Source of the DNA: Clostridiales bacterium 1_7_47FAA | GTDB lineage: Bacteria; Bacillota; Clostridia; Lachnospirales; Lachnospiraceae | Reading direction: 5' to 3' | Assembly: GCA_000155435.1 (NCBI GenBank) | Contig: DS990260.1 | Location: 2,396,547-2,460,546, forward strand | Length of the DNA: 64,000 bases | In this document: piece by piece, positions 1 to 64,000 of the stretch | Layout of the letters: each line of letters begins with the position of its first letter | Numbering within the stretch: position 1 is the stretch's first letter | Translations under genes and position numbers: made by a program | Notes under the pieces: model-generated | The model's database searches: none | Seen by the model: only the letters and a program-made list of their open reading frames with translations | Told to the model about the DNA's origin: nothing

Positions 1-37
1 GGGCGAATCCTTGTAAGCGCATATGGAAAACACATGC

Positions 38-688
38 TTATACTTCATAAAAATGTTCCTCCAGCATCAGGCAGAGGGCATGGTAAACCGGCAGGTGTAA
101 TTCCTGGATCTTAAATGTCTCCTGCTCCGGCACCACGATGGACACATCGCAGGCCCTGCCAAGCTCTCCCCCGTCCTTGCCCGTAAGGCCGATTGTCCTG
201 ATGCCCGCAGCTTTTGCCACCGCCAATGCATACATGATATTCTTAGCATTGCCCGAAGTGGAGATTCCTATGAACACATCCCCGGGCCTGCCGTAACCGT
301 AAAGCTGCTGGGCATAGGTCAGTTCCCCATTCACATCATTGGAAAATGCAGTGGACAGGGATATATGCCCGGTAAGCGCAATGGCCGGAAGGCTTCCCTG
401 AAGATGTGCCGCCAGTTCCCCGCCCCGCGCCGGGTCCGCTGCCCTCAATGCGTCAGCAAATTCCCCGGCTACCGGACGGCGCTTGACAAATCCCTTCATC
501 AGTTCCCCCACGATGTGCTCACTGTCAGCACAGCTTCCACCGTTTCCCGCAATGAGGACCTTTCCCCCATGCTCATAGCATTCCTTCATCATCTCATAAG
601 CAGCAAGGACATCCGCCTTCACCGCATCAAGCACCGGATACCTTCCGGTCAGTTCCTCCAGATATTCCATTTCCCTCATGGGATTCAC
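38..688 (-). CDS. gmhA: D-sedoheptulose 7-phosphate isomerase (SIS domain)
   Basis: This cytoplasmic isomerase converts sedoheptulose 7-phosphate to D-glycero-D-manno-heptose 7-phosphate, the first step of nucleotide-heptose synthesis. The protein (about 216 residues) has the SIS-fold signatures of GmhA: GNGGSCADSEH for the phosphate loop, a GISTSGNAKN loop, and a C-terminal EQETFKIQELHLPVYHALC segment. It is the last gene seen of the heptose operon and overlaps the gmhB stop. An AAAGGA box at 694-699 sits 5 nt before a GTG at 688, which overlaps the gmhB TGA. An ATG at 679 is the alternative, with a long 14-nt spacing. Function is confident because gmhB, hddA and hddC are adjacent. Only the start is uncertain. 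Confidence 0.9.
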   Translation of the reverse strand: MNPMREMEYLEELTGRYPVLDAVKADVLAAYEMMKECYEHGGKVLIAGNGGSCADSEHIVGELMKGFVKRRPVAGEFADALRAADPARGGELAAHLQGSLPAIALTGHISLSTAFSNDVNGELTYAQQLYGYGRPGDVFIGISTSGNAKNIMYALAVAKAAGIRTIGLTGKDGGELGRACDVSIVVPEQETFKIQELHLPVYHALCLMLEEHFYEV

Positions 689-1263
689 ACCTGTCCTTTC
701 TCTACAATCCACCGGGCGGCAATCAGCAGGTCCTCCGCATAAAAGTCATATGCCGGGCTTACCCCTGTGCGCATGTCCTCCTCGTGCTGATCCCTGCCGT
801 ATCCGGTTCCCACCAGGATGGAGGTAAGGCCATAATTCTTCCCCGCCTCCACGTCCAGCAGCTTATCGCCCACCATGAAGGAGTGGGCCTTATCCACGTC
901 AAACCGCTCTCCGGCCATCTCAAACATCCCGGTTCCGGGCTTGCGGCACCGGCACTGTATCTTATATGGTCCAATTCCATGCACCGGGTGATGGGGGCAG
1001 TAGTAAAATGCATCAATACCGGCCCCGTCCCGCTCCAGCAGTTGGTTCATATGCAGGTGAAGCTTCTCTACGTCCTCCGTCCTGTAATAACCCCTGGCCA
1101 CACCCGCCTGATTGGTCACCACCACCAGACGGTATCCCGCCGCTTTTAACATCCTCAGCGCTTCTTTAACCCCCGGGAGTATGTGCAGGTCCTCCGGTTT
1201 GTAGAGATAGCAGACCTCTTCGTTCAGCGTCCCGTCCCTGTCTAAAAAAACAACCCGTTCCAT
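685..1263 (-). CDS. gmhB: D-glycero-D-manno-heptose 1,7-bisphosphate 7-phosphatase (HAD superfamily)
   Basis: This enzyme removes the 7-phosphate from heptose 1,7-bisphosphate, the third step of the pathway. The 192-residue protein starts MERVVFLDRDGTLN, with the HAD nucleophile motif DxDGT at residues 8-12. It continues with VVVTNQAG (motif II) and a Cys/His zinc-loop segment (CPHHP...CRCRKP) typical of GmhB. MVGDKLLDVEAG supplies the acidic motif. The start at 1263 is chosen because AAGGACGG (1273-1280) precedes it and because the family begins at this Met. A longer reading frame would run deep into hddA. Anomer preference (alpha or beta) cannot be read directly, but the hddA/hddC neighbours imply the alpha, GDP-linked branch. 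Confidence 0.92.
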   Translation of the reverse strand: MERVVFLDRDGTLNEEVCYLYKPEDLHILPGVKEALRMLKAAGYRLVVVTNQAGVARGYYRTEDVEKLHLHMNQLLERDGAGIDAFYYCPHHPVHGIGPYKIQCRCRKPGTGMFEMAGERFDVDKAHSFMVGDKLLDVEAGKNYGLTSILVGTGYGRDQHEEDMRTGVSPAYDFYAEDLLIAARWIVEKGQV

Positions 1264-1279
1264 GGCTTTTAACCGTCCT

Positions 1280-2350
1280 TTATATGTCAAACTTATATTC
1301 CCCATCCGGCATATGGACACTGACCTGGTCATACTGCCATCTGTCATCGTCCATGACCCAGCTCTGGGCGCCCCGCAGTTCAAAGTTCCAGTCAGCCAGC
1401 TGGCCGCCCACCTGTTCCATCCTGGCCGCCACCTTGTGGCGCACGTTATACGGGCAGTACATAAGCAGGTAACCGCCGCCGCCAGCGCCCAGAAGCTTAC
1501 CGCCCAGCGCCCCTGCCTTCAGGGCCTCATCGTAAAGCTCATCAATCTGGGGCGTCGTGATTTTGGCGCTCATGCGCTTCTTGCTCTGCCATCCATAGTC
1601 CAGAAGCTTCCCAAAACTGTGAAGGTTGCCCTTTAAAAGTTCATCCTTCAGGGCATAGGCCAGGGCCTTTACCTCGCACATGGCCTGAAAGCTGTCCTTT
1701 TTCTCATAGTTCTGCACCTGGTCCTTGATGATGTTGGCAGACACGTGGATCTTACCCGTGTAACACAGCAGCAGGTTGTATTGGAGTTCGTGGATGATAT
1801 CCTTCTTGATACGCAGCGGATTCACCACCACATTATTGCGCCCATGGAACTCAATGAAATTAAAGCCGCCAAATGCAGCCGCATACTGGTCCTGGTATCC
1901 GCCGTCTATGCCCAGGTCAATCCTCTCCACCTGGTAGGCCAGGTCAGCCATGGCATACGCGTCCATCATGATTCCCTTCCACCGGGCCATGGCCATCAGC
2001 ATGGCCACCATGACGGTGGATGAGGTTCCAAGGCCGGAACCCGGAGGCGCGTCGCACTGGAGGTATACCTCGCATCCCTGCTTGATATCCATGGCCTTAA
2101 GGGCCGCTGTCACAAGGTCCAGTTTTCCGTCATAGACATAATTCTCATTGGTGTTATATTTGACCGTCATATCAAAATCAATGGAATTGACAATGATCTG
2201 GTCGTCCTCCCTGGGAACAATGGAGCAGTACGCGTATTTATTGATTGTACTGCCGATGATGGCGCCTCCCTGCTCCACGCAGAATGGCGCTACGTCCGTC
2301 CCGCCTCCGCCAAAGCTTACCCTGAGAGGCGCCCTTCCTCTGATTACCAT
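1280..2350 (-). CDS. hddA: D-glycero-alpha-D-manno-heptose 7-phosphate kinase (GHMP family)
   Basis: This is a GHMP-family kinase that phosphorylates heptose 7-phosphate at C1 to give the alpha-1,7-bisphosphate. The 356-residue protein opens with MVIRGRAPLRVSFGGGGTDV, the N-terminal GHMP segment. It carries the ATP-binding loop PPGSGLGTSSTVMVA near residues 98-112 and the C-terminal glycine-rich motif GALGGKLLGAGGGGYLL. The start at 2350 follows GGAAGGAG with good spacing. It sits 17 nt upstream of gmhB and 63 nt downstream of hddC. In known bacteria HddA with HddC defines the GDP-heptose branch, while HldE defines the ADP branch. No HldE-like fusion is seen here. Confidence 0.92.
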   Translation of the reverse strand: MVIRGRAPLRVSFGGGGTDVAPFCVEQGGAIIGSTINKYAYCSIVPREDDQIIVNSIDFDMTVKYNTNENYVYDGKLDLVTAALKAMDIKQGCEVYLQCDAPPGSGLGTSSTVMVAMLMAMARWKGIMMDAYAMADLAYQVERIDLGIDGGYQDQYAAAFGGFNFIEFHGRNNVVVNPLRIKKDIIHELQYNLLLCYTGKIHVSANIIKDQVQNYEKKDSFQAMCEVKALAYALKDELLKGNLHSFGKLLDYGWQSKKRMSAKITTPQIDELYDEALKAGALGGKLLGAGGGGYLLMYCPYNVRHKVAARMEQVGGQLADWNFELRGAQSWVMDDDRWQYDQVSVHMPDGEYKFDI

Positions 2351-2413
2351 ATGTTTCTCCTTCCGTATACCTTCCGTATATGAACATACCGGGTTTCCCG
2401 GCAATTACATAGG

Positions 2414-3121
2414 CTAAACCACCACCTGGTTCCTCACATCCTCCTGGAACTGGCGGTATGCCTCCGGGATCCCGATGTCAATGAAGTATCCGTCATTGAC
2501 AAAACCTCCCAGGCCTTTCCCCTCTCTTAACCACTTTGGGATCATGTCATTTTCCAGCGATACCTTGCCCTCGGGTATGGTATCCATAAGGCTGCGCCTC
2601 ATCAGGTAAATGCCGCCGTTGATGGTGCCCATCCTGGTTTCCTCTGTTTTCTCGTTAAATGCAGTCAGGAATCCCTTCCCATCCAGGATGGCCTGGCCGT
2701 ATCTGGACACATCCGGCACCTCCCGCAGCACCAGGGCCATGTCCAGATCCAGCGAGTCCTGAAGCCGCTTCAGGCGTGTATAGTCAATCTGGTAAAATGT
2801 ATCCGCATTCAGCACAAAGAACCTTTCCTCCGTGACAAAGCGTCCCGCGTTCTTAATTGCGCCCGCCGTCCCCAGCAGGGTTTCCTCATAGGCATAGGAG
2901 GCGTGAAACCCAAACCGCTCCCCATCCCCAAAATACTCCTCCACCATGGTTCCTTTGTATCCAACGGCAAATATGATATCCGTCATGCCGCTGCGCACCA
3001 GTTCCCTGGTAACGTATTCCATGAAAGGCCGTCCCTCAATCAGGGCCATTGGCTTGGGCCGGTCGCTTACCACGCTGCGAAGCCGTGTCCCAAGGCCTCC
3101 GGCCAAAAGTATTGCCTGCAT
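2414..3121 (-). CDS. hddC: D-glycero-alpha-D-manno-heptose 1-phosphate guanylyltransferase
   Basis: This nucleotidyltransferase joins GTP and heptose 1-phosphate to make GDP-D-glycero-alpha-D-manno-heptose. The 235-residue protein has the sugar-nucleotidyltransferase signature MQAILLAGGLGTRLRSVVSD followed by RPKPMALIEGRPFMEY, and the FVLNADTFYQID metal-site region. GGAGG lies 6 nt before the ATG at 3121; a second ATG sits directly upstream at 3124. It lies just after the giant glycosyltransferase gene in transcription order. The specificity for heptose and GTP is assigned from the gmhA/gmhB/hddA neighbours rather than from unique residues. Without them it would only be called a mannose-1-phosphate guanylyltransferase-like protein. 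Confidence 0.88.
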   Translation of the reverse strand: MQAILLAGGLGTRLRSVVSDRPKPMALIEGRPFMEYVTRELVRSGMTDIIFAVGYKGTMVEEYFGDGERFGFHASYAYEETLLGTAGAIKNAGRFVTEERFFVLNADTFYQIDYTRLKRLQDSLDLDMALVLREVPDVSRYGQAILDGKGFLTAFNEKTEETRMGTINGGIYLMRRSLMDTIPEGKVSLENDMIPKWLREGKGLGGFVNDGYFIDIGIPEAYRQFQEDVRNQVVV

Positions 3122-3217
3122 CATACTCCTCCTTCTTCCTGTGATGTGTACAGCTGTACAGCTGAACATGGGATTCCTGGCTTTCAGACTGAAAGCCACA
3201 CCGGTCCATCCTCACAA

Positions 3218-6200
3218 TCACACCCGGAAGTCCTCGTCAATCACCTTCCAGGCGCCGTCCATGCTGAAATGCTTCTTAATATAATCCTGGGTCCTGCGGC
3301 ACAATTCCCGGCAGCGCCCATTATCATTGTAAAGCCCCACAACCCGGTCCGCAAATGCTTCCGGCTCATCCGCAATCTCCAGCACGGTCTCCACAAACGG
3401 TATCCCCTCCGCACCCGTGGATGTGGTCACAATGGGGGCGCCGTTATAAATGGCTTCCACCACCTTGCCCTTGACCCCTGCGCCGTAACGCAGCGGGACC
3501 ACCACCAGCTTACAGGTGGAATAAAGCGCCTCCAGCTCTTCCTCGCTGACAAAGCCCTTTATGATGATCCCCTCTTCCTGGCCAAGCGCCTGTATCTCCT
3601 CTGTCACCTTCGAGCCTACCACATAGAACCGTATGCCCGGGATCCGTTCCCGGATGGCAGGGAATATCTCCTTTGCAAACCATAAAACCGCATCCGCATT
3701 GGGGGGATGGGCAAAGCCGCCTACAAACAGAAGGCCTTCCCTCTTAGCAAAGTCATCCTGTATACCGGACAGGAACGTGTCATAGACATATGCGGTAATG
3801 GCCTTTGCGTTGATGCTTCCGTCAATGGCATGGATCGCATCTATCTCCACATAGGACGGATAGTAGGAAACCGCCGCCTTATGCATCATGGTCAGCTCCA
3901 CTGATTTCCAGTAATCCGCCTCCCGCTTGATGTTAATATCCCCGGTCAGCCCATACTCCCTGCCCAGTCTGAGGAAATGAAGGTCGTGTCCGTAATAGAT
4001 GACCTTCATCTTCGTATAATCCTTAATATAATCCACATACTTGGTGGCAATATGCGGTCGGTTCAGATATGCATAGTCCATCTCGTCCCCATTTGTCTTA
4101 AGCCAGTCCCAGATGCCGGCTGCATATCCATCCCCGTACAGAACCTCTATGCCCATCTGCTGGAGCGTGGTGGAGTATGGTTCTTCATGGAGGAAGTTGT
4201 CTCCCAGGAATTTTACCACAAAACCCTTTTTCAGGAACATTTTCAGGTACTGGTACGTGGTCTTGGAACCAGCGTCCTTATCAAACGTTGGCACATAATG
4301 GTCCACCACCAGGATGATTTCCTTTCCCTGGCTGCGCTCCCTTGCCCTAAAGGGGTTGGGATTGCCTGTATTGACACACTGCTGTTTCAGTTCCTCCGCC
4401 CATTTCTCCTTAAGCTTCCTGCTGTTTTCCACCTGGTAGCGTTTCAGCCCGGCTCCGTTTACATCCGTGCCATTGGACACTCCCTCAAAATGGATTACCT
4501 TTGAAAGGGGCTGATACACGACCCGGTATCCCGCCTTCCTCACCTCGAAGGCAAGGTCTGAATCCTCACAGTACGCAGGGGCATACCGTTCGTCAAAGCC
4601 TCCTATCTGCTTCCACAGCGCGGTGGACAATAGGATGGCTGCGCCTGATATATAGTCTACATCTTTTACATAATTGTATTCTGCCTTGTCCGGATCATCC
4701 AGACGTCCATAGTTCCAGCCGGAACCGTCACTCCAGATGATTCCGCCCGCCTCCTGGAGACGCCCGTCCGGGTAAACCAGCTTGGATCCCACCATGCCGA
4801 TGGTGTCATCCGATTCAATCAGGTCCACAAGGGAGGAAAGCCACCCCACAGTCACCTTGGTGTCGTTGTTCAGGAACATGAGGTACCTGCCCCTGGCCGC
4901 CCTGGCCGCCTGGTTGCAGTTTTTCAAAAAGCCCTGATTGGTCTCATTGCGGCAGATAACCAGGCCTTCCACATACTGCCCCAGACGGGCCGTGGCGTCC
5001 GTGGACACATCGTCCGCAATAATCACCTCATAGGTCACATCCTTTGTAAATTCCAGGATGGACTGGAGGCACGCATAGGTATAATGCACCTGGTTATAGC
5101 ATGGGATTATAATGGAAACCAGAGGTCCGTCCCAGCCATCCGGGCCTTCCCCGCCCTGTCCCGGCACCTGCGGGAATATGAGCCTGCCATACTTAAGATA
5201 GTCCTCTCCTATCTTAAAATCCCCGTCAATCTGGTTGCGCCCTGAACTGGTGGCGTAAAGCCTGCCATAGCGGATTGGATGCTTAACCGTATTAAAGCAG
5301 TAATTCAGGACCTTGCGCTTTTTCGTCCCCTTTGGAAACGCCTTATTGACCTGGGTGCCCAGCCTGCGGCGCGCCTTGAATATCAGGGCCTCATGTCCGT
5401 TTAAATAAGTGGCCAGCTTGCCCAGTTCCTCAATCTCATGGCGTAAATCCTTAATCATCACTTCCAGGTTGGCAACATGATTGTTGGTAAGGCGCTGCAC
5501 TTCCTGCTCCTTGCGTATCTGGAAATTCTTTTCCTCCACCTCTGCCTGAAGCGCGTTTATCCTGTCCCTGGCCTTGGTAAGCTCTCCATCTGTCTTCTTT
5601 AACTCATTAAGGCCTGTAACCTTCTGGCTGTACCTTGCCAGATATCCCTGGCTACCATCCCCGTGCACATAGGACTGGAAGGCTTCTTCCATGGATGCAT
5701 ACAGCGCCGCCATCTGTCTGGATATGGAAAATTCCTCCAGAAATTCCTCCAGACCCGGGTACTTAAGCAGCCCCTGGTATTTATAATAGAAGTAGGCAAG
5801 GTTGCGGTACTGTACGAAATGGGCCGGGACCGGGAAATCGAATACCCACTCATAGTCCAGACAGCAGAGACTTTCATCCCCTGCCGGACCAGCCTGTTTA
5901 GCCGGTCCGCGGTCATCCGCATCCCCCTTCACAAGCATCAGGTTCTCGAACAATCCGTCTATATTACTTACTTTATAGGAAATGTCGTCTATATCCGGTA
6001 TTTCCCCAAAGACCTCCGTAAACTCCGGTGTCACGGCAAATGGCATGGTCTGGTCCTTGTCCACATCAAAAATCACCTTCATGGCCGCCCGGATATCCTC
6101 CACCGGAGCCTTTCCGTTCCTGATCCGGCTGCCCAGCTCCTCTGCCAGGGTAATCCCCCGAAGGAACCGGAACCGCACCGTCATGCCGTCCTCTGCCAGC

Positions 6201-7213
6201 AGCGGCTCCAGTACACGGACCGACGGGTTAAATGCCTTCAGCTGGGCGTATTTCTTTGCAAAGGAAAGGATATGCCAGCTTCCCTCGCTGTCCAGGGCCG
6301 CCTTTTCCACATACCGTGTTCCATTTTCTTCCAGAATGCTGGTGCGTATCTGAAAGCCCTGCTTCCTGGTGCGGTTATATTTTACATAAACCGTCTTCTG
6401 GAGAGGCGCTTCCTTTGACGCAATCAAAAGGAAGCCATTGGAAAACCTGGGGAAATCCCCCTCTTCCAAAAGCATGTCATAAACTTCTTCCTCATTCAGG
6501 CAGGCATATCTGGGCCTGTCATAGGATACGTCCATATGGGAGATGTCGCCCTTGCCCGGAAGATACCGGTCCGAATAAATGGATACAGGAAGGCGGTAAT
6601 CCGGCATGGGATAATAAAATTCCGTACTTGTAAAACCGGCTTCATGAAATGCAGACAAAAGGCGGCCCTTTGTATAGGATGCCTCCTCGCCGTCATGGTC
6701 ACCGCCCGCCAGGAACCTGAGGCCCATTGCATTTTCACAGGCAAATACAAGCCTGCCTCCGTCCTTCAGATATCCCGCGGCCCTGCGGACCGTTTCCTCA
6801 AGCGGTTCCTCACGTCCGGGTCCCACAAGGAAAACCCAGTCATACAATGACTTCCGGCCTTCCAGGTCTCCCCTGTCCGGCAGGCCTTCCCCGGCTTCCA
6901 GCCCATAGGTTATATTTCCCCTTGCCTGGTTCCGTTCCCGGTTCACCAAAAGGTTCTCATCCCTGTCATCCACCACGGTCACGTGGGCGCAGCGCTCTGC
7001 CAGAAGCCCGGTAAACACGCCGTATCCCGAGCCGATCTCCAGGACCTGTTCCTGCCCGGTCAGATCCAGCCATTCCAGAAGGTTTTCCCGGATTGGCGAA
7101 AGGGCGTGAAGCACCTGTGGGCGTTCATCCTGTTCCAGGGCCTGGTCCATGCCTTCCCGGGTACTGCCATATGTCTTGAACAGATCTAAGATTTCATAAC
7201 TGATATCCTTCAT
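3218..7213 (-). CDS. Multidomain glycan enzyme: methyltransferase + kinase-like domain + coiled coil + GT2 + GT4
   Basis: This 1331-residue cytoplasmic protein probably assembles and end-modifies a surface glycan. Residues about 1-230 form a class I SAM methyltransferase (VLEIGSGYGVFTGLLAE near 57). Residues about 275-530 look like an aminoglycoside-phosphotransferase/choline-kinase fold: K304 in YVEKAALD, a D419-x4-N424 catalytic-loop pattern (IDGLFENLML), and D453 in CCLDYEWVFDF. Residues about 545-610 are a heptad-rich coiled coil. A GT2 domain starts near 696 (VSIIIPCYN, ADDVSTD, FLNNDTKV), and a GT4-type domain occupies about 963-1331 (LFVGGFAHPPNADAV, PLRYGAGVKGKVVEA). The order methyltransferase-kinase-coiled coil matches the E. 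coli chain terminator WbdD. The ATG overlaps the Wzt stop (ATGA), implying translational coupling. The kinase call is motif-based inference. Confidence 0.82.
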   Translation of the reverse strand: MKDISYEILDLFKTYGSTREGMDQALEQDERPQVLHALSPIRENLLEWLDLTGQEQVLEIGSGYGVFTGLLAERCAHVTVVDDRDENLLVNRERNQARGNITYGLEAGEGLPDRGDLEGRKSLYDWVFLVGPGREEPLEETVRRAAGYLKDGGRLVFACENAMGLRFLAGGDHDGEEASYTKGRLLSAFHEAGFTSTEFYYPMPDYRLPVSIYSDRYLPGKGDISHMDVSYDRPRYACLNEEEVYDMLLEEGDFPRFSNGFLLIASKEAPLQKTVYVKYNRTRKQGFQIRTSILEENGTRYVEKAALDSEGSWHILSFAKKYAQLKAFNPSVRVLEPLLAEDGMTVRFRFLRGITLAEELGSRIRNGKAPVEDIRAAMKVIFDVDKDQTMPFAVTPEFTEVFGEIPDIDDISYKVSNIDGLFENLMLVKGDADDRGPAKQAGPAGDESLCCLDYEWVFDFPVPAHFVQYRNLAYFYYKYQGLLKYPGLEEFLEEFSISRQMAALYASMEEAFQSYVHGDGSQGYLARYSQKVTGLNELKKTDGELTKARDRINALQAEVEEKNFQIRKEQEVQRLTNNHVANLEVMIKDLRHEIEELGKLATYLNGHEALIFKARRRLGTQVNKAFPKGTKKRKVLNYCFNTVKHPIRYGRLYATSSGRNQIDGDFKIGEDYLKYGRLIFPQVPGQGGEGPDGWDGPLVSIIIPCYNQVHYTYACLQSILEFTKDVTYEVIIADDVSTDATARLGQYVEGLVICRNETNQGFLKNCNQAARAARGRYLMFLNNDTKVTVGWLSSLVDLIESDDTIGMVGSKLVYPDGRLQEAGGIIWSDGSGWNYGRLDDPDKAEYNYVKDVDYISGAAILLSTALWKQIGGFDERYAPAYCEDSDLAFEVRKAGYRVVYQPLSKVIHFEGVSNGTDVNGAGLKRYQVENSRKLKEKWAEELKQQCVNTGNPNPFRARERSQGKEIILVVDHYVPTFDKDAGSKTTYQYLKMFLKKGFVVKFLGDNFLHEEPYSTTLQQMGIEVLYGDGYAAGIWDWLKTNGDEMDYAYLNRPHIATKYVDYIKDYTKMKVIYYGHDLHFLRLGREYGLTGDINIKREADYWKSVELTMMHKAAVSYYPSYVEIDAIHAIDGSINAKAITAYVYDTFLSGIQDDFAKREGLLFVGGFAHPPNADAVLWFAKEIFPAIRERIPGIRFYVVGSKVTEEIQALGQEEGIIIKGFVSEEELEALYSTCKLVVVPLRYGAGVKGKVVEAIYNGAPIVTTSTGAEGIPFVETVLEIADEPEAFADRVVGLYNDNGRCRELCRRTQDYIKKHFSMDGAWKVIDEDFRV

Positions 7214-8631
7214 GAATGTCCTCCGCCGCAGCTTTTCTTCTCCGCCTTCACCTGGGATTCCATATCATAGACACCCACCGTGTTCTTATTGGAGATGACC
7301 GTAATATTCGTCACATTGTACAGGCGGTGATAGACCACATGTTCTCCGTGCTCAAAGCCCGTACAGGACATGCTCAGGAGATATTCCCCTCCCTGAAGCG
7401 TCATTTTCTGGGAAAATTCCACCGTGTATTCGTCCCCGCGCTTCACCGGCTTTATATCCGCGCCTTCAAACATGGTATTGGTCCCTGTCAGGTCGCTGCC
7501 CTTCTTGTCCTTGATGGTGTAGGTGAAAATGGGGGCCTGGATATCCGTATTAAAACGGATGCATTCCCTGATGGTGAAGGTTTCCCCTTTTAACAGCAGA
7601 TTGGTAAGATTGCCCCGTTCGTCAAACAGGCCCAGGTCATAAATCTCAGCCCGGCCGTCCCCGTATTCCGTCCTGTCATAATTAATGGTCAGCTGGTCCT
7701 TCATAAGGCCTTTGCCATGTGCGGCACTTCCGTCCTGCCGGGCGCCCGTCCCTTTCCGTCCGGAACCATCCGGCTTCCCTCCGGCCTCTGTGCCTTCCTG
7801 CCCCATCTCCATGCCGCCGGAAAAATCAGACATTTCCACTTGGTTTTTCTTCTCAAGTTCCGCTTTCAGCGAATCCAGCTGGCCAGCCAGTATTTTCTTA
7901 TATAAATCCACCATATGTCCGGGAGCGCCTTCCGACACAAATTCCCCTTTATTAAGAAGCACGACCTTGTCGCAGTACTTGATGATACTGCCCATATCGT
8001 GGGTCACCATCAGGATGGTGGTTCCCTTCTTACGTATCTCCTCCATCCTGCGGTAACACTTGGACTGGAAGAAAACATCGCCAACGGACAATGCCTCATC
8101 CACAATCAGGATTTCCGGGTCCACATTGATGGCTAACGCAAAAGCCAGCCGTACAAACATACCGCTGGAATAAGTCTTGACCGGCTGGTACACAAAATCC
8201 CCGATTTCCGCAAAGTCCAGGATATCCTGAAGCTTGGCGTCCATCTCCTTTTTCGTGTATCCCATCATGGTGCCGTTCATATATATATTTTCAATTCCTG
8301 TATAATCCATATTAAAACCAGCGCCCAGCTCCAGAAGGGCCGATATCTTACCGTCCACCCTGGCCTCTCCCGTGGTGGGCGTCAATACCCCGGTAATGAT
8401 TTTCAATATAGTGGACTTGCCGGAACCGTTGGTTCCGATGATTCCCACTGTCTCCCCCTTCTTCACATGGAAGGAAAGCCGGTTCAGTGCATAAAAATCC
8501 CTGTGGTAATTCTTATGGGAAATGCTCATGGATTCTTTCAGACGGTCAATGGGTTTCTCATATAATCTGTATACCTTGGTCACGTCCGCGACCTTAATGG
8601 CGTACTCACTGTCCTTTTCTCTATCTGGCAT
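7210..8631 (-). CDS. wzt: Polysaccharide ABC exporter ATPase with C-terminal carbohydrate-binding domain (Wzt/TagH type)
   Basis: This is the ATP-hydrolysing subunit of an ABC-2 glycan exporter. The roughly 473-residue protein has Walker A GTNGSGKST, an ABC signature TYSSGMFVRLAFA, Walker B EILIVDEALSVGD and the switch histidine in MVTHD. After a low-complexity Gly/Glu/Lys linker around residues 255-300, the last 160 residues form a Wzt-C-like beta domain (YGDGRAEIYDLGLFDERG onward, ending LYNVTNITV). In E. coli O9a this domain binds the capped chain end. Start 8631 is preceded by GGAG at 6 nt; an upstream ATG at 8643 lacks a clear ribosome binding site. No permease gene is adjacent. The only Wzm-like gene in the window is about 30 kb away (38510-39325). 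Confidence 0.9.
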   Translation of the reverse strand: MPDREKDSEYAIKVADVTKVYRLYEKPIDRLKESMSISHKNYHRDFYALNRLSFHVKKGETVGIIGTNGSGKSTILKIITGVLTPTTGEARVDGKISALLELGAGFNMDYTGIENIYMNGTMMGYTKKEMDAKLQDILDFAEIGDFVYQPVKTYSSGMFVRLAFALAINVDPEILIVDEALSVGDVFFQSKCYRRMEEIRKKGTTILMVTHDMGSIIKYCDKVVLLNKGEFVSEGAPGHMVDLYKKILAGQLDSLKAELEKKNQVEMSDFSGGMEMGQEGTEAGGKPDGSGRKGTGARQDGSAAHGKGLMKDQLTINYDRTEYGDGRAEIYDLGLFDERGNLTNLLLKGETFTIRECIRFNTDIQAPIFTYTIKDKKGSDLTGTNTMFEGADIKPVKRGDEYTVEFSQKMTLQGGEYLLSMSCTGFEHGEHVVYHRLYNVTNITVISNKNTVGVYDMESQVKAEKKSCGGGHS

Positions 8632-8676
8632 AACTGTCTCCATCCTAATACTGCATACTTTTCCACTTTAGGCATA

Positions 8677-8685
8677 AGTATAGCA
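8677..8685 (-). promoter_or_regulatory. Extended -10 promoter of the wzt-heptose operon
   Basis: Read on the minus strand this is TGC-TATACT, an extended -10 element. It lies about 45 nt before the wzt start. No good -35 is seen at the usual distance. It indicates that the left-hand glycan operon has its own promoter. Confidence 0.5.
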
Positions 8686-8745
8686 TAGAATGTGGGATTT
8701 TTATACCTCTAACAATATTTTTCAAAAAAAGTTAAGGATTACCTA

Positions 8746-8774
8746 TTGACAAATATAACTGTATATACTATAGT
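8746..8774 (+). promoter_or_regulatory. Sigma-A promoter of the rhodanese lipoprotein gene
   Basis: TTGACA (8746-8751), a 17-nt spacer and TATAGT (8769-8774) form a near-consensus promoter. An AGGAGG ribosome binding site follows at about 8811. Confidence 0.8.
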
Positions 8775-8806
8775 TACAGTAACAACTGTATTAAAATTAA
8801 TTACAG
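8758..8806 (+). promoter_or_regulatory. Tandem operator-like repeats over the rhodanese promoter
   Basis: Two direct copies of ACTGTA-N11-TACAG begin at 8758 and 8785 (27-nt pitch). Each is itself an inverted repeat (CTGTA/TACAG). The first copy covers the -10 and the second covers the start of transcription. That layout suits a repressor. No regulator gene is adjacent. Confidence 0.6.
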
Positions 8807-8822
8807 AAAGAGGAGGCGTAAA

Positions 8823-9350
8823 ATGACGAAATGGACCTATCTCATAGCGGCGGTATTTCTCTGTACCGCGGCATTGACAGCCTGCAGCACATCCAACAGT
8901 GCCGGCGCGGCACCAGGCCAGGGTAATATGGCCGCACAGGATTCGCAGGACAGTATGGATTCCAACGATTCACAGGGCAGCATGGACGCCCAAGCTTCGC
9001 AGGACAACATGGACGCCCAAACCACACAGGGCGAAAGCGTCTATCATAAAATCTCAGCAGAAGAAGCCAAAGCGATGATGGATAAAGGCGGCGTGACCGT
9101 GGTTGATGTACGCAGGGAAGACGAATATGCGGCCGGACACATACCAGGCAGCATCCTTGTTCCCAATGAAGGAATCAGGGACACACAGCCCGAGGAACTT
9201 CCGGATTTAGACGCAGTCCTTCTGGTCCACTGCCGTACCGGAGTCCGCAGTAAACAGGCATCGGATAAGCTGCTGGAAATCGGATATAAGAATGTCTATG
9301 ATTTCGGAGGCATTGTGGATTGGCCTTATGAAACAGTGACAGAGGACTAA
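8823..9350 (+). CDS. Rhodanese-domain lipoprotein
   Basis: This is a surface-anchored sulfurtransferase-like protein of 175 residues. The signal peptide ends in the lipobox LTAC (Cys21). Residues about 24-70 are a low-complexity linker rich in Gln, Asp, Ser and Met, with a repeated SQDSMDS/SQDNMDA pattern. The rhodanese fold follows (VTVVDVRREDEYAAGHIPGSI), with the active-site loop HCRTGVRS whose Cys would carry the persulfide. Such single-domain extracellular rhodaneses may handle sulfide or thiol redox stress, but the substrate is unknown. It is followed by trxA on the same strand after 160 nt, which has its own promoter. Regulation is likely through the tandem repeats in its promoter. Confidence 0.88.
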   Translation: MTKWTYLIAAVFLCTAALTACSTSNSAGAAPGQGNMAAQDSQDSMDSNDSQGSMDAQASQDNMDAQTTQGESVYHKISAEEAKAMMDKGGVTVVDVRREDEYAAGHIPGSILVPNEGIRDTQPEELPDLDAVLLVHCRTGVRSKQASDKLLEIGYKNVYDFGGIVDWPYETVTED

Positions 9351-9418
9351 AATCCCTGTTTTCATAAGTCAAGCTTAACAGCAGATAATAATATATTAGA
9401 TTTAAGAATGAATGTTTC

Positions 9419-9460
9419 GTGACCTTTGTCACATAACTATACGCCAAAATGTGGTATGCT
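9419..9460 (+). promoter_or_regulatory. Crp/Fnr-type site and extended -10 promoter of trxA
   Basis: GTGAC-N4-GTCAC (9419-9432, centre 9425.5) lies 29.5 bp before an extended -10, TGG-TATGCT (9452-9460). With a transcription start near 9467 the site is centred at about -41.5, the class II activator position. There is no good -35. The same geometry occurs at 22972-23013. Confidence 0.7.
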
Positions 9461-9511
9461 ATAACCAATATAAGAAATAATATTAATGAATATAAATCAG
9501 GAGGTTCTATT

Positions 9512-9829
9512 ATGGCAGTAAAACATTTATCTAAAAGTGAATTTGATCAGGCAGTAAATGCTGGTGAGGATCTGGTAGTAGTTGATTTCTTCGCAACATG
9601 GTGTGGTCCGTGTAAGATGCTTACCCCGATTGTGGAAAGCATGGCTGAGACACATCCGGAAGTACATTTCTACAAGGTTGATATCGACGAGGAGATTGAC
9701 CTGGCATCCCGTTTCCAGGTAATGAGCGTCCCCACCCTTCTTTATATGAAGAAAGGCCAGATTGTCGGGAAGTCCGTTGGTCTTGTTTCAAAGGCTGATA
9801 TGGAAAACGAGATTGCACGGAATAAATAA
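9512..9829 (+). CDS. trxA: Thioredoxin
   Basis: This is a cytoplasmic disulfide reductant of 105 residues with the active site WCGPC in FFATWCGPCKMLTPI. It also has the conserved cis-proline loop SVPTLLYMKKGQIV and is of the usual family length. An upstream in-frame extension to 9449 exists but covers the promoter, whereas CAGGAGG at about 9498 places the start at 9512. It is monocistronic, with a strong hairpin terminator after it. The upstream Crp/Fnr-type box suggests induction together with the ferredoxin operon at 23 kb. No thioredoxin reductase gene is nearby. Confidence 0.96.
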   Translation: MAVKHLSKSEFDQAVNAGEDLVVVDFFATWCGPCKMLTPIVESMAETHPEVHFYKVDIDEEIDLASRFQVMSVPTLLYMKKGQIVGKSVGLVSKADMENEIARNK

Positions 9830-9864
9830 TGCTCCCTCTTCTTTTTTATAATTATATATAATTG

Positions 9865-9898
9865 ACCGGCCGGCAGCAATGCCGGCCGGTTGTCTTTA
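9865..9898 (+). terminator. Terminator between trxA and the nucleoside hydrolase gene
   Basis: A perfect 11-bp stem (ACCGGCCGGCA at 9865-9875 and its complement at 9880-9890) with a GCAA loop is followed by TGTCTTT. It can serve trxA and may also act on the convergent minus-strand operon. An 18-nt direct repeat (AACCCATTAACCAT core at 9902 and 9920) follows. Confidence 0.8.
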
Positions 9899-9942
9899 TT
9901 AAACCCATTAACCATATTGAACCCATTAACCATACCGGACTT

Positions 9943-10920
9943 TCAAGCGCGCACCAGCGCCTGTTCCAGCAGACTGCACATCCTGTCCCTGTCAGCCCGG
10001 TACGCGATATAAACCGGATTTTCTGCTGACGCTGACGCCCGGTCATCCGTAAACAGTCCGCCTCTGGCATAACCATGTCCCACATCAACATCACACTTCT
10101 GGCGCACCACTTCCGTCACCACTTCCGGATGACTCACGTACATGACAGCCAGCACATCGTGGAGTGCACTCTTTTTTACGGCCCTGGCCCCCAACCGGTT
10201 AGCTGCATCAATCCGGTTAATCAATAAATCAGCGGCAAATGCACCGGCCAGGCTCCCGGTCTCCCTTATCCTCCCAGCTTCCTCATAACCAAACCAGGAA
10301 CTGTGGGTGGCATCCAATGTTATCAAAGTTATTTTGATTCCTGATTCCAATACTATCTTGGCTGCCTCCGGATCATTATAGAAGTTGATTTCCGCACAGG
10401 GGGTCATGTTGGCCACATGCACGCCGCCTCCCATACAGATAATCTCCTGTATCTTATCGCAGATTCCCGGTTCAATTTTAAGGGCAAGCGCTATGTCCGT
10501 CAAAGGGCCGACCGGAACCAATGTAACCGGTTCCCTGCTATTCATCAATGTGTCAATCAGCCAGATGACTGCCGGAGTCCTTTCTTCCCTTCCTTCCGGT
10601 TCAGGCAGGTCAAACTCCTTTTGATGCACAGCCACAGCCTTCCCATCAATGACTCCTTCAAAAGACTGTATATCCGTGTTCAGGCGGCTGCCCGGGAGAA
10701 GGTCTGCCACCAGAGGGCCTGCACTGCCCTTATAAATCTTAAAACTACCGCTGATTAATTCCCTGATTTTCAATGTATTCTTAAGCGTATATGCAAGGGG
10801 CTGATTCCCATAAGAAACCATCACCCCCAGAACCTCAAACTCCTGTGACATGCAGGCATACATAAGCGCCACCGCGTCGTCACTGCCCGTGTCCACACCT
10901 AAAATAATCCGCTTCTTCAT
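9943..10920 (-). CDS. Inosine-uridine preferring nucleoside hydrolase family protein
   Basis: This 325-residue protein should hydrolyse the N-glycosidic bond of a (deoxy)nucleoside or a similar N- or C-ribosyl compound. It has the family calcium-binding N-terminus GVDTGSDDAVALMYA; the usual form is DTDxGxDD, so the Asp cluster is slightly altered. It also has ICMGGGVHVANMTPCAEINFYNDPEAA in the middle, where Asn and Asp bind the ribose, and the C-terminal ALHDVLAVMY with the usual HD calcium ligand region. It is the last gene of the minus-strand catabolic operon that begins with the binding protein at 19834. That context makes release of a sugar for the adjacent ribokinase likely. The exact substrate is unknown. 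Confidence 0.85.
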   Translation of the reverse strand: MKKRIILGVDTGSDDAVALMYACMSQEFEVLGVMVSYGNQPLAYTLKNTLKIRELISGSFKIYKGSAGPLVADLLPGSRLNTDIQSFEGVIDGKAVAVHQKEFDLPEPEGREERTPAVIWLIDTLMNSREPVTLVPVGPLTDIALALKIEPGICDKIQEIICMGGGVHVANMTPCAEINFYNDPEAAKIVLESGIKITLITLDATHSSWFGYEEAGRIRETGSLAGAFAADLLINRIDAANRLGARAVKKSALHDVLAVMYVSHPEVVTEVVRQKCDVDVGHGYARGGLFTDDRASASAENPVYIAYRADRDRMCSLLEQALVRA

Positions 10921-10934
10921 TCATATCACCATTT

Positions 10935-12119
10935 TCACTCAATCCTTACGATATCAGATGTTTCCAGCGCATACTCTGATAATTCCTGACCGATCCCAGG
11001 CAGTTCAGGTACATCAAAATAACCGTCAACTGGCTGGTAATTGTATTTACAGAGTTTGATATTGTCGTCAATCAGCGCCACCGCATGGTGCTCATGGATA
11101 ACAAAGTTCGGTATGGCTGCTTCCAGCTGAAGCGCTGCCGCCGTAGCCAGGGGGCCTCCACAGATATGAAGCTGCACTCCGATATCGTATACATGGGCCA
11201 TGTCACATATCTTCTTAGTCTCCGTAAACCCGCCTGAATTCCCCATATCCGGCTGTAACACCTGTAGGGATGCATCTTCTATAAACGGCCTGAACCCCCA
11301 GCGTGTGTAAATGCGTTCACCGGCAGCCAATGGCATGGCTGTCTGGTCCGATATCTTTTTCATTAATTTGGGATTCAGCGGCATGGTGGGTTCTTCCACG
11401 AAACTGCATTCCAGGTCCCTCAATCTTTCAATGAGCTGGACAGCCGACTTTGTGTCTGTCAGTGCATGGAGTTCTATGATGATTTCCAGCCCCCTTCCGC
11501 CCCTTTCCCGGATTGCCTTCACACGCTGGTAAGCCAGGTCCAGTTCCGATGAGGACAGGAAACCTGTCTTGGTGGACTTCAGCCAATTACCTTCCAGGTC
11601 ATAGCCAATGGGGTCAACCTTTACAGCCTGATACCCCTCTTCCATGGCCTTGGATGCTGCCTGGGCATAGTCCTCAGGCATAATCATTGCCCTGCTGACC
11701 GGACTCCAGTCAAACTGGATCTGGCTTGCATAGCATTTAAGTTTCCGGTTGGTTTTCCCTCCCAGCAGTTTATGACAGGGCACTCCTAATGCTTTACCCT
11801 TGATATCCCACAGTGCAATATCGATGGCACTGATGCCGGCCCAGATGACGCTTCCCCCTCCCATTCCCCAGAATGTAAGGCGCATCAGACTTTCCCAAAT
11901 AGCTTCCGTATCAAACGGGTCCTTTCCAATAATCAGCCGTGAGAAATCCTGACAGATACCAAACGCCGCCTGGTTCGCATCACCATATGTAAGTCCGGCT
12001 TCCCCATAGCCGCTTATTCCTTCATCTGTATTAATCCTGACACAGATAGGTGTGAAAACAGATGGATTCGTCCCTCTTGCCTTCACGACCTTAATTACAT
12101 CCACACTTGTAATCTTCAT
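10935..12119 (-). CDS. Enolase-superfamily (mandelate racemase/muconate lactonizing) enzyme
   Basis: This 394-residue enzyme probably abstracts a proton alpha to a carboxylate, as an acid-sugar dehydratase, racemase or cycloisomerase. The N-terminal capping domain (MKITSVDVIKVV...) is followed by the TIM barrel. Visible features are a KVD motif (AVKVDPIGYD), metal-ligand stretches EIIIELHA, SFVEEPTMP and AAGERIYTRWGF, then LQPDMGNSGGFTE and QLHICGG, where a His may complete the acid-base pair. The start at 12119 follows GGAG at 7 nt; a TTG extension to 12140 is less likely. It lies between the ribokinase and nucleoside hydrolase genes in one operon. The KVD-type motif fits sugar-acid dehydratases, but the substrate cannot be named from sequence. 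Confidence 0.82.
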   Translation of the reverse strand: MKITSVDVIKVVKARGTNPSVFTPICVRINTDEGISGYGEAGLTYGDANQAAFGICQDFSRLIIGKDPFDTEAIWESLMRLTFWGMGGGSVIWAGISAIDIALWDIKGKALGVPCHKLLGGKTNRKLKCYASQIQFDWSPVSRAMIMPEDYAQAASKAMEEGYQAVKVDPIGYDLEGNWLKSTKTGFLSSSELDLAYQRVKAIRERGGRGLEIIIELHALTDTKSAVQLIERLRDLECSFVEEPTMPLNPKLMKKISDQTAMPLAAGERIYTRWGFRPFIEDASLQVLQPDMGNSGGFTETKKICDMAHVYDIGVQLHICGGPLATAAALQLEAAIPNFVIHEHHAVALIDDNIKLCKYNYQPVDGYFDVPELPGIGQELSEYALETSDIVRIE

Positions 12120-12144
12120 TTCAAATCTCCAATCACTCAATGCC

Positions 12145-13056
12145 TTACCGGCAGATTTCGTTTATATATGGAACAGACTCTGCTGCACCAAGCTTTGTGG
12201 TACTGATGGCAGCCGCCTTATTAGCTGTCTTCAGAGCCGCTGCAAGCGTTTCCCCCTTGGACAGCATTGCGGCCAGATACCCCAGGAATGCATCGCCTGC
12301 TCCGGTAGTATCCACAGCTTTTATCTCATCCGTTCCCAAAAAGGTAATCTCCCCATGGATTCTGGCACAGCATCCCCTGGCGCCAAGGGAAATGATTGGT
12401 ATTTTAAACCCCATGTGTTCCAATACCACCAGGGCTTCCACAACCGATTCCTGATCCGTTGCCCCAATTCCTGTCAGCTGTTCTGTCTCCACCTCATTAG
12501 GCTTTACGATATCTATGTATCCGGCAATCCCTTTATCCTTTAATATGTCTAAATCCCCGGAAGGGTCAACTATTACTGTGCAACCCTTTTCCCTGGCAGT
12601 TTTTATGGCTGATGCAATGAACGCCTTGCCGTATTCCAGCGTTATCATGAATATATCCCCATTGCCCGCAATCTCTTCCAGTTTTTGCAGCTGTTCTGCC
12701 TCATTTCCCAGACTGGCTCCCGGAAAGCAGATAATCATATTCTTTTCTTCACCGTCAGCCCAAACCTGTGCAATGCCTGTTTCCTGCCCTTCCATGCAAA
12801 GGAGGCGGCTTATGTCCACACCATTGTCTGACAGTTTCTTTCTGATAATCCCTCCGTTCGCGTCCATGCCCACACTGCCAAGAAAGAAACAATGACCGCC
12901 TGCCCGGGCCGCCGCAACCGCCTGGTTGGCGCCCTTCCCTCCCAACTTTTTACAAAAATATGGTGTGTATTTCGTTTCCCCCACAAGAGGAAAATGTTCC
13001 ACGGACATGATTTCGTCTATATTCGCGCTTCCTATATTTATAACCTTTGTTGCCAT
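12145..13056 (-). CDS. rbsK: Ribokinase-like PfkB carbohydrate kinase
   Basis: This 303-residue sugar kinase probably phosphorylates ribose or a similar pentose released in this pathway. It has NIGSANIDEIMSV at the N-terminus, the substrate loop KKLGGKGANQAVAAARAGG (PfkB signature 1) and DTTGAGDAFLGYLAA (signature 2, with the catalytic Asp). Length and motifs are those of RbsK rather than fructokinase. It sits in the catabolic operon between btpA-like and enolase-superfamily genes. A second, divergent PfkB kinase domain is fused to the regulator at 20144. True ribose specificity is an inference. Confidence 0.85.
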   Translation of the reverse strand: MATKVINIGSANIDEIMSVEHFPLVGETKYTPYFCKKLGGKGANQAVAAARAGGHCFFLGSVGMDANGGIIRKKLSDNGVDISRLLCMEGQETGIAQVWADGEEKNMIICFPGASLGNEAEQLQKLEEIAGNGDIFMITLEYGKAFIASAIKTAREKGCTVIVDPSGDLDILKDKGIAGYIDIVKPNEVETEQLTGIGATDQESVVEALVVLEHMGFKIPIISLGARGCCARIHGEITFLGTDEIKAVDTTGAGDAFLGYLAAMLSKGETLAAALKTANKAAAISTTKLGAAESVPYINEICR

Positions 13057-13084
13057 ATATCCCCATCCCCATTCTAGGTCATGT

Positions 13085-13912
13085 TTACAATGTATCCCTC
13101 AGTTTTACCACCCGGTCCATAAAAGCTTTTGTCCTGTAATAATCCACAGGGTTCTGCCACTTTCCCTGCGCCTTAAACGTACTGCCCACAATCGCCCCAT
13201 CGGCAGCGGACAGCAATTCCGTAATATTCTCCTCTGCCAGACCGCTTCCAAGAAGGACCGGAATCCCGATTGCGGCTTTACATTCCAGGACTTTATCTAC
13301 CGTAGGAGGCATTCCTGTGTCAAAGCCGGTAACAATGACCGCGTCCCCGCCCTGGGCTTCTATATCCATTGCCTGTTCCTTTACACTCCTGTCATGGATG
13401 ATATAGTGGCTCCCATGCTTTACGTTCACATCACACAAAGCCAGGATATGCCCCGCTTTCAGCCGGTCCCTCATTCTGGACACCCGCCCCCCTGCCCCAT
13501 TCACAAACCCTGACTGGGAAATGAACGCGTTGCACCATTCAAACACCCGGATCCATCTGGCCCCTGCCGCTGCTGCGCTCGCCATGGCACATTCGGCACC
13601 ATTCATATGGCACTCAGCCCCCACCGGTATGGAAACATGTTTCCCTACTTCGTAAATCCCTACCGCAAGGGCTGCCGCTGTCTCATAACCAATATCTTCA
13701 GGCCGGTTATAGGGTATATCCCACATATTTTCCACCTGAACCCCGTCAACTCCCGCATCCTGTAGTTTTTTTGCTTCATCAACCGCTATTTCCAATATTT
13801 TCGTCATATCCATGGATGCAGGGTCATACATGGGTGAACCTGGAAGCGGTCTCAGATGTACCATGCCGATTATGGGTTTTTTCTCGCGGAATATACTTTG
13901 TAACTGTCTCAT
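13085..13912 (-). CDS. BtpA/SgcQ family TIM-barrel protein
   Basis: This 275-residue member of the BtpA family has the conserved start PIIGMVHLRPLPGSPMY, followed by DGVQVENMWDIPY, PVGAECHMNGAECAMA and a C-terminal GSTFKAQGKWQNPVD. BtpA was first linked to photosystem I assembly in cyanobacteria, but in Firmicutes and enterobacteria (SgcQ) relatives sit in sugar or nucleoside operons. Their reaction is not well established. It begins 1 nt after the livF stop, with GGAGG inside the last livF codons, so it is translationally coupled to the transporter genes. The family call is firm; the role as a catabolic enzyme is inferred from its operon. Confidence 0.82.
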   Translation of the reverse strand: MRQLQSIFREKKPIIGMVHLRPLPGSPMYDPASMDMTKILEIAVDEAKKLQDAGVDGVQVENMWDIPYNRPEDIGYETAAALAVGIYEVGKHVSIPVGAECHMNGAECAMASAAAAGARWIRVFEWCNAFISQSGFVNGAGGRVSRMRDRLKAGHILALCDVNVKHGSHYIIHDRSVKEQAMDIEAQGGDAVIVTGFDTGMPPTVDKVLECKAAIGIPVLLGSGLAEENITELLSAADGAIVGSTFKAQGKWQNPVDYYRTKAFMDRVVKLRDTL

Positions 13913-13913
13913 G

Positions 13914-14624
13914 TCAGCCTCCTAAATATGATTTTTTCACCTCATCGCTCTGCTGCAATTCCCTGCTATAACCGGACGCAGTAATATGTCCCAATTCCAG
14001 GATATACGTACGCCTGGATGTATTCAGCGCCATGAAGGCATTCTGTTCCACCAGGATTACCGGAATTTTCCTCTGGCTGTTCACTGACTGGATTACCTCA
14101 AAAACCTCATCCACAATAATAGGCGCAAGTCCCAGGGAAGGCTCATCCAACATCAGTAATCTGGGATTGGACATCAGTCCCCTGGCTATGGCCAGCATCT
14201 GCTGTTCCCCGCCTGACAAAGTCCCGCCTGCCTGGGTCAGCCGTTCCCTCAAACGTGGAAATATGTCCAGCACCCCATCCATTTCATCCTTCAGCTGCCT
14301 GGATGACAGCTTTCTGGAATAAGCCCCCATCTCTATGTTCTCCTGTACCGTCAGCTCATAAAAAATCCTCCTGCCTTCCGGAACATATACAATTCCCTCC
14401 TCCACTATCTTGTGGGTATGCATGCCGGTAATATCCTTACCATTATATATGATCTGCCCTGATTTCGGCCTGTTGTCTCCCATTATCGTTGTCATCAGGG
14501 AGGATTTTCCTGCTCCGTTGGCTCCGATGATGGACACGATTTCATCATCCCCCACTGTCAGGCTCACATCATTTAAGGCCTGTACCTCACCATAAAACAC
14601 ATTCAAATTACTGATTTCCAGCAT
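13914..14624 (-). CDS. livF: Branched-chain-type ABC transporter ATPase (LivF)
   Basis: This is one of two ATPases of the HAAT-type importer encoded here. The 236-residue protein carries Walker A GANGAGKSS, signature LSGGEQQMLAIARGL, Walker B LLMLDEPSLGLAP and the switch region ILVEQNAF. The last two features mark the LivF subgroup. It is packed 2 nt after livG and 1 nt before the BtpA-like gene. The HAAT family carries branched-chain amino acids but also urea, short amides and aromatic acids. Given the catabolic neighbours, amino acids need not be the substrate. Confidence 0.93.
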   Translation of the reverse strand: MLEISNLNVFYGEVQALNDVSLTVGDDEIVSIIGANGAGKSSLMTTIMGDNRPKSGQIIYNGKDITGMHTHKIVEEGIVYVPEGRRIFYELTVQENIEMGAYSRKLSSRQLKDEMDGVLDIFPRLRERLTQAGGTLSGGEQQMLAIARGLMSNPRLLMLDEPSLGLAPIIVDEVFEVIQSVNSQRKIPVILVEQNAFMALNTSRRTYILELGHITASGYSRELQQSDEVKKSYLGG

Positions 14625-14626
14625 GG

Positions 14627-15406
14627 TTACACCTCTTTTACCTTATACCTGTCACCCAGATACGCCTTTATGACCTCAGGATTGTCCCTGATTTCCTTCG
14701 GGGTTCCCTCTGCAATCTTCTTACCAAAATTAAGGACCGTGATTCTGCTGCTGATTGCCATGATTACATCCATGTTGTGTTCAATCATAAATACGGAAAT
14801 GCCCTTTTCATGAATTTTCCCTATAATGTCAGTAAGGCCCTTGCGCTCAGATGGGTTTAATCCGGCAGCCGGTTCATCCAAAAGAATCAGGTCAGGGTCT
14901 GTAGCCAGGGCACGCCCGATTTCCAATACCTTCCTGTTCCCATAAGGAAGACTGTGTACCTTTTCATTCGCAAGATGCCCAAGGCCTATGAAGTCCAATG
15001 TTTCCATAGCCTTCTCATCCCGTTCTTTCTGTTCCGCCCGGTTCAGACGGGGGACAAACATGGTTTGAAGCATCCCATAATTATTTGTCACCTTAGCCGC
15101 TATACTCAGATTTTCCATTACTGTCAAGGTATCAAAAAGCCTGATATTCTGGTAGGTCCGGCCAATGCCTTTTCCCGCCCGCTGGTAAACCTTATACTTA
15201 TCAATCACTTCATCCCTAAAAAATATATTGCCTTCATTCTGGTGGATTTCCCCGCAAATTAAATTAGTAATGGTTGTTTTCCCGGCGCCGTTGGGACCAA
15301 TCAGGGAATGAATCGAGGCCTGCTCAACATCCATGGAAAAATCACTGACCGCCTTTAATCCGCCAAATGACTTGGACAAATGTTCGATTTTCAGAATTGC
15401 ACCCAT
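14627..15406 (-). CDS. livG: Branched-chain-type ABC transporter ATPase (LivG)
   Basis: This is the second ATPase of the importer, 259 residues. Walker A is GPNGAGKTT, and the LivG-typical insert GKGIGRTYQNIRLFDTLTV follows. The signature segment is degenerate (SLPYGNRKVLEIGRALA, as usual for LivG). Walker B is LILLDEPAAGLNPSE and the switch is MIEHNMDV. It lies between the LarA-like gene and livF with 2-nt gaps, so the subunit genes are expressed as a unit. An unrelated enzyme gene (LarA-like) is inserted between the permease and ATPase genes, which ties that enzyme to the transported compound. Confidence 0.93.
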   Translation of the reverse strand: MGAILKIEHLSKSFGGLKAVSDFSMDVEQASIHSLIGPNGAGKTTITNLICGEIHQNEGNIFFRDEVIDKYKVYQRAGKGIGRTYQNIRLFDTLTVMENLSIAAKVTNNYGMLQTMFVPRLNRAEQKERDEKAMETLDFIGLGHLANEKVHSLPYGNRKVLEIGRALATDPDLILLDEPAAGLNPSERKGLTDIIGKIHEKGISVFMIEHNMDVIMAISSRITVLNFGKKIAEGTPKEIRDNPEVIKAYLGDRYKVKEV

Positions 15407-15408
15407 TT

Positions 15409-16698
15409 TTACCTCCTCCTAAAGCCCTTAAATCCGCCATCCACAAATTCCATGCTTCCCACGTATTTAAGCATTTGGGGCTGTTCCACATGGCCAGCTT
15501 CCTCCAATAAAGCTTCTGATATATATATCTGCCTTAAATCAGCTGTGTTTTTTATCATCACAATCCTTGCGTTCCTGGTCGCATCCCGGCGGATACATGT
15601 ATAGAGACACATCCTCAAAGCCAGTTCGTCGGTTTCCATCACAACCGGGAGACGGATTCCCTGGGTATCGTGACACGTGACCGCGTTTACATAGACCGGG
15701 GTGAAGTCTATCTTTTTATGAAGCCGTTCCGTTATCACATCCGCATTCCCCATACCCGCTGCATTTCCACCGGATTTTTCCGTCAGGTCCCATACACATA
15801 TCTTTTCCGCATGGGGCCAATCCTCTCCCAACACGCAGGAACGCCCTGTTATATTTGTATCCATTCCCGCTCCGCTGATTTCCTTCCCCATTTCCTGCAC
15901 CAAAAGTACATCCAGATGGTCAAACGGGATTCTTGGGAGGAGGGATTTAGAATATCTTAAAAGCCCTGGTTCCTTTTCCAGTATCTCCTCTCCGGGTATA
16001 GCCTCTATACGTGCAACCCGGTGTCCGGCATTCTCTATTACACCAATTCCCATCAGCACAGGTGCATTTTCAAGGATGACCTTTCCGAACTCATGCAGAT
16101 TGCGGCTCATATTAGGGAACCCCAGTTTATGGCAGATAGACGCCCCATACTGTTTACCCAGACCGATGACCAGCATTTTTAATATACCGCTTTCATAAGG
16201 CCCCCTGAATTCCGTATGGGCCTTAATCCTGGCAATCGGAATAATATGATCTGCATGGAATGCCAGACTATCCATACATACCGGAAATCCTTGATTGCTG
16301 GTGCCTATCTCCTCGGTCTCCATGGAAGATGCAATCCGCACCCCCAGGCGCTCTTCCGTTATGCCCAAATGATATAATACGTCTTTCTGTCCCTGGGCAG
16401 TTGCCCCGCCATGACTTCCCATGGCCGGGACAATGAACGGAGCAGCTCCTTTTTCCTTAAGGATACCGATCAGTGTCTCCGCAATATCCGCAAGCCCATT
16501 GATTTCCCTGCTTCCCATGGCAATCGCCACCGTGTCATCCTTTTTGACTTTCTGCATCGCAGCGCAATGCTGCAGCCCTGCCGTCAACGCCGCCTTGATA
16601 TCCGTCAGCTGCGGTTGCTCCTGCCTCATTTCCATAAGGGAAAAATCCGGCAGTTCCACTTCCTTCAGCAGCCGCTCAAACAACTCCCTGTCCTTCAT
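15409..16698 (-). CDS. LarA-like (DUF2088) lactate-racemase family protein
   Basis: This 429-residue protein belongs to the nickel-pincer racemase family typified by lactate racemase LarA. Visible features are KKDDTVAIAMGSREINGL, FIVPAMGSHGGATAQGQ (nucleotide/cofactor region), IARIKAHTEFRGPYESG with a conserved His, and VLLVQEMGKEISGAGMD. Characterised homologues racemise or epimerise short alpha-hydroxy acids using the LarBCE-made cofactor. No larB, larC or larE is seen in this window, so the cofactor would have to come from elsewhere or this member may not use it. It sits inside the transporter operon between livM and livG. Together with the enolase-superfamily gene this hints at a hydroxy acid or sugar acid as intermediate. 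Confidence 0.8.
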   Translation of the reverse strand: MKDRELFERLLKEVELPDFSLMEMRQEQPQLTDIKAALTAGLQHCAAMQKVKKDDTVAIAMGSREINGLADIAETLIGILKEKGAAPFIVPAMGSHGGATAQGQKDVLYHLGITEERLGVRIASSMETEEIGTSNQGFPVCMDSLAFHADHIIPIARIKAHTEFRGPYESGILKMLVIGLGKQYGASICHKLGFPNMSRNLHEFGKVILENAPVLMGIGVIENAGHRVARIEAIPGEEILEKEPGLLRYSKSLLPRIPFDHLDVLLVQEMGKEISGAGMDTNITGRSCVLGEDWPHAEKICVWDLTEKSGGNAAGMGNADVITERLHKKIDFTPVYVNAVTCHDTQGIRLPVVMETDELALRMCLYTCIRRDATRNARIVMIKNTADLRQIYISEALLEEAGHVEQPQMLKYVGSMEFVDGGFKGFRRR

Positions 16699-16701
16699 AG
16701 C

Positions 16702-17667
16702 CTACGCCCTTCCCCTGTGTTTTTTTATTTTTGACCTTACAAACTCAGGGACAGATACGAAACCATAAGGAATGAACATGACCATGATCAGCATCAGCGT
16801 ACTGAATGCCAGCCAATAATATTCCCCCAGGAACTTTAACATTTCCGGCAGGATGGTGACAACAATCCCGCCCATGACACAGCCGGGAATCGTACCCAGG
16901 CCGCCCAGCATCAGCATCATGATGAATTTAACCGTGAAATCAAAATTAAAGTCAGATGGATGGATGAACTGGAACATATGGGCGTTCATGGCGCCTGCAA
17001 AGGTCATGAAACAGGATCCAAGTATATATGCCTTAATCTTAATGGAGGCCTTATCAATCCCACATCCCTCCACCGCCACATCATTATCTTTTATGGCAAT
17101 GAGCATCCTGCCCCATTTTGAATCAATGACACGTTTGGAAATGACCATTGCAATTATCATGAAAAATAATGCCAGATAATAAAAATTCCTGGGATTCCCG
17201 AAATTGATTCCGATTAATTGATAGGACGGTATTCCTGCAACACCGTTTGTACCTTCGGTGAGCCATGTCATATTGGTCAGAAGGAGCCTGGTCGCTTCCA
17301 GGAACCCCAAAGTGGCCAGAACAAAATACACCCCTTTAAGCCTCAGGCTTGGATATCCAATCATAACACCAATCACCAGGCCGAACAGGACCGCGGCAAT
17401 GGTTCCAAGCCATGGGGAAATCCCCAGCTTTACACTTAAAAGTCCGGTCATGTAAGAACCAAGCCCAAAAATCGCTGCCGGCGAAAAGTCAAACTGTCCT
17501 GACAGTCCCATCGTAAAATTCAATCCCAGAACCGCTATGATATAAACAATCGTTTGGTTCATCAGTATCTGGTTATAGTTATTACGGCTTAAAAACGGCA
17601 ATCCAATTGCCATCAGCAGGCAAAGAGCCAGAAGAGCAGACCTTTTGCCATTCTTTTTCCTATCCAT
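16702..17667 (-). CDS. livM: Branched-chain-type ABC transporter permease (LivM)
   Basis: This is an integral membrane subunit of the HAAT importer with 321 residues and about eight to ten hydrophobic segments. The LivM signature region GLSGQFDFSPAAIFGLGSYMTGLL near residues 54-77 is plain, as is LGGLGTIPGCVMGGIVV near the C-terminus. The N-terminus is positively charged (MDRKKNGKRS), as expected for a cytoplasmic start. GGAAGGAG precedes the ATG at 17667. It pairs with livH 16 nt upstream. Confidence 0.93.
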   Translation of the reverse strand: MDRKKNGKRSALLALCLLMAIGLPFLSRNNYNQILMNQTIVYIIAVLGLNFTMGLSGQFDFSPAAIFGLGSYMTGLLSVKLGISPWLGTIAAVLFGLVIGVMIGYPSLRLKGVYFVLATLGFLEATRLLLTNMTWLTEGTNGVAGIPSYQLIGINFGNPRNFYYLALFFMIIAMVISKRVIDSKWGRMLIAIKDNDVAVEGCGIDKASIKIKAYILGSCFMTFAGAMNAHMFQFIHPSDFNFDFTVKFIMMLMLGGLGTIPGCVMGGIVVTILPEMLKFLGEYYWLAFSTLMLIMVMFIPYGFVSVPEFVRSKIKKHRGRA

Positions 17668-17683
17668 TTACTTATCTCCTTCC

Positions 17684-18562
17684 TTACGACCTGGTAATCT
17701 TAACCTTGCCTAATATTCCATTGGGACGAATCAGCAGGAAGATGATAAATACAATGAACGACACGGCATCCTTATAGATAGCAGGGCCAAAATATGTATA
17801 CATATTCTCAAGGATTCCCAGAAAAAGTCCTCCTATGATTGCTCCGGGAATGGTTCCAAATCCGCCCACCACACATGCAATGAAACCTTTTGTGGCAATA
17901 TTTCCCGCCATGGATAAATCCACATTGTAAATAGGAACAATCAGCATGCCGATAACAGCACATACGCTGGCGCTCATGGCTATGGTGATGATATTGCACT
18001 TCTGGACATTGATTCCCATGTAGCCTGCCGCCTTCTTATCCTGGTTCACACACCGCATGGCCTTCCCCAGCTTTGTCTTGAAGTAAAACAGGTTCTGCAG
18101 ATAGAGAAAAATAAGCGCCATGGCAATGATACAGATATTTGCATTGGAAATCGAGAGGGAACCGAATTTAAGATATCCTGTCAGGAATCCAGGAATGCTG
18201 AAAGGAGCTGCGCCCCACGTAATCCTTACTAACTCCGTTAGTATCTTTGACAATAAGACAGTTCCGAATATGGCAAACACATTGGACGGAAGGTTTCTTA
18301 AGGGGTTGAAAATCCCCAGGGCCACAACCGCTCCAAATACCGCCATGAAAATCAATGTAAAAATAACTGCAAAAATGTGGTTAAAGCCCATCATTTTCAC
18401 AAACAGGCCGCCAAATACATACGCTCCCAATATGATGAATTTTTCATGGGAAAAGTTCATCAGGCCTGATGAATTGTATATGATTGTTATCTCAAATGCC
18501 ACAAGAAAATAAATGAAGCCTGAGGCGCAACCATTAATAACCAATTGTAATATTGACTGCAT
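17684..18562 (-). CDS. livH: Branched-chain-type ABC transporter permease (LivH)
   Basis: This second membrane subunit of the importer has 292 residues. It starts MQSILQLVINGCASGFIYFLVA, then shows YNSSGLMNFSHEKFIILGAY, the LivH counterpart of the usual G-x-xNFA motif. GFIACVVGGFGTIPGAIIGGLFLG is the conserved permease-ATPase contact loop. The start at 18562 is supported by AGAGG 6 nt upstream, whereas a longer frame to 18604 lacks one. It follows the binding-protein gene by 63 nt. Confidence 0.92.
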   Translation of the reverse strand: MQSILQLVINGCASGFIYFLVAFEITIIYNSSGLMNFSHEKFIILGAYVFGGLFVKMMGFNHIFAVIFTLIFMAVFGAVVALGIFNPLRNLPSNVFAIFGTVLLSKILTELVRITWGAAPFSIPGFLTGYLKFGSLSISNANICIIAMALIFLYLQNLFYFKTKLGKAMRCVNQDKKAAGYMGINVQKCNIITIAMSASVCAVIGMLIVPIYNVDLSMAGNIATKGFIACVVGGFGTIPGAIIGGLFLGILENMYTYFGPAIYKDAVSFIVFIIFLLIRPNGILGKVKITRS

Positions 18563-18625
18563 ATCCAACCTCTTCCCTGCGTTGTGCACCAGGCGTCCGT
18601 CCATCAGACGCCCAGTGCGTATGGC

Positions 18626-19834
18626 CTACTGCTCATATCCGTCTTCAAAAATCCTCTCAATCACATATGCTTTTCCATCTTTTACCTGGCAGATATTCAT
18701 CTCATGGATCATCTCGCCTTTATCAGATGCCGTCATGGTACTCATGACGCCTGCGAGTCCCTTTGTCTCAGCCAACGCCGTCCTCAGCTGATCCGGTTCC
18801 GTGCTGCCAGCACGTTCAATGGCATCCTTCAGCAGATATACCGCATCATAATAAGCAGCGCTGTATAAATCCGGGTCTGAGTTGTATTTTTCGTGATATC
18901 TCTTTACAAAGCCAGATACCCTCTCGTCATCCGAATATGGCGTGAACTCACTTACCGAGCAGATTCCTTCCGATACGGATGGGTCAATCAAATCAAGAAC
19001 CGTACTCATGGCAAAACCGGCGCTGCCCATGATCGGCGTGTCAATCCCCACCTCTTTAATCTGTTTTGCAATAATAGCAATTTCCGCATCATGCCCCCAG
19101 ATGATCAGCGCATCGATCCCACTGTTCTTTAACTTCGTCAGCTGTCCGGTCATATCCTTATCTCCCGTATTATAACCTTCGCTGATAAAGCCCACTCCCT
19201 GTTCCTTCAATGTGGCTTCAACCACATCCTTGGCCGAGGTAGCCCAGTTATCATTGTCGAAAATCATGCCGATGTTCTTGCACTGAAGCTTGTCCGTTAA
19301 ATATTTGCATGCAATTTTACATGCCAGGGAGTCGGATGGCCTTACCCTGAAGCCATATTCATTGTTAAGGTCCAGAAGTGTCGGCGAGGAACCGCCATAC
19401 AGGAAAGGCATCTTCTGGTTTTTTAACTGCTCCTGGACAGCCACTACATTACTGCTCATATGCGGGCCTATGAGTGCAACAACATTTTCCGATAATAATT
19501 TATTGACTGAGTTCATGGTCCCGCTGGTTGTGGCCCCGTCATCTTCAATCACCGCCTCCAATGTCTTTCCTGCAACGCCGCCATTGGCATTGATTTCTTC
19601 CACGGCCATCGTCACCCCTTCTTTGGTCCTCTGACCATTAAGAGGTGACGGACCTGTCAGGGCCGTGGTAATACCAATCCTGATTGTGTCCCCCTTGACG
19701 GCTTCTGCCGTGGTTTCCTTTGCCGGTACTTCACTGCCCTTTCCCGCGTCAGCTTTCGGCGCAGGATTCCCGCTGCAGGCAGTTAATGCAAAAGTAAGTG
19801 CCAATGCCATTGATGTCCCCAAAATTTTTTTCAT
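18626..19834 (-). CDS. livK: ABC transporter substrate-binding lipoprotein (LivJ/LivK-like)
   Basis: This extracellular solute-binding lipoprotein of 402 residues feeds the LivHMGF complex. The signal peptide ends in the lipobox LTAC (Cys20). After a charged linker the two-lobed type I binding fold starts at IRIGITTALTGPSPLNGQRTK, followed by VVALIGPHMSSNVVAVQ and a hinge region around FDNDNWATSAKD. GAAAGGAAAGG precedes the ATG. It is the first gene of the minus-strand operon ending at 9943 and has a consensus promoter and a LacI-type palindrome upstream. The family also binds amides and aromatic acids, so the ligand is open. Confidence 0.92.
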   Translation of the reverse strand: MKKILGTSMALALTFALTACSGNPAPKADAGKGSEVPAKETTAEAVKGDTIRIGITTALTGPSPLNGQRTKEGVTMAVEEINANGGVAGKTLEAVIEDDGATTSGTMNSVNKLLSENVVALIGPHMSSNVVAVQEQLKNQKMPFLYGGSSPTLLDLNNEYGFRVRPSDSLACKIACKYLTDKLQCKNIGMIFDNDNWATSAKDVVEATLKEQGVGFISEGYNTGDKDMTGQLTKLKNSGIDALIIWGHDAEIAIIAKQIKEVGIDTPIMGSAGFAMSTVLDLIDPSVSEGICSVSEFTPYSDDERVSGFVKRYHEKYNSDPDLYSAAYYDAVYLLKDAIERAGSTEPDQLRTALAETKGLAGVMSTMTASDKGEMIHEMNICQVKDGKAYVIERIFEDGYEQ

Positions 19835-19952
19835 AATCCTTTCCTTTCTCCAACTTAATAATTGTTAACCTTGTTCCTACAGATAAAGTAAAAATAAAAC
19901 CCCCTCATCGAATTTGCGCGCATCGACATATTTTGTATATTTTATATAAGAT

Positions 19953-19971
19953 AATACTTTCCGAAAGTATT
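19953..19971 (-). promoter_or_regulatory. LacI-type operator palindrome downstream of the liv operon promoter
   Basis: The 19-nt sequence AATACTTTCCGAAAGTATT is a perfect 9+1+9 palindrome. It lies 11 nt downstream of the minus-strand -10 element, so it covers the start of transcription. That is a repressor roadblock position. The facing LacI-kinase fusion is the obvious candidate to bind it. Confidence 0.72.
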
Positions 19972-19982
19972 TTCCTAACTAT

Positions 19983-20011
19983 TTTATATCATTACTTTCC
20001 TGTTTTGTCAA
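19983..20011 (-). promoter_or_regulatory. Promoter of the liv-ribokinase catabolic operon
   Basis: On the minus strand TTGACA (20011-20006), a 17-nt spacer and TATAAA (19988-19983) form a strong sigma-A promoter about 150 nt before the binding-protein gene. Confidence 0.8.
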
Positions 20012-20066
20012 TATACTATAGTCAATTATTTATTTTCATATTTCTCCCCCTTGGGCTGGTTTATTT

Positions 20067-20094
20067 TTTACAGTTTTATTTTTCGTGATATAAT
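20067..20094 (+). promoter_or_regulatory. Promoter of the LacI-kinase fusion gene
   Basis: TTTACA (20067-20072), a 16-nt spacer and TATAAT (20089-20094) preceded by TGA form an extended -10 promoter. The start codon is 50 nt downstream. The 309-nt divergent region 19835-20143 holds this promoter, the operon promoter and the palindrome, and no gene. Confidence 0.75.
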
Positions 20095-20143
20095 GGTACT
20101 ATATGGATAGATTTTAAGTCTTAATTACGGAAAGGGATGTCTT

Positions 20144-22042
20144 ATGAATATTAAAGATATTGCCTCCATGGCCGGAGTCTCTATTTCAACCGTGTCTAAG
20201 ATCATCAATGGGAAGGATGATTCCATTAATGACGCAACAAAAGAAAAGGTACTGAAAATCGTAAAAGAATATAACTATACGCCATATGCCAGATTCACAA
20301 AATCCACCCAGCGCAAATCTTTTACCGTGGCTGCTCTTCTTAAGTACAATACCGCCAACTCAATATTCCTGGATGGATTAACCGAAGCACTGGAGGAACG
20401 GGGATATCATCTTTTATATTTAAAGAATGGCCGGACGCCGGAAGAAGAAACAAAGAATATCCATTTTATATGTTCCCAGAATGTGGACGCGGTCATATGG
20501 GAACCTTTGGATGAAGAAAGTCTTGTGAATTATGGGAATTTTGAACAGAATGGCCTGAAGGTCTTTTTAATTAACTGCGCATATGAAAAAGCCTTCTGCA
20601 TTGACTATTCCAAATATGCTTCCCATGCAGTAAAAGAACTCTTTCAGGCCGAGCACCGTACCATTGCCCTGGTCCATTCCCAGCCATCGGACATGCTGGA
20701 CGGCATCATAAAAGGTTATAAAATGGGTCTGTATGACCAATCCCTGACCTTCAACGCAGATCTGATATACAACTATCATCACAACGAATTAATTAATTAT
20801 CTGAATCTGCATAATATTACTGCACTGATTACCCCTGACATACGGACCGCCCTGATGATTTATAAGACCTTGGATGCATGCCAGCGCCATATACCGGATT
20901 ATATATCTTTGATTGCCATTAACAGCAGCGCCGACCAGGAGCCGGAGTTTCCGGAATTTTCAATCATACCTGTCCCCTACAGGGATTTTGGCCGTTTTAT
21001 TGCCAACAAGGCTGTTGACTACTGTGAACTCAACTCCCTGGATGAGAAAAATTTCATACCGGACATCCCGCCGATCAACAATGTGACCATCGCCCAACCA
21101 GCCCTGGGCAGGGAAAAGAATATCATTGTGCTGGGTAGCATGAACATTGATACCACACTGAATGTAAAACATTTCCCCAAACCCAATGAAGCTTCCCATA
21201 CCAATAATTATTCCATCTCAGTGGGCGGCAAAGGCACAAACTACGCGGTCGGTATTGCAAGGTTAAAACACAATGCCATACTCCTTGGACGTCTTGGGAA
21301 TGATTCGGATGCCGACAGGATTTACTCCACCTTAAACAGCAACAGGGTCAATACCGCCTATATACGCAGGGATCAGAATGAAATTACAGGAAAGGCATAT
21401 ATATATGTGCAGGAAGACGGCGAGAGTACAATCTCCACTTTAGACGGTGCCAACAACACGACGGACGACCTGTTTGTCAACAATAATGCCAGTATTTTTA
21501 AAGGAGCCCAGTACTGTATCATATCCACAGAAATACCCATGAGTGCTGTCAACCAGGCCCTGAAGATAGCCAAGATGAATAACTGTATAACGATAGTAAA
21601 ACCTGTAGCTTTAACCTCGCTGGACAAACTGCAGACAAACCTGATTGATATCTTCATCCCTAACAGGACAGAGGCCCTAAGGTTAAGCGGGAACCTGACA
21701 GGTCCTGAAGAACAGGGAAAACATTTCCTCCAATATGGCTTTCACTCAGTCATCATCACACTGGGGTCCCATGGCTGTTTTTTGATGAATGACGCTGAAT
21801 CCAAGTATTATGATGCAGCAGAGTTTATTCCAATTGACACGACCGGCGGTTCCGACGCCTTTATAAGTACTCTGGTATCCTATCTTCAGTATGGCTATTC
21901 CCTGAATAAGGCCATCCAGATTGCCAATTACGCCGCCGGATTCTGTATCTCCAGACAAGGGGTCATCACAGCGTTGGCAGACAAGGCCTCCCTTGAATCT
22001 TATATCAGCAAAGTTAACAATGACTTACTTAAAATAGATTAA
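20144..22042 (+). CDS. LacI-family transcriptional regulator fused to a PfkB/ribokinase domain
   Basis: This 632-residue fusion combines DNA binding, a sugar-sensing domain and a kinase fold. Residues 1-55 are a LacI helix-turn-helix (MNIKDIASMAGVSISTVSKI and EYNYTPYARFTKST). Residues about 60-315 are the periplasmic-binding-like effector domain. Residues about 325-625 are ribokinase-like: NIIVLGSMNIDTTLNVKHFP, SVGGKGTNYAVGIARL (signature 1) and DTTGGSDAFISTL (signature 2). The usual GAGD is GGSD here, but the catalytic Asp is kept. The effector domain is not shortened. The gene diverges from the liv-ribokinase operon and probably represses it. Whether the kinase is active or a second sensor is unknown. 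A few similar fusions are known in Clostridia, but a clear role is not established to my knowledge. Confidence 0.9.
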   Translation: MNIKDIASMAGVSISTVSKIINGKDDSINDATKEKVLKIVKEYNYTPYARFTKSTQRKSFTVAALLKYNTANSIFLDGLTEALEERGYHLLYLKNGRTPEEETKNIHFICSQNVDAVIWEPLDEESLVNYGNFEQNGLKVFLINCAYEKAFCIDYSKYASHAVKELFQAEHRTIALVHSQPSDMLDGIIKGYKMGLYDQSLTFNADLIYNYHHNELINYLNLHNITALITPDIRTALMIYKTLDACQRHIPDYISLIAINSSADQEPEFPEFSIIPVPYRDFGRFIANKAVDYCELNSLDEKNFIPDIPPINNVTIAQPALGREKNIIVLGSMNIDTTLNVKHFPKPNEASHTNNYSISVGGKGTNYAVGIARLKHNAILLGRLGNDSDADRIYSTLNSNRVNTAYIRRDQNEITGKAYIYVQEDGESTISTLDGANNTTDDLFVNNNASIFKGAQYCIISTEIPMSAVNQALKIAKMNNCITIVKPVALTSLDKLQTNLIDIFIPNRTEALRLSGNLTGPEEQGKHFLQYGFHSVIITLGSHGCFLMNDAESKYYDAAEFIPIDTTGGSDAFISTLVSYLQYGYSLNKAIQIANYAAGFCISRQGVITALADKASLESYISKVNNDLLKID

Positions 22043-22053
22043 TATAATAGACC

Positions 22054-22087
22054 AGCGCCGCCCGGCGTGTTTACACCGGGCGGCGCT
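22054..22087 (+). terminator. GC-rich hairpin after the LacI-kinase gene
   Basis: A 12-bp stem (AGCGCCGCCCGG with its complement at 22076-22087) contains a further inner GTGT/ACAC pairing. It lies 12 nt after the stop codon. There is no U-tract, so termination strength is uncertain. Confidence 0.5.
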
Positions 22088-22188
22088 ATGGCGTGCTACA
22101 AGACTATTTCAATCAGTTCCGCAGGATACCCTTTCCCTGCATCCACAATCATCTGCAGGATTTATCCTTGGATTTCTTACAATCCCTA

Positions 22189-22666
22189 TCAATTATCCCA
22201 GTATCTGTCAATCAAATCCTCCATCTCATCCACAGACAGGGAAAATTTTTTCTTGGCCTTGGAAACCACATCTTCTTTTGGAAGCCCAAACTCCTTACAT
22301 ACCTCCACAAGCGCGCTAAGCCCTTGTCCAATTCCCTGTTCAAGTCCCTGTTTAACCCCCTCAATCCTTCCATCTTCTATCATCCCGCGTATTGCCTCAC
22401 ACATATTGATTTTTCCTCCTTCCTCACAGTACATATCCTTTACCTGCTCCAGTTCAGCAGAACCCGTTACTGACACAATCCCGGTATTTCTGTACCATGA
22501 ACCGGTTCCTTAGTTTCCCGAACACACCGGTAACATTGGAATCCATCTCCTGCACATCGTCTTCTGAAACCACCTGTTCCCCACAGAAAATAAAACCATT
22601 GATTAAATCCGCATAACGCGCCCGGTCATCAAAGTAGCGGACCAGGGAAATGTCTTTCTGACCCAT
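22189..22666 (-). pseudogene. Remnant of an Rpn-family recombination-promoting nuclease/putative transposase
   Basis: Two fragments in different frames belong to one Rpn-type gene. The 5' part (from about 22666 to 22454) gives MGQKDISLVRYFDDRARYAD and continues to VTGVFGKLRNRFMVQKYRD, the conserved N-terminus of this family. The 3' part (22476-22189) gives ELEQVKDMYCEEGGKINMCE and the usual Gly/Gln-rich tail GVKQGLEQGIGQGLSALVEV. About 170 residues of the middle, including the PD-(D/E)XK nuclease core, are missing, and the frame shifts at the junction. Rpn genes of this kind are abundant in gut Clostridia. This copy is dead. Confidence 0.75.
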
Positions 22667-22971
22667 ACATCGTCCTTTCTTCCATTCATAACATAAGACA
22701 ATACAGGAAGATGCACATTTCCCCAAAATAGCATTGATATCTGGTTCCATTATACCGGGTCTGCACTAAAAATGCAATAAACCCTGTCCTCCCATATTAC
22801 CAGTCCTGAGATCCTGCCAGCGACATTGCCGGCCAATGAAAATATTAGATATGGATGGAAAATGATTTACCATCCTGTGATTGAATCATAGCATAACACA
22901 TATTATCCCAAATGACAACTTCCATTTTGATAATGCCATAAGCCTTACTCCGCGGAGACTACGCAGTCTCT
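22667..22971. other. Gene-free stretch upstream of the ferredoxin gene
   Basis: About 300 bases hold the leader of the Rpn relic and the ferredoxin promoter region. A small hairpin (AGACT-ACGC-AGTCT at about 22957-22970) directly precedes the Crp/Fnr-type site. I see no gene. Confidence 0.4.
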
Positions 22972-23013
22972 GTGACCCCGGTCACCGAATCACTCCCCTT
23001 TTTGTGGTATTCT
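22972..23013 (+). promoter_or_regulatory. Crp/Fnr-type site and extended -10 promoter of the ferredoxin operon
   Basis: GTGAC-N4-GTCAC (22972-22985, centre 22978.5) lies 29.5 bp before TGG-TATTCT (23005-23013). Spacing and -10 element match those of trxA (9419-9460): both contain GTGGTAT(G/T)CT. The implied start near 23020 puts the site at about -41.5. Confidence 0.72.
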
Positions 23014-23057
23014 TAGCACACAGACGCATTGTCAAAAAATCCGGGAGGTATTATCTT

Positions 23058-23336
23058 ATGAAACCCCAATCCAAATCCATCGCATATATCCACAGGGATT
23101 CCTGTGTTGCCTGTGGCTGCTGCCTTAAGGTATGTCCGCGCCAGGCGCTGGATATATGGAAAGGCTCCTATGCCATCGTCAGCCACGACCTGTGTGTGGG
23201 ATGTGGAAAATGCGCCAGGGAATGTCCTGCATCCGTTATTGATATTGTACCGCGGCATACAGACACCCAGGATTCATCCAGTTCCCCCATCACTTCCGCC
23301 AGTCCGGAAAAAGGAGGCGCACGCCATGAACAATAA
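23058..23336 (+). CDS. Two-cluster 4Fe-4S ferredoxin
   Basis: This small electron carrier of 92 residues has two complete [4Fe-4S] motifs, CVACGCCLKVCP and CVGCGKCARECP, separated by 26 residues as in 2[4Fe-4S] ferredoxins. The tail is Ser/Thr/Pro-rich. The start at 23058 is set by GGGAGG (23043-23048); the upstream reading frame passes through the promoter. The stop overlaps the start of the NapH-like gene by 11 nt. No oxidoreductase catalytic subunit is next to it, so the partner enzyme is encoded elsewhere. Confidence 0.9.
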   Translation: MKPQSKSIAYIHRDSCVACGCCLKVCPRQALDIWKGSYAIVSHDLCVGCGKCARECPASVIDIVPRHTDTQDSSSSPITSASPEKGGARHEQ

Positions 23337-24009
23337 AAATACAAAAAAAGATACCCGCCACTGGTACGACTACCTGTGGATTGCATCCCTCACCTATCTA
23401 ATCCTTGGCTTTTTCAATATTATGTTTGCATGGCTGGGCATGATCTGCTTCCTTGTCCCCCTGGCAATCTCCATAGTAACAGGGTCCAAACTCTACTGCA
23501 ACCGTTACTGCGGCAGGGGACAGCTGTTTTCCATACTTGGAAGCAAGCTTCACCTTTCGCCAGGCCGTCCGGTTCCGCGCTGGATGAAATCCAAAGGGTT
23601 CCGTTACGGTTTCCTTGTTTTCTTCCTGTTCATGTTCTGCCAGATGCTGTTCAATACCTGGCTGGTGTTCAGGGGCGCCTCGGGCCTGAAGCAGATAGTG
23701 ACGGTCCTGTGGACCTTCCGTCTTCCCTGGAACCATGCGTATCATACTTACGGCGTGCCTCTGTGGATGTCCCAGTTTGCATTCGGATTCTACAGCGTCA
23801 TGCTGACCTCCACCATCCTTGGTCTGGTCACCATGGTCCTGTTCCGCCCCCGTTCCTGGTGTGTCTACTGCCCCATGGGAACCATGACGCAGATGATATG
23901 CAAGGCTAAGGCCGCGGGTTCCTGTGAGGGAAATGTATCCTGCGGCGCATCTTCCTGCCACAGCCCTGTATCCGGATCCTCAGGCATCACGGAGCCGGAC
24001 ATGGATTGA
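23326..24009 (+). CDS. NapH/MauN-like membrane iron-sulfur protein
   Basis: This 227-residue integral membrane protein has about four to five transmembrane helices and two cysteine pairs. They are CNRYCGRGQLF near residue 60 and CVYCPMGTMTQ near residue 183, the pattern of NapH-type electron-transfer proteins. After the last helix is a Cys-rich tail (CEGNVSCGASSC). The start follows AAGGAGG at about 23311 and overlaps the ferredoxin gene, so the pair is translationally coupled. Relatives pass electrons between the quinone pool or ferredoxin and a reductase. Here the direction and the partner are unknown. It is probably activated by the Crp/Fnr protein encoded next. Confidence 0.85.
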   Translation: MNNKNTKKDTRHWYDYLWIASLTYLILGFFNIMFAWLGMICFLVPLAISIVTGSKLYCNRYCGRGQLFSILGSKLHLSPGRPVPRWMKSKGFRYGFLVFFLFMFCQMLFNTWLVFRGASGLKQIVTVLWTFRLPWNHAYHTYGVPLWMSQFAFGFYSVMLTSTILGLVTMVLFRPRSWCVYCPMGTMTQMICKAKAAGSCEGNVSCGASSCHSPVSGSSGITEPDMD

Positions 24010-24032
24010 GCAAAAGACATCAAAAGCATACT

Positions 24033-24061
24033 TTGACAAAAAATAAAAAACAGGATACACT
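24033..24061 (+). promoter_or_regulatory. Promoter of the Crp/Fnr regulator gene
   Basis: TTGACA (24033-24038), a 17-nt spacer and TACACT (24056-24061) form a good sigma-A promoter 43 nt before the start codon. No GTGAC-type site overlaps it, so the regulator does not appear to activate itself. Confidence 0.75.
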
Positions 24062-24104
24062 AATGACAGATGACTGATACAAAGCAAAAGGAGTAACATC
24101 TGCC

Positions 24105-24788
24105 ATGAGTAACGATTCCTATGATATTGCCAAAACATTAGAGGACAATTATCCCTTCTGGGACTATCTGGACAACAGCCAGAAAACCGACCTGGTCTCC
24201 TGCTCCCATATCCGCCGCTATTCCCCCGGCAGCTTCATACACAGCCGCACCGAGGAATGCCTTGGGGTCATCCTGGTACTGGCAGGCCAGATACGCACCT
24301 ATATCCAGTCCGAGGAAGGACGCGAGGTCACCCTGTTCCGGCTTGGAACGGAGGAAGTGTGCACCTTGTCCGCATCCTGTATGATGCAGGAAATCACGTT
24401 TGATATATTCATAGAATCCATGGAGGAATCCACACTTCTCATCACGACCGCGGCCTGTGTCCACAGGCTGATGGAGAAGAATATCCATGCGGAAAATTAT
24501 ATCTACCGCCAGACAGCGGAACGTTTCTCCGATGTCATGTGGTCCATGGGGCAGCTTCTGTTCTCCAGCTTTGACAAGCGGCTGGCCGCATATCTGGCGG
24601 ATGAACAGGTCAAATCCCACAGCAGCACCATTTCCACCACCCATGAACAGATTGCCAAGAACCTGGGCACTGCCAGGGAAGTAGTGTCCAGGATGTTAAA
24701 ATATTTTGAAAAGGAAGGCCTGGTGTCTCTCGGAAGAGGTACCGTCACCATAAAGGACAGCCAGAAGCTGCGGGGGCTTTTGAGTTAA
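24105..24788 (+). CDS. Crp/Fnr-family transcriptional regulator
   Basis: This 227-residue regulator has an N-terminal cyclic-nucleotide-binding-type beta barrel (about 15-130) and a C-terminal winged helix. The recognition helix reads TAREVVSRML. R191, E192 and R196 align with Arg180, Glu181 and Arg185 of E. coli CRP, the residues that read a GTGA half-site. This fits the GTGA-N6-TCAC boxes before trxA and the ferredoxin gene. Cysteines in VCTLSASCMM and C33 could serve sensing, but the N-terminal FNR iron-sulfur pattern is not obvious. Related clostridial regulators (HcpR and others) respond to redox or nitrosative signals; the signal here is unknown. GGAG precedes the ATG at 24105. Confidence 0.88.
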   Translation: MSNDSYDIAKTLEDNYPFWDYLDNSQKTDLVSCSHIRRYSPGSFIHSRTEECLGVILVLAGQIRTYIQSEEGREVTLFRLGTEEVCTLSASCMMQEITFDIFIESMEESTLLITTAACVHRLMEKNIHAENYIYRQTAERFSDVMWSMGQLLFSSFDKRLAAYLADEQVKSHSSTISTTHEQIAKNLGTAREVVSRMLKYFEKEGLVSLGRGTVTIKDSQKLRGLLS

Positions 24789-24831
24789 CCCGCCATTCAT
24801 TTTCCTTATACATTATCATTATGCATTATCT

Positions 24832-25707
24832 TCATGTATTTCCTTTGCACAGATCCATCAGTGCCATCGCGCTTTTGGGAAGGAATTTATTCCTGTGATA
24901 AATGACCGAGAACTTCCGGTTCAGGGTCAGACCCTTTATCTTAAACTCAGCCATCTCTCCCTTTTCCAGGCTTTCCTGCACCAGGAAATAAGGGAGGATG
25001 GATATTCCCAGCCCCTCTTTTACGCCATGGATGATGGCCTGGTTGCTGGCGCTCTGCCACATCGGGGTGATGGCCAGTTCCTGTGATGCCGCCAGGCCGT
25101 CAAAAATCTCCCTGCCCGCACTTCCCTTTTCCCTAAGTATGAAATCCTGGCCTTTTATCTCCCCCAATTCATTTAAGATCTTACCTGCAAATATGTGGTC
25201 CGTGGCGCAGATAAAGGCCAGCCGGTCCCCGGGAAAGCTTTCACTGCATATATAACTGCTGTGGGCCACCCCTTCTATAATCCCAATATCAATCTCATTA
25301 TCCAGGATCTGCTGTTCAATGCATCCTGAATTCCCGATAAATGCCTCTACCTTAACAGAGGGATACCGTTCCTTCAGCTGGCGGATATAATGCGGAAGCA
25401 GATAGGTTCCAATGGTAATACTGGTCCCCACCCGCAGCTGTCCCACTGTATCCAGGTCCTTAATGCCCTGTTCCATCTCATCCAGCAGATTAATGATATG
25501 CCTGGCATACTGCAAGGCCCTCCGCCCATTCTCCGTCAGATAGAGCTTGCGTGAAATCCGGTCAAACAGCTTTACCCCATAATATTCTTCCATCTCTGAA
25601 ACCGCCAGGCTGATGGAGGGCTGGGCAATAAACAGCTGGGATGCCGCCGCTGTCATGCTGCCCGTTTCGCACACGGCAACAAATATCCTTAAATGGCGCA
25701 GTGTCAT
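24832..25707 (-). CDS. LysR-family transcriptional regulator
   Basis: This 291-residue protein has the LysR winged helix at its N-terminus (MTLRHLRIFVAVCETGSMTA, then AAASQLFIAQPSISLAVSEM) and the co-inducer domain from about residue 90 (GQLRVGTSITIGTYLLP). AAAGGAGG precedes the ATG. It is divergent from the two chromate-transporter genes, the usual arrangement for a LysR activator and its target. The 217-nt intergenic region carries direct repeats. The co-inducer is unknown. Confidence 0.9.
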   Translation of the reverse strand: MTLRHLRIFVAVCETGSMTAAASQLFIAQPSISLAVSEMEEYYGVKLFDRISRKLYLTENGRRALQYARHIINLLDEMEQGIKDLDTVGQLRVGTSITIGTYLLPHYIRQLKERYPSVKVEAFIGNSGCIEQQILDNEIDIGIIEGVAHSSYICSESFPGDRLAFICATDHIFAGKILNELGEIKGQDFILREKGSAGREIFDGLAASQELAITPMWQSASNQAIIHGVKEGLGISILPYFLVQESLEKGEMAEFKIKGLTLNRKFSVIYHRNKFLPKSAMALMDLCKGNT

Positions 25708-25720
25708 GGAATCCTCCTTT

Positions 25721-25768
25721 AATAAATGCTTCTATTAATAAATGCTTCTATATAATAAATACTTCCAT
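25721..25768 (+). repeat. Short direct repeats in the lysR-chr intergenic region
   Basis: Three copies of an AATAAATGCTTCTAT-like unit with 16-17 nt period lie just upstream of the lysR start. They may be regulator half-sites or a simple tandem duplication. Confidence 0.5.
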
Positions 25769-25924
25769 ACAAAATATATAATATTTTTATTATAGTTATT
25801 ATTTAATTATAGTATTTTACATATGTATTTGCAAGCTGTATAGTAAGAGGGAACAGGAAGGGGAATCCAACTTTCCATTTTTCCATTTTCCCCTCCGCAC
25901 GCTCCCAGAAAGGAAGATTTCTCC

Positions 25925-26542
25925 ATGGTTGTTAATGTTAAAGCTAAGAAGGACACGCGGTCCGGCAGCAGCCGGGCTTTATTATGTAAACTTTTTATTT
26001 CTACCCTGTATCTCAGCACCTTTACCTTTGGCGGCGGATATGTCATCGTCACCCTGATGAAAAAAAAGTTTGTGGATGAATACCACTGGATTGACGAACA
26101 GGAAATGCTGGACCTGGTGGCAATCGCCCAGTCCTCCCCAGGCGCCATTGCTGTTAACGGCGCCATTGTGGTTGGTTACAAACTGGCCGGAATGGCCGGG
26201 GTACTCACCTCCGTACTGGCTACCGTAATCCCGCCTTTTGTGATTCTTTCTGTCATCTCCCTGTTTTACGCCGCCTTCCGCTCCAACCTGGTGGTTGGAT
26301 GGATGTTGAACGGAATGCAGGCCGGCGTGGGAGCTGTCATTGCCCAGGTGGTGTGGGAGATGGGAAGCGGAATCGTGAAAGACAGGCAGTGGATATCCGT
26401 ATGCATTATGATTGCAGCCTTTGCGGCCAATTATATCTTTGGGGTAAATGTAATCCTCATCATCCTGTTCTGCGCCCTGATTGGCGTGGTCCGGACCATC
26501 CGCAGTGAAAAGGCCAGAAAGAAAGGAGTGCAGGCGTCATGA
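25925..26542 (+). CDS. chrA: Chromate transporter, first CHR half (ChrA-type)
   Basis: This membrane protein of 205 residues is one of two half-size CHR-domain subunits. Visible are STFTFGGGYVIVTLMKKKFV and AIAQSSPGAIAVNGAIVVGY, the conserved FGGG and SPGA-type motifs of the family, and about five to six hydrophobic segments. Short-chain CHR pairs work as heterodimers. Chromate efflux is the known activity, but in anaerobes other oxyanions are possible. The ATG of the second half overlaps this stop (ATGA). Confidence 0.88.
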   Translation: MVVNVKAKKDTRSGSSRALLCKLFISTLYLSTFTFGGGYVIVTLMKKKFVDEYHWIDEQEMLDLVAIAQSSPGAIAVNGAIVVGYKLAGMAGVLTSVLATVIPPFVILSVISLFYAAFRSNLVVGWMLNGMQAGVGAVIAQVVWEMGSGIVKDRQWISVCIMIAAFAANYIFGVNVILIILFCALIGVVRTIRSEKARKKGVQAS

Positions 26543-27111
26543 TTTATTTCCAGTTATTTTTAAGCTTCCTCCAGATTGGCGCATTCAGCTTCGGAGGCGG
26601 ATACGCAGCAATGCCATTGATACAGAATCAGGTGGTAGACCTGCACCACTGGCTGAATCTTTCTGAATTTACCGACCTGGTCACCATATCCCAGATGACC
26701 CCCGGGCCCATTGCCATTAATTCAGCCACATTTGTGGGCACCCGCATTGCCGGGGCGCCCGGCGCCCTGGCCGCTACGGTGGGATGCGTTCTTCCATCCT
26801 GCATCCTGGTAACCCTGCTGGCACGCATCTACTTAAAATACCGTGATTTAAGCATCATCCAGGGCGTCCTCAAATCCCTGCGCCCGGCGGTGGTTGCCAT
26901 GATAGGCGCCGCAGGCGTCAGCATCCTTGTGACGGCCTTCTGGGGCCTGGGAGGCTTCTCCCCCAGCATCAGCGCGTTGAACCTGCGTTCCGTATGCATC
27001 TTTGCAGGCGCATTGATTTTACTGGTACGGTTTAAGATGAGTCCAATCCTTGTCATGGTTTTGTCCGGAGTGGCCGAGACTGCCTGCCAGCTGGTTCTGA
27101 GGATCCTGTAA
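26539..27111 (+). CDS. chrA: Chromate transporter, second CHR half (ChrA-type)
   Basis: This is the partner CHR subunit of 190 residues. It has FLQIGAFSFGGGYAAMPLIQ and TISQMTPGPIAINSATFVGT, the second variant of the FGGG and PGP motifs. The two halves carry complementary versions (SPGA and TPGP) as in known antiparallel pairs. It is coupled to the first gene by a 4-nt overlap and probably depends on the divergent LysR protein. Substrate is assigned by family only. Confidence 0.88.
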   Translation: MIYFQLFLSFLQIGAFSFGGGYAAMPLIQNQVVDLHHWLNLSEFTDLVTISQMTPGPIAINSATFVGTRIAGAPGALAATVGCVLPSCILVTLLARIYLKYRDLSIIQGVLKSLRPAVVAMIGAAGVSILVTAFWGLGGFSPSISALNLRSVCIFAGALILLVRFKMSPILVMVLSGVAETACQLVLRIL

Positions 27112-27151
27112 AATGTCCCATTGACTTTCATCTATTTCCGCTATAGAATCA

Positions 27152-27199
27152 AATAAGTCCCACGGCTGTAAGGCGGCTGCGGGACTTATTGCGGCTTTT
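27152..27199 (+). terminator. Hairpin between the chr genes and nhaC
   Basis: A perfect 10-bp outer stem (AATAAGTCCC at 27152-27161 with its complement at 27181-27190) encloses a GC-rich 19-nt loop region. It ends 9 nt before a TTTT run. It is probably a terminator for the chr genes. I could not match it to a riboswitch class. Confidence 0.5.
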
Positions 27200-27281
27200 G
27201 GCACTTCCTGATCAGGTTCCTGATTCATTTTCCGGTCCGGGATGCCGCCAGCATATTATGTAAATATACGGGAGATTACTT

Positions 27282-28613
27282 ATGACAGCGGAAATCATCA
27301 CTCTTGGACTTTTTCTCGCCGGGCTTGGCCTGTGCATTTTTACAGGGGCCCAGATTCTTTACGCCCTTGTGTTCGGTCTGGCCTGCTTTTCTGTTTACAC
27401 TTTGTCAAAGGGGTATTCTGTCAAGGCGACCTGCGGCATGCTCGTAGAGGGGATGGGGAAGGTGAAGAACATCCTTTTCATTTTCCTGCTTATCGGTTCC
27501 CTTACATCCATATGGCGCACCTGCGGGACCATACCATTCATCCTGTATCATGCCATGGGGCTTATCAATCCGCGGTATTTTGTATTGTGCACGTTTCTGC
27601 TGTGCTCCATGATGTCCTTCCTCACAGGCACTTCCTTTGGTACCGCCAGCACCATGGGAGTCATCTGCATGCTCATATCCAATGCAGCGGGTCTGAATCC
27701 CGCCCTTACAGGAGGAGCCATTCTCTCCGGCAGCTTTTTCGGTGACCGCTGTTCCCCCATGTCCACCAGCGCCCAGCTGGTGTGTACCCTGACCAGGACT
27801 GATATCTATATTAATATAAAGCATATGTTCAGGACCTGCCTCATCCCCATGGCTGCCAGCTGCATCCTTTATGTAGTACTGGCAGGCCGCGACGGCGGGG
27901 CCAGGGTGGACTTAAGCCTGCTGTCCCTGTTTCAGGACAACTTCTCCCTGCATCTGGCTACGGCGGCGCCCGCGCTTTTGATTCTCCTTCTGGCCCTTCT
28001 TCATGTGGATGTCAAATACGCCATGGGCGCCAGCATTGCCGCGGCAGCGGTGGCAGCCCTTGTTTTGCAGGGGACAGCGCCGCTGGAGCTGTTAAAAAGT
28101 CTTTGGACCGGCTATCGCGCAGATGGGGATACCCGCCTTGCTTCCCTCTTAAACGGCGGAGGAATTGCTTCCATGGTAAAGGTGGGAATCATTGTCCTGA
28201 TATCCTCTTCCTACTCCGGCATCTTCTCGCACACCCGCCTGCTGGCCGGAGTAAAGTCAGCCCTCCAGCGCTCTGCCAGGGTGCTCACTCCCTTTGGCAC
28301 CGTGGTCCTGACCTCCGTGCTCTCCTGCGCCGTAAGCTGCAACCAGAGCCTGGCAACCATCCTCACCTGCCAGATGTGCGATACGTTATATCCCAGCAAG
28401 GAAAACCTGGCCCTGGCTCTTGAAAACACGGTGATTGTCCTTGCAGCCCTGGTTCCATGGGGAATCGCAGGCGCTGTCCCCGTGGCAACCATCGGAGCGC
28501 CCATGGCGTGTATGCTGTATGCATTCTATCTGTACCTGCTGCCGGTGTGGAACCTGTTCACTGCCTTTTACCATGAATGGCCAGGGTCACCGGTGCCTTG
28601 CCGGGATACATGA
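27282..28613 (+). CDS. nhaC: NhaC-family Na+/H+ antiporter
   Basis: This integral membrane antiporter has 443 residues and about 11-12 hydrophobic segments. The NhaC signature region is clear: SFLTGTSFGTASTMGVICML and ILSGSFFGDRCSPMSTSA, with charged Asp and Arg inside the membrane. A second inverted-repeat half follows (LTSVLSCAVSCNQSLATILT). NhaC family members exchange Na+ for H+ or organic substrates such as malate/lactate (MleN). CGGGAGA precedes the ATG. The stop codon falls inside the first unit of a tandem repeat array. Confidence 0.88.
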   Translation: MTAEIITLGLFLAGLGLCIFTGAQILYALVFGLACFSVYTLSKGYSVKATCGMLVEGMGKVKNILFIFLLIGSLTSIWRTCGTIPFILYHAMGLINPRYFVLCTFLLCSMMSFLTGTSFGTASTMGVICMLISNAAGLNPALTGGAILSGSFFGDRCSPMSTSAQLVCTLTRTDIYINIKHMFRTCLIPMAASCILYVVLAGRDGGARVDLSLLSLFQDNFSLHLATAAPALLILLLALLHVDVKYAMGASIAAAAVAALVLQGTAPLELLKSLWTGYRADGDTRLASLLNGGGIASMVKVGIIVLISSSYSGIFSHTRLLAGVKSALQRSARVLTPFGTVVLTSVLSCAVSCNQSLATILTCQMCDTLYPSKENLALALENTVIVLAALVPWGIAGAVPVATIGAPMACMLYAFYLYLLPVWNLFTAFYHEWPGSPVPCRDT

Positions 28614-28717
28614 TATCGGGATGTATGGTATTGGGATGCATGATATTGGGATGCATGATATCGCGATACATGATATTGGGATGCATGATATTGGGATACA
28701 TATATCGCGATACATGG
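28603..28717 (+). repeat. 15-nt tandem repeat array at the 3' end of nhaC
   Basis: About seven and a half copies of a 15-nt unit (consensus GGGATGCATGATATT) run from the last nhaC codons through the stop. Variants swap GGG for GCG and GCA for ACA. The unit is nearly palindromic around ATGCAT and GATATC. No gene is seen in 28614-28789. Confidence 0.85.
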
Positions 28718-28789
28718 CGCCAGGGTATAGCGCCGTGTTGATAGTGCCATGACAGACGGTACTGTGATATGCAGAACTACAAGCATTTT

Positions 28790-29170
28790 TTACTCATGCA
28801 GTTCCAACGGCAGGCCGTCCGGGTCATGGAAGAATGTCATCCGCTTTCCTGTAAATTCATCCACCCGCACGGATTCTGTCTCAATCCCCTTTTCCCTCAG
28901 TTCCGCTATGACGGCATCCATGTCATCCACCCTGAATGCCAGATGTCTCAGGCCGCAGGCTTCGGGATAACTTGGCCTGGGCGGATTGCCGCTGGCCGAA
29001 AATAGTTCCAGTTCGCATCCATCCAGTTCCAGGTCCAGTTTGTAATCCCCTCTGGAGGGCCTGTAATTTTCCCTTATGATTTGAAATCCCAGTGTCTCAA
29101 CATAGAATTTCCTCGACTTCTTATAATCTGATACAATGATTGCAACATGATGGATCTGTCTCAGGTTCAT
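28790..29170 (-). CDS. Glyoxalase/VOC-family protein
   Basis: This 126-residue single-domain metalloenzyme of the vicinal oxygen chelate fold has IHHVAIIVSDYKKSRKFYVE at the start with the first metal-ligand His. It then has ELELFSAS, LRHLAFRVDDMDAV with a His, and DPDGLPLELHE at the C-terminus with the Glu ligand. It resembles the GloA2/YaeR subgroup. The start at 29170 follows GGAGAGGAAAC; a longer frame would be made of tandem repeats. Substrate is unknown, but lactoylglutathione is unlikely in an anaerobe of this type. Confidence 0.85.
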   Translation of the reverse strand: MNLRQIHHVAIIVSDYKKSRKFYVETLGFQIIRENYRPSRGDYKLDLELDGCELELFSASGNPPRPSYPEACGLRHLAFRVDDMDAVIAELREKGIETESVRVDEFTGKRMTFFHDPDGLPLELHE

Positions 29171-29188
29171 GTTTCCTCTCCTTCGTGT

Positions 29189-29303
29189 GTCCGTATGTAC
29201 TTTATGTCCGTATGTACCTCGTGTCCGTATGTACTTCGTTTCCATAGTTCTTCGTTTCCATAGTTCTTCGTTTCCATAGTTCTTCGTTTCCATAGTTCTT
29301 CGT
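29189..29303 (-). repeat. Tandem repeats in the leader of the glyoxalase-family gene
   Basis: Three 17-nt units (plus-strand GTCCGTATGTACTTCGT type, 29189-29239) are followed directly by four identical 16-nt units (TTCCATAGTTCTTCGT, 29240-29303). They lie 18 nt or more upstream of the minus-strand start codon, so they are probably transcribed as its leader. Confidence 0.88.
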
Positions 29304-29378
29304 GTCAGTCATACCGTGTTCCAGCCTACTGTCCCCTCTTATACAACCGGCCTGTTATATTGGCCCGGCCCCCTTATT

Positions 29379-30377
29379 TCAGCTTATCATCTCAGCGCCA
29401 ATTTTATATGTCCACGCGCCGTCCTTATAAGTGGCTGTTACATCCGAAAAATAGTAGGCCCCGGTTCCGCTCCTGTATTTTCTTGCGCTGCATGTCAGCT
29501 GGCTGCCGCTGTTGGATGTCTCCTCTATGGTAACAAGGATTCCATGCTCCAGTCCCTTCTGAGGGTCAAGTGCCCCGCTCTCCACCAGGTCCTTCTCCGT
29601 AGCAAGCTCGCCCCAGGCGCCAAAGCTTGTTCCGCCCATATAAGCCAGGCCCTCTTTCTCCGCATCGGACAGGGAACCCACCATGGTCAGGTCAAAATAG
29701 CTTTGGGTAATCCCGTCGTTCAGTCCAGGGTCAACTTCCGCCAAATTCTTTATCAGCTGTTTATAAAACTCCAGTTCCCTGCTTCCCATATCCTCTGTTA
29801 TCCTGAGTTTCTGGTAACCGAACTGCCCTGGATAACTTTCCAGTACATAACCTTCCCAGCTCAGTTCCACTATCATGCCGGATTTCAATTCCGATATCCG
29901 GGCAGGCTTTCCATCTGCATTTTCCAGGACAGGACCGTGTCCAACCCGGAACAGTCCGCTCATGTCATTGTCGCCTGCACCGCAGACCAGCATACTTTTA
30001 TCATCCACATCCAGAATCTCAAAACGTTCCGTCCTGGCATCCCCGGACAGCCCTTCGGTATCCACAGGCGCCTGTCCCGGCTTTAATCCATCGCTGTCAT
30101 CCTCTGCTGATGTTCCATCGCCGCTACCCATCCCGTCAGGCCCTGCCGATATCCCATCGCCGCCGCCCATCCCGTCAGGCCCTGCCGATGTCCCATCGCT
30201 GCCCCCCATCCTGTCATCCCCTGCCGCTGATTCCCCCGCTGATGCCGCGCCGCTGTCCATTCCTGCCCCATTGCCCGGATTCCCAGCAGCCGCTGTCTTC
30301 TGTCCGCAGCCGGATATACATATCAGGAAAAATACGGTAATCCATACCACCCCAAAACGCCTGTAACCTTTTTTCAT
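29379..30377 (-). CDS. Lipoprotein of unknown function with Gly/Asp-rich repeats
   Basis: This 332-residue secreted lipoprotein has a signal peptide ending in ISGC (Cys24). Residues about 45-105 are low complexity with a 13-residue repeat (GGGDGISAGPDGM type, about three copies). The C-terminal 220 residues look folded. First comes a small beta domain (FEILDVDDKSMLVCGAGDND, then ELKSGMIVELSWEGYV), reminiscent of DUF3221-like or OB-type lipoprotein domains. An alpha/beta part ends in VTATYKDGAWTYKIGAEMIS. I do not recognise a defined family. GGGAGGAG precedes the ATG. It appears monocistronic. Confidence 0.75.
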   Translation of the reverse strand: MKKGYRRFGVVWITVFFLICISGCGQKTAAAGNPGNGAGMDSGAASAGESAAGDDRMGGSDGTSAGPDGMGGGDGISAGPDGMGSGDGTSAEDDSDGLKPGQAPVDTEGLSGDARTERFEILDVDDKSMLVCGAGDNDMSGLFRVGHGPVLENADGKPARISELKSGMIVELSWEGYVLESYPGQFGYQKLRITEDMGSRELEFYKQLIKNLAEVDPGLNDGITQSYFDLTMVGSLSDAEKEGLAYMGGTSFGAWGELATEKDLVESGALDPQKGLEHGILVTIEETSNSGSQLTCSARKYRSGTGAYYFSDVTATYKDGAWTYKIGAEMIS

Positions 30378-30534
30378 AAACGCTCTCCTCCCATCATGAT
30401 CACTTTATGGAATACACTGATTATAACAGACCGGAAGCTTCCATATCTTATTATTTGCTGAATATTCCATTACCAGGAACTTAATATTCACAGTCCATTC
30501 CTTCCCAAAATGGTATGGGATATATTCGCACTTT

Positions 30535-30589
30535 AAAAGGATGCCCAGGGTTATCATCACACAGCGGATGATGATAATCCTGGGCATCC
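30535..30589 (-). terminator. Long terminator hairpin after the PfkB kinase gene
   Basis: Read on the minus strand, an approximately 20-bp stem (GGATGCCCAGG with its complement, then a G-U pair, then TGATGATAA with its complement) is followed by TTTT. It lies 8 nt past the kinase stop and ends the polyol operon. Confidence 0.85.
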
Positions 30590-30596
30590 CTAATCT

Positions 30597-31580
30597 TTAT
30601 TCAACCTTATTCCGTCCCACCACTGCCTCAATCTCCCCCGGTTCCGGCATGGACTTAAGCGCCCCTTTCCTGGTGGTAACAATGGATGCCGCGGCTGAAG
30701 CCATTGTCAGCATTTCCCTTACACTGTCCCGGTCCAGGGAATCCACCGGATGGTCCAGAAGATAGTTCAGGCAGCATCCGCAAAAGGTGTCCCCTGCCCC
30801 AGTGGTGTCAATGGTCCTGTCTGTAAGGAATGCCTCTGCCTTCAGGGATTCCTCCGCCCAGTATGCCGTACTCCCGGCAGCCCCGGCCGTCACAAGGATC
30901 AAGGGAATGCCGTAAACGGCCTGCAGATGGCCCACCGCCTGTTTCTCATCCTCTATCCGGGTCATGAAACGCAGTTCCTCATCCTCAATCTTCAGGACAT
31001 GGCATAGGGATGCACCATAGAGCATCTGCCTTCTTGCCTCCTCCATGTCCTCCCATAAGGGCGGCCGCAGATTGGGGTCAAAGGAAATCAGGCATCCGCT
31101 TTCCTTTGCACATGCAGCTGCCCTTCTAGTGGCCTTCCTTACCCCTTCATGGGTCATGGACAGGGTGCCGAAGTGGAATATCCTGGAACGGCGGATCATG
31201 TCCAGGTCCACCTCTTCCTCGGACAAGGCCATATCAGCGCCCGGATTGCGGTAAAAAGAAAAGTTCCTGTCCCCCGACTCATCAATGCTGACAAATGCAA
31301 GTGTTGTGTGTACCTCATCCGACATCACAAGTCCCTGGCTCCCGATTCCCGCATCCTGGACAGCCCTGCTCAGGAACCTCCCATGGATATCATTTCCAAT
31401 CTTACCGATGAATCCTGTGTTCCTGCCGAATCTTGCCAGCATGGCCAGCACATTACACGGCGCGCCTCCCGGATTCTGCTCCAGGACGGGATTGCCCTGG
31501 GCACTGGTTCCGGCAGGTGTGAAATCTATTAAAAGCTCCCCAAGGGCAGTTACGTCATAATCTTTCTGATTTTCCATCAC
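30597..31580 (-). CDS. PfkB-family carbohydrate kinase (fructokinase-like)
   Basis: This 327-residue sugar kinase has YDVTALGELLIDFTP at the N-terminus, PGGAPCNVLAMLARFG (signature 1), IGNDIHGRFL, and TIDTTGAGDTFCGCCLNYLL (signature 2 with the catalytic Asp). The pattern LGELLIDF plus GGAPCNVA-like matches bacterial fructokinases (ScrK type). It lies 3 nt after the GPH symporter gene in the ROK-regulated operon. A GTG at 31580 or ATG at 31577 is the start, after GGAGG. Fructose made from a polyol by the upstream dehydrogenase is a reasonable substrate, by inference. Confidence 0.87.
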   Translation of the reverse strand: MMENQKDYDVTALGELLIDFTPAGTSAQGNPVLEQNPGGAPCNVLAMLARFGRNTGFIGKIGNDIHGRFLSRAVQDAGIGSQGLVMSDEVHTTLAFVSIDESGDRNFSFYRNPGADMALSEEEVDLDMIRRSRIFHFGTLSMTHEGVRKATRRAAACAKESGCLISFDPNLRPPLWEDMEEARRQMLYGASLCHVLKIEDEELRFMTRIEDEKQAVGHLQAVYGIPLILVTAGAAGSTAYWAEESLKAEAFLTDRTIDTTGAGDTFCGCCLNYLLDHPVDSLDRDSVREMLTMASAAASIVTTRKGALKSMPEPGEIEAVVGRNKVE

Positions 31581-31582
31581 AA

Positions 31583-33073
31583 TCAGGTTCCTCCTTCATA
31601 CATTTCCTTCATAATCTCGTTGTAGCGCCTGCGGTTCAGACGGTAGAAGAAAAGCACAATACCAGTGATGATCCAGAACAGGCCCGGTATGGTGGTAAAT
31701 GAATGCTTAATCACTGCCAGAACGGCAGGGTTCTGCCGTCCCCCGGCCACATATCCGCACATCCCCAGGACCATGGCCAGAAGCGAGGTGCCAAGAGCCA
31801 TGCCCATCTTGTTGCCAAGTGATATAAAGGCATACTGGAATCCATCGTTGCGCAGTCCGGTCTTCCACTCCCCATATTCCACACAATCCGGGATGATGGC
31901 ATAGATGGCAGTGTTAAACCCGGAAAAGAAAAACTGGGTCAAGGCCGATACCCCGTAAAACAGACCCGGGGATTCCTTTACCGTAAACATCCCCAGCCCC
32001 ATCATGGACATACCGGTCAGGAATGCAAAAATGGATGCCGCCCTTCCCTTGTTGTTGGTCCAGTGGAACAGCATGGGGAAACAGGCTGCCCCAATAATGG
32101 AAGGGATTATGATGCACATGGAATACACGGTAAAGAATGCCTTGTTGCCCTCCACATAGGTGAAATAATACAGCGCATCCGCATTCCTTCCATAAAGTGT
32201 GAACCCGAACAGCAGCTGGCCTGCCAGGGCCAGGATATAGGGACGGTTCTTAGATACGGCCCCAAGCTGTTCCTTCAGGGAAATCTTCTTCCGCTCAGGT
32301 ACGGCCACCACTTCCTTTGTCTTTGCGAAACAGAAAATATGGCACAATGCAAAGATACCTCCGTAAATCACGGCTATCAGGAGATATCCCCTTCTGTCGC
32401 TGCCAGCGCCCAGCGTTTCAATCAATGGCACGGTTATGATATTGATGATACCGATGGCAATCATGGCTGCCACGGACCGGAAGGTGTTAATCTGCGCACG
32501 TTCCTCTATGTTCTGGGTCATGGCCCCGCACAGGGTCCCGTACGGGATGTTGACGCAGGTGTAACCCAGAACCAGGATACAGTATGTAATGGCCATGTAA
32601 ACAACCTTGGCCGTGCTGTTCCAACCCGGATGTGCCCAGAATGTCAATATCAGCACAATGGCCGTCAGGGGCGCGGCCGCCAGAAGCCATGGCCTGTATC
32701 TCCCCCATCTGGAATGGGTCCTGTCGGTCAGGCTTCCGATGATGGGGTCATTCACAGCGTCCCAGAACCTTGAGAAAAGCATCAGTCCCGCCACAGCCCC
32801 CATACTGATTCCAAACACATCGGTGTAAAAAATCATCAGGAAATTCCCCACAAACATCCAGCTGAAATTACAGCCCACATCCCCCATGCCATACGCAATC
32901 TTGCTGATTAGGGATACTTTAACGTCCGTGTCCGCTTTCACACCGGTTCCTGCAGCCGCACCGCTGCCTGCAGCCGTACCGCATCCTACAGCCGCACCGC
33001 TGCCTGCATCCACACCTGTTTCCATATTCTGTCCGGCCTGTTTCATTTTACATCTTAACGCCATCTCCGTCAT
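31583..33073 (-). CDS. GPH-family (glycoside-pentoside-hexuronide) cation symporter
   Basis: This sugar:cation symporter of 496 residues has twelve hydrophobic segments. The family landmarks are SKIAYGMGDVGCNFSWMFVG, FSRFWDAVNDPIIGSLTDRT and RWGRYRPWLLAAAP. The N-terminus is unusual: about 50 residues before the first helix are a Gly/Ala/Thr repeat (GSGAAVGCGTAAGSGAAAGT type) that relatives usually lack. AAGGAG lies ahead of the ATG at 33073. It is placed between the zinc dehydrogenase and the kinase, so it probably imports the sugar or polyol used by them. Confidence 0.9.
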   Translation of the reverse strand: MTEMALRCKMKQAGQNMETGVDAGSGAAVGCGTAAGSGAAAGTGVKADTDVKVSLISKIAYGMGDVGCNFSWMFVGNFLMIFYTDVFGISMGAVAGLMLFSRFWDAVNDPIIGSLTDRTHSRWGRYRPWLLAAAPLTAIVLILTFWAHPGWNSTAKVVYMAITYCILVLGYTCVNIPYGTLCGAMTQNIEERAQINTFRSVAAMIAIGIINIITVPLIETLGAGSDRRGYLLIAVIYGGIFALCHIFCFAKTKEVVAVPERKKISLKEQLGAVSKNRPYILALAGQLLFGFTLYGRNADALYYFTYVEGNKAFFTVYSMCIIIPSIIGAACFPMLFHWTNNKGRAASIFAFLTGMSMMGLGMFTVKESPGLFYGVSALTQFFFSGFNTAIYAIIPDCVEYGEWKTGLRNDGFQYAFISLGNKMGMALGTSLLAMVLGMCGYVAGGRQNPAVLAVIKHSFTTIPGLFWIITGIVLFFYRLNRRRYNEIMKEMYEGGT

Positions 33074-33093
33074 ATCCCCACATCTCCTTATAT

Positions 33094-34119
33094 CTACTCC
33101 TGCACGTTGATAATTACTTTCATGGTGCTTTCCCTGTTCCCATCTATGTACTGGTATGCCTTCAGATAATCCTTAAACGCAAAATGTTTGGAGATAAGGG
33201 GGGACAGGGCCACCTTTTTCTCATTCACAAGACGGATTGCATCCAGATAATCCTCGTTCCGGTACATCATACTAGTATTCAGGTCCAGTTCATGGTCATT
33301 GAGCACAGCCAGATTAATCTGCCCCAGGCCTGCGAACACTGCAACCAGGATAATGGTGCTTCCCTTGCGGGCATACTTGATTGCCTGGCCCATGGTAATG
33401 TTGTTGCCTGCACAGTCATAGATGACGTCCGCTTTATCCGGCCCGAAGTTCTCTGTCATGGCCTCCCCGAAGTCCTTATCCCTGGTGTTCACGCAGAAAT
33501 CCACGCCGCACTCCTTTGCTTTTTCAAGGCGCAGGTCGCTGACATCCGTAATCATCACCTGTTCCGCTCCCAGGCCCTTTGCCGTCTGTGCCACCAGTAT
33601 CCCGATGGGTCCTGCTCCCAGCACTGCAATCCTTGCGCCCTTCACATCCCCGGCCTGCTTCACGGCATGGACCGCAACTGCCAGAGGTTCAATCATGGCC
33701 CCCTCGTCATAGCTCATGTCCCCGGGAAGCAGGGTAACCTTTGCGGCATCCACGGCAAAATAGTGGGAAGCCACACCCGTGGTCTGGAAGCCCATCACCT
33801 TCAGTTCCTCGCACAGATTGTATTTGCCATGGCGGCATGGGTAGCATTCGCCGCACACCACCTGTGGCTGGATTGTCACCTTCTGCCCCGGCACTAACCC
33901 GGCCACTGCCCGGCCAACCTTTACCACCTCGCCTGAAACCTCATGTCCCTGGGTTACAGGATAGCTTGTAAATGGGTGTTCCCCATGGTACACATGGATA
34001 TCAGAACCGCAGATTCCTATCTTCATAATCTTTATAAGCACTTCCCCCTCACTGATTTCCGGTACCGGAACCTCACGAAACTCAATTTTACCTGGCGCTG
34101 TCATTACCTGCTGTAACAT
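33094..34119 (-). CDS. Zinc-dependent medium-chain dehydrogenase (sorbitol/polyol type)
   Basis: This NAD(P)-linked dehydrogenase of 341 residues has catalytic zinc ligands in IGICGSDIHVYHG and QGHEVSG. The structural zinc site is CGECYPCRHGKYNLC, and the dinucleotide loop is VLGAGPIGILVAQTAKGLGA. It resembles L-iditol/sorbitol or L-threonine-type dehydrogenases. The start at 34119 follows AAGGAGAG; the longer frame to 34200 covers the promoter and operator. It is first in the operon with the symporter and kinase. Import, oxidation and phosphorylation of a polyol is the likely pathway, but the exact polyol is unknown. Confidence 0.88.
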   Translation of the reverse strand: MLQQVMTAPGKIEFREVPVPEISEGEVLIKIMKIGICGSDIHVYHGEHPFTSYPVTQGHEVSGEVVKVGRAVAGLVPGQKVTIQPQVVCGECYPCRHGKYNLCEELKVMGFQTTGVASHYFAVDAAKVTLLPGDMSYDEGAMIEPLAVAVHAVKQAGDVKGARIAVLGAGPIGILVAQTAKGLGAEQVMITDVSDLRLEKAKECGVDFCVNTRDKDFGEAMTENFGPDKADVIYDCAGNNITMGQAIKYARKGSTIILVAVFAGLGQINLAVLNDHELDLNTSMMYRNEDYLDAIRLVNEKKVALSPLISKHFAFKDYLKAYQYIDGNRESTMKVIINVQE

Positions 34120-34151
34120 ATCCCATCTCTCCTTTTTCTTTTCTATATAAT

Positions 34152-34211
34152 CTTTTATAAAATGTTTTATTAAAGTAATTACATTATTGCACTGGAACAT
34201 ACTTTTGTCAA
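34152..34211 (-). promoter_or_regulatory. Promoter and palindromic operator of the polyol operon
   Basis: On the minus strand TTGACA (34211-34206), 17 nt and AATAAT (34188-34183) form the promoter. Just downstream, 34152-34175 is an inverted repeat: CTTTTATAAAA, TG, then TTTTATTAAAG, with one mismatched pair. AT-rich palindromes of this type are bound by ROK/NagC-XylR repressors, and a ROK gene lies next door. Confidence 0.65.
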
Positions 34212-34298
34212 TATACCAATTGCATTTTCATCAACATGATGATTTTTCCGCCGTCCTTTTGTGCAGTCTGCACAGAACACATGGAACCCATACAGAGA

Positions 34299-34330
34299 AT
34301 GCGGTCCCTGTGCCTTACCAGGAACCGCAT
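34299..34330 (-). terminator. Hairpin after the ROK regulator gene
   Basis: ATGCGGT and ACCGCAT (7 bp) plus an inner CCTG/CAGG pairing form a stem 13 nt past the ROK stop codon. There is no clear U-tract. Confidence 0.45.
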
Positions 34331-34342
34331 CCCATATCCGTC

Positions 34343-35470
34343 CTATATCATTGTCCGAAAATACTCATCCATGAATGTCATGGCGATCCCCACCGCAGAC
34401 GCCTCTTTTTCATAACTGCAGTTCCTCAGATAAAGGGTATCATTATCAAACTTATTATGAACCATCACCTTCCTGCCCAGCTGTGACATGTAAGGCCTTA
34501 GATAACCGCCCACATATCCGCCCAGCACGATGTCGCAGTCAAAACACATCCTGAGGTTGGTAATCACAATGGACAGGTCCTCAAGGTATGTGTCCCAGAC
34601 CGCCATGGCATCCCTGTCCTTCTCCTTTACAAGCTGGAAAAACTCAGCCAGGCCTCCATCCTCCCCCACAAAGGAGGACAATACCCTGGCGGAACAGTAA
34701 GGATCCGCGCATCCCCGCTTCCCGCAGTAACACGGCTTTCCCTCCGGATATATGATCATGTGCCCAAACTCCGCGCTGCGGAAATGGTCCCCGCCGTAAA
34801 TATCATTGTCCAGATAGATGGAACCTCCCACCGTGTTGCTGAGGGAAAGGTAAACCGCATTCCTGTCCGTGCCCTGAAGTTCCGCAACCGCTGCGCTGTT
34901 TGCATCATTTTCAAAATGTACCGGATAAGGGATCAGACGGCTCAGGACCTCCAGGTTGATGTCGCTGACCTGAAGGATATGGGAACGTATCAGACGGCTG
35001 TTTTCCCTGTCTATGATGCCCGGCAGGGAAATGCCCACTCCCAGTATCTTCTCTTTGTCCACCCGGCCTGCATCCAGGAACTGCTCCAGTTCCGCTGCCA
35101 GGCCCTCATAATATTCCGCCGTGTTCTCAAACCGCCTGCGGACCCTGGCGCTGTGCACCGCATCCCCCTTAAGGTCAATGATTACAAAACTTACATGGTT
35201 GGCCGTGATATCAACCCCGGCCGCATACCTTATATTCCTCACGACAGACAATGCCTTGGCCTTGCGTCCTCCCGTGGATTCATATTCCCCAACCTCCTCC
35301 ACGATTCCGGCTTCCTGGAGTTCCTTCACATTCTGAAGCACGGTGGGCATGCTGAGTCCCAGTTCAACGGCCAGCTCCGGCTTGGATATCTGCTTTCTGT
35401 GCAGGATATGGCTGGCAATCCTTGCCTTGTTCTGACGTTTCTTTTCCATTGCTTTCTCATTTATCTTCAT
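34343..35470 (-). CDS. ROK-family transcriptional regulator (NagC/XylR type)
   Basis: This 375-residue repressor has an N-terminal winged helix (residues about 10-70, ISKPELAVELGLSMPTVLQN) joined to a ROK sugar-kinase-like domain. The ROK zinc motif is complete (GKPCYCGKRGCADPYCSARV). The kinase-type Asp-containing segment HFENDANSAAVAE is present. It lies upstream of and in the same direction as the polyol operon and probably represses it through the palindrome at 34152-34175. The start at 35470 has no strong ribosome binding site; an internal ATG at 35449 is possible. Confidence 0.9.
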   Translation of the reverse strand: MKINEKAMEKKRQNKARIASHILHRKQISKPELAVELGLSMPTVLQNVKELQEAGIVEEVGEYESTGGRKAKALSVVRNIRYAAGVDITANHVSFVIIDLKGDAVHSARVRRRFENTAEYYEGLAAELEQFLDAGRVDKEKILGVGISLPGIIDRENSRLIRSHILQVSDINLEVLSRLIPYPVHFENDANSAAVAELQGTDRNAVYLSLSNTVGGSIYLDNDIYGGDHFRSAEFGHMIIYPEGKPCYCGKRGCADPYCSARVLSSFVGEDGGLAEFFQLVKEKDRDAMAVWDTYLEDLSIVITNLRMCFDCDIVLGGYVGGYLRPYMSQLGRKVMVHNKFDNDTLYLRNCSYEKEASAVGIAMTFMDEYFRTMI

Positions 35471-35609
35471 AATAGGTCAGCCCACTTTCATAAACTCTTT
35501 TCTAAAAGTAATCATACATCTAAAAAGGACGGATGACAAGGGGTAATTCAGGAAACCGGGAAATGCAATTATGGTCAGTCACATGAGGTCATGAAACGGA
35601 ATGGATTGT

Positions 35610-35638
35610 TTGACATTTCCACACGCTGATATTAGAAT
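35610..35638 (+). promoter_or_regulatory. Promoter of the TraX-family gene
   Basis: TTGACA (35610-35615), 17 nt and TAGAAT (35633-35638) are followed 50 nt later by the TraX start with TAGGAG upstream. Confidence 0.65.
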
Positions 35639-35687
35639 GGAAAAAGTCAGGTTGTATTTGTTACCTTGGGCGGATAGGAGAAAAATA

Positions 35688-36434
35688 ATGAAGCAAAAAC
35701 TGCTAACTGGCAACCAGCTAAAGATGATTGCTATAATTGCCATGACCATCGACCATTTAACGAGTGTGCTTTATCCAGACTATCCAACGGATTGGCGGAT
35801 CATTACCCTGCATATCATTGGCCGGTTGGCAGCGCCCGTCTTTTGGTATTTTATAGCGGAAGGCTATTACCATACACACGATATCAAACGATACGCCATC
35901 CGTTTGTTTGCTTTCGCAGTCATCTCGCATTTTGCTTATAATTTTGCTTTTGGTATTCCTTTCATACCATTCCAAACCTCAGTGTTTAATCAAACAAGTG
36001 TCATCTGGTCTTTGGCCTGGGGACTGATGGCGTTAGCTATAAATGACAATAAAAGGTTTAAGCCGTGGCAGAAGACAGTCCTCATTTTAGGGATTACAGT
36101 GATTACATTTTGTGCAGACTGGAGCTGTATCGCAGTATTGGCGATTGTGCAAATTGGAAGGAACCGCGGAAACTTCAAAAAGCAAATGACGATGATGATG
36201 CTGTGGGTATCGGCATATGCTGCTGTTTATGCTGTTTTTATAAATCCCATCTATGGTGTCCTGCAACTGTTTGTGGTGCTCACCATTCCCCTGCTAAAAA
36301 TGTATAATGGAAAGCAGGGGACCTGGAAAGGTATGAGATGGTTTTTCTATGTTTATTATCCGCTCCATCTGATTATCTGCGGTCTGCTCCGTCTTACATT
36401 GTACGGTAATACCGGCGTAATGATTGGCGGGTAA
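35688..36434 (+). CDS. TraX-family membrane protein
   Basis: This polytopic membrane protein of 248 residues starts with the TraX pattern LTGNQLKMIAIIAMTIDHLT, then LHIIGRLAAPVFWYFIAEGY and RYAIRLFAFAVISHFAYNFA. TraX acetylates F pilin in E. coli, but chromosomal members in Firmicutes are common acyltransferase-like proteins of unclear role. Codon use is AT-rich compared with the flanking loci. With the GyrI-like gene it makes a small plus-strand block between minus-strand operons. TAGGAG (35675-35680) sets the start. Confidence 0.85.
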   Translation: MKQKLLTGNQLKMIAIIAMTIDHLTSVLYPDYPTDWRIITLHIIGRLAAPVFWYFIAEGYYHTHDIKRYAIRLFAFAVISHFAYNFAFGIPFIPFQTSVFNQTSVIWSLAWGLMALAINDNKRFKPWQKTVLILGITVITFCADWSCIAVLAIVQIGRNRGNFKKQMTMMMLWVSAYAAVYAVFINPIYGVLQLFVVLTIPLLKMYNGKQGTWKGMRWFFYVYYPLHLIICGLLRLTLYGNTGVMIGG

Positions 36435-36586
36435 CCGTTTTATATTACTCTTGGAAGTGGAACGCACAGCCGACGGAAAGCAATTTTCAAACACGCCCTG
36501 GAATGGAAAAAGCTAAGTTAGGTCTGGCCGCCTTTGTTGGAGAAGACGTACTCAACAAATCAAGCATTAACAAGGAGGATACTATT

Positions 36587-37228
36587 ATGGCATTTGATTT
36601 TAAGAAAGAAATGAAAGAGTTTTATATGCCCAAGAATAAACCTGAGATTGTAACTGTACCAAAGGCAAATTATATTGCAGTACGAGGCAGCGGCAATCCC
36701 AATGAAGAAGGAGGGGCATATCAACAGGCAATCAGCGTATTATATGCGGTGGCGTACACAATAAAGATGAGTTACAAGAGCGATTATCAAATGGAGGGAT
36801 TTTTTGAATATGTTGTTCCTCCGTTAGAAGGTTTTTGGTGGCAAGATGGTGTGAGTGGTGTGGATTATTCTGATAAATCGGCATTTAACTGGATTTCTGT
36901 AATCCGTCTACCAGATTTTGTGAAAGAAAAAGATTTTGAGTGGGCGAAAGAGGTGGCGGCCAAAAAGAAAAAGCTGGATTGCTCATCCGCAGAATTACTT
37001 ACTGTCGATGAGGGCATGTGTGTTCAGATCATGCACATGGGAGCATTTGATGATGAACCTGGGACTGTTGCAATTATGGACCGGTTTTTAGCCGAGAATG
37101 GGTATGAAAATGATATGGACAAAGAACGATTGCACCATGAGATTTATATATCTGACCCACGAAAGGTTTCACCTGAAAAATGGAAAACAGTAATAAGGCA
37201 TCCAATTAAAAAGGGGGAAGGAATTTAG
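36587..37228 (+). CDS. GyrI-like small-molecule-binding domain protein
   Basis: This 213-residue cytoplasmic protein starts MAFDFKKEMKEFYMPKNKPE and has the GyrI-like/SOUL-type fold features VPKANYIAVRGSGNPNEEGG, YQMEGFFEYVVPPLEGFWWQ and AELLTVDEGMCVQIMHMGAF. Stand-alone proteins of this family (YdeI-like) bind or hydrolyse cationic small molecules. AAGGAGG at 36573 fixes the start. It follows TraX by about 150 nt and shares its AT-rich codon use. A related domain is part of the MerR regulator at 57664. Confidence 0.83.
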   Translation: MAFDFKKEMKEFYMPKNKPEIVTVPKANYIAVRGSGNPNEEGGAYQQAISVLYAVAYTIKMSYKSDYQMEGFFEYVVPPLEGFWWQDGVSGVDYSDKSAFNWISVIRLPDFVKEKDFEWAKEVAAKKKKLDCSSAELLTVDEGMCVQIMHMGAFDDEPGTVAIMDRFLAENGYENDMDKERLHHEIYISDPRKVSPEKWKTVIRHPIKKGEGI

Positions 37229-37853
37229 TCAGGCTGCCTAAATCAGGCCCTCCCGGTTTGGCGTCCGCAAAGTCTCATTCTGCAAGGCTTTTTTCTGGCC
37301 TAAAGCGTGACGCCGTTCCCTTTAGCGGCGCTCCCTTCCTGCGGCCCCATCCGCGTGTGTGTCCCCCCTGCCAGCCCCCGCCCGCAAAGGCCGTCCCGCC
37401 TCTTGCGGTTTCAGGGAAAGTGTTGTAAACCATGCACGTCAGCTGGCCGGACAATGGCTTGCTGATTTTGTATTTCGTGGTGCCCAAATGGTGCCCAACT
37501 TTACAAAACCATGCTGTTACAGGTTATTCCGCTTTATTCGTAGGATTTGAGAGAACGCCCATTTCATGCGGGTTTTCGTAGTCTTCCTATGAAACAATCT
37601 GCCACCTTATGACGGCCAAAATAGCCACACAGGCAATAAAAAATCCCCAGGCACCATGTTGTTCCCAGTGCTTTGGGGATTATCTTGATATTTCATCATT
37701 CTCATTCTGTCATTCTGATTTTATGATTCCCATATCATGATTTCCACTCTATGCTTTCCTTGTCATGATTCCCATACCATGTTCCACTCTATGTTTCCCA
37801 TACCATGTTTCCCACTCCAAGATTCCCAAATCATGATACCTGAATCATCAGCC
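37229..37853. other. Non-coding stretch between the GyrI-like gene and the metallopeptidase gene
   Basis: I see no gene in these 625 bases. The first part is GC-rich and looks like eroded sequence, with a direct repeat TGGTGCCCAA at 37478 and 37489. The last 150 bases (about 37690-37845) are a degenerate tandem array of units resembling CCCATACCATGTTTCC and TCATGATTCCC. A terminator lies in between (37642-37681). Confidence 0.5.
37636..37681 (-). terminator. Terminator downstream of the metallopeptidase gene
   Basis: On the minus strand AATCCCCAAAGCAC pairs imperfectly with GTGCCTGGGGATT and runs into TTTTTTA. It is about 170 nt past the last gene of the 38-50 kb operon. Confidence 0.65.
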
Positions 37854-38492
37854 TCACACCTGTGTCCCGTAATCCTTCAGCCACTTCCTGCGCCTCTTAT
37901 AATCCGGCAGGATCCGCTCCACCTCTGCCCAGAACCTGGCAGAGTGGTTCATCTCTTTCCTGTGGGCCAGTTCATGGACCACCACATAATCCAGTACCTC
38001 AGGCGGCATGAGAATCAGTTTCCAATGGAAATTCAGGTTCCCCTGGGCGCTGCAGCTGCCCCACCGGGTCTTGGCTGCCCGGATGGCAATGCGGTTATAG
38101 GTCACGCCCATCAGCCCTGCGTAATAAGCCGTCCTGGCTTCCAGCTGCATCCTGGCCTTTTTCCTGTAAGCTGCTTCCAGTTCCGGATGGGACACATAGT
38201 CAGGCTGAGGCCTCTCATCCCTGGCGCGCCGTTTTTCTTCCATAAGGAACCATTTCTGCACAATCCAGTCCTGGCGTTCTTTTATGAAATCCATCACTGC
38301 CTGGTTTGGGATTCCTCCCGGCATCCTGGCGCAGACCCGCCCGTCTGCCTTGATTTCAAGCCCCAGGGTGCTGCGTCTGGAATACAGCACCTCCACCGGT
38401 ATATTCCCTTCCTCATCACCGCGGCGCCAGCCGATTTCCACTTTGCGTATCATATCAATGCCAGCCTTCTTTCCACAATCCGCCTCAGGCAC
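37854..38492 (-). CDS. YgjP-like zinc metallopeptidase (DUF45/WLM-type)
   Basis: This 212-residue protein of the M48-like YgjP/DUF45 family has the gluzincin motif VVHELAHRKEMNHSARFW (HExxH plus downstream His) near the C-terminus. An upstream TRWGSCSAQGNLNFHWKLIL segment is diagnostic for the family. The cellular role is not established; some members sit with restriction systems. A GTG at 38492 with AAAGGAG upstream, overlapping the permease gene's end region, is the likely start. An internal ATG at 38453 is possible. It is the last gene of the minus-strand polysaccharide operon and may be a passenger. Confidence 0.85.
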   Translation of the reverse strand: MPEADCGKKAGIDMIRKVEIGWRRGDEEGNIPVEVLYSRRSTLGLEIKADGRVCARMPGGIPNQAVMDFIKERQDWIVQKWFLMEEKRRARDERPQPDYVSHPELEAAYRKKARMQLEARTAYYAGLMGVTYNRIAIRAAKTRWGSCSAQGNLNFHWKLILMPPEVLDYVVVHELAHRKEMNHSARFWAEVERILPDYKRRRKWLKDYGTQV

Positions 38493-38509
38493 ACTCCGAA
38501 GCAGCTCCT

Positions 38510-39325
38510 TTACAGCACATCAGAGAAATGGGGCCTTAAGCGCTTGAACATTTTCAGGCCCGCCAGGAATACAACAATGGTGACTCCCCAATAATACAGG
38601 GTCAGGGTGGGCCTTTCCCAGAACCAGTTCCCGGTCAGCATACTGTCCCTGTAGCCTGCCGCAATATAGTAAAAGGGATTCAGCTTTAAAACAGTGCCTA
38701 TCCAGGGGATACGGTCCGTAAACATGGATTCATGGTACATGATGGGCGTCATCCAGATCCCAAACTGGATACAGATGGAGACAATCTGTGCCATGTCCTT
38801 GAAGAACACATTGACCGCAGAGGTAAAAAATCCGATTCCCAGGGCCAGCATGGATGCCGCAAAGGTATAGTACAATGCCTGAAGCCAGGTAAGCCTCACC
38901 GCAACTCCCGTCACAAGGTACAGCCCCAGCATGATGAGGACAAAGAAGCCATGGACCATGAGGCAGCTCATCAGCTTGATGATTGGAAGGATTTCCACCT
39001 TAAACACCACTTTTTTTACAAGATAACTATATTCCTGCAGACAGTTGGTAACCGTATTCAGCACCTCGCTGTAGAAGAACCAGGGCACGATGCCCGCTAC
39101 CAGCCAAGCCACATAGGAAGCCCCGGGCACTGGCGGGGGCGTCCTGAAACCCGCAGGTCCAAAGATGATTGCATAGATGGCAATGGTCACAATCGGCTGG
39201 ATAAACATCCACACGATCCCAAAATAAGAGCCCACGAACCGTTTCCGGAAATCAGCCTTGCCCAAATCCCATATCAGCTTTCTCTTCTCAATAATCTCCT
39301 TACCAAGAGACAGTACATAATTCAT
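38510..39325 (-). CDS. wzm: ABC-2 polysaccharide exporter permease (Wzm/TagG type)
   Basis: This 271-residue membrane subunit of a glycan ABC exporter starts MNYVLSLGKEIIEKRKLIWD, then DFRKRFVGSYFGIVWMFIQP, the amphipathic gate helix and first transmembrane helix of TagG/Wzm. It has six hydrophobic segments and the conserved NPFYYIAAGYRD near the end. AAAGGA 8 nt upstream supports 39325. Such genes almost always adjoin their ATPase gene, but none is next to it. The only candidate ATPase in the window is at 7210-8631, in another operon. The pairing of the two is an inference. Confidence 0.92.
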   Translation of the reverse strand: MNYVLSLGKEIIEKRKLIWDLGKADFRKRFVGSYFGIVWMFIQPIVTIAIYAIIFGPAGFRTPPPVPGASYVAWLVAGIVPWFFYSEVLNTVTNCLQEYSYLVKKVVFKVEILPIIKLMSCLMVHGFFVLIMLGLYLVTGVAVRLTWLQALYYTFAASMLALGIGFFTSAVNVFFKDMAQIVSICIQFGIWMTPIMYHESMFTDRIPWIGTVLKLNPFYYIAAGYRDSMLTGNWFWERPTLTLYYWGVTIVVFLAGLKMFKRLRPHFSDVL

Positions 39326-39443
39326 ATATGATTTCCTTTTCTCCACAAGCGTGTCCAGGGCGTTGTTTAAATTCCCGTGAATATGGCACCTGCTATCGAT
39401 TCACAGGAATCTGCTCAACACAGTACCAGACGCTGTATCAGTT

Positions 39444-39510
39444 GTTTCAATCCACGCTCGGTATATTGTCGAAGTGCGACTGCATCCTACGTAGATGCGT
39501 GGTTGACCTC
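39444..39510 (+). repeat. Two degenerate type I-C CRISPR-repeat-like sequences in opposite orientation
   Basis: On the minus strand 39480-39444 starts GTCGCACTTCG and ends GAGCGTGGATTGAAAC, the two ends of typical type I-C repeats. Immediately next to it, on the plus strand, 39482-39510 has GCATCCTACGTAGATGCGTGG followed by TTGA, a second repeat-like stem and tail. There is no array and no cas gene. The 280-nt gap between the permease and rfbC genes holds nothing else that I recognise. Confidence 0.35.
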
Positions 39511-39608
39511 ATGGCAGTGGGGGATACCGATTACTCTCCGCCCACCACTGCCGTTAAGTCTGTTTTTGGCAATTCATCTCACCACCTTAGAGGATGGGAG
39601 AATCCTTG

Positions 39609-40166
39609 CTAATATTTGTTGAATGTATCCTTGAGGCCGCCCCACTTCCTGTCCTTCTCTGAGATAATCAGCTCCATGCCATCTGATACCGGCCAGTCAA
39701 CCCCGACTTCAGGGTCATCCCACTTAAGGCCGCCTTCATCGCCGGGATGATAGAAGTCCGTGCATTTGTATGCGAACTCCGCCTCATCTGAGAGCACCAG
39801 GAAACCGTGGGCAAATCCTTCCGGAATATAGAACTGCTTCTTATTCTCAGCGGACAGGACCACGCCGAACCATTTTCCATAAGTCTCAGAATCAGAACGC
39901 AGGTCCACCGCCACATCGAACACGGTTCCGCGTACCGCGCGGACCAGCTTGCCCTGGGGATACTGTTTCTGGAAATGCAGGCCCCTTAACACGCCCTTAA
40001 CCGACATGGACTGGTTGTCCTGGACAAATACCATATCAAGGCCGGCTTCCCTGAAATCATTCTGGTTGTAGGTTTCCACAAAATAGCCTCTCTCATCCCT
40101 AAACACAGTCGGCTCAATCACATATAACCCTTTGATATCACAGGGTGTCACTTTAATCTTTCCCAT
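39609..40166 (-). CDS. rfbC: dTDP-4-dehydrorhamnose 3,5-epimerase
   Basis: This epimerase of the dTDP-L-rhamnose pathway has 185 residues. The cupin fold features are VFRDERGYFVETYNQNDF and GVLRGLHFQKQYPQGKLVRA with the catalytic His, VDLRSDSETYGKWFGVVLSA, and the FAHGFLVLSDEAEFAYKCTDF motif. AAGGAG at 9 nt supports 40166; an ATG at 40172 is closer to it. RfbA, RfbB and RfbD are not in the window, so they must be encoded elsewhere. It implies that rhamnose (or a related 6-deoxyhexose) is in the glycan made by this cluster. Confidence 0.93.
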   Translation of the reverse strand: MGKIKVTPCDIKGLYVIEPTVFRDERGYFVETYNQNDFREAGLDMVFVQDNQSMSVKGVLRGLHFQKQYPQGKLVRAVRGTVFDVAVDLRSDSETYGKWFGVVLSAENKKQFYIPEGFAHGFLVLSDEAEFAYKCTDFYHPGDEGGLKWDDPEVGVDWPVSDGMELIISEKDRKWGGLKDTFNKY

Positions 40167-40356
40167 TGTCATCTACTCCTTTTATCTTATATCCCCGGTG
40201 CACCGCTGCCCCTGTTTTGCAGTCATCAGCGCCTGATGTCCGCATACGGCGGGTATCCATCATTAAAAGCACAGGGTTTTCCACATCCATCTGGCAATTT
40301 TATCACTTTATCCACTGTATGGCAATACCTTGTCCACTTTCCAGCCCATCTTGACA

Positions 40357-42432
40357 CTAAGACACACGCAGGCACACGATACTGAAAATCCGGATGACAA
40401 CATACATATCCATCACCATCATGAGATACAGCAGCGGCCTGTCCCCGCAATCCGTCCGCACCACCTTGTCATTCTTAAGCGTGAGTAAAAACATGGGCAG
40501 CAGCGGAAGCAGATATCTTCCCTGTACCCCGTTAATCACATTGGAGGTCACGGGCGTCCAGGCTAACAGCATGGAAAACATCAGGGCGCCAAGGCAAAGG
40601 AAGCAAAGGAACCATATCCATATGCGGCTTCCCATTTTCATCACAATGCTCTCGCCGGGTTTCCTGAATGCAAGCATCAGCAGGATGGCGGTAAGCCCCA
40701 ATATGACCACATACGGGGTATTAAGCACAGCGTCCATGTTGCCCAGGGATTCCCCCAGCATACCGGAATACAGTTTCTCCCCCTGCCACATCAGGGTGTT
40801 GTAACACATCTTAAGGACCAGAAGCGGGCTGTGAAGCAGCTGTGCAAATGTATATCCTGTCTCTTCAGCCCAGGAGATATAGCCCTCTGACGCCTCCGTA
40901 TACATGGCCACGGTCTGCCGGTTCACCAGCACCATGGCGGCGCCAAAGGCGCCCAGCACGGCTGCGGCGGACGCGGCCCATTTCCCCCACCCGCCAAACT
41001 TGCGGACCGGAATCAGCAGGCAGAAGCCAGCTATGACCCCATACACCATCTTGCAGGGGCCCATCACCCCCATGACAAGGGCCAGTTGGATCACATCCCA
41101 TATATGGACCTTTTCCGCCTTATAGGCCAGGTGCAGGCAGACCGCAGCAAAATAACTGCTAAGGGAGATAATCATCACATCATAGGAAAAGGATGACGCC
41201 AGGTGCAGGGTCATGGGAAGCAGGAACACCCCTGCCGCCACTTCTTTTCCAAATGGCATCCTGCGGATGGTAAGGTATCCCATGGCTGTAAAGAACATAA
41301 GGTTGAACAGCCTTCCCAGATAGAGAAGCCCCAAACCGCCAAGGCCCATGACCCGCGCCAGGGTGATACCCAGGGCCTGGGGAACATATGCAAGGGGGGT
41401 TGTCCTCACAGGCGGCTGATAGGAAACCGCAGTCCCCTCTTCTCCGGTGCTTCCAAGCCCCCGCTCCCTTATGGTCCTGTAGGTCCCCTCTGTCAGTTCC
41501 TGTCCGAGAACAACTGCCTGATGGGCTGCGGCACCGCTGTCTTCGCCGCCCTCACTGCCCGCTTTATCACGGTAACCGCTTCCGTCATCTTCCATCACAT
41601 CATATAAGTCCTCGATAAATGCATCCTGCACCCGCGTCAGCACATGTCCGTCCGCTGCATTGGCCGTCCGCCCCATCATATGGCTGGACAGCTGGTATGC
41701 GCTGATATAATGGCTCACCTCGTCCGGCGCGGACAGCGGCGGGAGGATGAACAGGAACAGGATTCCCAGGCTCAGGGAGGCGGCTGCGAATATCTGTTCC
41801 ATTTTCCACTTATCCCAGACAAAAATAACATATCCAAGGCCAGACGCGGTCAGCCCGGCCCAGACGCATACAGCAGCGTACCAGCCGTACAGCCACCGGT
41901 CCCCTGTCTCCAGGACCCCGGCCCGCACATCCAGGAAATGCCAGGAGGCCAGAATAAGGAGCACAATGCCGCACCCAGTCCACAGTGCCAGCCGTTTCCT
42001 GTCCGGCATATGCTTCCTGACCGGGATGTCCTTCCTGTCCCGCACAGCCTTCTTTCCTGGCACGTCCGTCCTGCCCGGCACAGCCTTCTTCTCCGGCTCA
42101 TCCGTCCTGCCCGGCACAGCTTTCTTATCCAGCTTATCCGCACTGCCCGGCACAGCTTTCTTATCCGGCTTATCCGTCCTGCCCGGCACAGCTTTCTTAT
42201 CCGGCTTATCCGTCCTGCCCGGCACAGCTTTCTTATCCAGCTTATCCGTCCTGCCCGGCACAGCCTTCTTTTCCAGCTTATCCGCACTGCCCGTCACAGC
42301 CTTCTTCCCCGGCTCATCCGTCCTGCCCGGCACAGCCTTCTTCCCCGGCTCATCCGTCCTGCCCGGCACGCCCTTTCCGCCCGGCTCATCCACCCCGCAC
42401 GGCACGCCCTTTCCACCTTTCCTACCTGCCAT
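40357..42432 (-). CDS. DUF2142-family membrane protein with a 12-residue repeat at the N-terminus
   Basis: This polytopic membrane protein of about 691 residues has roughly 11-13 transmembrane segments. The DUF2142 hallmark FLFILPPLSAPDEVSHYISA follows the third hydrophobic stretch. The fold is that of GT-C (PMT-like) lipid-linked sugar transferases, so a role in adding a side sugar to a surface polymer is likely but unproven. The first 137 residues are eleven copies of a 12-residue lysine-rich unit (DKKAVPGRTDKP type), predicted cytosolic. The start at 42432 is chosen for GGGGAGG 6 nt upstream. It overlaps the DUF2304 gene by 11 nt. Confidence 0.82.
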   Translation of the reverse strand: MAGRKGGKGVPCGVDEPGGKGVPGRTDEPGKKAVPGRTDEPGKKAVTGSADKLEKKAVPGRTDKLDKKAVPGRTDKPDKKAVPGRTDKPDKKAVPGSADKLDKKAVPGRTDEPEKKAVPGRTDVPGKKAVRDRKDIPVRKHMPDRKRLALWTGCGIVLLILASWHFLDVRAGVLETGDRWLYGWYAAVCVWAGLTASGLGYVIFVWDKWKMEQIFAAASLSLGILFLFILPPLSAPDEVSHYISAYQLSSHMMGRTANAADGHVLTRVQDAFIEDLYDVMEDDGSGYRDKAGSEGGEDSGAAAHQAVVLGQELTEGTYRTIRERGLGSTGEEGTAVSYQPPVRTTPLAYVPQALGITLARVMGLGGLGLLYLGRLFNLMFFTAMGYLTIRRMPFGKEVAAGVFLLPMTLHLASSFSYDVMIISLSSYFAAVCLHLAYKAEKVHIWDVIQLALVMGVMGPCKMVYGVIAGFCLLIPVRKFGGWGKWAASAAAVLGAFGAAMVLVNRQTVAMYTEASEGYISWAEETGYTFAQLLHSPLLVLKMCYNTLMWQGEKLYSGMLGESLGNMDAVLNTPYVVILGLTAILLMLAFRKPGESIVMKMGSRIWIWFLCFLCLGALMFSMLLAWTPVTSNVINGVQGRYLLPLLPMFLLTLKNDKVVRTDCGDRPLLYLMMVMDMYVVIRIFSIVCLRVS
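42022..42417 (-). repeat. 36-bp tandem repeat encoding the basic N-terminal tail
   Basis: Eleven 36-bp units encode GKKAVPGRTDEP, DKKAVPGRTDKP and variants such as DKKAVPGSADKL. Several neighbouring units are nearly identical at the DNA level, so copy number could vary by slippage or recombination. Confidence 0.9.
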
Positions 42433-42826
42433 CCTCATCCTCCCCGGCCCCTTCGCTCCCAAGAAGTTCCTGCATCTTAAGCTCCAGTTCCTCCCTTTCC
42501 TTCTGGGCCAGGGCGATTTTCTGCACCAGCTCCTTCTGCTTGCTCTCCATCTGGGACACCTGGAGGGTCATGCCAAAGACTTTGACCATGAGAAGGAAAA
42601 TCATGAACAGGAACAGGAAATTAGGCGTGGAATAGATTCCAAGGAGCCTGGCGCATGCATCAGCCACGCCGGGGAACAGGGAGAACACAACCAGGATCAG
42701 GGCCACAATGACCCAGAACATGGCGGCTTCAATCTGTACCTTTGCCTGGCGTATTTTCCTCATCATAAAAGACATAGTCAGCAAAGAGACTATAACCAAT
42801 ATGACCCTGAATATAGGTTGCATCAT
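42422..42826 (-). CDS. DUF2304 small membrane protein
   Basis: This 134-residue protein has three hydrophobic segments (IFRVILVIVSLLTMSFMM, AAMFWVIVALILVVFSLFPG and FLFLFMIFLLMVKVFGMTLQ). A charged coiled-coil tail rich in Glu/Lys follows. This is the DUF2304 layout. Members are often encoded beside polyprenyl-phosphate glycosyltransferases and may act as their membrane partner. The dolichol-phosphate-mannosyltransferase-like gene at 45146 would be such a partner here. AGGTGGG precedes the ATG. Confidence 0.85.
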   Translation of the reverse strand: MMQPIFRVILVIVSLLTMSFMMRKIRQAKVQIEAAMFWVIVALILVVFSLFPGVADACARLLGIYSTPNFLFLFMIFLLMVKVFGMTLQVSQMESKQKELVQKIALAQKEREELELKMQELLGSEGAGEDEDGR

Positions 42827-42867
42827 AGGCCCACCTGCTTTCTTTGGTTATTTCTATATATTTCCAA

Positions 42868-43836
42868 TTATTTCCAATACTCTTTATTCATACTGCATTT
42901 GGCCGCAAGGCCGGAGGGCAGCAGGCGGTAACACCTGCCCAGGCGGTAGCCCATGTACTTAAAACCGCTCTTCACAATCATCCCGGGCACCAGCCACGGG
43001 CGGCGCTGCTTCACCAGATAGCGGGCGGTCTGCTTCACCAGGCGGATTCCCTCACTTTCAGAGTGGATTCCCTGAAATACCTCAGGATGGTCTGCCTGGG
43101 ACACGGCCAGGTCAAAATTCCTGTGGAACTGGGTCATGCAGCCGTAATTGTGGGAGTGGATGACCCTTGCCTCCGCCACGTAGGCCACCGCGTAATCATC
43201 CTGCAGCACGGCCTTTCCGGCAAATATCATATCCTCATTAAAAATCGTCTTGTTGATGAATCCGCCCTGGAACCAGAATTTCTCCCTGTCATAGGCGCAA
43301 CACACATTGGATGCAAAAAAGGTCTTGATGCCCATGCGCCCCAGGTCATCCTTTGTCTTGATACAGCTCTCCTCCGGATAATTAAAGGACCTGGTATACC
43401 GCTCTGCCAGGGGACAGTCCTTATCCGGCAGCTGGCGTGCATATGCCATGATGACTGATTCCCCCTGTGGACCGCGCTTATCAAATGCAGCCACCAGATG
43501 TTCAATCATCCGGTCATCCGCAGGCACCGCATCGTCCGTCATGAATACCATGATATCCGCCCTGCTGTAACGCGCGCCCCTGTTCCTGGTGGCCCCGTGG
43601 TCAAACTCAGCCTTGGGCAGGTGATGGACCTGAAGGTTGTCAATCCCCTCATACCCCTTATCGTTCCAGTAAGCCTTCTCCGTGTTCATCACGATGATCC
43701 TTCCTATGGGGTATGTCTGCCGTTCCAGCATTTTTAAAAGCCTGGAAAACTTCTTTCCCGGTTTATAGGTCGGTATGATAACATCCACCCTGCGGCGGTA
43801 TGTGTTCTCTGATGTCCTATTCTTCACTTCCTCCAT
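42868..43836 (-). CDS. GT2-family glycosyltransferase (rhamnosyltransferase-like)
   Basis: This 322-residue glycosyltransferase has VDVIIPTYKPGKKFSRLLKM at the start of the GT-A fold. AEFDHGATRNRGARYSRADI follows, a stretch characteristic of rhamnosyltransferases, then FMTDDAVPAD (DxD-like metal site) and FNEDMIFAGKAVL (the acidic catalytic motif). AAGGAG is 10 nt before the ATG at 43836; an ATG at 43845 is too close. It overlaps the flippase gene by 20 nt. With rfbC in the same operon, L-rhamnose transfer is plausible. Confidence 0.85.
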   Translation of the reverse strand: MEEVKNRTSENTYRRRVDVIIPTYKPGKKFSRLLKMLERQTYPIGRIIVMNTEKAYWNDKGYEGIDNLQVHHLPKAEFDHGATRNRGARYSRADIMVFMTDDAVPADDRMIEHLVAAFDKRGPQGESVIMAYARQLPDKDCPLAERYTRSFNYPEESCIKTKDDLGRMGIKTFFASNVCCAYDREKFWFQGGFINKTIFNEDMIFAGKAVLQDDYAVAYVAEARVIHSHNYGCMTQFHRNFDLAVSQADHPEVFQGIHSESEGIRLVKQTARYLVKQRRPWLVPGMIVKSGFKYMGYRLGRCYRLLPSGLAAKCSMNKEYWK

Positions 43837-45139
43837 TACCAGCATACTCCTTTTTTTCGTTCTGATAAACACCTGTCATGAACAGGCCGAATCCCACCAC
43901 CAACATAACCATCAGCAGCAGATAGCAGGATGCCGCCCCGTTTATACCGAAGCTTGAAACCAGCGTCCCTGACAATAACACTGCCGCTGCCGCCGCGCTC
44001 AGATATACGATGAAAATAGCCTTCTGCTTACGCATGATGACCAGCGAGTAGTACATCAGGTTAGCCAGGGCATAGAACCCGCCTCCCAGCACAATCACAA
44101 TGAACGCGCCGTGATATTGCACCAGCATACCGTCATACCGGACGCCTAACAGGAATTCCATCACCGACAGCCCCCATCTGCCAAGCACTGCCGTGGCCCC
44201 CACGGCCAGGACCGTAAGTCCCAGGATGACAACGCCGATTCTGGAAAGTTCCTTCTTAAAGCTGTCAAAGTCCCGGGCCAGCCACATATTGGTAAGCTTG
44301 GTAAGAAAGGGGCGGATGATAAAGTTGGCTACCATATAAATAACAGAGGTGGGCATAAAAATCAAGTTAAAGTATCCGGAAGCAGCATCATTTATTTTCG
44401 CATCAATGGCATACTTGGCAGCAGAAAACACGTAAAAATCCAGGAAGGTGGACACAAACAGGAACACGGTGCTGCGAAACAGCGCCCTGTTCTTCCCCTC
44501 CCCCTTATTCCAGTCCACATGTGCCAGGGCATGGATTACATCCAGATTAAACAGGGCCACCCCAAGCATCTGGGCCGCCACCGCCACCACGCAGGCCAGC
44601 AGCAGATGTTCAAATGCAGCCAGTGTCACCAAAAATGCGGACACGGATAAAATAGTCCTGAAAAAATTGGATTTCCCGGTCAGGTAAAGGCTTCCCTGAC
44701 GCTGGAATTCCGACTCATATACATCAGCATACCCATCTATTACCTTGTATATGACAAGCAGGATGAGAATCATGCACTTGGAGGCACTGTACTGCCCGGC
44801 GCCATGCCGGAAGGTCAGGAGCAGCGCCCCAAAAATCAGGGCCAGGATACAGGTAATGTTACGGTACTCCAGGTATTCCCCAAAGGTAAACTCGCCTTTA
44901 TTGTCCGTAATCTGAAACGGCCTAAGCCCAAAATACGCCACAATGAACATCTGCTGGCCCAGGGTGGAGAACCCAAAGGAAAATATCCCTCCCTGTTCAT
45001 CCCCCACCACGCGGATGACCAGAAAAGACAGAACCATGCTGGCAAATGCATAGACAAAGCTTCCTGCAATATTCCAGACCACGTTCTGCCGGTCAATATC
45101 CGTTCCCTTATATAGTAAATGTCTTGTCAGTTTCTTCAT
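43817..45139 (-). CDS. Polysaccharide flippase-like membrane protein (Wzx/MOP type)
   Basis: This integral membrane protein of 440 residues has about 12-14 hydrophobic segments. It starts with DIDRQNVVWNIAGSFVYAFA and VIRVVGDEQGGIFSFGFSTL, typical of O-antigen/teichoic acid flippases of the MOP superfamily. It probably moves an undecaprenyl-linked oligosaccharide across the membrane. It is the first of two flippase genes in the window (the other is 52105-53547). The ribosome binding site is weak. Confidence 0.83.
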   Translation of the reverse strand: MKKLTRHLLYKGTDIDRQNVVWNIAGSFVYAFASMVLSFLVIRVVGDEQGGIFSFGFSTLGQQMFIVAYFGLRPFQITDNKGEFTFGEYLEYRNITCILALIFGALLLTFRHGAGQYSASKCMILILLVIYKVIDGYADVYESEFQRQGSLYLTGKSNFFRTILSVSAFLVTLAAFEHLLLACVVAVAAQMLGVALFNLDVIHALAHVDWNKGEGKNRALFRSTVFLFVSTFLDFYVFSAAKYAIDAKINDAASGYFNLIFMPTSVIYMVANFIIRPFLTKLTNMWLARDFDSFKKELSRIGVVILGLTVLAVGATAVLGRWGLSVMEFLLGVRYDGMLVQYHGAFIVIVLGGGFYALANLMYYSLVIMRKQKAIFIVYLSAAAAAVLLSGTLVSSFGINGAASCYLLLMVMLVVGFGLFMTGVYQNEKKEYAGNGGSEE

Positions 45140-45145
45140 CTATAC

Positions 45146-45832
45146 TCAACGCTTTCTAAAATTCTGTATCAGCAGTATGGACAGCAGCATACGGGTCATG
45201 TAGCTTACGGCGGTCAAGGGCTTCAGATAGCTCTCCCCTTCCAGCCTTTCATCAATGGTAACCGGCACCTCGGCCACCCTGGCCCCCTGTTTAATCAAGA
45301 AGGACACGGTATCCGGCTCCGGGCCGTAATTCAGGTTCAGGGCAAACTCCTCTATCATCTTCCGGTCAAACAGGCGCATACCGGACGTGGGATCCGTAAT
45401 CCTGGCCCCGGTGGTCAGGCGGATTACAGCCGCAATCAGACGGCTGCCCACCATGCGCATGGACCAGCCCTTTTTCCCGGAAATGAACCTGGATCCAATG
45501 ACAATATCAAATCCCTGCTCCATCTTCTCCTTCATGGATCCGATGAACTCCGGCCTGTGCTGTCCATCCCCGTCAAACTGGATGGCATAGCGGTAGCCTT
45601 TCTGGTAGGCGTATTTCATGCCTGCCTGGAAACAGCCCGCAAGGCCAAGGTTCACCGGCAGGTCCAAAAGGTTGTAGCCGTTTTCCCTGCATATCCGGGC
45701 GGTGTTATCCCTGGAACCGTCATTGACCACCACGTAATCCAGCTCAGGGAAATCCCTCACCAGGTGGTCCACCACCTTCCCTATATTCTTTTCCTCATTG
45801 TAAGCCGGTATCACCAGCAGTACCTTATCCAT
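45146..45832 (-). CDS. GT2 glycosyltransferase, dolichol-phosphate mannosyltransferase-like
   Basis: This 228-residue cytosolic enzyme of the DPM1-like GT2 group has VLLVIPAYNEEKNIGKVVDH, VVVNDGSRDNT, the DxD motif in IQFDGDGQHRPEF and IGSRF. No C-terminal membrane segments are present, so membrane partners such as DUF2304 or DUF2142 proteins in the same operon may use its polyprenyl-phosphate sugar product. AGAGGAATT precedes the ATG. It is 6 nt before the flippase gene. Confidence 0.88.
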   Translation of the reverse strand: MDKVLLVIPAYNEEKNIGKVVDHLVRDFPELDYVVVNDGSRDNTARICRENGYNLLDLPVNLGLAGCFQAGMKYAYQKGYRYAIQFDGDGQHRPEFIGSMKEKMEQGFDIVIGSRFISGKKGWSMRMVGSRLIAAVIRLTTGARITDPTSGMRLFDRKMIEEFALNLNYGPEPDTVSFLIKQGARVAEVPVTIDERLEGESYLKPLTAVSYMTRMLLSILLIQNFRKR

Positions 45833-45898
45833 ATCAATTCCTCTGTCAGATTATATTACGCCTGTGCCGTGGGTCCATCCGTGCCATTGGCATCCATA

Positions 45899-46912
45899 TC
45901 ACCATACCAGAAGCCGTATATCCTTCTGCGCCCTGACGCCGGGCCTGGCGGACAGCACCTCATCCCCCGGCTCCCTGCCCATGGCCCAGAGGACCAGGGC
46001 CAGGGGCAGGTCCACGCCTGCCGCATGGCTGAAGGGATATCCGCCCCCAAAACGGGCGTTCATTTCCAGCACATAATATGCTCCGTCTTCCTCCAGCACA
46101 TCCACATCCAGGTTCCCCCTGTGGCAGAGCAGTGTACCAAGCGTCCTGCCAAGTGCTGCAAGTTCCTGATTGTCAATGGTCCCGGCCGAATCCGTCTCGC
46201 CGGAACGCATGGCCATCTTTTCCTTGACAACGGTGGCACGGTATCTCCCGTCCAGGTCGTTCATCACATCCAGCCCATATTCCCGCCCCTTGATCCGCTG
46301 CTGGAATATGACGCATGAATCAGGGTCTGCCATGGATTCATATCTCAGATAGGAGTCCTGTATGCCCCTGCGGCATTTGCCTGCAAGCACCCTCATCTCC
46401 TCCGGGTCATCCGCCTGGTATACGGACAGGGAGCCCATACCCCAGCGTGGCTTGACCATCACGGGCCAGGAAATGCTCCCATTCCCCACGGCCTTAAGCG
46501 CCTCATCCATGGACAGCCAGGAGGCAGGCACAGGGATTCCCGCCTCCCTCAGTACTGTAAATGTCCTCCATTTATCATTGCAGATATCCGCTGCTTCCGG
46601 CTCAGCCGTCACAACCACGGTCCCCATCTCAGCAAACAGGCTCCTGTTTGCCGCCAGCACCGGCACATCGATATCAAACAGCGGTATCAGCAGGCCGATT
46701 GCCTCCTTTTTACAGTATTCCAGCAAAAAGGGAATATATCCCTTATCGTAGATAAGAGGCGTAATCACAGAACGGTCAGCGCTGGCAAAGGCAGGGCATT
46801 CACCGCTGTTAGCCGCATGGACCAGCCCGCCGCAGCCCGCCGTCTTAAGGGCCTCTTTAAAATATCCTGCAAGATAGCCTCTCCTGCCTGCACTTGTAAG
46901 TAAAATATTCAT
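45899..46912 (-). CDS. ATP-grasp ligase (carbamoyl-phosphate-synthase-like)
   Basis: This 337-residue ATP-grasp enzyme should form an amide or similar bond through an acyl-phosphate. It starts NILLTSAGRRGYLAGYFKEA and shows DICNDKWRTFTVLREAGIPV, VMVKPRWGMGS (ATP-binding Lys), DVDVLEEDGAYYVLEMNARF with the metal ligands, and GGGYPFSHAAGVDLP. This group occurs in capsule and antibiotic clusters. The start at 46912 has GAGGAG 8 nt upstream. Together with the DegT aminotransferase next to it, it may attach an amino acid to an amino sugar. That is an inference. Confidence 0.83.
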   Translation of the reverse strand: MNILLTSAGRRGYLAGYFKEALKTAGCGGLVHAANSGECPAFASADRSVITPLIYDKGYIPFLLEYCKKEAIGLLIPLFDIDVPVLAANRSLFAEMGTVVVTAEPEAADICNDKWRTFTVLREAGIPVPASWLSMDEALKAVGNGSISWPVMVKPRWGMGSLSVYQADDPEEMRVLAGKCRRGIQDSYLRYESMADPDSCVIFQQRIKGREYGLDVMNDLDGRYRATVVKEKMAMRSGETDSAGTIDNQELAALGRTLGTLLCHRGNLDVDVLEEDGAYYVLEMNARFGGGYPFSHAAGVDLPLALVLWAMGREPGDEVLSARPGVRAQKDIRLLVW

Positions 46913-46953
46913 AATCACGGCTCCTCGTCATATTTTCTTCCAGCACCGCGCTG

Positions 46954-48087
46954 TTATTTGCCCAGACTAGTGTTGCATTCCTTCAGAATCCTGCATATCC
47001 GGTCCACATCCTCCATCGAAAGGTCGGCATACAGGGGCAGGGTCAGCACCCGCTCCGCCATATACGCGGCCACCGGCGTATCCTCAGGCGAGAACCGCCC
47101 TTCGTAGCACTGGAACCCGTTGGTCAGGGGATAAAAATATTTCCTGGGATAAATGTCATTTGCGGCCAGGGCGTCGTATACCTGGTTCCTGTCAGCCCCA
47201 AAGCCGTCAAATATAACAGGGAAATACGCATAATTCGGCGTAAGCCCTTTTTGGCAGCGCGGAAGCTTAAGCCCTGGAATGCCGTCCAGATGTTCCATAT
47301 AACGCTCCACCACTTTCCTGCGTTTCCCAATCTCCTCATCCACATGGCGGAGGTTGCACAGGCCCATGGCGGCCTGGAACTCGTTCATCTTGGCATTGCC
47401 GCCCACCCAGACCACATGGTCCTGGTCCACAATCCCGTAATTCTTCAGACAGTTAAGCCTGTGGTCCATCCATTCCTCAGCAAACGTCACCGCGCCGCCT
47501 TCGATGGAATTAAACACCTTAGTGGCATGGAAGCTGAAAATGCTGGCGTCCCCGAACTCAGCCACGCCCTTCCCATTATAGCGCTCCCCAAAGGTATGGG
47601 CCGCATCATAAATCACCTTCAGGCCATGCTTTTTGGCAATGGCCCCAATCCGCTCCACATCACAGATATTGCCGTATACATGGACCGGGATGATGGCCGA
47701 TGTGCGCTCTGTAATCAGTGCCTCTATTTTGTCCGGGTCCATGGTATAGTCCGCCGGGTTGATGTCGCAGAACACAGGCGTCAGCCCGTTGCGCACAATC
47801 GCATGGGTGGTGGATGCAAATGTAAACGGAGTGGTTATCACTTCTCCGGTCAGCTCCAGGGCCTGGATTGCCATCTCTAAGGCCATGTGTCCGTTGACGA
47901 ACAGCACCAGCCGGTCTGTTCCCATGTATTCCTTCAGCTCCTGTTCCAGCTGTTTGTGGAAATCCCCCATATTGGTCATCCATGCGCTGTCCCATATGGG
48001 CTTAATCATCTCAATATATTCTTCATACGAAGGCATTGAAGACCTGGTAACCAGAATCTTCTCCCTTTTATCTTCCTGTCGGTTCAT
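46954..48087 (-). CDS. DegT/DnrJ/EryC1/StrS-family sugar aminotransferase
   Basis: This 377-residue PLP-dependent aminotransferase makes amino sugars from keto-sugar nucleotides. It has ITTPFTFASTTHAIVRNGLT, IIPVHVYGNICDVERIGAIA, IYDAAHTFG (Asp/His over the PLP ring) and the Schiff-base Lys in SIFSFHATKVFNSIEGGAVT. The start at 48087 follows AAAGGAA; a longer frame to 48159 lacks a site. No dedicated 4,6-dehydratase is in the window, so the keto-sugar source is elsewhere. It sits between a GT2 gene and the ATP-grasp gene. Confidence 0.9.
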   Translation of the reverse strand: MNRQEDKREKILVTRSSMPSYEEYIEMIKPIWDSAWMTNMGDFHKQLEQELKEYMGTDRLVLFVNGHMALEMAIQALELTGEVITTPFTFASTTHAIVRNGLTPVFCDINPADYTMDPDKIEALITERTSAIIPVHVYGNICDVERIGAIAKKHGLKVIYDAAHTFGERYNGKGVAEFGDASIFSFHATKVFNSIEGGAVTFAEEWMDHRLNCLKNYGIVDQDHVVWVGGNAKMNEFQAAMGLCNLRHVDEEIGKRRKVVERYMEHLDGIPGLKLPRCQKGLTPNYAYFPVIFDGFGADRNQVYDALAANDIYPRKYFYPLTNGFQCYEGRFSPEDTPVAAYMAERVLTLPLYADLSMEDVDRICRILKECNTSLGK

Positions 48088-48159
48088 GAAACATTTCCTT
48101 TCCGGGTGGCGCCAATGCGTGCAGCACAGTTCCTCATTTTCCATCCATGCACAATCCAT

Positions 48160-49056
48160 TTACCACCGCAGCCCACACACAACCGTGAGGAACCATACCT
48201 CTGCCAGTATGATGTCCAGTACCAATCCGGCTCCCGCCATCCGGGCAGGTCCTGCGTGCAGGTATTCCTTATAATAGTACATCTTACTCTGGTGAAGCAG
48301 CCTCTGCTTATCAACAATCCGCTTCAGGCTCTTGTCAATGGTGACGGAATGCGCATGGACATAGGATTCGTCCGTTACCAGCACAGTCTTTAACCCCAGC
48401 TCCTGAAACTTCCGGCCCAGCACCTTTTCCTCATAGTACAGGAAAATATGGCTGTCAAACAGCTCCTCTGTATCCTGTGGTGTCAAAAGCCCCGGCTTCA
48501 GCATAAAAAAAGACCCGGGCACTGCATCCACCAGGCGGCTGTCCTCATCCCCCGCGTTCTGAAGGCGGTAGGACGGGGTATTCAGCATGGCCTTAAACAG
48601 CCGTCTGGTAATAAGCCCGGTGTCCAGCAGGTCTTTCCACAAAGGCAGCAGGGTCCAGTAGGAGAACAGATCCTTCCCCTGCGGATCCACCACCCGGGCC
48701 GAAGCCATCACCGCGTCCTCCGTGTTATCCAGGGCATGCTTCACCCGCTCGATGCACCGGGGCGTCACGTGGATATCCGGGTTGGCGATGATGATATAAT
48801 CCGCTTCCAGATATTCCACCGCATAGTTAATGCCGGCCTGGTTGCCCATGCCGTATCCGCCATTTTCCTCGGTCCTCAATACGTGGATCTTGTCCGTGTG
48901 CCGCAGTGTCTTAAGCTTTTCCCAGGAATCGTCCGTGGAACAGTTGTCCACCAGCACGATGGAATCCAGGCACGGATACTCCCTTATCTCATTGGCAAGC
49001 GCCATGGCGGTGGCGGCATCGTTATAGTTTAATATAATACAGCATATTTTGTCCAT
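48160..49056 (-). CDS. GT2-family glycosyltransferase
   Basis: This 298-residue glycosyltransferase has KICCIILNYNDAATAMALAN, VLVDNCSTDDSWEKL and IIIANPDIHVTP (the DxD position is PDI). It resembles the WbbL/rhamnosyl-type GT2 group, with EEKVLGRKFQELGL near the C-terminus. A final hydrophobic stretch (IILAEVWFLTVVCGLRW) may anchor it to the membrane. AAGGA 5 nt before the ATG at 49056 supports the start. The donor sugar is not known. Confidence 0.85.
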   Translation of the reverse strand: MDKICCIILNYNDAATAMALANEIREYPCLDSIVLVDNCSTDDSWEKLKTLRHTDKIHVLRTEENGGYGMGNQAGINYAVEYLEADYIIIANPDIHVTPRCIERVKHALDNTEDAVMASARVVDPQGKDLFSYWTLLPLWKDLLDTGLITRRLFKAMLNTPSYRLQNAGDEDSRLVDAVPGSFFMLKPGLLTPQDTEELFDSHIFLYYEEKVLGRKFQELGLKTVLVTDESYVHAHSVTIDKSLKRIVDKQRLLHQSKMYYYKEYLHAGPARMAGAGLVLDIILAEVWFLTVVCGLRW

Positions 49057-49150
49057 ATCAATCCTTGTTCCCACTTTATTTCCAGATTCTCCGGCATCTG
49101 CCTGTCCCCAATCTATCCCCGCTTCCTCCGGACATCTGCCTGTCCCCCAT

Positions 49151-50152
49151 CTATCTCCGCTTCCTCCGGCTGTCCACCAGCTTCATCCCCATGCTGCGGC
49201 TGACCCACAGCCTGAAGGGCGGACAGAGCCAGGTCAGGCGGTTGAACAGCCACCACATGTGCATATACCGTTCTTTCCCGGTCTGCTTGGGCGTGTCCTT
49301 CCATGGCGTCTTGGCAAGATAATACTCATACAGCTTCTTAAAATGATTATGGTTCCCGGCAATCCATGGCCGCTCGTCCCCCAGATAATGGATGATGGCA
49401 GGGGAACGCCTGGCCTCCAGATAGGCCTCCTCACCAATCTCCCGGTAGGCCGCGCACATGGAGCACAGGGTGGAATACCGGAAATAGCGGTAATTGGTAA
49501 AATAATTGTATTTCACCGGAAGTGTCTTTATTCTTCCTTTCAGGGCGCCGTTGATGGTATCCTGGTCGCATGCAAAGAGCCTGCCGTGACAGCTTTTGTA
49601 GAAATCCAATAGTTTCTGAAGCACATCCTCCTGGCGCCACCTGTCAAGGGCCATGAGAAGTACCCCTGAATTGTAATACGGGTCGTCCTTGCCCATACCG
49701 ATGGATTCCTTCATCTCCTTATACACCGTGGGTTCCATTACCATCCCCACCACCGCATCCCCTAATTCAGTTTCATAAAGGGGCCTTATGCTCTTGCATA
49801 CAATGGTGTCGCAGTCCAGGTACAGGGCCTTCTTCACGGTGCCGGGCAGCACCTGGGGCGCAAAGAGCCTGCCCATGGCGCTGATATCAAACCCCCTGGT
49901 ATCAATATCAAAGTCAAACCGCTGCTTTAAGTCCCCCAGCTCCACCACATGAAGGGTCCTGTGGAATGCCTCCGCCATGCCAGCAAGCCTTTCCTTATAT
50001 TCCTGGCACATCTGGGCAGATAGTATATAAATATCCATATTCCTTACATTCCGGTTATTATCCAGTAAAGAATACATGGATGCGGCCAGATGTCCGGCAT
50101 ACCCGTCATTGGACGCATATATGATATTGGCTGTTTCTTCATTCCATTCCAT
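49151..50152 (-). CDS. GT8-family glycosyltransferase
   Basis: This 333-residue retaining glycosyltransferase of family 8 (LgtC/glycogenin fold) has ANIIYASNDGYAGHLAASMY, the DxD motif in KALYLDCDTIVCKSI, YYNSGVLLMALDRWRQEDVL and ACDQDTINGALKGRI. The HYLGDERPW motif closes the active site. Such enzymes transfer galactose or glucose. The start at 50152 follows AGGTGG at 6 nt; an ATG at 50197 has no ribosome binding site. It is the first gene of the 38-50 kb minus-strand operon. Confidence 0.88.
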   Translation of the reverse strand: MEWNEETANIIYASNDGYAGHLAASMYSLLDNNRNVRNMDIYILSAQMCQEYKERLAGMAEAFHRTLHVVELGDLKQRFDFDIDTRGFDISAMGRLFAPQVLPGTVKKALYLDCDTIVCKSIRPLYETELGDAVVGMVMEPTVYKEMKESIGMGKDDPYYNSGVLLMALDRWRQEDVLQKLLDFYKSCHGRLFACDQDTINGALKGRIKTLPVKYNYFTNYRYFRYSTLCSMCAAYREIGEEAYLEARRSPAIIHYLGDERPWIAGNHNHFKKLYEYYLAKTPWKDTPKQTGKERYMHMWWLFNRLTWLCPPFRLWVSRSMGMKLVDSRRKRR

Positions 50153-50207
50153 ATTATGCCACCTGTTTCTTACGTTCTTTGGTCTTTCTAGTGTCATTTT
50201 GTTTACA

Positions 50208-50236
50208 ATTTTACATTATCACTTCTAAAAAGTAAA
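50208..50236 (-). promoter_or_regulatory. Probable promoter of the 38-50 kb polysaccharide operon
   Basis: On the minus strand TTTACT (50236-50231), 17 nt and TAAAAT (50213-50208) lie about 55 nt before the GT8 start. The match is moderate. Confidence 0.5.
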
Positions 50237-50314
50237 TCACATCTGGAATTTTTCCCTTAAATATGATAAATTAGGACATGTATGGTATCTATAAAATTTA
50301 GGAGGATTTTTCCA

Positions 50315-51895
50315 ATGCATAAGTACATGAAACGTACTGCTGCTGCACTGCTTGCCGGAGTCTTCATCATCGGACAGGCATGTACGGCATTGGCAGCACA
50401 GGATGATTCCAATTACGGGCCTGCATTCGGCACCACCAAGGCAGAACAGACTGCACCTGGCGGCGGACAGGCTTCTGGCGATAATCAGGCTTCCGGTGAC
50501 AACCCGGCTTCCGGTGACAACCAGGCTTCCGACGGCAATCAGGCCTCCGGTGACAACCAGGCTTCGGGCGGCAGCCAGACACAGCCCACCCAGGGCGCTG
50601 CCACGGAGACTCTCCCCGGAAACGATGCGGCAGCCAATGCCCAGGCGGATGCGGATGCGGCAGCAGCCCAGGCAGCGGCCGAACAGGCGGCGGCAGCTGA
50701 GGAAGCAGCCATGCAGGCTGCCATCATTGCCAACACGCCTTATCTTCAGCTTCAGGTACTGCGTCCCGATACCACCTGGACCGACCCGGTCATTGGTGAC
50801 ACAACCGTTGTTTCCGAAGGAGGATTCCGTTCCCTCTGTATCTATCTGAACAACATCGTGGGCAATGTACTTTACAGGACCTACACCAGCGCACACGGAT
50901 GGAGTGAGTGGGCCATGAACGGCGACCATACCACGGTATGGGAGGACGGCGCCCTGGTAGAAGCCATCCAGATCCGGTTCACGGGATTTGTAGGCAACAC
51001 CTTTGACGTTTATTACCAGACTACCCTGACCGACGGCACAGAACTTAACTGGGCGCGCAACGGACAGACAGCAGGCACCATGGGCACAGGAAAGGTAATG
51101 CAGAGCTTCCGCGTATCCCTTTGGGGTAAGAATGGCGAAGCCGCATCCTACAACATGGATAAACCTCTGGAGGCAGCTGCCCCGGACGGCATCCAGACCA
51201 TTGACGGGGCTGTTGTGTACAGCAGCGGGACCGGCGTACCCTTCACCGGATGGGGCTGGAATGACAGGGACCGCTACTACTTTGTGAACAATGTCCCGGT
51301 TACAGGATGGCAGTACATAGACGGCTACAAGTATTATTTTGATGAGACAGGCAAGGTTGTAACCGACTTAGAGCCGCTTATCGGCGCCAACGGTCCCTTC
51401 CTTATCCGCATCAACAAGCAGATGAACACCACCACCGTGTATGTACAGGACGGCGGAAACGGCTTTATCATCCCGCTTAAGACATTCCTCTGCTCCACTG
51501 GCGAGGATACCCCATTAGGTACGTTCAAGACACCTGAGAAGTACCGCTGGAGGCTGATGAACAGCGGCGTTTATACACAGTATGCAACACGCCTTGGTTC
51601 AGGTTTGAGCTTCCTGCTCCACTCCATTATTTACGACAGCCCCAATGTGAACACGCTGAAGCCCGAGACTTATAACTTCCTGGGCGTGGTACGTTCCGCA
51701 GGCTGTATCCGTTACACATCCGGTGATTCCAAGTGGATTTTTGACCACTGCGCACTGGGTACCACGGTTGAGGTTTACAATTCCTCCATCCCCGGCCCAT
51801 ATGACAGGCCTGCCATTGAGCAGCCTATCTCAGCCGACCAGCACTGGGATCCCACGGACCCGGTTGCAGTGGCGGCCATGAACGGCGGGCAGTAG
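50315..51895 (+). CDS. Secreted L,D-transpeptidase with cell-wall-binding repeats
   Basis: This exported 526-residue protein probably cross-links peptidoglycan or anchors proteins to it. The signal peptide is MKRTAAALLAGVFIIGQACT followed by ALAAQ. Residues about 45-140 are low complexity: an NQASGD repeat, then an Ala/Gln helix. Next comes a module with ChW-like Trp motifs (SAHGWSEWAMNG, LNWARNGQTAGTMG). A choline-binding-type repeat follows (TGWGWNDRDRYYFVNNVPVT, then GWQYIDGYKYYFDETGKVV). The C-terminal YkuD domain has LLHSIIYDSP and SAGCIRYTSGDSKW. The catalytic Cys motif is SAGC rather than the common SHGC. GGAGG (50301-50305) sets the start. Confidence 0.9.
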   Translation: MHKYMKRTAAALLAGVFIIGQACTALAAQDDSNYGPAFGTTKAEQTAPGGGQASGDNQASGDNPASGDNQASDGNQASGDNQASGGSQTQPTQGAATETLPGNDAAANAQADADAAAAQAAAEQAAAAEEAAMQAAIIANTPYLQLQVLRPDTTWTDPVIGDTTVVSEGGFRSLCIYLNNIVGNVLYRTYTSAHGWSEWAMNGDHTTVWEDGALVEAIQIRFTGFVGNTFDVYYQTTLTDGTELNWARNGQTAGTMGTGKVMQSFRVSLWGKNGEAASYNMDKPLEAAAPDGIQTIDGAVVYSSGTGVPFTGWGWNDRDRYYFVNNVPVTGWQYIDGYKYYFDETGKVVTDLEPLIGANGPFLIRINKQMNTTTVYVQDGGNGFIIPLKTFLCSTGEDTPLGTFKTPEKYRWRLMNSGVYTQYATRLGSGLSFLLHSIIYDSPNVNTLKPETYNFLGVVRSAGCIRYTSGDSKWIFDHCALGTTVEVYNSSIPGPYDRPAIEQPISADQHWDPTDPVAVAAMNGGQ

Positions 51896-51962
51896 GGACA
51901 TAAGGACAGTACGTATTGTGGACTGGCCCGGATACAAAGATACATAAGCCATCATAAATTCA

Positions 51963-52011
51963 AAAGGCCGCAGCCCCTGACATCACCGTGTTCAGAAGGG
52001 CTGCGGCCTTT
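51963..52011. terminator. Bidirectional terminator between the L,D-transpeptidase and flippase genes
   Basis: A perfect 14-bp stem (AAAGGCCGCAGCCC and its complement at 51998-52011) is flanked by A- and T-rich ends. It can end transcription from both convergent genes. Confidence 0.88.
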
Positions 52012-52104
52012 ATCCTGCTTTCCTATCCAGTTTTCCTATCCAGCTTCCCGGTCTCCTGACGTAAACAGACATCCGGGGATATCCCCTGCTTTACAAATCA
52101 CCTA

Positions 52105-53547
52105 TCATTTTCTCCGCTTCACCATCCCAAGCAGATACGTAAAGCTCTCCACCCTGAACAGGGCGGCCGCTCCCCCATAGATAAGCGCCCCTGCGCCAAT
52201 CTGAAGAATCAGCTTCATCCATGGACCGCCGGGCAATACGAACTGGAGGGCATACACAGCAGCGCACATTCCCACAGAAAGGGCCATGGACGGCATGATA
52301 TCCATCCACTGGCTGGATATGCTGTATCCCAGCAGCTTCTTGTTGGGCCACGCATTGATGAAGGTACACAGGAAATCAATGACAGCCTTGATGGATACAA
52401 GGATGAACGGGCCGAACTGGGCCCCGATCACAAGTCCCAGGATACCGATGGTCTTCTTTATGACCTCCAGTTTCAGGAAGATATCGCTGCGCCCCACCGC
52501 GTTGATGGCCTGGAGGTTGGTGATGTGGATGGGCCAGAAGGAGTATGCAATACACATGATCCTAAGATAAGGCACGCAGATCATCCATTTCTCCCCCAGC
52601 AGCGCCAGCACCATGGTATCCGCCACTGCAAACAGCCCGAACAGCATGGGAAGCACCAGGAAGGAACTGGTCCTGATGGCCCTGCGCACCATGCTCCTGA
52701 CCTGGGCAATGTCCCCCTGCCTGGAGGAAAATGCCGGCAGCAGCACGGCCTGTATGGCTGCCCCCAGGTTATTGACAATCAGCTTGGGGAACTGGTCGCC
52801 CCGGTTATAGGCGCCCAGCAGTTCCTCATTATAAATCTTCCCCATGATTAATCCGTAAAGGTTGTTGAACAGGGTGTCTAAAAGGGCTGCCAGCAGCAGC
52901 TTCCATCCAAATGAGAACATGGAACGGATACGGCCCATGGCAAACACCAGGCGCGGTTTCCAGCTGACCGTCAGGAACAGGGTGGTCATAAGCGCCAGAT
53001 AATAGGCAATCTGCTGGCCCACCATGGCCCAGACGCCCATTCCCCTGTACGCCATGAAAATACTGGCCGCGCCGGATATCACCACCGCCGCCATGGTGGC
53101 CTTAAACAGGCCCTTGAACTCCATTTTCCTGGACACATAGGCGGTCTGCACTGAAATCACGGCCCCAGGGAACAGCACCACGGCCAGGACCCTGACAATG
53201 GGCACCAGCACATCGTTGTGGTAAAATCCCGCGATGGAGGGCGCTGACGCGTACAGCGCAGCATACATCACGCCCGCAATCACAAGGCTGAAATAAAACA
53301 CAGACGAGAAATCCGCGTCATCCGAATGCTTTTTCTGCACCAGCGCCGTGCTGAAACCGTTCTGCACCACCACGTTGGCAATGGTGATGAATATCATGAT
53401 GATGCTGACCAGGCCATATTCCGCCGGGCTTAGAAGCCGGGCCAGGATGATGGCAATCACAAACTGGATTCCCTGGGCGCCGCCATTTTCTAAAATTTTC
53501 CAAAACAGGCCTTTCAGGACCTTATTCTTTATCTCTGTCTCCGCCAA
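52105..53547 (-). CDS. Oligosaccharide flippase (WzxC/MOP-type)
   Basis: This 480-residue lipid-linked oligosaccharide flippase of the colanic-acid exporter type has about 12-14 transmembrane segments. It begins NKVLKGLFWKILENGGAQGI and LLSPAEYGLVSIIMIFITIA, with QNGFSTALVQKKHSDDADFS, all typical of WzxC relatives. The start appears to be TTG at 53547: an in-frame TAG lies just upstream and AAGGAAG precedes it by 7 nt. It is the last gene of the glf-led operon (56750-52105). Confidence 0.88.
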   Translation of the reverse strand: MAETEIKNKVLKGLFWKILENGGAQGIQFVIAIILARLLSPAEYGLVSIIMIFITIANVVVQNGFSTALVQKKHSDDADFSSVFYFSLVIAGVMYAALYASAPSIAGFYHNDVLVPIVRVLAVVLFPGAVISVQTAYVSRKMEFKGLFKATMAAVVISGAASIFMAYRGMGVWAMVGQQIAYYLALMTTLFLTVSWKPRLVFAMGRIRSMFSFGWKLLLAALLDTLFNNLYGLIMGKIYNEELLGAYNRGDQFPKLIVNNLGAAIQAVLLPAFSSRQGDIAQVRSMVRRAIRTSSFLVLPMLFGLFAVADTMVLALLGEKWMICVPYLRIMCIAYSFWPIHITNLQAINAVGRSDIFLKLEVIKKTIGILGLVIGAQFGPFILVSIKAVIDFLCTFINAWPNKKLLGYSISSQWMDIMPSMALSVGMCAAVYALQFVLPGGPWMKLILQIGAGALIYGGAAALFRVESFTYLLGMVKRRK

Positions 53548-53595
53548 ATCCTAACTTCCTTTCCGTTCCCCTGGATTCCCCTGAATCAACCTGCC

Positions 53596-54582
53596 TTAAT
53601 TGCTCCCCCGCACCATCCTCTGGAGCAGCCGGTACAGGCCGGGAGCCATGATTTCAAACCGGATGAAGAACCTGGTCCTGAGACTCAGCTCCCTGTAATA
53701 TCTCCGGTACTCCTTCTTCCTGACCTGGTCATAGTGTTTCGTGTTGACCTGTGTAAGGAAATAAATCCGCTTGGCAGCGCTCATGGCCTCATTATGGAAC
53801 CGCCCGAAGGTGGAGCGGTCAAATGTCTCATACATTTCCTTCATCTGCTCATAGTAGCGCTTTTGTTTATTTTCATAATCCCCCTGTTTCATCAGGCTGG
53901 TCCAGGAGCTTGCCACGCCCACCCGGTACACGCACATAGGCTCGTCCATATAGTAAGCGTATCCGGCGCATGCCATCATCAGCTGCATGGGGATATCCCC
54001 CACCGGGCAGTGCAGGTAGTAGTCGGGCAGGGTTTTTACGATCCGCGTGGGAAACACAAGGGACGCCGTGGGATACCCCGTGGATTTGTCCACGATGGCC
54101 TCCGGCTCCACCTTCCGGCTCTCCCTGTAAGGCCGCATCATCCCTTCTGCCCTGGAACCGTCCACACTTATGATCCTGCTGCTGTGAAAACACAGGGAAC
54201 AGTCCGGGTTGGCCCGGAGATAATCCACCTGCTTCTGGAGTTTATGAGGGTCTGTCCAGTAATCATCCCCCTCGCACATGGCGATGTATTCCCCCCTGGC
54301 CCTTGGAAAATTGAAAATACTGATATTGGAAATCCCTTTGGAATACTGGTTTTCCTCCCTTAGGATCGGTTTTATGATGTCCGGGTACCTGGCCGTGTAC
54401 TCCCGGATGATATCGGCCGTCCCGTCCGTGGAAGCATCGTCGTGAATCAGGATTTCATATGTGAAATCTGTCTTCTGCATCAGGAACCCGTCCAGGGCGC
54501 TCCTTATATAGGGTGCATGGTTGTAAGTGATGCAGCAGATGCTGACCGTGGGCCTGACATTTTCCATTCTATAATCATCCAT
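53596..54582 (-). CDS. GT2-family glycosyltransferase
   Basis: This 328-residue GT-A fold enzyme has VSICCITYNHAPYIRSALDG, ILIHDDASTDGTADIIREYT and YIAMCEGDDYWTDPHKLQKQ (the DxD site in EGDDYW). This EGDDYW type is common in capsule clusters of Firmicutes and Bacteroidetes. Donor and acceptor are not known. GGAGA 7 nt before the ATG supports 54582. It sits 3 nt after the next GT2 gene. Confidence 0.88.
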   Translation of the reverse strand: MDDYRMENVRPTVSICCITYNHAPYIRSALDGFLMQKTDFTYEILIHDDASTDGTADIIREYTARYPDIIKPILREENQYSKGISNISIFNFPRARGEYIAMCEGDDYWTDPHKLQKQVDYLRANPDCSLCFHSSRIISVDGSRAEGMMRPYRESRKVEPEAIVDKSTGYPTASLVFPTRIVKTLPDYYLHCPVGDIPMQLMMACAGYAYYMDEPMCVYRVGVASSWTSLMKQGDYENKQKRYYEQMKEMYETFDRSTFGRFHNEAMSAAKRIYFLTQVNTKHYDQVRKKEYRRYYRELSLRTRFFIRFEIMAPGLYRLLQRMVRGSN

Positions 54583-54585
54583 ATC

Positions 54586-55653
54586 TTAATCTCCCATAAA
54601 CAACATCTGCCCAATGGTCCGAAGGGCTGAATTTTTAGTAAATCCGTAACGTATCATAAGCGCAATCCTGCCAAGCCTGCCCTTTCCCGGAAGTTCCGTG
54701 AACGCAGCCAGGATTTCCCTCTGCTCCGGATCCAGCTTATCGCGGAACATGGCCAGCAGGCATCCGGCCTGTCCAAACATAAGCCTGTAATTTTCCTTTG
54801 CCCTGCTGCCATCCCTGATGCGCTCCCCGGCTCCTTTGAGGCTGTCCCCTTTTTCCGCCCCCAGGGTGTTGTCCCTGTGCTGGCGGTACAGATACAATGG
54901 CTGCCCCACCCATCCAATCCTTCCAAAACAGCTGGCAAGAAGGGCCAGCCAGGCGTCATGCATCAGGCAGACACTGGGCAGCTGTTCCAGGTACCCAAGC
55001 ATGGGTCGGTTCATCATGACCGCGCCTCCGGTGACATTATTCTGTACCAGCAGCTGTGAAAGCCTGGTGCGCTCCGGCGATATCTTCTGATAACCAAAAA
55101 AGCTGGGGGCAATCTCATTGAGCTGTTCATCCACCACCTTAAGGTCGGAATGGACCAGCACCGGAAGCCTGCTGTCCGGCGGGTTTCCTTCCAGTTCCTG
55201 CATTTTCCCAAGAAGCATCTGCACCTTGCAGGGCAGCCACACATCGTCCTGGTCGCTGAGCATGAAGTAGTCTGAGGATGCGGCCCTTATAAGCCTCCCG
55301 CCTTCCTCAGGCGTCAAATCGTAATTTCCCTCCCAGGCAGCCTTCCCCTGTCCGGCGGCCAGGGAGGCCATCATTTGAAGGAGTCCCAGGAAATGGGCCG
55401 CGGCCCCTCCCGAGCCGGTGCGTCGGTGGAGTACAAGCACACAATCCCTGTGTTTAAGCCCATACTGGTCCAGAAGCTCACCTGTACCGTCCGTGGAGCC
55501 GTCGTCTGATACCACAAGAAGGATTCCCCCCTGGCCCTGGGCCAGGATGGAATCCATCTGCTCTTCAATATAATCCCTGCCGTTATAGGCAGCCGCCAGT
55601 ACCGTTATTCCGTGGTCCATACCTGCCTCATCCAACATTTCCAATGCTTTCAC
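54586..55653 (-). CDS. GT2-family glycosyltransferase (rhamnosyl/alpha-GT type)
   Basis: This 355-residue GT2 enzyme has ITVLAAAYNGRDYIEEQMDS, LLVVSDDGSTDGTGELLDQY and YFMLSDQDDVWLPCKVQMLL, where SDQDDVW is the signature of a group that includes WbbL/RgpB-like transferases. It starts with GTG, and the GTGA overlaps the glf stop codon, so it is translationally coupled to glf. A galactofuranosyl- or rhamnosyltransferase role fits the neighbours but is not shown. Confidence 0.87.
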   Translation of the reverse strand: MKALEMLDEAGMDHGITVLAAAYNGRDYIEEQMDSILAQGQGGILLVVSDDGSTDGTGELLDQYGLKHRDCVLVLHRRTGSGGAAAHFLGLLQMMASLAAGQGKAAWEGNYDLTPEEGGRLIRAASSDYFMLSDQDDVWLPCKVQMLLGKMQELEGNPPDSRLPVLVHSDLKVVDEQLNEIAPSFFGYQKISPERTRLSQLLVQNNVTGGAVMMNRPMLGYLEQLPSVCLMHDAWLALLASCFGRIGWVGQPLYLYRQHRDNTLGAEKGDSLKGAGERIRDGSRAKENYRLMFGQAGCLLAMFRDKLDPEQREILAAFTELPGKGRLGRIALMIRYGFTKNSALRTIGQMLFMGD

Positions 55654-56750
55654 CCAAAGATTTCCTCTGCCCGTTTCATGGCTGATTCAATCACCTTATC
55701 CATGTCATAATACTTATATTCTCCCAGACGGCCGCCAAACAATACATGTTCCTCCGCCCTGGCCAGTTCTTCATAGCGGCGGTACAGCTCCTGGTTCTTC
55801 CCGTCGTTGACCGGATAATAAGGCTCCATGCCCTCCTGCCAGCTGACCGGGTATTCCCTTGTGACCACGGTCTTTGGCTGGTTGCCGAATTCAAAATGCT
55901 TGTGCTCAATCATCCTTGTATACGGCGTCTCCCTGTCCGTATAATTGACCACTGCCACGCCCTGGTGGTTCTCCTCGTCAAGCACCTCAGACTCAAAGCG
56001 CAGGCTGCGGTATTCCAGCTTGCCAAAACAGTAGCCATAGAAGGCGTCAATGGTTCCGGTATAGACCACGGTACCTCCCAGGCTGTCGTAATGCTCCCTG
56101 TGCTCCAGGTAATCCACCCCAGTCTCAATATCGCAGCCCTCAAACAGCCTGTCTATGATGGCATTGTATCCGCCAATGGGAATGCCCTGGTATAAGTCAT
56201 TAAAATAATTATTATCATAGGTATAGCGCACGGGTATGCGCCGGATGATGAATGCAGGCAGTTCCGTACAGTCCCGGCCCCACTGTTTCTCCGTATATCC
56301 CTTGACCAGCTTCTCATACAGTTCCCGTCCCACCAGGCTGATGGCCTGTTCCTCCAGGTTGCGGGGTTCCCCCTGTACCTCTGCCTTCTGCTTCTCGATG
56401 ATGGCCTTTGCCTCATCCGGCGTGGAGATTCCCCACATCCTGCTGAATGTATTCATATTAAAAGGCATGTTGTACATCTCGCCCTTAAAGTTTGCCACAG
56501 GGCTGTTGGTATAGCGGTTGAACTCAGCCAGACCGTTGACAAATCCCCACACCTTCTTATTACTGGTATGGAAAATGTGGGCGCCGTACTTGTGCACATG
56601 GATTCCCTCCACATCCTCACAATATATATTACCGCCTATGTGGTTCCTTTTTTCCACCACCAGGCATGTCTTCCCGCTCTTTTTCGCATACCAGGCAAAC
56701 ACGCCTGCGTAAAGCCCGCTTCCAACTAATACATAATCGTAATGCTTCAT
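55650..56750 (-). CDS. glf: UDP-galactopyranose mutase
   Basis: This flavoenzyme interconverts UDP-galactopyranose and UDP-galactofuranose. The 366-residue protein has the FAD-binding start YDYVLVGSGLYAGVFAWYAK, VVEKRNHIGGNIYCEDVEG with IHVHKYGAHIFHTSNKKVWG, and the active-site region FNRYTNSPVANFKGEMYNMP. GYTEKQWGRDCTELPAFIIR and YPVSWQEGMEPYYPVNDGKN follow. GGAGGAG precedes the ATG at 56750. It is first in its operon and implies galactofuranose in the polymer made by the following transferases. Confidence 0.96.
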   Translation of the reverse strand: MKHYDYVLVGSGLYAGVFAWYAKKSGKTCLVVEKRNHIGGNIYCEDVEGIHVHKYGAHIFHTSNKKVWGFVNGLAEFNRYTNSPVANFKGEMYNMPFNMNTFSRMWGISTPDEAKAIIEKQKAEVQGEPRNLEEQAISLVGRELYEKLVKGYTEKQWGRDCTELPAFIIRRIPVRYTYDNNYFNDLYQGIPIGGYNAIIDRLFEGCDIETGVDYLEHREHYDSLGGTVVYTGTIDAFYGYCFGKLEYRSLRFESEVLDEENHQGVAVVNYTDRETPYTRMIEHKHFEFGNQPKTVVTREYPVSWQEGMEPYYPVNDGKNQELYRRYEELARAEEHVLFGGRLGEYKYYDMDKVIESAMKRAEEIFG

Positions 56751-56807
56751 TCCGGATTCTCCTCCTTCGGACACCACCCCCTGCTTCAGAGGGGTTTTGC
56801 TTTCACA

Positions 56808-56836
56808 ATTGTACTATGTTTTGGCGGAAATGTAAA
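56808..56836 (-). promoter_or_regulatory. Promoter of the glf operon
   Basis: On the minus strand TTTACA (56836-56831), 17 nt and TACAAT (56813-56808) lie about 60 nt before glf. Confidence 0.75.
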
Positions 56837-56891
56837 TGATGGCATGGCACATCAGCAATCAAATAGAGAAGCACAACACGCCACCAGACAG

Positions 56892-56937
56892 GCGGCGTTA
56901 CCTATTCCCACACGGGATAACAGGAACGCCGCTTTTT
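56892..56937 (+). terminator. Hairpin with T-tract upstream of glf
   Basis: GCGGCGTT (56892-56899) pairs with AACGCCGC (56925-56932) and is followed by TTTTT. It reads as a plus-strand terminator, but no plus-strand gene lies just before it. It may be a leftover of a lost gene. Nothing else is seen in 56751-57037. Confidence 0.5.
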
Positions 56938-57037
56938 ATGCCCTCATCTCATGCAGCAGGGGCAAGGAGGTATACCTTTTCCCTCAAAAACACCTTTCTA
57001 CCGCGTGACAGGACTCGGAAAGCAGCGCCCGGTCTTA

Positions 57038-57509
57038 TTATTTTTTCGAAACGCTGCTAATTTTAATTATAAAATTATTCTCGTGCCGTTCCCACTTTGA
57101 TTGAGAAATAGATGGAAGATTAAAAACTTTCACCATATTATCGTTTAATTCATTAATCCGTGCGGACATTTCAGGGTTATCTAACTTTATACTAACTCTA
57201 TTTAGGTTAATAGCACTATGAATATTTTTAAATTCAAATTTAGGTAACAATTTCCAACCGCCGCAATAATTTCTCAAAGCCTGCCACTTGGGGAATGAGC
57301 GCGTCAACGGCAATCTTTATCTTCCCTTTCCAACTCGTCCCCGTCTTTTCCGCTTGATACTCTGCATAGCTTTTACCCTTGCTGCCTTTACCCGGAACGA
57401 CAACGGATAAGCCGTGTTCCCGGCACAGCTTGTCGCTCATGTTCCGTATGCCGTAATATGTCCGCTTGTTGGAATTATACTTCACTTTGTCCTGCTTCAT
57501 ATTTTTCAC
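57038..57509 (-). pseudogene. Truncated relaxase of a Tn1549/Tn916-like element
   Basis: The part from 57509 to 57240 encodes KRTYYGIRNMSDKLCREHGL, SVVVPGKGSKGKSYAEYQAE and KTGTSWKGKIKIAVDALIPQ. This is an internal stretch of conjugative-transposon relaxases. It lacks the N-terminal catalytic part and stops after FEKLLRRLE. A different frame continues to 57038 with an unrelated AT-rich sequence (KWERHENNFIIKISSVSKK at its end) that I do not recognise. The fragment marks one side of the element relic whose integrase remains lie at 59931-60276. Confidence 0.72.
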
Positions 57510-57614
57510 CTTATTACATTTTGCCGTTCATCTTTCTTATTTAGACATGAATACACATCTCATAGCATTGATAAGAATAGAGCATATCATTAACTTTCAG
57601 AAATGCAAAATCGG

Positions 57615-57643
57615 CTTGAAGTGTATGAAACTTCAAGTATAAT
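57615..57643 (+). promoter_or_regulatory. Promoter with dyad upstream of the MerR gene
   Basis: TTGAAG (57616-57621), 16 nt and TATAAT (57638-57643) form the promoter. CTTGAAGT (57615-57622) and ACTTCAAG (57630-57637) form a dyad between them, suggesting autoregulation. Confidence 0.68.
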
Positions 57644-57663
57644 TATATGCAGATGGTGATAAG

Positions 57664-58476
57664 ATGTTTAAAATAGGTGAGTTTTCAAAGATAGCGCAAG
57701 TATCTATTCGTATGCTTCGGTATTATGATGAAGTAGGGCTGTTAAAGCCGGAAGAAGTCGGCAAATGGACGGGGCACCGAATGTACTCGGTAACTCAAAT
57801 ACCCCGCCTAAATAGAATATTATATTTGCGTGACATCGGTTTTAATATTTCTGAAATTGCGCTTGCACTCGAAATGAATGATTGTTTACTACTTGAAACC
57901 CTTGAACAAAAGCGATTAGAAATTATGGATACCATACAGAATGAGCAGGAAAAACTACGGAAAATCGCGATTGCTAAAAACGAAATAAAAGAAAACAAAG
58001 GAGAACTTCATTACAACATTTCCATTAAAGTAATCCCGGAGTATCAAGTGCTTTCTTTACGAAGAATTGTTCCTACATACTACTCCGAGGGTGATTTATG
58101 GAATGAACTTTCTGCTTTTGCCAAAGAACAGAAGATAGAAATATCCAGTCATACTTTTTCTGTTTATCACGACACAGAGTACAAGGAACAAAATGTGGAT
58201 ATTGAGTTATGCGTCCCGGTAAGTAAGCTATGTAAAGATATTGCCCCATTCTGTTTCCGTATTATCGAGCCTGTCCCCGTTATGGCTTGCACAATGGTAT
58301 ATGGTGACTTTTCAAATATCAAAGGAGCGTATATTGCTTTTGCTGAATGGCTGCAAAAAAACAGTAAATATCGAATGTCAAACCCTATGCGGCAAATTGT
58401 GCATAGGGGATCGTGGAATGAGAGTAATCCGGCAAAGTACCTGACTGAAATCCAAATACCGTTGGAACTTAGTTAG
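57664..58476 (+). CDS. MerR-family regulator with GyrI-like effector-binding domain
   Basis: This 270-residue regulator has the MerR winged helix at residues 1-70 (FKIGEFSKIAQVSIRMLRYY and WTGHRMYSVTQIPRLNRILY) and a dimerising coiled coil to about 115. A GyrI-like ligand domain follows (ISIKVIPEYQVLSLRRIVPT...). This is the BltR/BmrR-type layout that senses lipophilic cations. It is AT-rich like its neighbours and probably cargo of the element relic. The next promoter (58517-58547) has the 19-bp spacer and dyad expected of its target. Confidence 0.9.
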   Translation: MFKIGEFSKIAQVSIRMLRYYDEVGLLKPEEVGKWTGHRMYSVTQIPRLNRILYLRDIGFNISEIALALEMNDCLLLETLEQKRLEIMDTIQNEQEKLRKIAIAKNEIKENKGELHYNISIKVIPEYQVLSLRRIVPTYYSEGDLWNELSAFAKEQKIEISSHTFSVYHDTEYKEQNVDIELCVPVSKLCKDIAPFCFRIIEPVPVMACTMVYGDFSNIKGAYIAFAEWLQKNSKYRMSNPMRQIVHRGSWNESNPAKYLTEIQIPLELS

Positions 58477-58477
58477 C

Positions 58478-58512
58478 AATGTCCTGCAAAAATGCAGGGC
58501 ATTTTTATTTTA
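58478..58512 (+). terminator. Terminator between the MerR and trmO genes
   Basis: An 11-bp stem (AATGTCCTGCA with TGCAGGGCATT, one G-U pair) is followed by TTTTATTTT. It separates the two transcription units. Confidence 0.85.
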
Positions 58513-58516
58513 CCTC

Positions 58517-58547
58517 TTGTATCTCACATGATGTGAGGTATTATACT
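58517..58547 (+). promoter_or_regulatory. MerR-type promoter of trmO with 19-bp spacer
   Basis: TTGTAT (58517-58522), exactly 19 nt and TATACT (58542-58547) form an over-long promoter. The spacer contains the dyad CTCACATGATGTGAG (58523-58537). A 19-bp spacer with an internal dyad is the hallmark of MerR-activated promoters. Confidence 0.78.
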
Positions 58548-58578
58548 GAACTCAAAGCAGAAAACGAGGAGGTACAAC

Positions 58579-59055
58579 ATGAATGATTATCAATTAAAAC
58601 CTATTGGAAAGGTAAAGAATGATGACAGCGGAGCATTTATTGAATTAGAGCCGGAGTATATTCCCGGACTGCAGGCATTAAACGGATTTAGCCATATCAA
58701 CGTAGTATGGTGGTTTAGTGATTGTGATAATCAGACAGACAGAAATATATTACAAACCGAACAGCCCTATAAAAATGCACCAACAGTAATGGGCGTTTTT
58801 GCCACAAGGTCGCCAGTCCGCCCTAACCCTATTGCTTTGACAACATCAGAAATTATCAGCATTGATTTTAACAAGGGAATTATTCGGGTTACTTTTATTG
58901 ACGCGAATGACAATACTCCCGTGTTAGATTTAAAGCCGTACACACCGAGTTTTGACAGAGTAGAAACACCCGGTATTCCTGCATGGTGCAGCGAGTGGCC
59001 GAGAAGCACAGAAGCATCCGGCTGCTTTAATTGGGAGCAGGTATTCAATTTTTAA
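58579..59055 (+). CDS. trmO: TrmO/TsaA-family tRNA methyltransferase-like protein
   Basis: This 158-residue protein has the family landmarks LKPIGKVKNDD, LNGFSHINVVWWFSDCDN, FATRSPVRPNPIALTTSEI (SAM-binding loop) and DTPVLDLKPYTPSFD-like NTPVLDLKPYTPSFD. TrmO methylates t6A37 in tRNAs for threonine. Short clostridial members near drug-responsive regulators may have another role. It is in a two-gene operon with a GNAT acetyltransferase, under a promoter that looks MerR-controlled. Codon use is AT-rich compared with the rest of the window. GAGGAGG precedes the ATG. Confidence 0.85.
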   Translation: MNDYQLKPIGKVKNDDSGAFIELEPEYIPGLQALNGFSHINVVWWFSDCDNQTDRNILQTEQPYKNAPTVMGVFATRSPVRPNPIALTTSEIISIDFNKGIIRVTFIDANDNTPVLDLKPYTPSFDRVETPGIPAWCSEWPRSTEASGCFNWEQVFNF

Positions 59056-59064
59056 GGGGGCTTT

Positions 59065-59646
59065 ATGAAACTGAAAGATTATGTTCAGAATAAACCGAAA
59101 CTTGAAACGGACAGGCTTTTATTACGTCCTTTGCAATATGATGATGTTGCCGATTTGAAAGAATGGATAGGCGACAGATCATTATATCAATATTGGGGGA
59201 AACGTCCCGGAAAAAGTGACTTAAATCCCGAATTGCTATTTCAAAAAAAGGAGCGTCCTACAAAGAGTTTCCATTGGGGGATTGTTCATAAAAAGGACGA
59301 TAAAGTGATAGGTGAAATGTGGGTATATCTCATTGAAAATGACCGCATGGCAAAAGTGGCTTTCCGTCTTTCTCCAATTTATCAAGGACATGGTCTTATG
59401 GCAGAAGCCTTAAGAAACGTAGTGATTTTCTGTTTTGAAAAAACAGAATTACAACGGCTATGGTCTGATGTTCATGTTCTAAATATCGCGTCATATAAAA
59501 CACTGGAAAAAGCAGGATTTAGGCGAGAGGGGCATATTCGGGACGGAAAAATGGTAAATACTTATTGCGATTATTATTTATATGGTATGACGAGAACCGA
59601 TTATTATGAAACAGAAAGTATGACACAGCCACCCAACGGGAAATAA
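59065..59646 (+). CDS. GNAT-family N-acetyltransferase (RimJ/RimL type)
   Basis: This 193-residue acetyltransferase has LETDRLLLRPLQYDDVADLK at the start, VAFRLSPIYQGHGLMAEALR for the acetyl-CoA pyrophosphate loop (Q-x-x-G-x-x-A type), and NIASYKTLEKAGFRREGHIR. Relatives acetylate ribosomal-protein N-termini or small amines and antibiotics. It starts 9 nt after trmO with AAGGGGG upstream. As the second gene of a MerR-linked operon, a detoxifying role is possible but unproven. Confidence 0.87.
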   Translation: MKLKDYVQNKPKLETDRLLLRPLQYDDVADLKEWIGDRSLYQYWGKRPGKSDLNPELLFQKKERPTKSFHWGIVHKKDDKVIGEMWVYLIENDRMAKVAFRLSPIYQGHGLMAEALRNVVIFCFEKTELQRLWSDVHVLNIASYKTLEKAGFRREGHIRDGKMVNTYCDYYLYGMTRTDYYETESMTQPPNGK

Positions 59647-59752
59647 AAAAACCGTTGTTGAGGCGGTGGGGTTTTCATACGCCCAAACAAAATAAGGCGA
59701 GCCTATTTAAGTATACGGCGGTATCAAAGAGGTATCGCCGTGTTGCTTTTGT

Positions 59753-59925
59753 ATTAACGGCTTTTGCAAACAGGCGTTGAATCGGGAAGCTATGAACGCC
59801 CACAGGGACACAAAGCGTCAGCAGTTACGCGAAGTTACTTTTTCCGATTTGTTGCCACAGGAAGAACATCAGCTCCACGTTTACGACCAGTATTTCGCAG
59901 ATGATGAAGCGGAACAGTTCGCTTA
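59753..59925 (+). pseudogene. Fragment of a Tn916/Tn1549-type sigma-70-like gene
   Basis: This stretch encodes INGFCKQALNREAMNAHRDT followed by KRQQLREVTFSDLLPQEEHQ, the N-terminal part of the small sigma-like helix-turn-helix protein found in these conjugative transposons. It ends in a stop at 59923 after DDEAEQFA. The rest of the gene is gone. No start with a ribosome binding site is seen. Confidence 0.65.
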
Positions 59926-59930
59926 AAGCT

Positions 59931-60276
59931 GCCTTTTACACAGCCATACAGGACGATTGTATTCGGAAAAATCCGCATGAGCGCAGCCGTATATGAAGCG
60001 TTCAAGCGTGTGCTGAAAAACAGAGGGCGGACAAAGCCTATCGTTATCGACGGGTACGGGAACTTCCCTTTCCTTAACCGAAACGGCTTGCCAAAGGTGG
60101 CAGCAAATTATGAAATTATGTTCAGGGGGGCTTGTGAAGAAGCACAACAAGTGCCATGAGAAAGCATTACAGTATATCATGGGACATTCCAACATCAACA
60201 TGACGCTACACTGAACTATAACGCTCATGCCACTTCTGACAGTGCATTAGCAGAAATGGAACGGCTGATTGCTTAG
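59931..60276 (+). pseudogene. int: Broken Tn916-type tyrosine integrase
   Basis: Pieces of the integrase are in order but in shifted frames: AFYTAIQDDCIRKNP, then MSAAVYEAFKRVLKNRGRTK with DGYGNFPFLNRNGLPKVAAN, then KHNKCHEKALQYIMGHSNIN with NAHATSDSALAEMERLIA. The segment with the catalytic HxLRHT motif is deleted between CHEKA and LQYIMGH, and the catalytic Tyr is lost in a broken repeat of that region. It cannot be active. With the relaxase and sigma fragments it shows that an integrative element once occupied this site. Confidence 0.75.
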
Positions 60277-60365
60277 TAGTAAATAGAGGTTTTACTACTC
60301 TTTCTACTACCTTTGAACGCAGAAACATGAGGGGATATGAGAATATTTAAGAACATCTTCCGATA

Positions 60366-60467
60366 TCTATAGGCATGTCTGATAGTTGGGGTGTTGGTAA
60401 ATCATACATTAAAAATCAGTTGGAAAACAATTTGCCGGAAATGTGCAATACCATGGCAACATCTTGA
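60366..60467 (+). pseudogene. Fragment with a KAP-type P-loop (Walker A)
   Basis: A 33-codon frame reads SIGMSDSWGVGKSYIKNQLE and then stops. The G-x-W-G-x-G-K-S pattern is that of KAP-family NTPases, often linked to phage defence or membrane systems. Only the Walker A region remains. It is followed by a hairpin (60511-60537). Confidence 0.4.
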
Positions 60468-60510
60468 AAAACTCAAGAAAAAACAGTATAAGCAATGGTT
60501 TGCTAAGCGG

Positions 60511-60537
60511 AGGTAAGCGTCAATCTGGCGCTTACCT
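60511..60537 (+). terminator. Hairpin at the right end of the element relic
   Basis: AGGTAAGCG (60511-60519) pairs with CGCTTACCT (60529-60537), giving a 9-bp stem. It may be a terminator, though the T-tract is poor. The remaining 60538-60707 is AT-rich and shows no gene. Confidence 0.5.
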
Positions 60538-60707
60538 ATTCTTATCTGATACAAATCCTGAAATTCCTTAACCGCATTACAAGACCAGTCTTCTTTGAAA
60601 TTGAATATGCTTTTGCTACCGTAGCATCTGATTCCTTTGTGAAAGAGAAGTGTATTTCAAGGTTCGAAAGCTTATGATAGATATAGACAAGATGCTTAAA
60701 ATATTTT

Positions 60708-62453
60708 TTATTTGTCACGCATATAAACAACGCTTTCATAAGGGCGGAGACATGTAATCATCCGGCTGTCCTGAGAACCGCCTTCCTGCTCCCTGTTTCC
60801 CGTCCCCAAAGCATCTCCCCCGTCCGTAATATCCGCCTCATCCGCAGCATCTGTTCCATCTTTAACATCTGCCTCATCCCTATAATTACTAACCAAAAGC
60901 CTCCACCCCGTCCGGTCAAAGGGTTCCGTCAGCCCTATCACCTCACCAGCCATGTTATGGAAGGCCATCAGCTCGCTGCTGCCGTCAAAACGCCTGTATG
61001 CCAGAATCTGTGGATGGCTGCGGTCCACGAATTCTATCTCCCCTTCGGCAATCACGGGGTACTCCTTGCGCAGGGCGATAAGACGTTTATAGTGGCTGAG
61101 GATGGAATCTTCATCCTGCTGCTCCGATTCCACATTGATATACGTGTGGTTACGGGGAATGCCAATCCATGGGGCCACATCCGAAAAGCCTGCCAGTTCT
61201 GAACCGTCCCACTGCATGGGCGTCCTGCCATTGTCCCTGGAGCGTTCCTGAAGCACATGGATGGCCTCCTCCCTGGTGCTCCCCTGGTCCTGAAGGATTT
61301 TATAGTAGTTAATGCTCTCCACATCCCTGTACTGGGAAATGTCATCATAGTAAGCATTGGTCATGCCCAGTTCCTCACCCTGGAACACATAGGGGGTGCC
61401 CCGGAACATATGGATGGCGGTCGCAAGCATCTTAGCGGATTCCTTCCAGTACTTCCCATCATCCCCAAACCTGGAAACAGCCCTGGGCTGGTCATGGTTG
61501 CACCAGAAAACCGCGTTCCAGCCTCCGCCCTCCTGCATGCCTTCCTGCCATTCCATGAACAACCGCTTCAGTTCCCTCAGGTCCGGCTGCATCAGCTTCC
61601 ACTTATCCCCGTCTTTATAATCCACCTTCAGGTGATGGAAATTAAAGCACATGGACAGTTCCCTGTCCTCAGGACGGCTGTAGCGGATGCAGTTGTCCAG
61701 GGAGGTAGAGGACATTTCCCCAACCGTCACCATGCCGTCAATCCCGGTATCCCTTGTCAGCTCCTGAAGATACTCATGGACATGGGGGCCGTCCGTATAG
61801 AAACCGCGCCCATCCCCTATACTGTCATCCCCGAATATCTCCGGCTTGGATATAAGGTTCACCACATCAAAGCGGAATCCCCTGACGCCTTTATCCTTCC
61901 AGAACCGGATAACCTCCTTAAGTTCCCGGCGTACCCTGGGGTTATCCCAGTTTAAGTCTGCCTGGGTCACATCAAACAGGTGCAGATACCACTTTTTCAG
62001 GTGCGGCACATATTCCCATGCACTGCCGCCGAACTTGGACTGCCAGTTAGTGGGCGGGGCGTCCGGCTCCCCGTCCCGGAAAATGTAGTAATCCATATAC
62101 TCAGGATCACCCTCCATAGCCCGTTTGAACCACATATGCTCCGTAGATGTGTGGTTAAATACCATGTCAAACATACATCCCATATCCCGCCTTCCGGCTT
62201 CCCCAATCAGTTCCTCCACATCCTCCATGGTGCCGAACATGGGGTCCACGGACAGGTAGTCGGCCACATCATAGCCATTGTCGTTCTGGGGGGATTTGAA
62301 AAACGGGGTCAGCCATATATAGTCAATTCCCAACTCCTTCAGGTAATCCAGGCGGCTGATTACCCCCCTTAAATCCCCCTGCCCGCTGTGCGTGGTATCC
62401 TGGAAGGATTTTGTATATATCTGATAAATTGTGCTGCTTTTAAAGTCTCTCAT
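60708..62453 (-). CDS. treC: Trehalose-6-phosphate hydrolase (GH13)
   Basis: This phospho-alpha-(1,1)-glucosidase cleaves trehalose 6-phosphate to glucose and glucose 6-phosphate. The 581-residue GH13 protein has YIWLTPFFKSPQNDNGYDVA, VFNHTSTEHMWF, GFRFDVVNLIS (nucleophile Asp), TVGEMSST (acid/base Glu) and CNHDQPRAVSRFGDD (third Asp). An unusual insert of about 40 residues, rich in Asp, Glu, Gly and Ala, lies near the C-terminus (NYRDEADVKDGTDAADEADI and on). The start at 62453 follows GGAGGAG at 6 nt. It is downstream of a trehalose-type PTS permease, which supports the substrate. Confidence 0.9.
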   Translation of the reverse strand: MRDFKSSTIYQIYTKSFQDTTHSGQGDLRGVISRLDYLKELGIDYIWLTPFFKSPQNDNGYDVADYLSVDPMFGTMEDVEELIGEAGRRDMGCMFDMVFNHTSTEHMWFKRAMEGDPEYMDYYIFRDGEPDAPPTNWQSKFGGSAWEYVPHLKKWYLHLFDVTQADLNWDNPRVRRELKEVIRFWKDKGVRGFRFDVVNLISKPEIFGDDSIGDGRGFYTDGPHVHEYLQELTRDTGIDGMVTVGEMSSTSLDNCIRYSRPEDRELSMCFNFHHLKVDYKDGDKWKLMQPDLRELKRLFMEWQEGMQEGGGWNAVFWCNHDQPRAVSRFGDDGKYWKESAKMLATAIHMFRGTPYVFQGEELGMTNAYYDDISQYRDVESINYYKILQDQGSTREEAIHVLQERSRDNGRTPMQWDGSELAGFSDVAPWIGIPRNHTYINVESEQQDEDSILSHYKRLIALRKEYPVIAEGEIEFVDRSHPQILAYRRFDGSSELMAFHNMAGEVIGLTEPFDRTGWRLLVSNYRDEADVKDGTDAADEADITDGGDALGTGNREQEGGSQDSRMITCLRPYESVVYMRDK

Positions 62454-62537
62454 GGATGGCTCCTCCTTCATACATACAGTCCATGTACATTTTCCTTTTA
62501 TGTTCCACTGCTTCCCGCTGTGCCGGGCCAGTGACCG

Positions 62538-64000
62538 TCAGACACATTCCAGAAGCGCCACCGGGTCTTTGCCCGCCCTGGCATGGATACCGGACTTCCA
62601 GTCAATGGACGAGGCGGTACCGGGGTTGGTCACTACCATGATGACCATGTCGGGATGTCCGGCAGCCTTAATTTTGTCCCGGCTAAAGCGGATAAGGCAA
62701 TCACCCGCATCCACCCGGTCACCGGCCTTGACCAGGGCCTCGAACCCGTCCCCTTTCATCTCCACCGTATCCAGTCCTATATGCAGCAGTACTTCCATGC
62801 CATTGTCAAGCATCAGGCCGCAGGCATGGAGACTTCCCTCCATGACGACCGCCACGGTTCCTGGGGCCGGTGCCCTCAATACCTCATCCTCCGGGATAAT
62901 GGCAATGCCGTCACCCAGGGCTTTGGATGCAAATACCTGGTCCGGCACTTCTTCCATGGGAATGACCTGACCGCTTACGCAGGCGGTAAGCTGGCTGGCG
63001 GCACAGGAAGTTGCACAGGCAGCAGGCTGGCCGTCTGCACATTCAGCTGGCTGGCTGACAGGCACCGCCCCCTGGACAAGCCCTTCTTTTACAGCGCCAA
63101 TCCCTTTCCTCTTACCAATTATGAATGTAAGAGTAAACGGTATCACAATTACGATTGCCATTGCGATTGAAAATATGCCCATATAATGCGGGTTAATGGA
63201 CAGGATTCCCGGTATGCCGCCTACGCCGATTGCATTGGCCTTTACGCCGGATACAACGGACAGCACGGCCGCTACGGCTGAGCCAGTCATACCACAGATA
63301 AATGGGAATCCGTACTTTAAGTTCACACCGAACATGGCTGGCTCCGTAACGCCCAGATAACAGGAGATGCAGGCCGGAACCGATATTTCCTTTGCCTTGG
63401 CATCATTTTTCTGAAGGCAGACCATGGCAAGGACGGCTGAACCCTGGGCAATGTTGGAAAGTGCAATCATGGGCCACAGGGTGGTGCCGCCAAAGTCGGC
63501 AATCAGCTGCAGGTCAATGGCATTGCTCATATGGTGGAGTCCTGTTATCACAAGGGGCGCATAGAAAAAGCCGAATACGCCTGCAAACACTCCCTTAAAT
63601 GAGGACGTCAGCCCTGCGTTGACAAGGTCGGATATCACACCGCCAATCTTCCATCCGATAGGGCCAAGGATTCCGTGGGCGACAATAACGGATATGAGCA
63701 GGGAACAGAAGGGGACCACTATCATGGAAATCACTGCCGGACATATTTTCCTGAAAAACCGCTCCAGATACACCAGGGTAAATCCGGCCAGGACCGCAGG
63801 GAGCACCTGGGCCTGGTATCCAATCATATCCACCTGCATAAAGCCGAAATCCCACTTGGGTATCTCTGCCGCTGCCGTGGATGCCACGCTGTACGCATTC
63901 AGGAGCTGGGGCGAGACAAGGGTGATTCCCAGCACAATTCCCAGGGCCTGTGTGGTCCCCATCTTCTTGGTGATGGACCACACAATGCATACCGGGAGGA
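62538..64000 (-). CDS. treB: PTS trehalose-type EIIBC permease with fused EIIA(Glc) domain (cut by window edge)
   Basis: The visible part (about 487 residues) is the IIC membrane domain followed by a IIA domain. IIC has TTQALGIVLGITLVSPQLLN, SCYLGVTEPAMFGVNLKYGF (the conserved E-P loop for sugar binding) and about ten hydrophobic segments. A Cys/Ala-rich linker follows, with CADGQPAACATSC. The IIA domain has PAPGTVAVVMEGSLHACGLM and MEVLLHIGLDTVEMKGDGF, with the phosphorylated His in LLHIGLDT. The frame is open to the right edge (LPVCIVWSITKK), so the IIB domain and start lie outside. It imports and phosphorylates trehalose for treC, by family and by neighbour. Confidence 0.9.
   Translation of the reverse strand, partial: LPVCIVWSITKKMGTTQALGIVLGITLVSPQLLNAYSVASTAAAEIPKWDFGFMQVDMIGYQAQVLPAVLAGFTLVYLERFFRKICPAVISMIVVPFCSLLISVIVAHGILGPIGWKIGGVISDLVNAGLTSSFKGVFAGVFGFFYAPLVITGLHHMSNAIDLQLIADFGGTTLWPMIALSNIAQGSAVLAMVCLQKNDAKAKEISVPACISCYLGVTEPAMFGVNLKYGFPFICGMTGSAVAAVLSVVSGVKANAIGVGGIPGILSINPHYMGIFSIAMAIVIVIPFTLTFIIGKRKGIGAVKEGLVQGAVPVSQPAECADGQPAACATSCAASQLTACVSGQVIPMEEVPDQVFASKALGDGIAIIPEDEVLRAPAPGTVAVVMEGSLHACGLMLDNGMEVLLHIGLDTVEMKGDGFEALVKAGDRVDAGDCLIRFSRDKIKAAGHPDMVIMVVTNPGTASSIDWKSGIHARAGKDPVALLECV

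Follow-up and report, generated by a model that had tools for sequence, protein, structure and literature searches.

The dgo operon of E. coli serves D-galactonate, and its genes for a kinase, an aldolase and an enolase-superfamily dehydratase are adjacent, as are the btpA, kinase and enolase-family genes in the window (the whole 64,000-nucleotide stretch analysed here). Unlike the window, its annotated stretch is without LarA, nucleoside hydrolase, BtpA and ABC importer, and DgoK presumably belongs to a different kinase family from the PfkB kinase of the window. The BtpA family was named after work on photosystem I and carries the E. coli annotation "putative nucleoside triphosphatase"; its E. 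coli relative is sgcQ of the sgc PTS operon. Beside BtpA/SgcQ genes stands a sugar kinase or sugar PTS (sgc, L077), and the gene in the window likewise stands next to a kinase. Ribose-type loci (L085–L087) feature LacI-, RbsD-, RbsK- and RbsA-like genes around BtpA, and membership of TIGR00259 is common to the BtpA proteins of the window and L086. Loci that combine a LacI–PfkB fusion, a PfkB kinase and a nucleoside hydrolase with a Bmp-type importer (L237, L239, L243) have the regulator architecture, the kinase and the hydrolase in common with the window; the regulator diverges from the kinase in L237, L239 and L238, the latter being without a Bmp match. In the window, by contrast, a HAAT importer replaces the Bmp-type importer, and BtpA, a group 22 LarA homolog and an enolase-family enzyme are extra. 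Desguin et al. 2020 (PMC7583248) set out numbered groups of LarA homologs.

The window contains a ten-gene operon on the minus strand at 9943–19834. The genes are real, as the sequence-only reading had held, and Pfam profiles support all ten family names. A LacI–PfkB fusion gene, absent from that reading, diverges from the operon. The features are as follows, the operon genes being given in 5′ to 3′ order according to the ORF list:

20144–22042, plus strand: LacI–PfkB fusion regulator, 632 aa (Pfam)
19954–19970, between livK and the LacI–PfkB gene: operator-like palindrome ATACTTTCCGAAAGTAT
18626–19834, minus strand: livK-like lipoprotein, the substrate-binding part of the HAAT importer, 402 aa (PF13458, Peripla_BP_6, 218.7 bits)
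17684–18604, minus strand: livH-like permease, 306 aa (PF02653, BPD_transp_2)
16702–17667, minus strand: livM-like permease, 321 aa (PF02653, BPD_transp_2)
15409–16698, minus strand: LarA homolog, nickel-pincer-nucleotide isomerase group 22, 429 aa (Lar_N; NF052515)
14627–15406, minus strand: livG-like ATPase, 259 aa (PF00005, ABC_tran, with PF12399, BCA_ABC_TP_C)
13914–14624, minus strand: livF-like ATPase, 236 aa (PF00005, ABC_tran)
13085–13912, minus strand: btpA, BtpA/SgcQ family protein, predicted phosphosugar TIM-barrel enzyme, 275 aa (TIGR00259)
12145–13056, minus strand: PfkB kinase, ribokinase-like, 303 aa (PF00294, PfkB)
10935–12140, minus strand: acid-dehydratase-like member of the enolase superfamily, 401 aa when read from TTG (PF13378 and PF02746, MR_MLE C and N)
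9943–10920, minus strand: nucleoside hydrolase, IUNH family, 325 aa (PF01156, IU_nuc_hydro)
9863–9892, between the operon end and a convergent thioredoxin-like gene: terminator-like hairpin with a 13-pair stem

The gaps between the frames are, 5′ to 3′, 21, 16, 3, 2, 2, 1, 28, 4 and 14 nt; the spacing of 1–5 nt given earlier for most genes applies to five of the nine gaps. The enolase-family gene may instead start at the ATG at 12119, 21 nt later, where its homologs begin, so that the 4-nt gap would become 25 nt. The hairpin was scored on the plus strand, the total of such sites not being above that of shuffles, and the thioredoxin-like gene beyond the operon end was named by eye. The NCBIfam scan covered nine of the ten operon genes, all except livM, and no library model names the gene set of the operon.

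The regulator features a LacI DNA-binding domain (residues 2–47), a periplasmic-binding-like part (163–293) just below the Pfam cut-off and a PfkB kinase domain (325–611). Matches to it at E ≤ 1e-80 occur in 21 of 297 other genomes of the family. The neighbourhoods of 21 of the 22 matches—the window's own excluded—were counted within 9 kb: a nucleoside hydrolase occurs in 11 loci (two of these matches being weak, 25–28%), a separate PfkB gene in 11 and a Bmp-type binding protein in 8, and a Pfam check of the Bmp identity covered L237 and L239. No nucleoside hydrolase lies within this radius in the other ten loci, some of which are cut by contig ends. The palindrome overlaps the best match (19959–19978, 16 of 20 positions) to an operator motif derived by eye from three other LacI–PfkB loci. 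This site is the top-scoring one across the 64 kb; when the 309-nt intergenic region was randomised 400 times with a first-order model, 2 of the copies attained its score.

The nucleoside hydrolase scores 231.8 bits against PF01156 (cut-off 34.2). In a 12-row alignment, it keeps D10, D14, D15, N171, E177, N179, H254 and D255, which are active-site residues of the family, and D8 of the DxDxxxDD motif is replaced by Gly in the window alone. The specificity groups RihA, RihB, RihC and UriH were rejected, the best NCBIfam equivalog score being 178.9 (cut-off 450). The kinase reaches 238.5 bits against the ribokinase equivalog TIGR02152 (cut-off 299.65) and is therefore called ribokinase-like. The earlier proposal that hydrolase and ribokinase together point to a riboside gains support because hydrolase, PfkB kinase and LacI–PfkB fusion co-occur in other genomes, several times with Bmp-type nucleoside importers.

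The LarA homolog scores 499.9 bits (cut-off 400) against NF052515, "nickel pincer cofactor-dependent isomerase, group 22", a numbering that we take to be the same as that of the LarA groups mentioned above. No activity for "group 22" or "LarAH22" was found in the LarA literature searched. Residues R64, H96, H161 and H190 align with LarA R75, H108, H174 and H200 (hhalign, probability 90.9, E 1.1e-6) and are invariant across 20 aligned rows; the two catalytic His residues and the Ni-ligand His are retained. K174, a candidate equivalent of K184 of LarA, is invariant, yet lies 13 residues past the second His, not 10. The cofactor genes larB–larC–larE are adjacent in the same genome (C106), and all exceed their cut-offs (LarB 292 bits, cut-off 175; LarC1 195.6, 90; LarC2 150.3, 50; LarE 270.7, 150). 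The isomerase would invert C2 of a 2-hydroxy acid. The enolase-family enzyme reaches 245.4 bits against the galactonate dehydratase model NF010624 (cut-off 311), so DgoD proper was rejected and the protein is DgoD-like only; its E223, H225, E249, E275 and H325 align with D, H, E, E and H of E. coli DgoD, presumably metal ligands and the His pair. Of 21 enolase-family loci, 8 have a LarA gene (group 22 or classical) no farther than approximately 10 kb away, examples being an enolase–TctCBA–LarA22–UxaA arrangement in Sporomusa and a second copy in the window's own genome. Three of the 21 enolase-family loci include HAAT genes, as do 3 of 21 group 22 LarA loci, and genome G309 (same family, other genus) is counted in both; at 16 of 21 group 22 LarA loci, neither HAAT nor enolase-family gene is in view. 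Since the relatives of LarA and the enolase-family enzyme co-occur with each other and also with acid-type transporters—called from annotation or by eye—the suggestion of hydroxy-acid or sugar-acid chemistry is supported.

BtpA scores 204.8 bits against TIGR00259 (cut-off 153.4), and its assignment as photosystem I biogenesis protein BtpA was rejected (NF045918, 173.9 bits, cut-off 400). The structure model has a pLDDT of 93.1. Its top Foldseek rows in the PDB are the phosphate-binding TIM barrels HisF, HisA-type and NanE, and the phosphate-site segment of tryptophan synthase alpha is matched with E 1.4e-7 (5ey5) and 1.8e-6 (3tha). Around the nearest BtpA relatives, 80 named loci, a PfkB kinase occurs within 3.5 kb in 64, at a density of 13.3 hits per 100 kb versus 0.86 farther out; none occurs in 16, including relatives at 58–70% (L084, L089, L090, L102). 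Within the same distance, an RbsD-like gene is present in 7 of the 80 loci—six of them also with PfkB—and that of L086, where checked, exceeds the D-ribose pyranase cut-off. LarA, livK and livH were found in none of the 80, and nucleoside hydrolase, enolase-family and livM matches once each at 24–26% identity, the sole enolase-family match being L147 at 25%. BtpA probably works on phosphorylated sugars; the idea of a so far unnamed enzyme is upheld and narrowed to phosphosugar chemistry beside a PfkB kinase. Free ribose 5-phosphate would need no BtpA, so that the pentose would not be ribose, or BtpA would act otherwise.

None of the four scanned Liv proteins reaches the cut-off of its branched-chain amino acid importer model (LivF 253.7 bits against 441, LivG 254.2 against 362, LivH 114.7 against 379, LivK 144.5 against 477), a result that speaks neither for nor against leucine-type ligands. 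The closest of four other aligned LivK proteins (42%) belongs to a HAAT–FAD oxidoreductase–LarA22 operon (L041), in which no nucleoside hydrolase match was found. In G309, the eight genes from livH to the nucleoside hydrolase and a group 22 LarA gene are contiguous. LivH is 83% identical over 107 aa, its frame being cut by the contig end, and LivM, LivG and LivF are 71%, 71% and 75% identical; the PfkB kinase (50%) is the least conserved apart from LarA. The LarA protein of G309 (NF052515, 506.1 bits) belongs to another branch than that of the window, and its gene stands at the opposite end of the operon. The AU test, chosen once the tree had been inspected, rejects a tree that joins the two (p-AU 3.42e-5), and group 22 LarA was recruited twice, from different branches. 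Conservation of the enzyme genes together elsewhere stands once, in G309, and fails for the 80 BtpA loci, from which the full set is absent; among the loci examined, only the window and G309 carry it. BtpA matches at E ≤ 1e-60 occur in 2 of 390 other class-level genomes, whose gene context lies outside this count. The operon is a mosaic of two modules found apart elsewhere.

Alongside the computed gene set, its recurrence in one other genus, the active-site residues, the separateness of the modules, the BtpA fold class and kinase neighbourhood and larB–larC–larE, we infer every catalytic step, the step order and a single molecule feeding both modules. The best fit, at slightly less than even confidence, is catabolism of a single riboside with an aglycone that either is itself an alpha-hydroxy or sugar acid or gives rise to one. 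LivKHMGF would import the compound by recognising its acid end, and the nucleoside hydrolase would cleave the pentose from the aglycone. The ribokinase-like enzyme would phosphorylate the pentose, and BtpA would convert the sugar phosphate as an isomerase, epimerase or retro-aldol enzyme. For the hydroxy acid, the group 22 isomerase would invert C2 and the DgoD-like enzyme would carry out dehydration to a 2-keto acid. The LacI–PfkB fusion would repress both directions until the sugar or riboside is sensed. Counted against this pathway are the scores of kinase, enolase-family enzyme, hydrolase and LivK below specific cut-offs; the possibility that two modules serve two substrates; the dispensability of BtpA if free ribose 5-phosphate is formed; a gene set named by no library model; the full set in two genomes only; the 16 LarA22 loci without HAAT or enolase-family gene, the 16 BtpA loci without PfkB and the ten LacI–PfkB loci without hydrolase; the low kinase conservation, odd for a central enzyme; and the D8-to-Gly replacement.

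A dgo-like sugar-acid pathway is rather unlikely. In it, LarA22 would epimerise an aldonate, the enolase-family enzyme would form a 2-keto-3-deoxy acid, PfkB would phosphorylate it and BtpA would be the aldolase, with the hydrolase removing a ribosyl cap or being a passenger. The genes for BtpA, kinase and enolase-family enzyme adjoin one another like dgoK, dgoA and dgoD, the DgoD-aligned acid and His residues are kept, and one locus (L205) has HAAT, enolase-family and LarA genes with no hydrolase match. The top structural matches of BtpA include KDPGal aldolase (Z 19.5) and KDPG aldolase (Z 19.1), but many unrelated phosphate barrels score within approximately 1 Z unit of them, and the invariant K165 comes after the fifth strand in the model, whereas the KDPG aldolase lysine is on strand 6. 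Moreover, the ribokinase score of the kinase far exceeds its KDG kinase score (70.1 bits), and BtpA neighbours PfkB far more often than an enolase-family gene (1 of 80 loci). It is unlikely that one regulator governs two independent pathways for compounds sharing a habitat, of which one would handle a hydroxy acid (HAAT, LarA22, enolase family) and the other a riboside (hydrolase, kinase, BtpA): each module occurs elsewhere without the other, but the operon has a single importer, the module genes are interleaved with tight spacing, and the join is retained in G309 with a LarA of a different branch. Ordinary nucleoside salvage with the importer exchanged, in which LarA and the enolase-family enzyme act on unrelated side products, is improbable: regulator, kinase and hydrolase resemble nucleoside-type loci, but both operons hold LarA22 and the enolase-family gene, with LarA from two branches.

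The riboside-acid reading would, in its full form, give this gut-type bacterium an undescribed pathway: a HAAT-imported, ribosylated alpha-hydroxy or sugar acid of which both halves are consumed, the acid through inversion at C2 by a nickel-pincer isomerase and dehydration by an enolase-superfamily enzyme, the pentose via a kinase and then BtpA, which would be a new isomerase, epimerase or aldolase of phosphopentoses in many bacteria; this full form is offered tentatively, as a doubtful but serious candidate. If true, it would provide a shared, testable substrate for nickel-pincer-nucleotide isomerase group 22, for the enolase branch around PDB entries 2o56 and 2gl5—titled merely "putative"—and for BtpA/SgcQ. 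The BtpA point is independent of the rest, and the PfkB proximity together with the modelled phosphosugar-type barrel poses a concrete enzyme question. LacI–PfkB fusions also offer a handle for locating nucleoside-type operons and their inducers.

The ten-gene operon proposed in the sequence-only reading was borne out: all ten frames are present on the minus strand, and all ten gene names are supported by Pfam. The operon and its neighboring regulator gene are arranged as follows.

9943-19834, minus strand: operon in the order livK, livH, livM, LarA-like, livG, livF, btpA, PfkB kinase, enolase-superfamily enzyme, and nucleoside hydrolase
20144-22042, divergent from the operon: gene for a regulator in which a LacI DNA-binding domain and a PfkB domain flank a periplasmic-binding-like part

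The intergenic gaps along the operon amount to 21, 16, 3, 2, 2, 1, 28, 4, and 14 nt. NCBIfam supports nine of the ten names in a scan that covered all proteins but LivM. With 499.9 bits against a cut-off of 400, the LarA-like protein falls into nickel-pincer isomerase group 22 (LarA22). The kinase, the dehydratase-like enzyme, the hydrolase, and the four scanned Liv proteins lie under the cut-offs of named functions and therefore receive no specific-substrate name. Within the window, which belongs to a genome of 6.5 Mb, no Rfam family reached its gathering score, the tRNA scan returned none, and the counts of consensus promoters and terminators are about those of shuffles. A 1331-aa frame at 3218-7213 resembles, as judged by eye, a methyltransferase joined to glycosyltransferase parts, and is adjoined by a polysaccharide-type ABC ATPase at 7210-8643.

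Conservation of the set elsewhere, the lack of which would have refuted the sequence-only reading, holds for one other family genome, G309, and fails around BtpA in general. At E ≤ 1e-25, BtpA occurs in 36 of 397 family genomes, the window's included; a close copy occurs in one of the 396 others, namely G309 (77%; next best 45%). The G309 contig keeps the order livH-M-G-F, btpA, kinase, enolase, and hydrolase, followed by a group 22 LarA, and stops inside livH. Identities to the window amount to 83% for livH (over 107 aa), 71% for livM, 71% for livG, 75% for livF, 77% for btpA, 50% for the kinase, 74% for the enolase-family enzyme, and 65% for the hydrolase. Close BtpA copies are also found in two of 16 genus mates, G012 (71%) and G005 (75% over 188 aa); in the stretches read around them there is no hydrolase, LarA, or enolase-family gene. 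The G012 copy, on a 7.9-kb contig, is accompanied by a 37% identical ribokinase-like gene and, by eye, an amino-acid-type ABC transporter. At the class level, BtpA reaches E ≤ 1e-60 in two of 390 other genomes. Among the best 80 loci of at least 552 confirmed BtpA relatives, LarA, livK, and livH are absent within 3.5 kb in every case (0/80), and the hydrolase, the enolase-family enzyme, and livM have one match each at 24-26% identity. This neighborhood survey rejects the notion that BtpA loci in general carry the pathway. The operon consists of known enzyme families in a combination found in two genomes; a literature search of open-access papers returned no paper describing it.

The LarA of G309 is 40% identical to that of the window and 73.5% identical to that of a HAAT locus (LivKHMGF-type ABC importer) in genome G013; the closest LarA to the window's within the compared set is in G015 (55.5%). 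A tree holding the window and G309 proteins together, tested after the tree had been seen, is rejected with a p-AU of 3.42e-5, and with it the orthology of LarA in the two operons. Two different branches have thus each supplied this operon with a group 22 LarA, a sign that the LarA reaction is needed. The group 22 proteins keep an arginine and three histidines aligned with R75, H108, H174, and H200 of LarA (residue numbers from PMC7583248). The genes larB, larC, and larE are adjacent in the window genome, all above cut-offs. A single-sequence PDB search with the group 22 LarA gave no usable match.

The enolase-family enzyme has acid and His residues in line with those of DgoD of the E. coli D-galactonate (dgo) system. 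Its best PDB matches are 2o56, 4e6m, 2gl5, and 2ox4, titled putative dehydratase or putative mandelate racemase. Its partnership with LarA was surveyed in 21 loci, comprising 20 places from the family draw (22 of 24 matches, the two others being the window's own and G272:C40) and one plasmid record hand-picked from 15. Eight of these loci have a group 22 or classical LarA at a distance of up to about 10 kb, and 13 have none, several loci being short or one-sided (L191, L192, L196). Among 21 LarA22 loci (G309 and 20 of the 29 proteins scoring above the cut-off; the contig of L024 is short, and the enolase-family match in L037 is 24% identical), 16 carry neither HAAT nor an enolase-family gene. 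Taken together, these two counts speak against a fixed module. The enolase-family gene has HAAT genes as neighbors in 3/21 loci, and LarA22 likewise in 3/21, with G309 counted in both; L041 combines HAAT genes, FAD oxidoreductases, and LarA22, with no hydrolase match.

In Sporomusa termitida, an enolase-family gene is followed by three genes of a tripartite tricarboxylate transporter, a group 22 LarA gene, and UxaA; the window genome itself contains another enolase-family gene close to another group 22 LarA. The latter pair (C105:703080-707686; 52-53% identity for the enolase-family gene) is about 3.5 kb apart; judged by eye, genes for an APC-type permease and two GntR-type proteins lie in between or alongside. 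Other relatives in two Salmonella records adjoin MFS transporter and GntR genes, and still others are next to genes that were judged by eye to encode transporters of the GntP, TRAP, or tripartite type. L189 and L190 contain a classical LarA, and their enolase-family gene adjoins what look by eye like AroE, AroQ, and a transporter of the tripartite tricarboxylate type; these loci are possibly related to quinate or shikimate. Such names as AroE, AroQ, Tct, GntR, and, outside L207, UxaA were given by eye to frames for which no Pfam scan was made.

The nucleoside hydrolase, in turn, appears to form a riboside module with a PfkB kinase and the LacI-PfkB regulator. At E ≤ 1e-45, 11 of 397 genomes, among them those of the window and G309, together yield 13 matches to the hydrolase. 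In the eight further places examined (of nine beyond these two genomes; G415 was left out), a PfkB kinase is in view at five (L237, L238, L239, L242, L243) and the LacI-PfkB fusion at four (L237, L238, L239, L243). For the fusion itself, 22 of 298 family genomes, counting that of the window, give 23 matches at E ≤ 1e-80, and its relatives converge in part with those of the hydrolase on L237, L239, and L243. Of 22 LacI-PfkB loci, 21 were surveyed: within 9 kb, 11 of the 21 have a hydrolase (two weak), 11 a separate PfkB, and eight a Bmp-type binding protein; these counts leave out L238, examined besides, and the partial match G202:C2:108663, and five loci are ended by a contig edge (L276, L282, L283, L285, L290). 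The Bmp importer is Pfam-confirmed in L237 and L239, rests on tblastn in the other counted loci, and was seen by eye in L240, L241, and L242, which are excluded from the count. The hydrolase keeps the active-site residues except the first Asp of DxDxxxDD: codon 8 (10897-10899) encodes Gly in the window and Asp in G309 and ten other aligned rows. A 20-nt operator-like motif, drawn by eye from L237-L239 (L237 with a poor half) after a palindrome in the window had been viewed, has its best match of the whole 64 kb between the regulator gene and livK (16/20), a score that two of 400 randomized versions of this intergenic region attain. By eye, the PfkB domain of the regulator reads GGSD where the operon kinase has GAGD, which suggests that it may sense rather than phosphorylate.

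BtpA is accompanied by a PfkB gene within 3.5 kb in 64 of the best 80 loci, at a density of 13.3 matches per 100 kb vs 0.86 at 5-11 kb; these loci are non-independent, with clusters of Rhizobium, Pantoea, Klebsiella, and Paenibacillus. The remaining 16 have no PfkB within that distance, among them L084 and L102 (69-70% identical), where a DUF4432 gene stands beside BtpA in its place. Since the queries for RbsD, DUF4432, and RbsA were taken out of the 80 loci themselves, and those for TenA, phosphotriesterase, PNP, and TrpA-like proteins out of other BtpA loci, fair tests are provided only by PfkB and by the proteins of the window. An RbsD-like gene lies within 3.5 kb in seven of the 80, six of these also with PfkB; the sole protein checked (L086) exceeds the D-ribose pyranase cut-off (128 bits vs 93), and an RbsA-like gene is also in line at L085, L086, and L087. 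Other neighbors are a mannose/sorbose-type PTS (L077) and the E. coli sgc PTS. With a PfkB kinase or with a PTS as neighbor, phosphorylation of a sugar would precede the BtpA step.

BtpA also has neighborhoods of other kinds. A TenA-family gene (query from L083) lies within 3.5 kb in 19 of the best 80 loci and in none at 5-11 kb; these loci and L081-L083, in Proteobacteria, suggest another pathway around BtpA, in which genes for a phosphotriesterase and a ribokinase take part at times (L083). A third, nucleoside-like operon type is found in L076, L078, and L079, which combine BtpA, a Bmp-type importer, a PfkB kinase, and a nucleoside phosphorylase-family protein (Pfam for L076), together with iron alcohol dehydrogenase-like and TrpA-like proteins by eye.

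The structure model of BtpA (pLDDT 93.1, from 49 sequences) resembles phosphate-binding TIM barrels, examples being HisF, NanE, KDPGal aldolase, and ribulose-phosphate epimerase. The 50 matches listed span Z 18.5-20.1, with MfnB (4rc1) first by 0.2, and the exact reaction is hence not readable from the fold. The BtpA profile matches tryptophan synthase alpha in its phosphate-site segment (E 1.4e-7), and the residues invariant over 49 rows include H19, E61, N62, R122, D161, K165, and H169, as well as GSG in what is presumably the phosphate loop; a single-sequence PDB search gave no usable match. The main rival is a dgo-like pathway in which the kinase and BtpA would finish the acid branch. It is in keeping with the DgoD-like residues and the KDPGal aldolase likeness, and is judged unlikely.

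The operon unites a nucleoside-type unit, a hydroxy- or sugar-acid unit, and one importer. The simplest reading, which we infer tentatively, is that a single compound, an acid riboside, supplies both parts; nucleosides of modified RNA that are carboxylated or bear a hydroxy acid would be one kind of candidate.
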